From Thermoplasmatota archaeon (lineage in GTDB: Archaea; Thermoplasmatota; E2; DHVEG-1), in assembly GCA_016930995.1 (NCBI GenBank), contig JAFGFQ010000127.1, positions 1 through 24,492 of the forward strand: DNA of 24,492 nucleotides, in the 5' to 3' direction. This document shows, one piece after another, positions 1 through 24,492 of the stretch. Both the position numbers and the translations under genes were made by a program. A model generated the notes under the pieces. It saw nothing but the letters and a program-made list of their open reading frames with translations. It did not search any database and was not told where the DNA came from. The number at the start of each line of letters is the position of its first letter. The stretch's first letter is position 1.

Positions 1-2
1 AT

Positions 3-632
3 AAAACCGCAGAAGAATTTACAATATACATGAAAAAATTCACTGATTTGTACGTCTCGTTATCGAAAATCGTACAGACACACACCAATAAACCACACCC
101 TGTTATCCTTGATCTTGGTTGCGGGCCCGGGTTGCTTTCTGTTGAGATTAAAAAACAAATTCCTGATTCGATGGTTGTTGGAATCGACCCGTTGATTAAG
201 ATGTTGGTTTTAGCAAACAAGAACATGAAAGAATCAAATGTTTCTGGATTTCATCCTCTCCGTGACGTCTCAGAGAAAATTGCTTTGAAAAATGAAAGCA
301 TTGACACAATTGCGAGTCGATTCAGCCTTGCGTATTGGAAGAGCCCCAACCAGAGTTTTTCTGAAATGCATCGGGTGCTGAAACCAGGTGGAAAAATCAT
401 CTTCGAAGCGTTGAACAAGGAGTTTCCGCGTTGGAAACTTTTCTGTATTAAAATTGGAATGTTGTTGAACCACTCTGGCAGAGATGTAAGTAAATATCAT
501 GTCGATGCTTATGATTTTGCATATACACAAAAAGAAGTAGAAATGTTCTTTCAAAAAGCAGGATTTACCATCCTTAAGAAAGAAGGGAAAAAAAACGAAT
601 GGAAATTCCTTGTTGTCGCAGAGAAGAAATAG
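3..632 (+). CDS. Class I SAM-dependent methyltransferase, 5'-truncated by the window edge
   Basis: This is a Rossmann-fold methyltransferase of the Methyltransf_11 kind. Seen in the sequence: the SAM-binding motif I LDLGCGPG, an acidic motif II region (VVGIDPL), a motif IV-like stretch (DTIASRFSLAYW), and the post-IV signature HRVLKPGGKIIFE. The first ATG is at 30, but the frame stays open to the window edge and encodes KTAEEFTIY directly before it. That reads like the N-terminal helix of this family, so the true start probably lies before base 1. No ribosome-binding site is visible before 30. The substrate cannot be told; the family acts on quinones, small molecules and proteins. The downstream genes have their own promoter signals, so it is not clearly in an operon with them. 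Confidence 0.8.
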   Translation, partial: KTAEEFTIYMKKFTDLYVSLSKIVQTHTNKPHPVILDLGCGPGLLSVEIKKQIPDSMVVGIDPLIKMLVLANKNMKESNVSGFHPLRDVSEKIALKNESIDTIASRFSLAYWKSPNQSFSEMHRVLKPGGKIIFEALNKEFPRWKLFCIKIGMLLNHSGRDVSKYHVDAYDFAYTQKEVEMFFQKAGFTILKKEGKKNEWKFLVVAEKK

Positions 633-634
633 GT

Positions 635-644
635 GTTATATAAC
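635..644 (+). promoter_or_regulatory. 10-bp palindromic TATA-like element
   Basis: GTTATATAAC is a perfect palindrome directly after the methyltransferase stop. It resembles an archaeal TATA box and would place a transcript start near 660-670, giving the next gene (ATG at 728) a leader of about 60 bases. A second TATA-like box nearer the gene (689-699) is the stronger candidate. This one may be an alternative promoter or chance in A/T-rich sequence. Confidence 0.25.
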
Positions 645-688
645 CTTGTATCCCTCCTGTGAATCCATTCATATATTTCTTACAAAAA

Positions 689-699
689 ATATATATAGT
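689..699 (+). promoter_or_regulatory. TATA-box promoter of the transglutaminase-fold gene
   Basis: AATATATATAG is centred about 34 bases before the ATG at 728. With the usual archaeal spacing of about 25 bases, transcription would start near 718-722, leaving a leader of only 6-10 bases. The string TATATATAGTTAA here also occurs at the hdr operon promoter (from 12553). Confidence 0.45.
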
Positions 700-727
700 T
701 AATAAATGTAATATTTTTTATAGATTT

Positions 728-2041
728 ATGAACACCATAACAATGATAAATGCTCCTTTAAAGAAATTGCTAGCGACATTGATGATTATCCTTTTTTGTA
801 TGCCTATACTATCCCCGATATCAACAAGTCAGCAAGGTATTGAAAATAAGACAGACAATACCCAACTGGATACAGAAGGACAAGAACTCTACCTTCTTCG
901 TGTCGAGCATTTTTTATACCTAAATGCATCAGATAGTCTGGAGGTTTTTCATGTCCTCTTCTCCTTTCCACCGGATTATGGTTATCAAGTACCGATCATC
1001 TTAGAGCTCCACAACGATAGCACGCTTTCAAGGATTATACATTATTCTATTCAGGATGATGCCTTACCACCAAATAAAATCATCAATTTTACCCTAGGCC
1101 CTATGAATCAATCTGACAGCATTCTCCTACATTTCTCCTGCTGGATTCTAGTGAAAAAACACGACTTTACAGACTTGCCCGTTTATGTCAAGATACCCAG
1201 GAAATATCAATTACCTGAAGAAAATAAAATTTGGTTATCCACAACAAAACAGGTTCAGGTTCATAGTCTGTTAATAAATATTAAAGCACGACACTTACTA
1301 GGGTTAAGTGACAATCTTGTTCGATACGCTCACAGAATCTCTCTTTTTATCAAATACCACCGTTATCTTTTTTTTGTAATCGGATTAAACACAGGTTTGT
1401 TACTTGCTCAGGACGCACGAACAACCTTATTGTTTAACGGAGAAAACGTTGGCCGATCACATTTAGCCTGTGCTTTTTTCAGGACACAAAACATTCCTGC
1501 GCGAGTACTCCTTGCGAACAACGACCAAGGGTTTTGGACCCAGATGCATTATATGGTAGAATACTTTTGTCCAGGATATGGATGGGTCCTTCTTGATCCA
1601 ACCTTCGGGAAAACCCCCTATCCAACCTATCATCAAGTGATCAACAGAGTATGCTATCCAGAAGATGAACAAGATACAAAAAGAGATTATATTTTTCCAT
1701 TAATGAAGGGAGAAGAACGATGGTTATGGATCGACACTGAGCATGTTGTTCCGTATTATGTCGATTGTGAACAGGGAAGCAAAAGTCGTATGTTTACAGA
1801 AGCAAAAGTATCAGCAGATGAGATTGTCACATCATATGCTTTTGTTTTAACTCAGATAGTATTTCGTATATATCAAGGGTTTTTTGGGATGAATTTGACC
1901 CAAGAGAACCAGCAACATTTGGAAAACGCTATACAATACCAAAAACAAGCGATTCATGAATTGCAACAAGCACTGAACCTTGAAGGATACATCAGTTATC
2001 TCAATAGGGCTTATGATGAATATCAAGAAATTCAAATTTAA
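728..2041 (+). CDS. Secreted transglutaminase-fold protein, catalytic Cys replaced
   Basis: A 437-residue protein with an N-terminal export signal (basic LKK followed by LLATLMIILFCMPIL) and a transglutaminase-like core at about residues 225-300. In that family the core reads G-x-C-x-G-K-x-x-L, then an R...GIPAR stretch, then H and D motifs. Here the matching stretch is GENVGRSHLACAFFR then NIPAR, so the nucleophile position is Asn240. His274 (MHYMVEY) and Asp290 (LLDPTFG) are present. The C-terminal 80 residues are helical and Gln/Glu-rich, perhaps a coiled coil. An in-frame GTG at 659 gives a longer reading. I chose ATG 728 because it follows a TATA box and leaves the signal peptide near the N-terminus; ATG 743 is another option. 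Peptide cross-linking or hydrolysis is doubtful without the Cys; a binding or structural role is possible. Confidence 0.65.
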   Translation: MNTITMINAPLKKLLATLMIILFCMPILSPISTSQQGIENKTDNTQLDTEGQELYLLRVEHFLYLNASDSLEVFHVLFSFPPDYGYQVPIILELHNDSTLSRIIHYSIQDDALPPNKIINFTLGPMNQSDSILLHFSCWILVKKHDFTDLPVYVKIPRKYQLPEENKIWLSTTKQVQVHSLLINIKARHLLGLSDNLVRYAHRISLFIKYHRYLFFVIGLNTGLLLAQDARTTLLFNGENVGRSHLACAFFRTQNIPARVLLANNDQGFWTQMHYMVEYFCPGYGWVLLDPTFGKTPYPTYHQVINRVCYPEDEQDTKRDYIFPLMKGEERWLWIDTEHVVPYYVDCEQGSKSRMFTEAKVSADEIVTSYAFVLTQIVFRIYQGFFGMNLTQENQQHLENAIQYQKQAIHELQQALNLEGYISYLNRAYDEYQEIQI

Positions 2042-2050
2042 ATGTATTTT

Positions 2051-2170
2051 CTAGTAGTCCCCAACGAGAAATCCAAATGCATAATACCTTCGTCGTTTCT
2101 CTGAAAAAATAGATTTTTTGGTTCGATTAACTTTTATTCGAATGTGTTTTTTTACTGGTTTCTTCGTCAT
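2051..2170 (-). CDS. Possible small basic protein, 39 residues
   Basis: On the - strand, an ATG at 2170 opens a 39-codon frame very rich in Lys and Arg that ends in an aromatic tail (YYAFGFLVGDY). GGAG lies nine bases before this ATG. The TATA-like sequence at 2206-2217 reads almost the same on both strands, so it could serve this gene as well as the divergent acyltransferase. The stop falls nine bases from the stop of the preceding + strand gene, a neat convergent layout. I do not recognise a family. The evidence is context only, and the frame may be chance. Confidence 0.3.
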   Translation of the reverse strand: MTKKPVKKHIRIKVNRTKKSIFSEKRRRYYAFGFLVGDY

Positions 2171-2205
2171 ATCGAAATTCTCCAATGATTTATTGTCCCA
2201 AGATC

Positions 2206-2217
2206 CGTATATAAACG
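2206..2217 (+). promoter_or_regulatory. TATA box, possibly bidirectional
   Basis: CGTATATAAACG lies about 27 bases before the ATG at 2238, the spacing expected for a leaderless archaeal transcript. Its reverse complement is CGTTTATATACG, so a similar box faces the small - strand frame at 2170. Confidence 0.5.
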
Positions 2218-2237
2218 TGCGGTGGTAGAATGTCAAA

Positions 2238-3023
2238 ATGGAAATTAACAAATCATCATTACATTTATTAGCATCTCAAAGTATTGACGTACTCATGTCA
2301 GACCAACAACAGAAAAAAAAGAAAAGACCAGTGTGGTCCAACTTTTTTCCACTTATTCCATCGATGTTTTTTATTGTTGGACTTATCCCCGTTTTCATTG
2401 TTTTTTTTATTCTTCATCGTTACTTTCATTTTTTTGGATTTACTACGTATTGGCATTTCTTACTATTGCCTTTTATTATGTACTTTGGAGCAATCCTTTT
2501 ATTTCTCTCTGAGCTTTATATCACCGGTGGTATAATAAGAATCTTGCACATCACCTATCAACCTGGTGTCCATGAGTATTCATTCCGAAATAAAAACACC
2601 GTGAAATGGACCTTGATTTGCGTTCTCTACACACCTTTTCGAAAATTCCTTGAGATATTTCCACTTGGAAGAATAAAACAACATCACCTGAAACTCCTTG
2701 GGATGATAATCGGAAAAAATTCACTTGTCGGAGGGGTGATAAAAGACCCATGCCTCACTGAATTCGGTAGTAACGTAACAATGGGGGAATATGCAATCAT
2801 CTATAGTCATATCCATAATATGCAGCATGAGACAATTTTCATGGAAAAGGTAAAAGTAGGAAACAACTGCGTGATTGGCGCTGGAGCCATCATCATGCCT
2901 GGGGCAATCCTAGAAGATGACGTCATTGTTGCGGCAGGGGCACTGGTGACAAAAGGGCAAATCCTTCTAAAAGGAAAAACATATGGAGGCGTCCCAGCAA
3001 AAGAAATAATGAAAAAAGCATAA
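2238..3023 (+). CDS. Membrane-anchored left-handed beta-helix (hexapeptide) acyltransferase
   Basis: A 261-residue protein. Two strongly hydrophobic segments (about residues 35-60 and 70-100) precede a C-terminal hexapeptide-repeat domain (about residues 155-258). The domain has the repeated I/V-G-x-x-x-x pattern, a loop IYSHIHNMQHE with His residues typical of the acetyl-CoA site, and the closing GGVPAKEI motif common in sugar O-acetyltransferases. It probably transfers an acyl group onto a glycan, lipid or envelope precursor at the inner face of the membrane; the acceptor is unknown. The start at 2238 fits a leaderless transcript from the TATA box at 2206. An ATG at 2295, just before a Lys-rich stretch, is an alternative that keeps both hydrophobic segments. 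Confidence 0.75.
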   Translation: MEINKSSLHLLASQSIDVLMSDQQQKKKKRPVWSNFFPLIPSMFFIVGLIPVFIVFFILHRYFHFFGFTTYWHFLLLPFIMYFGAILLFLSELYITGGIIRILHITYQPGVHEYSFRNKNTVKWTLICVLYTPFRKFLEIFPLGRIKQHHLKLLGMIIGKNSLVGGVIKDPCLTEFGSNVTMGEYAIIYSHIHNMQHETIFMEKVKVGNNCVIGAGAIIMPGAILEDDVIVAAGALVTKGQILLKGKTYGGVPAKEIMKKA

Positions 3024-3030
3024 TGTGAAT

Positions 3031-3056
3031 ATTTAAATATACTGCCGATATATATT
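3031..3056 (+). promoter_or_regulatory. Two overlapping TATA-like boxes before the CGPC thioredoxin-fold gene
   Basis: ATTTAAATAT at 3031-3040 and GATATATATTT at about 3048-3057 are both plausible TATA boxes. The first would start a transcript near 3060, the second near 3078. This leaves the choice between ATG 3058 and ATG 3079 open. Confidence 0.35.
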
Positions 3057-3078
3057 TATGAAAGAAATGGGGATTAAT

Positions 3079-3966
3079 ATGAAAAAAAATATAATAACAG
3101 GTCTAATAATCTTGATGATGATAACGCCCATAGCTACAGCAATACCAACGGTAACAAATACAGTAAAAGAGAGCATAAACGAATCGAATAGCTTTCAGGA
3201 AAATTTTACTCATTCCGTACTGACTGAATATGGCACATTGACAACATGTGGTCCTTGTGTAACTGCATCCAGTCAATTGTACAGTATATACAATTCCGGT
3301 GATCTTGATTTTTACTATGTTTCTTTGGTATGGGATAAAGGAAATCTTCATGTGAGAAATAGATTAACAGAATTAGAAGTGACGAGTGTACCAGATGTGC
3401 ATTTCGATGGTGGATATAAAAGGTTAATAGGCTCTCAAACGAGTGAACAACCGTATCGAACCGCAATATCACAATGTGGTACAAGAGATGTACCAAATAT
3501 TGATGTAGAGGTCGACGTTGAATGGAAAGGCGGCGGTACTTTAAAGATTACAGTGACAGTAATGAATAATGAGCCAGAGGAATATAACGGACATCTAAGA
3601 GTGTATGTAGTGGAAAAAATATCAAGATGGAATGATAACAGTGGTAAGCCTTACCATTTTGGTGTGTTAGACATTCCAGTAGATAGAAATCTAGCTGTTT
3701 CTGAATATCAGCAACAATGTTACAAAAACGCTCTTGGAGATACGTATTCATTCAAAAAAACATGGATTGGAGCATTATATGGGTTCGGCAATATCACTAA
3801 AGAAAATACGATGGTGATAGCATCGATTTTTGATCCTGATTCAGGCCATGTAGTGCAAACTGCTGCAGCTGAGCCGACAAGTAGTGGTAGATTATTTATA
3901 ACTCCGTTAATAAGACTACAACAATTATTTTTAGCAATAAAAGCGTTATATAATCACTTCCAATAG
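3079..3966 (+). CDS. Secreted thioredoxin-fold protein with CGPC motif (Omp28-like)
   Basis: A 295-residue exported protein. A signal peptide (MKKN followed by a hydrophobic run ending about ATAIPT) is followed by a thioredoxin-like domain with a CGPC redox pair at residues 57 and 60 and a SVPDVHFDGG stretch in the place of the cis-Pro loop. A beta-rich region follows (about residues 145-260, alternating polar/hydrophobic, as in Omp28-like proteins), then a hydrophobic C-terminal tail. It likely acts outside the membrane as a thiol-disulfide or redox-sensing protein; whether it reduces or oxidises cannot be read. ATG 3058 is in frame and adds seven residues. I chose 3079 because it starts directly at a canonical signal peptide and is preceded by GGGGATTAAT. 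The thioredoxin-CcdA gene about 1.2 kb downstream may be a functional partner. Confidence 0.6.
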   Translation: MKKNIITGLIILMMITPIATAIPTVTNTVKESINESNSFQENFTHSVLTEYGTLTTCGPCVTASSQLYSIYNSGDLDFYYVSLVWDKGNLHVRNRLTELEVTSVPDVHFDGGYKRLIGSQTSEQPYRTAISQCGTRDVPNIDVEVDVEWKGGGTLKITVTVMNNEPEEYNGHLRVYVVEKISRWNDNSGKPYHFGVLDIPVDRNLAVSEYQQQCYKNALGDTYSFKKTWIGALYGFGNITKENTMVIASIFDPDSGHVVQTAAAEPTSSGRLFITPLIRLQQLFLAIKALYNHFQ

Positions 3967-4125
3967 AATACAATCGACTAATTGAGAAAGCAGAAAACAC
4001 ACTGGTTTATTCCCCAAGTGAAATAGTAGGTTTTACTCTATCCAAAATCGTCTTTCCATGAGCAATATTAGTTTCTATCATGTGAAAGCAATGGATTAAA
4101 AAACAACACATTGATAGGAAAGATA

Positions 4126-4141
4126 TTTCTCAATAGAGAAA
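4126..4141. repeat. Short perfect inverted repeat upstream of the E1-like gene
   Basis: TTTCTC-aata-GAGAAA lies in the 244-base gap between 3966 and 4211, just upstream of the TATA box at 4153. It could be an operator or the 3' hairpin of the preceding transcript. At six base pairs it may be chance. The rest of this gap shows no open frame or RNA gene that I can support. Confidence 0.2.
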
Positions 4142-4152
4142 GAGGGAATGTT

Positions 4153-4161
4153 TTTATAATA
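4153..4161 (+). promoter_or_regulatory. TATA-box promoter of the E1/ubiquitin-like/CcdA unit
   Basis: TTTATAATA would start a transcript near 4182, leaving a leader of about 28 bases. That leader carries AGGTG at 4201-4205, a good Shine-Dalgarno sequence five bases before the ATG. Confidence 0.45.
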
Positions 4162-4210
4162 CACCTTTATTTTTGCACATAGCAGACCTTTAAGAATCTT
4201 AGGTGTCAGT

Positions 4211-4936
4211 ATGAATCAAGAGAGATATAGAAGACAAATGCTTCTCAAAGAGTTAGGTCAGAACGGTCAAGAGATGCTTGCAACAAAACATGCGATTGTT
4301 ATCGGGGGCGGTGGTCTGGGGAGTAACAGTGCAAATCTACTCGTTCGCATGGGTATTGGAAATGTTGATGTTATCGATTTTGACGTAGTTGATATCACAA
4401 ATCTCCATCGGACATCGGTATTCTCAGAAAAGGATGTTGGGAAATCCAAAGCCTTAATTCTTCAGCAGAGATTAGAATCAATAAATTCGAAGGTACATGT
4501 GAAAGGGATTAACCAGAAAGTATCCACAGATAACATCGAATATCTGGTTGATGATGCTGATATTATTATTGATGGAACTGATAGTGTCCAGCTTCGTGTA
4601 CTTATCAATCAAATATCACACAATCATAACATCCCCTGGGTTTACGCAGGGGTCAATGAGACCATTGGAATGATCATGGGAATCCTTCCAAAGAAAACAC
4701 CATGTTTTCAATGCATCACCCAGAATATACCAGATTCAAAAGCTATGGAAATACCAGTGCTAGGCAGTCTGCCAGCTACGATAGCCTCCATCCAATGTAA
4801 CGAGGCAATAAAAATGCTTCTTGGGATACAACCGAAAGGATTGCTCATCTACGATGTATGGAACCAATCCTTTGAAACCATCGATATAGAAAGAAATCCG
4901 GACTGCCCAACTTGTTCAACGAAAACAATTAAATAA
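4211..4936 (+). CDS. E1-like adenylyltransferase, ThiF/MoeB/HesA family
   Basis: A 241-residue enzyme predicted to adenylate the C-terminal Gly-Gly of a ubiquitin-like sulfur carrier, here almost certainly the product of the next gene. Visible motifs: ATP-binding GGGGLGS (residues 32-38), the VIDFDVVDITNLHR stretch (residues 54-67) with the Asp and Arg that contact ATP, DGTDS, and two zinc-type Cys pairs (CFQC and, near the end, CPTC). The VLGSLPATIASIQ segment aligns with the MoeB/ThiF active-site region. Length is typical for MoeB/ThiF and there is no rhodanese domain. AGGTG sits five bases before the ATG. The pathway could be molybdopterin or tungstopterin, thiamine, tRNA thiolation or another sulfur transfer; nothing nearby decides. 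Confidence 0.85.
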   Translation: MNQERYRRQMLLKELGQNGQEMLATKHAIVIGGGGLGSNSANLLVRMGIGNVDVIDFDVVDITNLHRTSVFSEKDVGKSKALILQQRLESINSKVHVKGINQKVSTDNIEYLVDDADIIIDGTDSVQLRVLINQISHNHNIPWVYAGVNETIGMIMGILPKKTPCFQCITQNIPDSKAMEIPVLGSLPATIASIQCNEAIKMLLGIQPKGLLIYDVWNQSFETIDIERNPDCPTCSTKTIK

Positions 4937-4949
4937 AAAGGGAAAGACT

Positions 4950-5198
4950 ATGAAAATCACCGTGAAGCTAATTGGCCGATATAAAGACATCACCGGGCAA
5001 GAAAAAATCGAATTTGATATCACAGATGATACAATCATTCGAGATATTATTGCCACATTTGTGAAAAAATATCCTGCTGTTGAAAAAGATAAAGGTCGTA
5101 TGATGGTGATAAAAAACAACATGTATACCTCCTATGACACCACAGTTGGCAAGGACGATGAGATTGCTTTATCTCCCCCAGTTGTATCTGGTGGCTAG
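4950..5198 (+). CDS. Ubiquitin-like sulfur carrier, MoaD/ThiS family
   Basis: An 82-residue beta-grasp protein ending PPVVSGG, the C-terminal Gly-Gly that is adenylated and then thiocarboxylated in MoaD, ThiS and SAMP proteins. The start MKITVKLIGRYKDITG matches the first two strands of MoaD. It lies 13 bases after the E1-like gene and five bases before the thioredoxin-CcdA gene, so the three are probably co-transcribed. Without other cofactor genes nearby I cannot say whether it serves molybdopterin/tungstopterin synthesis, thiamine, tRNA or protein modification. Confidence 0.85.
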   Translation: MKITVKLIGRYKDITGQEKIEFDITDDTIIRDIIATFVKKYPAVEKDKGRMMVIKNNMYTSYDTTVGKDDEIALSPPVVSGG

Positions 5199-5203
5199 AT
5201 GGA

Positions 5204-6463
5204 ATGAATAAAACGTATGCAACTGTCTGGTTTTTCCTTCTTTTACTTCTCCTTAGCTCAGCTATAGTTGCCGCGGAAAAACAGGTTATTGTCGATTTTT
5301 ATTATTCTGAAACATGTGGTTCTTGCAGACCAGCTATTGCAGTCATGGACAATGTGACAACTCATTATGAGAGAAATTACTCAGGAAAAGTAATTATTAA
5401 CAAAAAAGACGTTGGCGCGAATGCAACTAATCGTGATGAAATGCGAACCAGGAAACTATCGTATCCCTCGGTCATTATCAACAATGAAACTAGAATCCCC
5501 AAAGCGAATATAACGTTCACCGATGTGACTGAAAGAATCAATGAGTACATCACAAATCTCAAGATAAAGAAGACATATGATGAAAATATCATACATATCC
5601 CGTGGATCGGGACTGTGAATCTCACAACCTTATCTCTCCCGTTATTAACAGTTGTGCTTGCAGGACTTGATAGTTTTAACCCCTGTTCCTTTTTTATACT
5701 GATTTTCCTTTTAAATTTACTTGTCTATCTTCAGTCTAGAAAAAGAATGCTGCTTGTTGGCGGTATCTTTATCTTTTTTTCGGGATTATTCTATTTTCTC
5801 TTTATGTTTGTCATGTTCAATACCTTATTGATTACTGCATCATTTATAAGTTTCTTCTCCGTTGCTGTCGGAGTGGTTGCCCTAGGCATAGGTCTGCTGA
5901 ACATGAAGGATTTCTTCTCATTGAAAAAAGGACCAAGTCTCAGTATCCCCGAAGAAAAACGATCACTCATCTTTCAGAGAATAAGAAATCTTATCAAATC
6001 ACCTTCACTTTTGGCAATGTTTGGTGCGACGATCTTCTTGGCGATAAGTGTGAATTTTTATGAACTGCTCTGCACCCTAGGTTTTCCGCTTATCTATACG
6101 ACACGATTGACAAGCGCTGAAGTCCCAATATTGGAGTATTATCTCTATATTCTAAGTTACAATATCATCTATGTCATTCCGCTTATTATCATTCTTGTGA
6201 TCTTCAGCTTCACACTAGGAAAGATGAAACTGACTGAATGGCAAATACAGAGATTGAAATTATTTTCCGGGATCCTTATCTTTTGTTTTGGATTGTTATT
6301 CATTGTTGATTACATGTTACTGGAAAATATTCTTACCTCGATTAGCTTACCACTACTTAGTTTTCTACTGACAATATGCATATCGCCTCTATGGAAAAAA
6401 TATAAAAACAAACAAGAAAGCAGACGAGAAAATAACTCTGAATTATCGAAAAACAAATTCTAG
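5204..6463 (+). CDS. Thioredoxin domain fused to CcdA/DsbD-type transmembrane electron carrier
   Basis: A 419-residue membrane protein. A signal or first membrane helix (WFFLLLLLLSSAIV) leads into a thioredoxin domain with CGSC at residues 38-41 and the cis-Pro loop SYPSV (Pro88). The C-terminal two thirds hold about six to eight hydrophobic helices. The two isolated Cys residues expected of CcdA/DsbD are present: Cys161 in SFNPCSF and Cys290 in YELLCTLGFP. The family carries reducing equivalents from cytoplasmic thioredoxin across the membrane; here the outer thioredoxin acceptor is built in. The C-terminus is Lys/Glu-rich and cytoplasmic. Partnership with the sulfur-carrier pair before it, or with the secreted CGPC protein at 3079, is an inference from position. 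It is convergent with the hydrogenase operon, with only four bases between stops. Confidence 0.8.
   Translation: MNKTYATVWFFLLLLLLSSAIVAAEKQVIVDFYYSETCGSCRPAIAVMDNVTTHYERNYSGKVIINKKDVGANATNRDEMRTRKLSYPSVIINNETRIPKANITFTDVTERINEYITNLKIKKTYDENIIHIPWIGTVNLTTLSLPLLTVVLAGLDSFNPCSFFILIFLLNLLVYLQSRKRMLLVGGIFIFFSGLFYFLFMFVMFNTLLITASFISFFSVAVGVVALGIGLLNMKDFFSLKKGPSLSIPEEKRSLIFQRIRNLIKSPSLLAMFGATIFLAISVNFYELLCTLGFPLIYTTRLTSAEVPILEYYLYILSYNIIYVIPLIIILVIFSFTLGKMKLTEWQIQRLKLFSGILIFCFGLLFIVDYMLLENILTSISLPLLSFLLTICISPLWKKYKNKQESRRENNSELSKNKF
6395..6408 (-). terminator. Possible U-rich terminator of the hydrogenase operon
   Basis: Read on the - strand, this is a T5 followed by a T6 run about 60-75 bases after the protease stop. 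Archaeal termination commonly uses oligo-U tracts. The tracts lie inside the Lys-rich 3' end of the convergent CcdA-type gene. Confidence 0.3.
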
Positions 6464-6467
6464 GGTT

Positions 6468-6944
6468 TTATTTCTCAGATAGGACCTGTTGTATTTCTTT
6501 TTTTAGTGTTTTTTTAAGATCGGGGAGTTGTTTTTTTAGTTGTGTAGACAAACCAATCCCAAAGGAGAGGTCATATGGTTGAACACCAAACACATACAGT
6601 CTCTGAGGAAGTTCATTAAGCTGTTTTGAAAGCGCAAGGACGCTGATAAAATCCGATTCATGTGTTGATAAACGAATCGGTGTTTTTTTTTGTTGTATCT
6701 CTGAAAGGGTAAACAATCGAGTTTCACCAGGTTTACCTTTGAAATCCACTGCGTCGATAAGGACAGCCACATCAAAACGGGAAAGCAGATGAAGTAGATT
6801 CATCCCCCCCGTGCCTGCATCAATCAGTTCCGCTTCTTTGTAAGATGTATCTTTCTCTTTCTGCAAAAAACCAAGTAATTCGATTCCTATACCATCGTCA
6901 TGGCGGAGGGGATTGCCCAATCCGATAATCCCAATATTGTTCAT
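6468..6944 (-). CDS. Hydrogenase maturation endopeptidase (HyaD/HycI/FrcD family)
   Basis: A 158-residue protease that removes the C-terminal peptide of the [NiFe] large subunit after nickel insertion. Seen: GLGNPLRHDDGIG at residues 8-20 and the three nickel-sensing positions of the family, Asp17 in DDG, Asp64 in LIDAVD and His95 in STHES. Length is normal. It is the last gene of the hydrogenase operon, 12 bases after the large subunit whose C-terminal motif it would process. The Lys-rich C-terminus is encoded by A7 runs that are T7 tracts on the other strand. Confidence 0.88.
   Translation of the reverse strand: MNNIGIIGLGNPLRHDDGIGIELLGFLQKEKDTSYKEAELIDAGTGGMNLLHLLSRFDVAVLIDAVDFKGKPGETRLFTLSEIQQKKTPIRLSTHESDFISVLALSKQLNELPQRLYVFGVQPYDLSFGIGLSTQLKKQLPDLKKTLKKEIQQVLSEK
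6498..6537 (+). terminator. Possible U-rich terminator of the E1/CcdA transcript
   Basis: Three T7 runs (6498-6504, 6509-6515, 6531-6537) follow the + strand stop at 6463. Oligo-T tracts are the usual archaeal termination signal. They are embedded in the Lys-rich C-terminal codons of the convergent protease gene. Confidence 0.4.
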
Positions 6945-6956
6945 ACGAAAGACAAA

Positions 6957-8258
6957 TCAGAGAAAGGTAACGTCAAGATAATGAGTTGAACATGAGATAC
7001 AAGGGTCGTACGCCCGTACCAACATCTCTAATAACAACTCAATTTCTTTTGGGTTTTTATCAAGTATCTGTGGAACGAGTTTCTCCATGTCTTTCTGAAT
7101 GTTGGCATGGTTCTGGTTTGTTGGAATGATACAGTTCGCTTTCGTACAATACCCTTTTGAGTTCAACGTGTAATCATGGACAAGGATGCCTCGTGGTACT
7201 TCGACGATCCCGACACCCCTACCTGATTTAACCACTGGTTTTACTGGTTTTTCTGATTTTAATTTCTGATCCAGGAGAGAGTCGATGAGATACAAAGAAT
7301 CCTGAATGTTGTGGGAAAACTCAACGAGCTGAGCAATCGTGTTCATGTAGGGGTTGTACGAAGGTGCCCGCAAGCCAAACATATGGGCGATTTCCCGAGC
7401 AACAGGATAGAGTTGATTGCTATTGAGATTGAACCGAGCCAAGGCCCCAACCATGTACGACTCCCGCGCGTGCTTCGCATATTTTGCTGTCGATTGGGGT
7501 ACGACATATTCTTGCATAATCTCTTTGTAGTTGCGATATGAAGGATGCCGCCCTGTATCGGTTGATGCAACGATCCCCTCGTAGAGTGCATATTCTGAAT
7601 CAGAGGTAAGACCGATATATTCAGTCTCTCTGGAAAAAGACGGGAGTTTCTCCGAGACACCATGGAGGATGCTTGCAAGTTGGTGTGTAAGGTCCTGGCC
7701 TTCGGTTAGTCTTTTTTTCAATTCTACAAGTTCTTTCTCAGTCGGAATAGCTGAAAAACCACCAACAACCAAGCGGATAGGATGAATTGTACGACCACAA
7801 ATAAGGTCAGACATCTCATTTGCGAGACGATGCAATTTTACTATCTTAAGGACCGTATCGGTATGTTTCCCAACCAAGGGAAACACACTACCGACTCCAA
7901 ACAAATCAGGTGCCACAAGATAGCCGATATGCAGAATATGGCTTTGCATATTCTCAGCGTTAATCGCAAGACGACGTAATTGTGCTGTCTGTTTTGTAAT
8001 GGTCACTCCCAACGCATCTTCTGTGGCCTTTACAGATGCCAGGGAATGGCCAATGGAACAAATCCCACAGATCCTGGAGGTAATCGGACGTAACTCATTG
8101 TAATGTTGTCCCCTCAACATCGCTTCGAAAAATCGAGGGGCTTCCACGACGCTCCATTGAAGTTTCTCGATCTTGCCATTTTTCACATCAAGGGTGATAT
8201 TTCCATGTCCTTCAACACGAGTGAGATGCTCGACATGAACTGAAAAATCTTTACTCAT
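6957..8258 (-). CDS. hydA: [NiFe] hydrogenase large (alpha) subunit, group 3b type
   Basis: A 433-residue catalytic subunit that binds the NiFe(CN)2CO centre. Both nickel motifs are present: RICGICSIGH (Cys64, Cys67) and DPCISCSTH (Cys420, Cys423), with an RVEGHGN L1 region near the N-terminus. Seven residues (YLDVTFL) follow the final His and are probably removed by the adjacent protease. The frame opens further upstream, but ATG 8258 (MSKDFSVHVEHLTRVEG) is the real start: it matches the family N-terminus, is preceded by AAGGAGTG at ten bases, and overlaps the small-subunit stop as ATGAGTAA. The resemblance to Pyrococcus sulfhydrogenases and the gene order point to the soluble NAD(P)-linked group 3b. 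Confidence 0.9.
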   Translation of the reverse strand: MSKDFSVHVEHLTRVEGHGNITLDVKNGKIEKLQWSVVEAPRFFEAMLRGQHYNELRPITSRICGICSIGHSLASVKATEDALGVTITKQTAQLRRLAINAENMQSHILHIGYLVAPDLFGVGSVFPLVGKHTDTVLKIVKLHRLANEMSDLICGRTIHPIRLVVGGFSAIPTEKELVELKKRLTEGQDLTHQLASILHGVSEKLPSFSRETEYIGLTSDSEYALYEGIVASTDTGRHPSYRNYKEIMQEYVVPQSTAKYAKHARESYMVGALARFNLNSNQLYPVAREIAHMFGLRAPSYNPYMNTIAQLVEFSHNIQDSLYLIDSLLDQKLKSEKPVKPVVKSGRGVGIVEVPRGILVHDYTLNSKGYCTKANCIIPTNQNHANIQKDMEKLVPQILDKNPKEIELLLEMLVRAYDPCISCSTHYLDVTFL

Positions 8259-9015
8259 CGTAACTACACTCCTTCCGTCCGTAATTATACATTGTACAAC
8301 GCCGCCGAATATCCTCATACGAAAGATTGTAACGCTCAAGTACCTCTTTGACACATTCGGTCTCTGCTTTTTTAATAAGACCTCGACATCCTTCACAGGG
8401 GCTGTTATGGGTCGGACAAATGGCTTTACACCCAGCTCTTGTTATTGGCCCAAGGCAAAAATTACCTAGTTCGAATTGACAGATGTTTTCGTTCTTCTTA
8501 CATTCAACACATACAGGATAACGAGGTATCTCTGGTTTTTTTCCTAGAGCTATTGCAGTGATGACTGATTTAAACTCATCACGGTCTATAGGGCAGCCAT
8601 GGATGTAATAGTCAACCGGTACAACCTCATTGAGCGCCTTGGTTTGAAAGACATCAAATAGCTTGTTTTCCTTAAGATTTGCATCACCATAGACTTCCTT
8701 TTTTACTTCCTCAGGCATCCATTGGTTCCGAATCTTGTTCACACCACCAATTGTGGCACATGCCCCAAGAGCTATGAGGATCTTTGCATGGGCGCGTATA
8801 TTACGTAAACGCTCCTCATCAATCGGTCTCATGATAGAGCCTTCGACGATAGCTATGTCATAATCATCAGAATGTTCCTTCATCACCTCTCGGAATGAGA
8901 CGACATCGACAAAGGAGATAAGGTCAAGGATCTCTTCTTCGAGGTTGGCGATCTGCAATTCACATCCCTCGCAATCAGCGAAATCAAAGACAGCGACCCG
9001 TGGTTTTGCTTTCAT
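8251..9015 (-). CDS. hydD: [NiFe] hydrogenase small (delta) subunit
   Basis: A 254-residue electron-transfer subunit. The proximal cluster ligands are seen in ADCEGCELQ (Cys15, Cys18), GACATIGG and HGCPID. The C-terminal part carries further Cys-rich motifs (PVCVECKKNENIC and a later Cys group around ITRAGCKAICP) for two more [4Fe-4S] clusters, as in F420- and NAD(P)-linked group 3 enzymes. There is no twin-arginine signal or membrane anchor, so the enzyme is cytoplasmic. Its ATG overlaps the preceding stop as ATGA, and its own stop overlaps the large-subunit ATG by eight bases, implying translational coupling. Confidence 0.9.
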   Translation of the reverse strand: MKAKPRVAVFDFADCEGCELQIANLEEEILDLISFVDVVSFREVMKEHSDDYDIAIVEGSIMRPIDEERLRNIRAHAKILIALGACATIGGVNKIRNQWMPEEVKKEVYGDANLKENKLFDVFQTKALNEVVPVDYYIHGCPIDRDEFKSVITAIALGKKPEIPRYPVCVECKKNENICQFELGNFCLGPITRAGCKAICPTHNSPCEGCRGLIKKAETECVKEVLERYNLSYEDIRRRCTMYNYGRKECSYDE

Positions 9016-10946
9016 TCAAATGCCTCCGGTAATTCTTTAAGTTGTCCAAAATTGAAAACCGGACCTTCTTTGCACACATAAACCCCGTTGATCTGACAAT
9101 GTCCGCATTTACCGACCCCGCATTTCATTCGCCGTTCAAGAGACACATAAATGTTATCATCTGGTATTCCGAGGGTCTGTAGACATTTAATGACGAATTT
9201 ATACATCACGGGTGGTCCGATGATAATGGCCATGGTGTTTTTTGAATCAAGTTTATCCGCCTGGATTTTTGGGAATAAGGTTGTTATCAGACCAGTACAC
9301 CCACCCCAGCATTCACTTGGGTCGCATCGATCAACGGTTAGCTCGCATTGCACGTTTGGTACTTTTTTCCATTTGTCAACATCATCCATAAAGGTGATTT
9401 CCTTTGGACGTTTTGCTCCATAAAGAATGATGACGTCCTTGTATTTTTCTCTCTGACGAGGGTCAAGCACATGGTTGATTAGTGAACGCATCGGAACCAT
9501 GCCAGTCCCACCAGAAGTGAAAAGCAATGTTTTTCCTTCGAATGATGCAACATCAAATCCGTTTCCCAGAGGCCCCCGAATCCCCACCTCATCTCCAGGT
9601 TTCATTAAGCATAATTTTTTTGTTACGTTGCCAACCTGACGAACCATAATCTCAAAGACAGGGGTATCCCCTGGCGGAGATGAGATGCCGAACGGTGCCT
9701 CTCCATACCCAAATACCGAGACTTCGACAAACTGTCCTGGTCTATGCCCTAAGGGTTTTTTGTCGTCCAGTTCGATTTCAAAAAAGCTGTCGGTTTCATT
9801 GAACTGAGTTATTTTTTTTATGGTCGCACTGCGTGGGACATGAATGATTCCTTTTTCCAGAACCTCTGTTTCTTTCCTTATGAAATATCTCCCTGTGTTC
9901 TTACTTGAGGAGAAATGAGCAAGCTCATTGATAAGGTTACAGGGATCAGCAATATCAGGTAAACAAGCGCTCCCACAACGCCCGCAACCTACACAGGCGA
10001 CAAATCCATATCGCTCGGGAAGGTAGTTTCCTTTTCTGAAGAACCGATGTCGATACCGTTCTTTTATCTCCTCTCTGAAGACTTCACCACTGCCGACCTT
10101 TGTGAATTCCTTAAGCATGCATCCATCCCAGGTCCGAACCCGGGTACCGTCCTTGAGGCTCAGTGATACGTTATCTTTCACATCATAACAAAAACAGGTT
10201 GGACAGACCATGGTGCATGAGCTGCATTCCATGCAGACATCTGCATGCTCTTCCCATATCGCATGTTGATAATTTGCGACAAGAAGGGCGGACCAGTTTT
10301 TTTTATCGACCTTCACCTTTTGTTTATATTTTTTTAGAACTGTCTGACGGACTTTTTCAACCTTTTTTAGGTCCTCAGATGAAGCATCCTTCACTGTTGC
10401 ATATTTTTTCAATAGTCTTGTTCCTTTGTCAGATCCGATGGTTACAACATACGATATTCCAATATCTGTGAGGAGCAAATCAAAACCGGTATCGGTCACG
10501 TTTGTGTTCATGCTCCCTGCAAAAGACCGCTCGGAAACATTTTGAATATCGGTTCCAATGATGATGGTGTTTTCTCGACGTTTCTTATAGAAGGTGTCTT
10601 GTTGTTCGTCCAGGTAATGACGATCTGTTTGTTCTAATGCGATGATATCATAGGGATGTACTCCGATAATGATGCGTTGGGTGTCATCAGAGGCTTGTAT
10701 TGCTTCAAAGGGTTTTTCTAATGAAAATTTTAATAACTGTTCATATTGTGGGAGGAAATATTTCTTTGGAGGAAGAATGGTGACGTCGTAGTGTAATTGT
10801 AATTGATTGGCAGAGGATAACGTATCAAAAACATAGCGTTTTCCCTTTGCAACAACTCCAACTACATCATACTTCCCGTCTTTTATTAAAGAGTTTACAA
10901 ATGATGAAAAATCTTTTTTAGATATTGTTTTTACAACTTGTTTCAT
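9012..10946 (-). CDS. Fused hydrogenase beta-gamma (HydB-HydG) diaphorase subunit
   Basis: A 644-residue fusion of two proteins that are separate in Pyrococcus sulfhydrogenases. The N-terminal half (about 1-365) is HydB-like, with two ferredoxin-type Cys groups at 238/241/244/248 and 318/321/324/328 plus extra Cys (CPTCFC). The C-terminal half (about 366-644) is HydG-like: FAD site around RPGQFVEVS and FGISSPP, NAD(P) site TSGGTGMVP, and a [2Fe-2S] motif with Cys609, 614, 617 and 625. It moves electrons between NAD(P)H and the hydrogenase clusters. The frame continues to GTG 10955, but AGGTG at 10958-10954 sits six bases before ATG 10946 and looks like its ribosome-binding site, so I chose 10946. 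The total matches the sum of the two usual subunits with no stop or shift. Confidence 0.87.
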   Translation of the reverse strand: MKQVVKTISKKDFSSFVNSLIKDGKYDVVGVVAKGKRYVFDTLSSANQLQLHYDVTILPPKKYFLPQYEQLLKFSLEKPFEAIQASDDTQRIIIGVHPYDIIALEQTDRHYLDEQQDTFYKKRRENTIIIGTDIQNVSERSFAGSMNTNVTDTGFDLLLTDIGISYVVTIGSDKGTRLLKKYATVKDASSEDLKKVEKVRQTVLKKYKQKVKVDKKNWSALLVANYQHAIWEEHADVCMECSSCTMVCPTCFCYDVKDNVSLSLKDGTRVRTWDGCMLKEFTKVGSGEVFREEIKERYRHRFFRKGNYLPERYGFVACVGCGRCGSACLPDIADPCNLINELAHFSSSKNTGRYFIRKETEVLEKGIIHVPRSATIKKITQFNETDSFFEIELDDKKPLGHRPGQFVEVSVFGYGEAPFGISSPPGDTPVFEIMVRQVGNVTKKLCLMKPGDEVGIRGPLGNGFDVASFEGKTLLFTSGGTGMVPMRSLINHVLDPRQREKYKDVIILYGAKRPKEITFMDDVDKWKKVPNVQCELTVDRCDPSECWGGCTGLITTLFPKIQADKLDSKNTMAIIIGPPVMYKFVIKCLQTLGIPDDNIYVSLERRMKCGVGKCGHCQINGVYVCKEGPVFNFGQLKELPEAFE

Positions 10947-10981
10947 CTCAGACACCTTTTTTCGTCTAAGGAGATAACTTT

Positions 10982-11052
10982 CTGATAATCAGATAACCCC
11001 GGGGAGGGTGAATGGATATTCTAATTTAAGTTTTTTGATTTCTTAAAAAACT
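10982..11052. promoter_or_regulatory. Intergenic palindromes between malic enzyme and the hydrogenase operon
   Basis: The 120-base gap holds two inverted repeats: CTGAT-a-ATCAG at 10982-10992, and AGTTTTTT with AAAAAACT around an eight-base loop at 11029-11052. The first could be an operator before the fused hydrogenase gene. The second lies just after the malic enzyme stop and could be a hairpin or attenuating terminator. No strong TATA box is seen here (only a weak CTTAAATTA on the - strand), so read-through from malic enzyme is plausible. Confidence 0.3.
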
Positions 11053-11066
11053 CCTTTTAAGGATGG

Positions 11067-12416
11067 TTATTCTGGCGCTTGGGCGATATACCCATGTTTC
11101 ATCAGAGTCTGTGTGATATCCCTGGATTTTTTTATGATTGACAACGCATGTTCATAGAGCTGTTGACGAGATGGCTTGATCCGAGCAATCCCTTGGGACA
11201 TCGCTTTCATACCCACAGCGACAGCCTCTCGGGGGAAGACTTCCCATGAATCCATGGTGGGTACTATGGCAGTATCACTAAGCCCTGTGTCCTCTGCGGT
11301 TTTTGCTAGCTCATGGGCAGCTGCGATGCACATTTCATCGGTGATGGTCTCAGCGCGTACATCAAGAGTTCCTCGGAATATCCCTGGGAAGCCTAATGAG
11401 TTGTTGATCTGGTTGGGAAAATCTGATCGGCCTGTTGCGATGATACGGGCTCCTGCTTCTTCTGCTTCCCATGGCCAAATCTCTGGTATCGGGTTTGCAG
11501 TGGCAAAGAGTATTGAGTCCTGTGCCATGGAGGCGACCCATTCTTTTTTAATTGTACCAGGGCCTGGTTTGCTTGCAGCGATACATATATCGGTATCTCT
11601 GAGAGCATCAGCAATGCCACCGGTTCGACCTTGAGCGTTTGACTTTAAACACATCGCCCATTTTTCAGGGTTACTCTCTCTTTCTTGTTCCAGGTCTTCT
11701 CGAGAGCTATGGAGAATGCCTTTGCTGTCTACCATGATGATGTTTTTTTGCTGCACCCCTGCTGCGATAAGCACGCGTGCGATAGCGATGTTTGCTGCGC
11801 CTGCACCAACCATGCTGACAAGAGCACTGTCAAGTGGTTTTCCAACGATTTTTAACGCATTGATCGCTCCTGCGGTAACAATGGTTGCTGTGCCTTGCTG
11901 ATCATCATGCCACACAGGGATATCCATTTCTTTTCTCAGGCGATCGAGGATGTAGAAACATTTTGGTTTTTCGATATCCTCAAGATTGATACCACCGAAA
12001 CTTGGTTTGAGCCATTTTACTGCCTGGATGATCTCCTCAGGGTTTTTTGTGTCAAGGCAGATTGGATATGCATCGACGCCCCCAAGGTATTTGAAGAGGA
12101 GCGATTTTCCTTCCATAACCGGGAGTCCTGCCTCAGGTCCGATGTCTCCAAGTCCAAGAACTCGTGTCCCATCACTGACGACAGCGACCGTATTCCACTT
12201 ATTTGTGTAATCAAAAACTTTTAGAGGATGCTTTTGAATCTCTTTGCAGGGTTCTGCGACACCCGGGGTGTACCAGATAGCAAAATCATTGAAATCTTTT
12301 ATACGACATTTTGGTAACACTTCTATTTTTCCATGATAGAAAGGATGTAATCTCATAGCGTCTTTCGCTGGTTTATTTGCCTTTTCAAGCAGTTGTTTTT
12401 CGTTGATTTGTTTCAT
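11067..12416 (-). CDS. Malic enzyme (malate dehydrogenase, oxaloacetate-decarboxylating)
   Basis: A 449-residue cytoplasmic enzyme that oxidatively decarboxylates malate to pyruvate with reduction of NAD(P). Seen: YTPGVAEP near residue 50, the VVSDGTRVLGLGDIG catalytic stretch, the metal and substrate motif HDDQQGTA, the Rossmann loop GAGAANIAIAR, and GRSDFPNQINN. It is the single-domain bacterial/archaeal type, without the phosphotransacetylase-like extension of MaeB. NAD versus NADP preference cannot be read with confidence. It is first in the - strand series and 120 bases before the NAD(P)-linked hydrogenase, so its reduced nucleotide could feed that enzyme. It is divergent from the hdr operon. 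Confidence 0.9.
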   Translation of the reverse strand: MKQINEKQLLEKANKPAKDAMRLHPFYHGKIEVLPKCRIKDFNDFAIWYTPGVAEPCKEIQKHPLKVFDYTNKWNTVAVVSDGTRVLGLGDIGPEAGLPVMEGKSLLFKYLGGVDAYPICLDTKNPEEIIQAVKWLKPSFGGINLEDIEKPKCFYILDRLRKEMDIPVWHDDQQGTATIVTAGAINALKIVGKPLDSALVSMVGAGAANIAIARVLIAAGVQQKNIIMVDSKGILHSSREDLEQERESNPEKWAMCLKSNAQGRTGGIADALRDTDICIAASKPGPGTIKKEWVASMAQDSILFATANPIPEIWPWEAEEAGARIIATGRSDFPNQINNSLGFPGIFRGTLDVRAETITDEMCIAAAHELAKTAEDTGLSDTAIVPTMDSWEVFPREAVAVGMKAMSQGIARIKPSRQQLYEHALSIIKKSRDITQTLMKHGYIAQAPE

Positions 12417-12450
12417 AATCAGTTCCCACTTGTAGGATATTGTATTTTGC

Positions 12451-12458
12451 TATATTAA
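12451..12458 (-). promoter_or_regulatory. TATA-like box for malic enzyme
   Basis: Read on the - strand, TTAATATA lies about 40 bases before the malic enzyme ATG, giving a predicted start near 12428 and a short leader. A second candidate, TATATTTAAAA, lies at about 12505-12515 on the same strand. Which is used cannot be decided. Confidence 0.35.
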
Positions 12459-12551
12459 TTCGCATGATTCGTATTGTTGGAAAAAAAAGAAAAATTATTG
12501 ATAGTTTTAAATATAGTAGTCGGATAAACCTTCTGCAGAGAAGTCGGAAAA

Positions 12552-12560
12552 GTATATATA
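12552..12560 (+). promoter_or_regulatory. TATA-box promoter of the hdr operon
   Basis: GTATATATA is preceded by purine-rich CGGAAAA, a BRE-like element, and lies about 44 bases before the hdrC ATG. The predicted transcript start is near 12580. No other convincing promoter is seen before the end of the window, so the whole cluster from 12600 on is probably transcribed from here. Confidence 0.55.
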
Positions 12561-12561
12561 G

Positions 12562-12575
12562 TTAACGATTGTTAA
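12562..12575. promoter_or_regulatory. Palindromic operator candidate TTAAC-N4-GTTAA
   Basis: TTAAC-GATT-GTTAA begins two bases after the hdr TATA box and covers the space between it and the predicted transcript start. A dimeric repressor bound here would block initiation of the hdr operon. The arms are only five base pairs, so this needs comparison with related genomes. Confidence 0.4.
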
Positions 12576-12599
12576 TTTAATGAATAGAGAGAACCTGAA

Positions 12600-13127
12600 A
12601 TGAGCATTATCGACTTGACTTCTATGGGGGAGCCGCAGTCGGATCAACGCAAGGAACTCAACGACCGACTCACAAAACTCCTAGACGAAATATCAGACTA
12701 TTGTTACCAATGCGGCAGATGCACCTCTGGTTGCGAAGCACATAAACTCCTAGAGCTAGAGCCACATAAAATCGTCGCATTATTAAAACGAGGATTACTT
12801 AACGAACTTGTCAACTCTGATGTCATCTGGACCTGCATGAGCTGCATGAAATGCAGGGAACGATGCCCCCAACGCGTCGCCCCTGTTGAGGTTTTATTTG
12901 CTTTAAAGAACATGGCCGTCGCAAGCGGCAAACAAATCCCAGGAAAATACACCGGCATGCTCCAGTCAATCCTCTCGATGGGACTAATCCAGGATATCCA
13001 GCAAACAACAACCCGTGGTACTACAACAGTGAAACGAGACGAGCTTGGACTTCCCCCGCTTTCCAAACCAGTTAATGTTGCCAAGTTTCAAGCAGGAATC
13101 ATGAAAATTGCGATGGAAAAGGTATAA
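12600..13127 (+). CDS. hdrC: Heterodisulfide reductase subunit C (soluble HdrC)
   Basis: A 175-residue iron-sulfur protein with two complete CxxCxxCxxxC motifs: Cys35/38/41/45 (CYQCGRCTSGC) and Cys79/82/85/89 (CMSCMKCRERC). HdrC passes electrons from HdrA to HdrB. There is no membrane segment, so it belongs to the soluble HdrABC type rather than HdrDE. It is the first gene of the large operon; HdrB follows after five bases. The stretch after residue 105 is less conserved and contains a Thr-rich segment. It serves as the normal reference against which the duplicated, His-containing HdrC at 22094 stands out. Confidence 0.9.
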   Translation: MSIIDLTSMGEPQSDQRKELNDRLTKLLDEISDYCYQCGRCTSGCEAHKLLELEPHKIVALLKRGLLNELVNSDVIWTCMSCMKCRERCPQRVAPVEVLFALKNMAVASGKQIPGKYTGMLQSILSMGLIQDIQQTTTRGTTTVKRDELGLPPLSKPVNVAKFQAGIMKIAMEKV

Positions 13128-13132
13128 CGACG

Positions 13133-14011
13133 ATGAAAAAGAAATACGCACTGTATCCTGGTTGTTTGATGCCAACAGAACAATACGCCTACGAACTTTC
13201 AATCAGAGAAACTCTGCCGATACTCGGAGTTGACCTCGTCGACGTTGAAGGGTTTTCCTGTTGTGGAGAACCTATGAAAAGTGTGAATCAATTCCTCACC
13301 TTGTATCTCTCCACACGCAATCTTGCGATAGCCGAGAAACATCATTTGGACCTATTCGTCCCATGTGCAATGTGTCATCTGGCGCTTTCCGAATGTCGCC
13401 ATGTTCTTGAGAAGAACCCAGCAATGAAAGAACGAATCAACAGTCACCTCGCCGCCGAGGACTTACAATACACAGGGAAAAGCAAGATTGTTCACACCAT
13501 CGATTTATTGCATGATCAAATCGGGATTGAAAAGATAAAGGAGCATGTCAAGAAACCATTTAACGGTCTGAAAATAGCTGCTCATTACGGGTGTCACCTG
13601 ATCCGCCCCAGTGAGATCGGTCGTCCGGATGACTCAGAAAATCCACAGAAGATAGAATCGATCCTCAAAGCCATCGGTGCCGAACCAGTGAACTACCCCC
13701 AGAAACTTGACTGCTGCGGTGCGCCATTACTTGCCAATCTCCCGGAGTCCGCACTGACAAAAACAGGTCAAAAGCTCCAGGCAATACAGGAACAAGGAAT
13801 CCAAGCATTGGTAGATGTCTGTCCTTGGTGCCATAAGATGTTCGACAGCAAACAAACCAAGGCCGGAGAGACTGTAGCAACAAAACTTGATGTCCCCGTA
13901 TTCTACCTCACCCAATTACTTGGAATGGCCTTAGGACTGTCTGCTGAGAAACTCGGCTTAGCACTCAACCTCAGCCCTGTCGAAAAACTCCAGCAGGAGG
14001 CTGCGACGTAA
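13133..14011 (+). CDS. hdrB: Heterodisulfide reductase subunit B (HdrB)
   Basis: A 292-residue protein with two full CCG domains, which in HdrB hold noncubane [4Fe-4S] clusters and cleave a disulfide. The first is Cys11, Cys43-Cys44-Gly, Cys78-x-x-Cys81. The second is in GCHLIRP, DCCGAPL and CPWCHK. All ligand Cys residues are present, so it should be catalytically competent. In methanogens the substrate is CoM-S-S-CoB; nothing in the window shows that those coenzymes are made here, so the real disulfide (or another two-electron acceptor) is open. Its stop shares a base with the hdrA ATG (TAATG). Confidence 0.9.
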   Translation: MKKKYALYPGCLMPTEQYAYELSIRETLPILGVDLVDVEGFSCCGEPMKSVNQFLTLYLSTRNLAIAEKHHLDLFVPCAMCHLALSECRHVLEKNPAMKERINSHLAAEDLQYTGKSKIVHTIDLLHDQIGIEKIKEHVKKPFNGLKIAAHYGCHLIRPSEIGRPDDSENPQKIESILKAIGAEPVNYPQKLDCCGAPLLANLPESALTKTGQKLQAIQEQGIQALVDVCPWCHKMFDSKQTKAGETVATKLDVPVFYLTQLLGMALGLSAEKLGLALNLSPVEKLQQEAAT

Positions 14012-15969
14012 TGCGACGCATCGGTGTTTTTGTCTGCCATTGCGGGATAAACATTGCACAGAACGTTGATGTCAAAGCACTCACCCAGTACGCAAGTAAT
14101 CTAAACGGTGTCGTCGTCGCAAAAGAATACAAATACATGTGCTCAGACGTAGGAGCTACCTTAATCAAAGACACCATTAAAGAATTCAAACTCGACGGCG
14201 TTGTCATTGCATCCTGCTCTCCTCGCATGCATGAACACACTTTCAGAAGGGTTGCAAGCGACGGAGGAGTAAACCCATATCGAGTCGAGATATCCAACAT
14301 ACGGGAGCAATGCTCCTGGGCGCATGCAGACAAAGAACAAGCCACAGAAAAAGCAAAATATCTGGTTCGCAGCGCAGTGTCAAAAGCACTCACCCTTGAA
14401 CCGCTGAAACCATCCAAACTCAAGGTGATACCAGAAGCCCTTGTGATCGGGGGTGGTATCGCAGGGATCCAAACATCCCTTGACCTGGCAAATGATGGTT
14501 TCAAGATCTATTTAGTGGAGCGAGACCCAAGTATCGGTGGCCATATGGCTCAACTCGACAAGACCTTTCCGACACTGGATTGTTCCTCCTGCATCCTCAC
14601 CCCCAAGATGATGGAAGTAGCAAACCATGAGAACATCCAACTGTTCAGTTATTCAGAAATAGTCAGCGTCGATGGAAGCATCGGGAATTACACTGTGAAA
14701 ATAAAAAAGAAGCCACGCTACATTGATGTTGACAAATGCACAGGATGTGGTGATTGTGCCAGCGCATGTCGCCTCAAAGACAGAATCACCAGTGAATTTA
14801 ACCAAGGAATGGGAAAACGTGGTGCTTCCTACATGCCGTTCCCACAGGCAGTTCCCCTCAAATATGTCATCGATGACAAGAAATGCCTGTTCCTGACCAA
14901 AGGGAAATGCGGTGATGAACCGCTCTGCAAGAAAGCCTGTGCTCAAGATGCTATTGATTTTAATCAGAAGGAAGAAATCGTCGAACGCAAAGTCGGTGCT
15001 ATCATCGTTGCTACAGGCTATGACCTCATGGACCCTACCGCGGTGTACGAATATGGGTACGACCAGTCTCCTGATGTGATCACTACCTTAGAAATGGAAC
15101 GATTGATCAGCTCCTCAGGTCCAACCAAAGGGGAGATTATACGTCCCTCCAATCAACAGAAACCAAAAAGCATTACCTTCATCCTCTGCGTCGGCTCACG
15201 AGACGAGACCCAATGCACCTGGTGCTGCCGCATCGGATGTATGACTGCATTAAAACAAGTCTATCTCCTCAGAGAAAAACTTGGAGAGGACGTCGAAATC
15301 AACCTCTGCTACAACGACCTGCGATCATATGGAAAAGGCTATGAGGAATTCTACCGCAAAGTTCGAGGCCTTCATACGAACATGTTCCGTGGTCGCCCTT
15401 CTGAAGTCCGCACTCTGAGCGACACCCTAAAAATCGATATTTTTGACACTATTACAAACAAACTGTTTGAAATAAAGACAGACATGGTGGTCCTTGTCCC
15501 TGCGATGATGCCACGAAACGATGCCATAGAGTTCGCACGCCTCCTGCATCTAACATTAAGTGGTGATGGATTCTTCCTAGAGGCACATCCCAAGCTTCGC
15601 CCGGTGGATACATTCGTCAACGGCATCTTTATCGCTGGTTGCTGCCAAGCACCAAAAGACATCCAGGATACAGTATCCCAGGCAAGTGCTGCAGCGTCAC
15701 GAGCTGCAACCATTCTCTCCCAGGATGAACTGGAGATAGACCCACTTGTTGCCATGGTTGATGAGGATGCCTGCACCGGGTGTGGGATCTGTGTGGAGGT
15801 CTGCCCCTATCAAGCACGGACGCTTAATGAACGTAAAAGGATCGCAGAGGTCAATGAGGCTTTATGCGCAGGTTGCGGGGGATGTATCGCCGCTTGCCCC
15901 AGTAACGCGTCTATTCATAAGAACTTCACAAAAAAACAACTCCTCAACATGGTTGACGACATCATGTAA
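14011..15969 (+). CDS. hdrA: Heterodisulfide reductase subunit A, complete canonical form (HdrA)
   Basis: A 652-residue flavin and iron-sulfur protein, the electron-bifurcating core of HdrABC. Domains: an N-terminal Cys domain (CHCG at 9-12, Cys44, SCSPR Cys69, QCSW Cys101); an FAD-binding thioredoxin-reductase-like domain (GGGIAG from 147, DCSSC at 190-194); an inserted ferredoxin (Cys243/246/249/253 and a second Cys group KCGDEPLCKKAC); and a C-terminal two-cluster ferredoxin (Cys588/591/594/598 and 619/622/625/629). Length is that of methanogen HdrA. GGAGG sits ten bases before the ATG, inside the end of hdrB. It is the only complete, unfused HdrA here; two larger HdrA relatives follow. 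Confidence 0.92.
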   Translation: MRRIGVFVCHCGINIAQNVDVKALTQYASNLNGVVVAKEYKYMCSDVGATLIKDTIKEFKLDGVVIASCSPRMHEHTFRRVASDGGVNPYRVEISNIREQCSWAHADKEQATEKAKYLVRSAVSKALTLEPLKPSKLKVIPEALVIGGGIAGIQTSLDLANDGFKIYLVERDPSIGGHMAQLDKTFPTLDCSSCILTPKMMEVANHENIQLFSYSEIVSVDGSIGNYTVKIKKKPRYIDVDKCTGCGDCASACRLKDRITSEFNQGMGKRGASYMPFPQAVPLKYVIDDKKCLFLTKGKCGDEPLCKKACAQDAIDFNQKEEIVERKVGAIIVATGYDLMDPTAVYEYGYDQSPDVITTLEMERLISSSGPTKGEIIRPSNQQKPKSITFILCVGSRDETQCTWCCRIGCMTALKQVYLLREKLGEDVEINLCYNDLRSYGKGYEEFYRKVRGLHTNMFRGRPSEVRTLSDTLKIDIFDTITNKLFEIKTDMVVLVPAMMPRNDAIEFARLLHLTLSGDGFFLEAHPKLRPVDTFVNGIFIAGCCQAPKDIQDTVSQASAAASRAATILSQDELEIDPLVAMVDEDACTGCGICVEVCPYQARTLNERKRIAEVNEALCAGCGGCIAACPSNASIHKNFTKKQLLNMVDDIM

Positions 15970-15974
15970 GTATA

Positions 15975-18900
15975 ATGATTATGACAAAAGAAAAAAAACA
16001 AAAGAACACTGCTGCACATAAACATGGGTCAGTCCTAGTCATCGGTGGTGGTATCTCAGGGATTCAATCATCTCTTGACTTAGCAGATGCAGGGTTCAAA
16101 GTCTATCTCGTTGACCGTGGTCTTTCTATCGGTGGGACCATGACACAACTAGATAAAACATTTCCAACAAACGATTGTGCCATGTGTATCCTTGCACCAA
16201 AACTCGTCTATACAGGACGACATGAAAACATACATATCATCACAAACGCAGAGGTCTCCGATGTCAAAGGCGAGGTAGGTAACTTCCATGTCACACTTAA
16301 GAAATACCCCCGTTACGTCGATCTTACAAAATGCAATGGATGCGGTGATTGTGTAGAACACTGCCCGGTTTCCATGCGATCTGAATTCGATGAGGGACTT
16401 ACGACACACAAAGCCATCTATCAACCATTCCCACAAGCGATTCCAAATATCTTCGCTATAAGAAAAAACGAAGGCACCTCCCCGTGTAGAATCTCCTGCC
16501 CAGCTGGATTGAACGCCCATGGGTTCGTCGCGTTAGCGGCTCAAGAGAAATTCGCAGAAGCCTTTGAGCTTATCAAAGAAACCATCCCCTTCCCAGGATC
16601 ATTGGGGCGTATATGCTATCATCCCTGTGAAACAGATTGCAACAGGAAAGACATCGATGAACCAGTCTCCATTTGTCGCATCAGACGATTCATTGCCGAT
16701 TACATTTATGACCACCCAGAAACCCTTGTCGAGTATCAGAAAATAAAAGCAGAAAAACAACAAAACAGAGAAACCGACCAGACAAAGAGAGGAAACAACC
16801 AAAAAGTCGCAATCATCGGAGCGGGACCTACCGGAATAACCGCTGCATACGACCTCTCTCGCAATGGTTACAAACCAGTAATCTTCGAGGCAGAGAAATT
16901 CACCGGGGGTATGCTGCATTACGGGGTACCTGACTATCGACTCCCAAAAGAGTATCTCCATAAAGAAATTGATCCTCTCTGCGAACAAGAACAAATCGAA
17001 CTTAAGACCAACCAGAAGCTTGGAAGAGATTTCACGCTGTCAGATCTCAAGAAACAAGGGTTCAAAGCTATCCTTGTTGCGATCGGCGCTCATAAGACAC
17101 GTGCCGCGGGGATTGAATGCTGTACTGGAACAGATACCTGTATTTTGGAAGGCGTCGAGTATCTCAAACAGCTCAACAGGAACATGATCGCAACGGAATA
17201 TTTCAAGGGAAAAACCATTTTAGTCATCGGTGGTGGAAACGTCGCGATGGATTCCGCACGCACCGCACGGCGTCTCGGGGGAAACGTAACCGTCTTGTAT
17301 CGAAGGTCTCTAAAAGAGATGCCAGCGCACAAAGAGGAAATCCAACAAGCAGAAGGGGAAGGAGTTGTATTTAGCTTTTTAACCGCCCCAACGAAACTGC
17401 ATAAAAACGAGAAACATACCTGCCTCCAATGTGTGAAAATGGAGCTAGGGGAACCAGATGCATCAGGGAGACGACGCCCTGTTGTTGTGCCTACTTCAGA
17501 ATATGATGTCCCCTGTGACTATGTTATCTTTGCAATAGGCCAGGAACTGGATATAAAATTGATGGAAGAAAACAATATCGCTCTTTCCGCCTCAGGTTTT
17601 ATCCAGGTGGACCCTATCACGTTACAAACAACCCAGGAGGGGGTGTTTGCTGGTGGTGATGCTGCCTCCGGTCCTGCGTCTGCTGTCGAGGCGATTGCCG
17701 CAGGTCACCGTGCCGCAGAATCAATCGATCGATATCTGAACAATGAAGATTTGATGAAAGGTCGAGAAAAGAAAGAGCCAGTAAAAGCACAGATCCCAAA
17801 GGAAACCCTCAGAATCCCACAAGAGCGGGAACAACCACTATTACTACCCCTTGATGAACGGGTAAAGACGTTTACCGAAGTCGACCAAGGTTTCACCAGA
17901 GAACAGGTTATCCGTGAGGCACAACGATGCCTGAATTGCGCAGGATGCTGTGATTGCCAACAATGTGTCCTTTACTGTGGACCGAATGCCATTGACCATC
18001 AGATGAAGCAAACATCAGAGACTATTGATGTCGGAGCTGTTATCGTCTCCCCAGGTTTTGCAGAGTACACTCCACCAAAAGCAGATAGTTACGGATATCA
18101 AGTCTATCCGAATGTACTCACCAGCATCGAATTCGAACGAATGCTATCAGCTTCAGGACCATATAAAGGTCATATCAAACGGATCTCTGATGGGAAGCCG
18201 TTGAAAAAAATCGCATGGCTCCAATGCATCGGTTCACGTGATGAAAGCTGCGACCGTAAATACTGCTCCTCGGTGTGTTGCATGTATGCAACCAAGGAAG
18301 CAGTCATCGCAAAGGAACATGAGCCTGGCGTCGACACCCATATTTATTACATGGATATGCGGTCGTTCGGCAAGGATTTTGATAAGTATTTTGAACGAGC
18401 TCAAAACGAGTATGGCGTTGTGTATAGACGATGCCGCATCGCAAAGGTAGAACAGGACCGAAAAACAAAACAGCTCACAATCCGCCATGTCGATGAGAAA
18501 GGAGCCTTACAAAGCGAGATTTACGACATGGTGGTACTTTCGGTAGGATTACAACCCTGCGCAACCCTTGGTCATCTCAGTAAAGCATTGGAGATTAATT
18601 TAAATGAATACGGGTTTGTCGAGACAGATACATTCACACCGGTCTCCACCTCACGTGAAGGCATCTATGCATCAGGGACGGTCACAGAACCAAAGGACAT
18701 CCCTGAGAGTGTGACCCAGGCGTCTGCAGCCGCAGCAGAAGCGGCAAAGACTATCGCAGAGGTGCGAGGAACAGAGGTCGCTGAGAAGACATACCCAGTA
18801 GAACGGGACATAAAAACAGAGGTTCCCCGGATAGGTGTATTCGTCTGCCATTGCGGGATCAATATCGCCGGCGTCGTTGATGTGAAAAAAGTTGTTGAAG

Positions 18901-20498
18901 TCTCAAAGACACTCCCCTATGTGACCTACTCAGATGATACCTTATTTACCTGCTCACAGGATTCACAAGAAAAAATAAAGGAAAAGATTAAAGAATTCAA
19001 TCTCAACAGGGTTGTTATCGCATCATGCACTCCCCGGACACATGAGCCATTATTCCAGGATACGCTTCGTCAGGCTGGGTTGAACCCTCATCTATTTGAG
19101 ATGGCAAACCTTCGTGACCAGAACTCCTGGGTCCATAAAAGCGCTCCTGACAGTGCTACGGAAAAAGCAATCGATACGGTGAAAATGGCAGTTGCGAAAT
19201 CTTCTGATTTATACCCCGTGCGTCATCTGCAGATCCCTGTCATTTCCAGCGCTCTTGTGATCGGTGGTGGTATCGCAGGGATGACCGCGGCATTATCCAT
19301 CGCTGACCAAGGGTATCAGGTCTATCTCGTCGAAAGAGAACCAGAGCTTGGTGGTCATCTCAAGGAAATCTATCTTGGGGCACATGGGGAGAAACCACAG
19401 GACCTCTTGAAACAGACCCTTGAACAAGTCACCAGTCACCCTCAAATACAAGTATTTACCCAGACCACCATCGGACAGATCTCCGGATACGTCGGGAACT
19501 TCTCCACAACATTGCAGAAGGATAAAAAGGAGAAGACACCAACCGTTATTCAACATGGTGTCATCATCGTCGCAACCGGTGGAGTCCCGTACGAACCAAA
19601 GGAATATCAGTACAAGAAACACGATGACGTGCTGACACAGACTCAGTTTGAGAAAGACCTCTTTTATGAAAAAACATATCTAAAGGACCTAAAGGAGGTC
19701 GTGATGATTCAATGCGTCGGATCACGAAACGATGACCATCCCTATTGCAGCAGGGTGTGTTGTTCTGAAGCGTTGAAGAATGCGTTGCGATTCAAAGAGC
19801 AAAATCCCGATGCAACAGTCTATGTCCTGTATCGTGATATCAGGACATACGGATTCAGGGAGGATGTCCTCTACCAGAAGGCCCGAAAGAAAGGGATCCT
19901 TTTCATACGATTTGACGAAAAAGATGAACCAAAAGTAACCATCGATGATGGAAAACTTCAGGTAAACACAAAAGACCCCATCCTCCAACGAGAACTCCGT
20001 TTGCACCCGGATAAATTGATATTAAGCACTGGTGTTCTCCCACAGAACAATAAACCACTTGCACAACTACTAAAAGTCCCCTTAAACCAAGATGAGTTTT
20101 ATGCCGAAGCGCACGTGAAGCTACGCCCGGTTGATTTCTCTGCAGACGGTATTTTCCTCTGCGGTCTAGCCCATTCACCTCGATTCATCGAAGAATCAAT
20201 CGTACAAGCGAAGGCTACTAGTGCCAGGGCAGCAACAATCCTTTCAAAAAAATACCTTGAGACAATAGGTAACATCGCCAGAGTGGTTTCGCGGAATTGT
20301 GCAGGATGCCAACTTTGTATCGAGGCATGCCCCTATGATGCGATTAGCTACGACGAAGAAAAGAAAATCGTAGTCGTCAATGAAATCCTCTGCCAGGGAT
20401 GCGGCGCGTGCTCCGTGGTCTGTCCAAGTGGCACGTCACAACAGAATACGTTTACGAAACGTCAGATCATCTCTATGATTGATGCGTGTTTGGAGTAA
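15975..20498 (+). CDS. Giant HdrA-GltD-HdrA fusion flavoprotein, 1507 residues
   Basis: One frame joins three flavin modules. (1) An HdrA FAD domain without the usual N-terminal domain: GGGISG near residue 20, DCAMC at 67-71, cluster Cys120/123/126/130. (2) Inserted at about 170-670, a GltD/NfnB-like NAD(P)H:acceptor module: Cys171/175, Cys214/218/222/234, FAD motif GAGPTG (282-287), nucleotide motif GGGN (419-422), and a GDAASGP FAD loop, ending in EAQRCLNC and a dense Cys run (652-668) that merges with the second HdrA ferredoxin cluster. HdrA resumes to about 940. (3) A second HdrA unit from about 950: CHCG (958-961), GGGIAG from 1097, and two C-terminal clusters (Cys1442-1452 and 1473-1483), lacking the inner ferredoxin. 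Predicted role: pyridine-nucleotide-linked electron bifurcation with HdrBC. ATG 15981 is an alternative start. Confidence 0.88.
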   Translation: MIMTKEKKQKNTAAHKHGSVLVIGGGISGIQSSLDLADAGFKVYLVDRGLSIGGTMTQLDKTFPTNDCAMCILAPKLVYTGRHENIHIITNAEVSDVKGEVGNFHVTLKKYPRYVDLTKCNGCGDCVEHCPVSMRSEFDEGLTTHKAIYQPFPQAIPNIFAIRKNEGTSPCRISCPAGLNAHGFVALAAQEKFAEAFELIKETIPFPGSLGRICYHPCETDCNRKDIDEPVSICRIRRFIADYIYDHPETLVEYQKIKAEKQQNRETDQTKRGNNQKVAIIGAGPTGITAAYDLSRNGYKPVIFEAEKFTGGMLHYGVPDYRLPKEYLHKEIDPLCEQEQIELKTNQKLGRDFTLSDLKKQGFKAILVAIGAHKTRAAGIECCTGTDTCILEGVEYLKQLNRNMIATEYFKGKTILVIGGGNVAMDSARTARRLGGNVTVLYRRSLKEMPAHKEEIQQAEGEGVVFSFLTAPTKLHKNEKHTCLQCVKMELGEPDASGRRRPVVVPTSEYDVPCDYVIFAIGQELDIKLMEENNIALSASGFIQVDPITLQTTQEGVFAGGDAASGPASAVEAIAAGHRAAESIDRYLNNEDLMKGREKKEPVKAQIPKETLRIPQEREQPLLLPLDERVKTFTEVDQGFTREQVIREAQRCLNCAGCCDCQQCVLYCGPNAIDHQMKQTSETIDVGAVIVSPGFAEYTPPKADSYGYQVYPNVLTSIEFERMLSASGPYKGHIKRISDGKPLKKIAWLQCIGSRDESCDRKYCSSVCCMYATKEAVIAKEHEPGVDTHIYYMDMRSFGKDFDKYFERAQNEYGVVYRRCRIAKVEQDRKTKQLTIRHVDEKGALQSEIYDMVVLSVGLQPCATLGHLSKALEINLNEYGFVETDTFTPVSTSREGIYASGTVTEPKDIPESVTQASAAAAEAAKTIAEVRGTEVAEKTYPVERDIKTEVPRIGVFVCHCGINIAGVVDVKKVVEVSKTLPYVTYSDDTLFTCSQDSQEKIKEKIKEFNLNRVVIASCTPRTHEPLFQDTLRQAGLNPHLFEMANLRDQNSWVHKSAPDSATEKAIDTVKMAVAKSSDLYPVRHLQIPVISSALVIGGGIAGMTAALSIADQGYQVYLVEREPELGGHLKEIYLGAHGEKPQDLLKQTLEQVTSHPQIQVFTQTTIGQISGYVGNFSTTLQKDKKEKTPTVIQHGVIIVATGGVPYEPKEYQYKKHDDVLTQTQFEKDLFYEKTYLKDLKEVVMIQCVGSRNDDHPYCSRVCCSEALKNALRFKEQNPDATVYVLYRDIRTYGFREDVLYQKARKKGILFIRFDEKDEPKVTIDDGKLQVNTKDPILQRELRLHPDKLILSTGVLPQNNKPLAQLLKVPLNQDEFYAEAHVKLRPVDFSADGIFLCGLAHSPRFIEESIVQAKATSARAATILSKKYLETIGNIARVVSRNCAGCQLCIEACPYDAISYDEEKKIVVVNEILCQGCGACSVVCPSGTSQQNTFTKRQIISMIDACLE

Positions 20499-20504
20499 GA
20501 GAAC

Positions 20505-20954
20505 ATGAGTGAAGAAAAAAAGGACCATAAGAAGGAAACCTTTGAACCAAAGATCGTTGGGTTCCTCTGCAATTGGTGTAGTTACGCAGGTGCTGACCTT
20601 GCTGGTACCAGCCGTATTCAATACCCGCCGAACGTACGAATCATCCGAGTCATGTGTTCTGGGTCTGTTGATTCCATGTATATCCTCCGAGCGCTGCTCG
20701 AAGGGGCTGATGGCGTGTTTGTTGGCGGATGCCATCCGGGTGATTGTCACTACATCGATGGGAACTACAAAGCCCGACGGCGCATGGTACTTCTTCAGAA
20801 TATCCTTGATACCCTAGGCCTTGAGAAAGAGCGAGTATGGCTGCGGTGGATCTCTGCTTCAGAGGGGCAGAAGTTCGCTGACACGATGAAAGAGATGACT
20901 GAGGCGGTCCGAAAACTAGGTCCCAATCCGATCGCTAAACACTGGAATCTGTAA
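20505..20954 (+). CDS. mvhD: MvhD-type [2Fe-2S] electron-transfer protein
   Basis: A 149-residue protein of the MvhD/FlpD family, which in methanogens links a hydrogenase or formate dehydrogenase to HdrA. The Cys pattern is complete: [20 protein letters not shown], and [10 protein letters not shown]. The conserved helical ending PNPIAK is present. No Mvh hydrogenase subunits lie beside it, so its electron partner is probably the FrhB-like subunit next door or one of the large HdrA proteins. The start follows the megaprotein stop by six bases. Confidence 0.9.
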
Positions 20955-20970
20955 TGGAGGATGAAGAAAC

Positions 20971-22092
20971 ATGACACAAAAAGTGTTGAAAATAAAGGAC
21001 AATGACTTGACAGAATCAATCAATGATTTCTTACGTCTTCTCCTGTCATCAGGAAAAATACAAGCATTGCTCGTCCCACAGAGCACTCCTTCAAAGAAAA
21101 TTGCATTCCCGGTCCTACTCTCAGACCCGCAGAAACTCCATGCTGATGTTATCGCCCCGGTTCTCCCCACCTCTACCGCCGCAATTATATCCAAGATGAC
21201 CAAGGTGCAGCCCCCCTCGCACCCGATTGGTGTCGTGATGCGACCATGCCAGATACGTGCCCTTATCGAACTTGTTAAACTGAACCAGGCGAACCTTACC
21301 AATATTATCATCATTGGAATAGACTGCCCAGGAACGTTTCCCATCAATACCTATTCATCGTTTCCTGAGAAGGAATCCCCAACACAGTTCCTTATCGAAT
21401 CATTACAAAAGAAATCTGATGACGCAGAAAAATATCTCCGTTCCGCCTGCAGAATCTGCAAAGACCCGACCCCGACACACGCTGATATCACTGTTGGGTT
21501 CTATGGCATCGACCTTGAAAAGGAACTATTCATAGAGGCTATCTCAGAGGCGGGTAAAAACATCCTGCAGGGGATACCTCTTGAGGATTGCAAAGAAGGG
21601 AAAACCAGGGAAAAAGCAGTCAAGCAATTACGTGAGGAAAAAACAAAGAAACGGGTTGCCTTCCTCAAGGAAAAAGAGGGGCTGAAAGGTATTGAGAAGA
21701 TCGCTGATTTTTTTGACACCTGTGTCAATTGTCATAATTGCCGACAAGCTTGCCCTATCTGTTATTGTAAAGAATGTTTATTCGACTCCTCAGTGTTCGA
21801 CGCTGAGGCCTATAAGTTCGTCCGCAAAGCAGAGGTTAAAGGTTTGTTTAAAATGCCGACCGATGCATTGCTCTTCCAGCTTGGGCGGATGAACCATATG
21901 ATCCTTTCCTGTGTGGAATGTGGGTTATGCGAACAGGCCTGTCCCAACGAAATCCCCTTGATGGATGTGTTTATCCCAGTTGCAGAGAACGCTCAGAAGG
22001 AGTTTGACTATTCCCCTGGCAAAGATGAAAAAGAGAAAATCCCGATGATCGTATACCGGGAGAATGAGTTCTTGGAGGTAGGAGAAAAATAG
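20971..22092 (+). CDS. FrhB/FdhB-like flavoprotein (F420 hydrogenase/dehydrogenase beta family) with two [4Fe-4S] motifs
   Basis: A 373-residue protein. The N-terminal two thirds match the FrhB/FdhB fold that binds FAD and, in characterised members, F420 (RPCQIRALIELVKL, IIIIGIDCPGT, SACRICKDPT). The C-terminal part has CVNCHNCRQACP (Cys251/254/257/261) followed by extra Cys 264, 266 and 269, and a second cluster at Cys314/317/320/324. This is the likely entry or exit for hydride electrons in the Hdr complex. F420 is the first guess, but related bacterial proteins use other nucleotides, so specificity is uncertain. A strong GGAGG lies ten bases before the ATG. The downstream HdrC gene starts one base after its stop. 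Confidence 0.85.
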   Translation: MTQKVLKIKDNDLTESINDFLRLLLSSGKIQALLVPQSTPSKKIAFPVLLSDPQKLHADVIAPVLPTSTAAIISKMTKVQPPSHPIGVVMRPCQIRALIELVKLNQANLTNIIIIGIDCPGTFPINTYSSFPEKESPTQFLIESLQKKSDDAEKYLRSACRICKDPTPTHADITVGFYGIDLEKELFIEAISEAGKNILQGIPLEDCKEGKTREKAVKQLREEKTKKRVAFLKEKEGLKGIEKIADFFDTCVNCHNCRQACPICYCKECLFDSSVFDAEAYKFVRKAEVKGLFKMPTDALLFQLGRMNHMILSCVECGLCEQACPNEIPLMDVFIPVAENAQKEFDYSPGKDEKEKIPMIVYRENEFLEVGEK

Positions 22093-22093
22093 C

Positions 22094-22762
22094 ATGGATG
22101 TCATTGACTCCCGCAAGGTTGACCCCCATTTCAAGTTTCAAATAGCAAACGAACAAGGTGGCGAAGGCATCCTGAAATGCTTCGCCTGCGGTGCCTGCAC
22201 AGCTCGATGTCCCGAGATGGACGTCAAACCCGAATGGAACGCCCGTGTCATCATCCGCAAAGCGTTGCTTGGTTTGAAAGAAGAAGTCTTAAGCAGTGAG
22301 TTCGTGTGGATCTGCAGCGCACATTACCGTTGCCTGGAGAAATGCCCTCAAAAAGTAAACGTCAAAGAAGTCATGAACGCTGTACGGGACGCCCGTCTGA
22401 TCGAGGAGCAAATCGAGGATGTCACCGGAAAGAAGGCGAAAAAATACCTTGATTTGGAGTTCAAATACAAAATATCTCAAACAGAGGCAGGAAAAGGCCT
22501 TTATGAATGTTTCTCCTGTGGGACCTGTACGGCAGGATGCCCAGAACGAGAGCTTGACCCATTATACTCCCCGCGGAAAGTGATAAAGAACGTGCTTCTT
22601 GGGATGAAGGACCCTGTCTTTTCAAATAAGTTTGTTGAGATCTGTTCATCTCACCATCGGTGTCTCACCCAGTGCCCGCAAGGGGTGGAGATCCCAAAGC
22701 TCATGAACGCGATTAAGAACATTGCGATAAAAGAAGGATATCATCGAAAAACAAAAGAGTAA
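22094..22762 (+). CDS. Internally duplicated HdrC-like protein with CxxHxxCxxxC motifs
   Basis: A 222-residue protein made of two HdrC-like halves repeated with an exact 110-residue period. Each half has one canonical motif (Cys29/32/35/39 and Cys139/142/145/149) and one in which the second Cys is His: Cys74-His77-Cys80-Cys84 (CSAHYRCLEKC) and Cys184-His187-Cys190-Cys194 (CSSHHRCLTQC). Both halves keep the flanking FVxIC and CPQ context, so the change is not random decay. It could carry four clusters, two with a His ligand or an open iron site. GGAG lies nine bases before the ATG. It sits between the FrhB-like gene and a tandem HdrA, so it probably bridges those two in place of ordinary HdrC. 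Confidence 0.85.
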   Translation: MDVIDSRKVDPHFKFQIANEQGGEGILKCFACGACTARCPEMDVKPEWNARVIIRKALLGLKEEVLSSEFVWICSAHYRCLEKCPQKVNVKEVMNAVRDARLIEEQIEDVTGKKAKKYLDLEFKYKISQTEAGKGLYECFSCGTCTAGCPERELDPLYSPRKVIKNVLLGMKDPVFSNKFVEICSSHHRCLTQCPQGVEIPKLMNAIKNIAIKEGYHRKTKE

Positions 22763-22768
22763 GTCACT

Positions 22769-24492
22769 ATGACGAAAAAAACGGAAGGTATCGGAGCGGT
22801 TGCTGTCATTGGCGGTGGCATCGCCGGTGTACAAGCTGCTCTTGACCTGGCTGACATGGGATACAAAGTCTATGTCCTTGAGAAATCACCGACCATCGGT
22901 GGCGTTATGGCTCAGCTTGACAAGACGTTCCCAACAAATGATTGCTCCATGTGCATCCTGTCCCCAAAGCTTGTGGATTGCGCACGTCATCAGAATATCG
23001 AGATCCTTACGAATGCTCACGTCGAGGGTGTTGAAGGGACCGCTGGAAATTTTTCCGTCAAGGTTCTGAAAAAACCCAGATACATCGACATAGAGAAATG
23101 TACCTCGTGTGGGAGCTGCGAGGAAGTCTGCCCCGTGTCCCTTCCAAATGCATTTGAATACGGGTTGGTGAAACGAAAAGCAATCTACAAACCATTTCCA
23201 CAGGCAATCCCCAATGCCTATGTCATCGACAAGGAAGGTGATGGGAAGCACCGTGGCTGTATCGACTGTATGCGCTGTGTAAAAGAATGCAAGTCTGGTG
23301 CGATTAACCATGATCAAAAACCAGAGCACCTGAGCTTTCATGTCGGTGCGGTCATCATCGCTGCAGGTTCACCTCCCTTCGACCCAGTGATAAAACCGGA
23401 ATTCGGATACAAGAAATATAAAAATGTGCTGACCAGTGTTGAGTTCGAAAGAGTTCTATCCGCCTCAGGACCCACACAGGGCAAAATCCTCCGACCAAGT
23501 GACCAGAAACATCCGACACGCATCGCCTGGGTTCATTGTGTCGGATCCCGTGATGCATCAGTCAGCCATGAATACTGCTCCGCGATGTGCTGTATGTACA
23601 CCGCAAAGGAAGCAATCATCGCCAAAGAGCATGCATCTGATATTGAGCCGACCGTGTTCTACATAGATATCCGTTCCTATGGCAAAGATTTTGACAAATA
23701 CATAGATAGGGCGAAAAAAGACCACGGACTCCGCTACATCCGATCCAGAATCTCAGAGATAACTGAGGATCCAAAAACACAAGACTTAATCATAAAATAT
23801 GAGGATGATACAGGAAACTTCAAAGAAGAGACATACAACCTTGTAATCCTCTCAGTAGGATTATGTGGTGCTGGTGAACGTCGCAACGAGCTAATGGATA
23901 TCCTTGGTTTTGATTCCAACGAATTTATGTTTGTCCGTACAAACCCCGATGACCCTGTCGTGATCAAACCAGGGATTTTTGTCGCCGGTTCTTTCCTCGA
24001 GCCACAGGCAATCCCTGAGTCAGTGATGCAAGCGTCTGCTGCTGCCGCCAATGCAGCAGCATTACTTAAGGACTCACGAGGTACACTAGTAAAAGAAAAG
24101 GTGTACCCTGCGGAAAAGAACGTATCAGCGGAGAAACCCAGAATAGGAGTGTTCCTTTGTAACTGCGGGATCAACATAGGTGGTTACGTCGACATCCCCG
24201 GGGTCGCGGACTATGTGAAATCGTTACCAGATGTTGCATTTGTCGAGACCAACGTGTACACCTGCTCCGAAGATACACAGAAGAAAATCGTCCACGCAAT
24301 ACAGAAACATAATCTGAATCGTATCTTGGTCGCCGCCTGTACCCCTCGGACTCATGAACCGCTATTCCAGAAAAGTCTCCGAGACGCGGGTCTGAATCCC
24401 CATCTGCTAGAGATGACGAACATCCGGGAACAATGTTCATGGGTTCATATGGATGAACCTGTCAAAGCCACCGAGAAGGCAAAACAACTGAT
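22769..24492 (+). CDS. Tandem HdrA-type flavoprotein, 3'-truncated by the window edge
   Basis: The frame is open from ATG 22769 to the last base (574 codons) with no stop, so the end is missing. It starts directly with the FAD motif GGGIAG (from residue 15), then DCSMC (58-62), a ferredoxin at Cys111/114/117/121 and a second canonical one at Cys164/167/170/174, and the rest of an HdrA FAD domain to about 450. A new HdrA N-terminal domain then begins (LCNCGINI, Cys464/466; ACTPRTHE; EQCSWVH). This is the same HdrA-HdrA layout as the 1507-residue protein but without the GltD insert, and it would probably continue for another 450 or so residues. It follows the duplicated HdrC by six bases. Confidence 0.88.
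   Translation, partial: MTKKTEGIGAVAVIGGGIAGVQAALDLADMGYKVYVLEKSPTIGGVMAQLDKTFPTNDCSMCILSPKLVDCARHQNIEILTNAHVEGVEGTAGNFSVKVLKKPRYIDIEKCTSCGSCEEVCPVSLPNAFEYGLVKRKAIYKPFPQAIPNAYVIDKEGDGKHRGCIDCMRCVKECKSGAINHDQKPEHLSFHVGAVIIAAGSPPFDPVIKPEFGYKKYKNVLTSVEFERVLSASGPTQGKILRPSDQKHPTRIAWVHCVGSRDASVSHEYCSAMCCMYTAKEAIIAKEHASDIEPTVFYIDIRSYGKDFDKYIDRAKKDHGLRYIRSRISEITEDPKTQDLIIKYEDDTGNFKEETYNLVILSVGLCGAGERRNELMDILGFDSNEFMFVRTNPDDPVVIKPGIFVAGSFLEPQAIPESVMQASAAAANAAALLKDSRGTLVKEKVYPAEKNVSAEKPRIGVFLCNCGINIGGYVDIPGVADYVKSLPDVAFVETNVYTCSEDTQKKIVHAIQKHNLNRILVAACTPRTHEPLFQKSLRDAGLNPHLLEMTNIREQCSWVHMDEPVKATEKAKQL

Follow-up and report, generated by a model that had tools for sequence, protein, structure and literature searches.

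Why should a single archaeal HdrA chain carry a second HdrA unit and a whole GltD module? The window, the 24,492-nucleotide stretch of DNA analysed here, encodes a protein of 1507 residues in which HdrA unit 1 (residues 17-930) is interrupted by GltD (166-655) and followed by unit 2 (951-1507); the coordinates are collected in Table 1. The sequence-only reading had proposed one frame with two HdrA units and a complete GltD, inserted at one point between the two ferredoxin clusters of unit 1. The domain map and the alignment bear this out. It had also counted three flavin sites per chain, which sequence and predicted fold support as predicted sites: models of pieces of the chain place an HdrA fold at 16-931 with the GltD fold nested within it, give unit 2 an HdrA fold as well, and leave the FAD and nucleotide motifs of the predicted GltD module intact.

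Table 1. Positions in the window of the fusion gene, its parts and the neighbouring genes.
Feature	Positions	Strand	Remark
hdrC-like, 4Fe-4S dicluster	12600..13127	+	
hdrB-like, CCG domain	13133..14011	+	
HdrA of canonical length	14011..15969	+	652 aa
HdrA-GltD-HdrA megaprotein	15975..20498	+	1507 aa, single frame
Unit 1, FAD (TrxR-like) domain, first part	16023..16304	+	residues 17-110
Codon of C71	16185..16187	+	= Cys197 of 5odc HdrA; equal-length match of 20-165 to 5odc 146-291
Inserted ferredoxin domain, cluster 1	16311..16469	+	C120, C123, C126, C130; to PFPQAIPN and first linker residues
GltD module	16470..17939	+	residues 166-655: Fer4_20, FAD site GAGPTG, R322, nucleotide site GGGNVAMD, C-terminal EAQRCLNC
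R237	16683..16685	+	position of StnC Lys170 / NfnB Glu117 (ligand of the cluster adjoining FAD)
Y442-R443-R444	17298..17306	+	predicted NADPH phosphate site (Moorella: C-L-E)
Inserted ferredoxin domain, cluster 2	17940..17990	+	C658, C661, C664, C668
Unit 1, second part	17991..18764	+	residues 673-930; cluster C751/C764/C768/C769, E721, K774
Unit 2, N-terminal domain	18825..19229	+	951-1085; C958, C960, C993, C1018
Unit 2, FAD domain	19242..20264	+	1090-1430; E1226, K1268, cluster C1247/C1258/C1262/C1263
Unit 2, C-terminal two-cluster ferredoxin domain	20280..20444	+	1436-1490
MvhD (FlpD)	20505..20954	+	
FrhB/FdhB C-domain protein with 4Fe-4S domain	20971..22092	+	
Double HdrC-like 4Fe-4S protein	22094..22762	+	
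Second double HdrA, without GltD	22769..24490	+	truncated where the window stops; the L011 counterpart has 1016 aa

A frame of such uncommon length, with repeated domains, could suggest that assembly or annotation had fused separate genes. However, the fusion is found in 116 of 121 aligned rows, which share the HdrA-GltD-HdrA order that the sequence-only reading had suggested looking for in full-length relatives, and at 69 of 80 loci. It is also present in all 11 Moorella-genus genomes searched and, as a protein of 1470 residues, in the complete Formimonas chromosome NZ_CP017634.1 (L061). These occurrences refute an assembly error, and we give an artefact practically no chance. Two candidates for siblings lacking GltD were discarded: P0083 is a truncated GltD protein whose start falls within the module, and the frame in L011 is the NuoG-fused half of a split HdrA.

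The architecture itself is not new. It is known from acetogens, sulfate reducers and ANME archaea, and has been in print since 2009 for Desulfobacterium HdrL (PMC2702500) and since 2022, domain by domain, for Moorella thermoacetica HdrA (PMC9430772). The window protein is of the same kind as these two, ANME-1 HdrA9-11 and 'type III HdrA'. In the MetFV-HdrABC-MvhD complex of M. thermoacetica, the 162.8 kDa HdrA is described as having TrxR and ferredoxin parts split by GltD with FAD, an NAD(P)H site and a [4Fe-4S] cluster, a second HdrA at 922-1487, E/K in both TrxR parts, and HdrB, HdrC and MvhD as partners (PMC9430772, PMC5861303). The same features recur in the window, where GltD splits the HdrA ferredoxin domain, a second HdrA follows, and MvhD and HdrB/HdrC genes adjoin. 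Moorella-genus loci, however, read CLE where the window reads YRR, and the Moorella complex includes MetV and MetF. Searched at E 1e-3, the window matched neither of them up to its end at 24492; across 80 related loci, MetV lies near 38 and MetF near 40. The window protein is therefore a relative of Moorella HdrA, not of the MTHFR complex.

The Desulfobacterium and ANME-1 relatives are likened by their published descriptions. Desulfobacterium autotrophicum HdrL1-HdrL3 are large heterodisulfide reductase/glutamate synthase fusions beside mvhD, as here; they are bacterial, and HdrL1 and HdrL3 are selenoproteins (PMC2702500), while the window protein is archaeal and has Cys. Type III HdrA (PMC12054007; nine sequences, in a study confined to methane and alkane archaea) and ANME-1 HdrA9, 10 and 11 (PMC9012536) likewise have a GltD/NfnB insert of about 500 residues in the inserted ferredoxin domain, and the class name A9-TRX-C hints at an extra TrxR part. 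The window protein shares with type III the GltD insertion in HdrA as well as K409 and E356; it reads GxGxxA where PMC12054007 reports GXGXXG, a motif that may denote another site. The large subunit of StnC/NfnABC (8oh5, 9bov, 9n5u) shows the same order within GltD, with CLxC at the C-terminus, and StnC has an NADPH site and a Lys at the cluster ligand position. There, however, GltD belongs to a NuoG-like subunit next to a NuoE/NuoF bifurcating core, whereas here it sits inside HdrA.

Is the inserted module equipped to bifurcate, like NfnB? The 116 rows with the fusion conserve 37 cysteines without exception, among them every cluster ligand named here, including all four of cluster 1 of the inserted ferredoxin domain. 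The position of R237 is R in 68 rows, K in 48 and E in none, so that the NfnB-type Glu ligand beside FAD is absent throughout. R322, the counterpart of NfnB Arg187 near FAD N5, is kept in 116/116; StnC has this Arg too, which makes it indecisive. The motif FTEVDQGFTREQVIREAQRCLNC lies downstream of the module here and upstream of it in NfnB: when a 531-residue piece was compared with 4ylf, 468-496 matched 14-42 and 9-432 matched 44-462 (piece numbering). Because of this swapped order, C652/C655 would be expected to meet C171/C175; both pairs are missing from the sister HdrA and from the L011 frame. The module is closer to the non-bifurcating NADPH module of Stn than to NfnB, although such likeness is no proof against bifurcation at the GltD FAD, since R322 is invariant.

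The nucleotide site points to NADPH rather than NADH as the predicted substrate. YRR at 442-444 also occurs in NfnB, NfnL and StnC, and all 10 Moorella loci read have CLE instead; the YRR/CLE rule draws on general Rossmann rules and on one enzyme tested with NADH. GxGxxA (G419, G421, A424) is G/G/A in 76 of the 78 readable loci among 80. We sorted the 80 loci into 51 with YRR and a CLE group of 25 (including ALE, CIE, MRE and ETR), leaving out two DPF and two unreadable loci. The groups did not differ in association with MetF (p 0.34, 25 versus 51 related rows); the CLE group is rarer next to Flx-like genes (p 0.006). Neither result carries weight, the rows being related and four loci set aside. 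The Moorella enzyme has NADH:benzyl viologen activity (PMC9430772, PMC5861303), which, with the FAD and nucleotide motifs and the predicted fold, agrees with the initial proposal of NAD(P)H as a redox partner. A role of NAD(P)H as a fourth partner alongside ferredoxin is not supported, GltD being located in the ferredoxin-reducing domain. F420, another proposed partner, finds no support either: the product of 20971-22092 matched just FrhB_FdhB_C (PF04432) and 4Fe-4S families (E 1e-5). MvhD is close to 69 of the 80 related loci.

The two HdrA units are complementary. Residues 19-164 of unit 1 align without gaps to 142-287 of 8rvv_A HdrA, and C71 supplies the Cys197 ligand, but no N-terminal HdrA domain precedes its FAD domain; unit 2 has that domain, and its FAD domain lacks both Cys197 and the inserted ferredoxin domain. 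Cys197 of 5odc HdrA is a trans ligand for the N-domain cluster of the partner, and given this complementarity one chain may stand in for an HdrA dimer. At 19 of the 80 related loci the C71 codon reads TGA in frame, and nowhere else within the matched segments of the fusion does TGA occur; the window protein has Cys rather than Sec. The E/K pair is conserved as E721 116/116, K774 116/116, E1226 114/116 and K1268 106/116. At the unit 2 lysine position, 10 of 116 rows have R or N, and Formimonas and Desulfotruncus have Q; bifurcation by unit 2 may thus not be common to all members.

We think it probable that the fusion serves as HdrA subunit in a cytoplasmic Hdr complex that bifurcates or confurcates electrons; it would be of the Moorella HdrA/HdrL kind, a dimer in one chain with NADP(H) as the low-potential partner in place of ferredoxin. 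The GltD FAD would take hydride from NADPH, or deliver it to NADP+, and single electrons would reach the ferredoxin clusters inserted in unit 1, the ferredoxin-reducing arm of an ordinary HdrA, by way of cluster b (C214, C218, C222, R237) and then cluster a (C171 and C175 together with C652 and C655). Bifurcation would take place at the HdrA flavins (E721/K774, E1226/K1268). As both halves of the dimer, the chain would supply C71 as the remaining ligand of the N-domain cluster in unit 2 and so link the two FAD domains electrically, with MvhD and HdrB/HdrC connecting to a third donor and a disulfide. Since GltD lies on the ferredoxin arm, NADPH probably substitutes for ferredoxin rather than adding to it, and the ferredoxin site would be lost. 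This agrees with the proposal that the insertion could block ferredoxin (PMC12054007) and with the report on the Moorella complex that its second acceptor was not ferredoxin (PMC13040438); both speak against ferredoxin being kept beside NAD(P)H.

Alternatively, the GltD flavin could be an additional, NfnB-like bifurcation site, so that the chain bifurcates at GltD and HdrA and still reduces ferredoxin. The invariant R322 and the two bifurcation sites proposed for ANME-1 HdrA-NfnB (PMC9012536) are compatible with this, but the R/K ligand and PMC10482914 weaken the case for three bifurcating flavins per chain, and we regard it as unlikely. Equally doubtful, in our judgement, is a simple conduit without bifurcation, carrying electrons between NAD(P)H and either a disulfide or MvhD. 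Non-bifurcating HdrA complexes are mentioned in PMC9430772, and the varying unit 2 lysine would fit; against this, the E/K pair, proposed though unproven as a mark of bifurcating HdrA, is complete in unit 1 of every row and in unit 2 of most.

In related species, loci L011 and L114 among them, the same operon has a NuoE-NuoF-NuoG module in the HdrA loop, with HdrA divided over three genes. Flanking-gene trees require three to four changes of module type between related species, and trees of the HdrA parts two. The block tree was redone without L002, L125, L126 and the u1N part; the L002 frame breaks near residue 1181, and the wrong paralogue had been taken for unit 2 in the first version. We lean slightly towards the view that the loop between the inserted ferredoxin clusters is an exchange socket for pyridine-nucleotide modules, accepting in the same archaeal operon either GltD, as one gene of 1500 residues, or a HydABC/Bfu-type NuoE-NuoF-NuoG, as three genes. 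If so, the operon would have switched from NADPH to NADH, perhaps plus ferredoxin if the NuoF part bifurcates, with its disulfide end unchanged. We found no description of the split form among the open-access (PMC) papers listed, nor in the Hdr, NuoE or NuoEFG passages of PMC10327494, PMC5736913 and PMC8407382. A related case is Bam-Bfu, whose eight subunits include both a NuoEFG-like core and an HdrA-type module (PMC9304861).

The window protein thus belongs to a widespread HdrA class that couples NAD(P)H directly to the Hdr complex, a class in which the second acceptor of the Moorella enzyme is still under debate (PMC13040438). Its kin offer testable points in the NADPH-versus-NADH residue code and in the self-complementing HdrA pair within one chain, and the natural exchange of NAD(P)H modules in a single position would make sibling complexes comparable for the role of the ferredoxin arm.

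The sequence-only reading had placed three modules, HdrA-GltD-HdrA, in the single 1507-residue chain of the megaprotein, and both the fusion and this domain order proved correct. Out of 7995 relatives that were scored, the 120 listed ones were aligned with the query, and all three modules are present in 116 of the 121 rows. Likewise, a single match spans all modules in 69 of 80 loci (the best 80 of at least 580 candidates, scanned with one genome per species); of the 11 others, five are flagged as touching a contig end. Together with the complete chromosome of Candidatus Formimonas warabiya, which is among the fusion loci, these counts rule out an artefact. Record titles cover archaea as well as Deltaproteobacteria/Desulfobacterota, Clostridia, Moorella, Chloroflexi, Spirochaetes, Gemmatimonadota, Armatimonadota, Lentisphaerota and Atribacteria. 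Each of the 11 Moorella genomes searched has a match that begins at residue 1 or 3 of the M. stamsii protein and extends to its final residue, at 85-100% identity.

This kind of protein is known and widespread, and ours is a new archaeal, probably NADPH-linked, member. HdrL1-3 were named heterodisulfide reductase/glutamate synthase fusions, two being selenoproteins (PMC2702500, 2009); ANME-1 HdrA9-11 carry an NfnB insertion and, separately, double HdrAs have complementary N-domain and Cys197 (PMC9012536); double HdrA fusions are reported in archaea (PMC11237513); and HdrA bearing GltD has been termed type III (PMC12054007, 2025). The architecture is exactly that of Moorella thermoacetica HdrA as described in PMC9430772 (2022): a TrxR plus Fd part into which a GltD domain is inserted, followed by a second HdrA (922-1487), with an E/K pair in both TrxR parts, three FAD and eight [4Fe-4S] cofactors, a single NAD(P)H site, and an NADH:benzyl viologen activity of 190 U/mg.

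Features of the window and of the related L011 locus, and loci with an in-frame TGA
Feature	Position or loci	Strand	Details
Megaprotein	15975-20498	+	1507 aa
[NiFe] hydrogenase genes with NAD-binding subunit	6957-10955	-	
Hydrogenase subunit, fused	9012-10955	-	647 residues; Fer4_22 part and NAD-binding flavoprotein part (HydB-/HydG-like) in one frame
Putative malic enzyme gene	11067-12416	-	presumed; recognised by eye
HdrC-like protein	22094-22762		two consecutive 4Fe-4S dicluster domains in a single chain
L011, three overlapping or abutting genes	6627-12748		in place of the megaprotein
L011, HdrA::NuoE (FAD domain and cluster 1 of HdrA, then NuoE)			314 aa; PF01257
L011, NuoF with extra 4Fe-4S part			644 aa; PF01512, PF10589
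L011, remainder of HdrA unit 1 plus unit 2 behind a NuoG-type [2Fe-2S] front, in one fusion			1081 aa
In-frame TGA at Cys197-equivalent codon	L007, L016, L020, L026, L028-L031, L033, L034, L038, L040, L047, L052, L069, L073-L076		n=19

The two HdrA units are complementary halves. Unit 1 begins straight at the FAD domain and keeps C71, the counterpart of Cys197 in the HdrA structure 5odc; the N-domain (C958, C960, C993, C1018) is found in unit 2, which has no cysteine between 1018 and 1247. The ANME double HdrAs show the same complementarity, but in the opposite order (PMC9012536). Codon 71 is an in-frame TGA in 19 of the 80 loci, and matched segments longer than 300 residues contain just one further stop, also a TGA, which lies in a stand-alone GltD gene (L004). 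Selenocysteine at this trans ligand codon would be the natural reading, in agreement with the HdrL selenoproteins of PMC2702500.

Which nucleotide does the GltD module use? YRR (442-444) is the predicted site for the NADPH phosphate, which a basic pair at this position would bind. Shared with NfnB, NfnL and StnC, YRR occurs in 110 of the 116 rows and in 51 of the best 80 loci, and CLE replaces it in six rows and 20 loci, as well as in all 10 Moorella loci read; the others of the 80 loci have ALE (2), DPF (2), CIE, MRE or ETR (1 each), or are unreadable (2). Since the Moorella enzyme, with CLE, oxidises NADH, NADPH is predicted for the megaprotein. The operon reads hdrC-hdrB-hdrA(652)-megaprotein-mvhD-frhB/fdhB-like-hdrC2-double HdrA, and the [NiFe] hydrogenase and putative malic enzyme are possible NADPH sources. 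The fused hydrogenase subunit adjoins the [NiFe] small and large subunits. In the 80 loci, genes up to 8 kb away from the match include MvhD (69), MetF (40), MetV (38) and HdrB (25); MetV and MetF gave no match in the 24,492-nt window, and the Moorella complex's methylene-THF role therefore cannot be transferred to it.

The GltD module is permuted: its C652/C655 motif follows the core, whereas that of NfnB precedes it. Both ends of the insert should thus sit close together, which would suit insertion into a loop. Both cysteines are absent from the sister HdrA and the NuoG-linked L011 frame. At the ligand position of the cluster beside the FAD, where NfnB has Glu117 and StnC has Lys170, our protein has R237 (68 R, 48 K and no E in 116 rows). 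According to PMC10482914, StnC K170R retains about half of the activity and the StnC flavin was judged non-bifurcating; on this basis the GltD flavin is read here as a two-to-one electron gate. Conservation of R322 (NfnB Arg187) in all 116 rows counts against this, but StnC also keeps this arginine.

The flanking proteins of L011 (uncultured archaeon LFW-68_2) share 80-96% identity with those of the window, and its HdrA is cut about 25-30 residues ahead of where GltD is inserted, within the same loop, which joins clusters 1 and 2. Given the different cut positions, the NuoEFG and GltD insertions look like separate events. In five further loci (L112-L116), too, a NuoE-NuoF-NuoG-type module sits in the GltD loop and divides HdrA among three genes. 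HdrA::NuoE is common: all 120 listed relatives have PF01257 together with the HdrA motif DKTFPT, either exact or with one letter changed, and the length is 285-345 aa in 112 of them. Two HdrA::NuoE proteins of about 430 aa (P0200, P0228) retain the N-terminal HdrA domain, so the split form occurs on canonical HdrA too. In the class of L011, 33 of 80 genomes searched had matches at E 1e-150, and in 7 of the 26 of these checked an HdrA::NuoE match covers both halves; one of these seven (G028) also has a 1659-residue GltD-bearing frame elsewhere. Outside this class, 1 of 31 genomes drawn from the 80 loci likewise has an HdrA::NuoE gene (TA06 bacterium, L021; E 1e-60). A longer GltD-bearing double HdrA of about 1650 aa was also seen (P0085 and L105-L107, the latter with open frames of 1568-1671 aa).

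Among the sets read in the class of L011, ten have GltD in this operon (the window, L002, L117-L124) and five have NuoEFG in it (L011, L112-L115), L103 being partial and L116 belonging to a more distant operon. Trees of the flanking genes require three (downstream genes, 15 rows) or four (upstream genes, 13 rows) changes of module type. They place L011 and L114 inside a six-row clade containing the window (support 100/99), and L112/L113 group with the GltD-type L122 in the upstream tree (100/100), as does L115 with the GltD-type L124 in the downstream tree (100/100). HdrA-part trees, in which several forks are weakly resolved, need a minimum of only two changes, so that some changes look like recombination replacing the entire HdrA block. 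L115 and L124 also pair in an HdrA-part tree (100/100), pointing to a swap of just the module. This alternation of GltD and NuoEFG is the part of our results that a specialist may not know.
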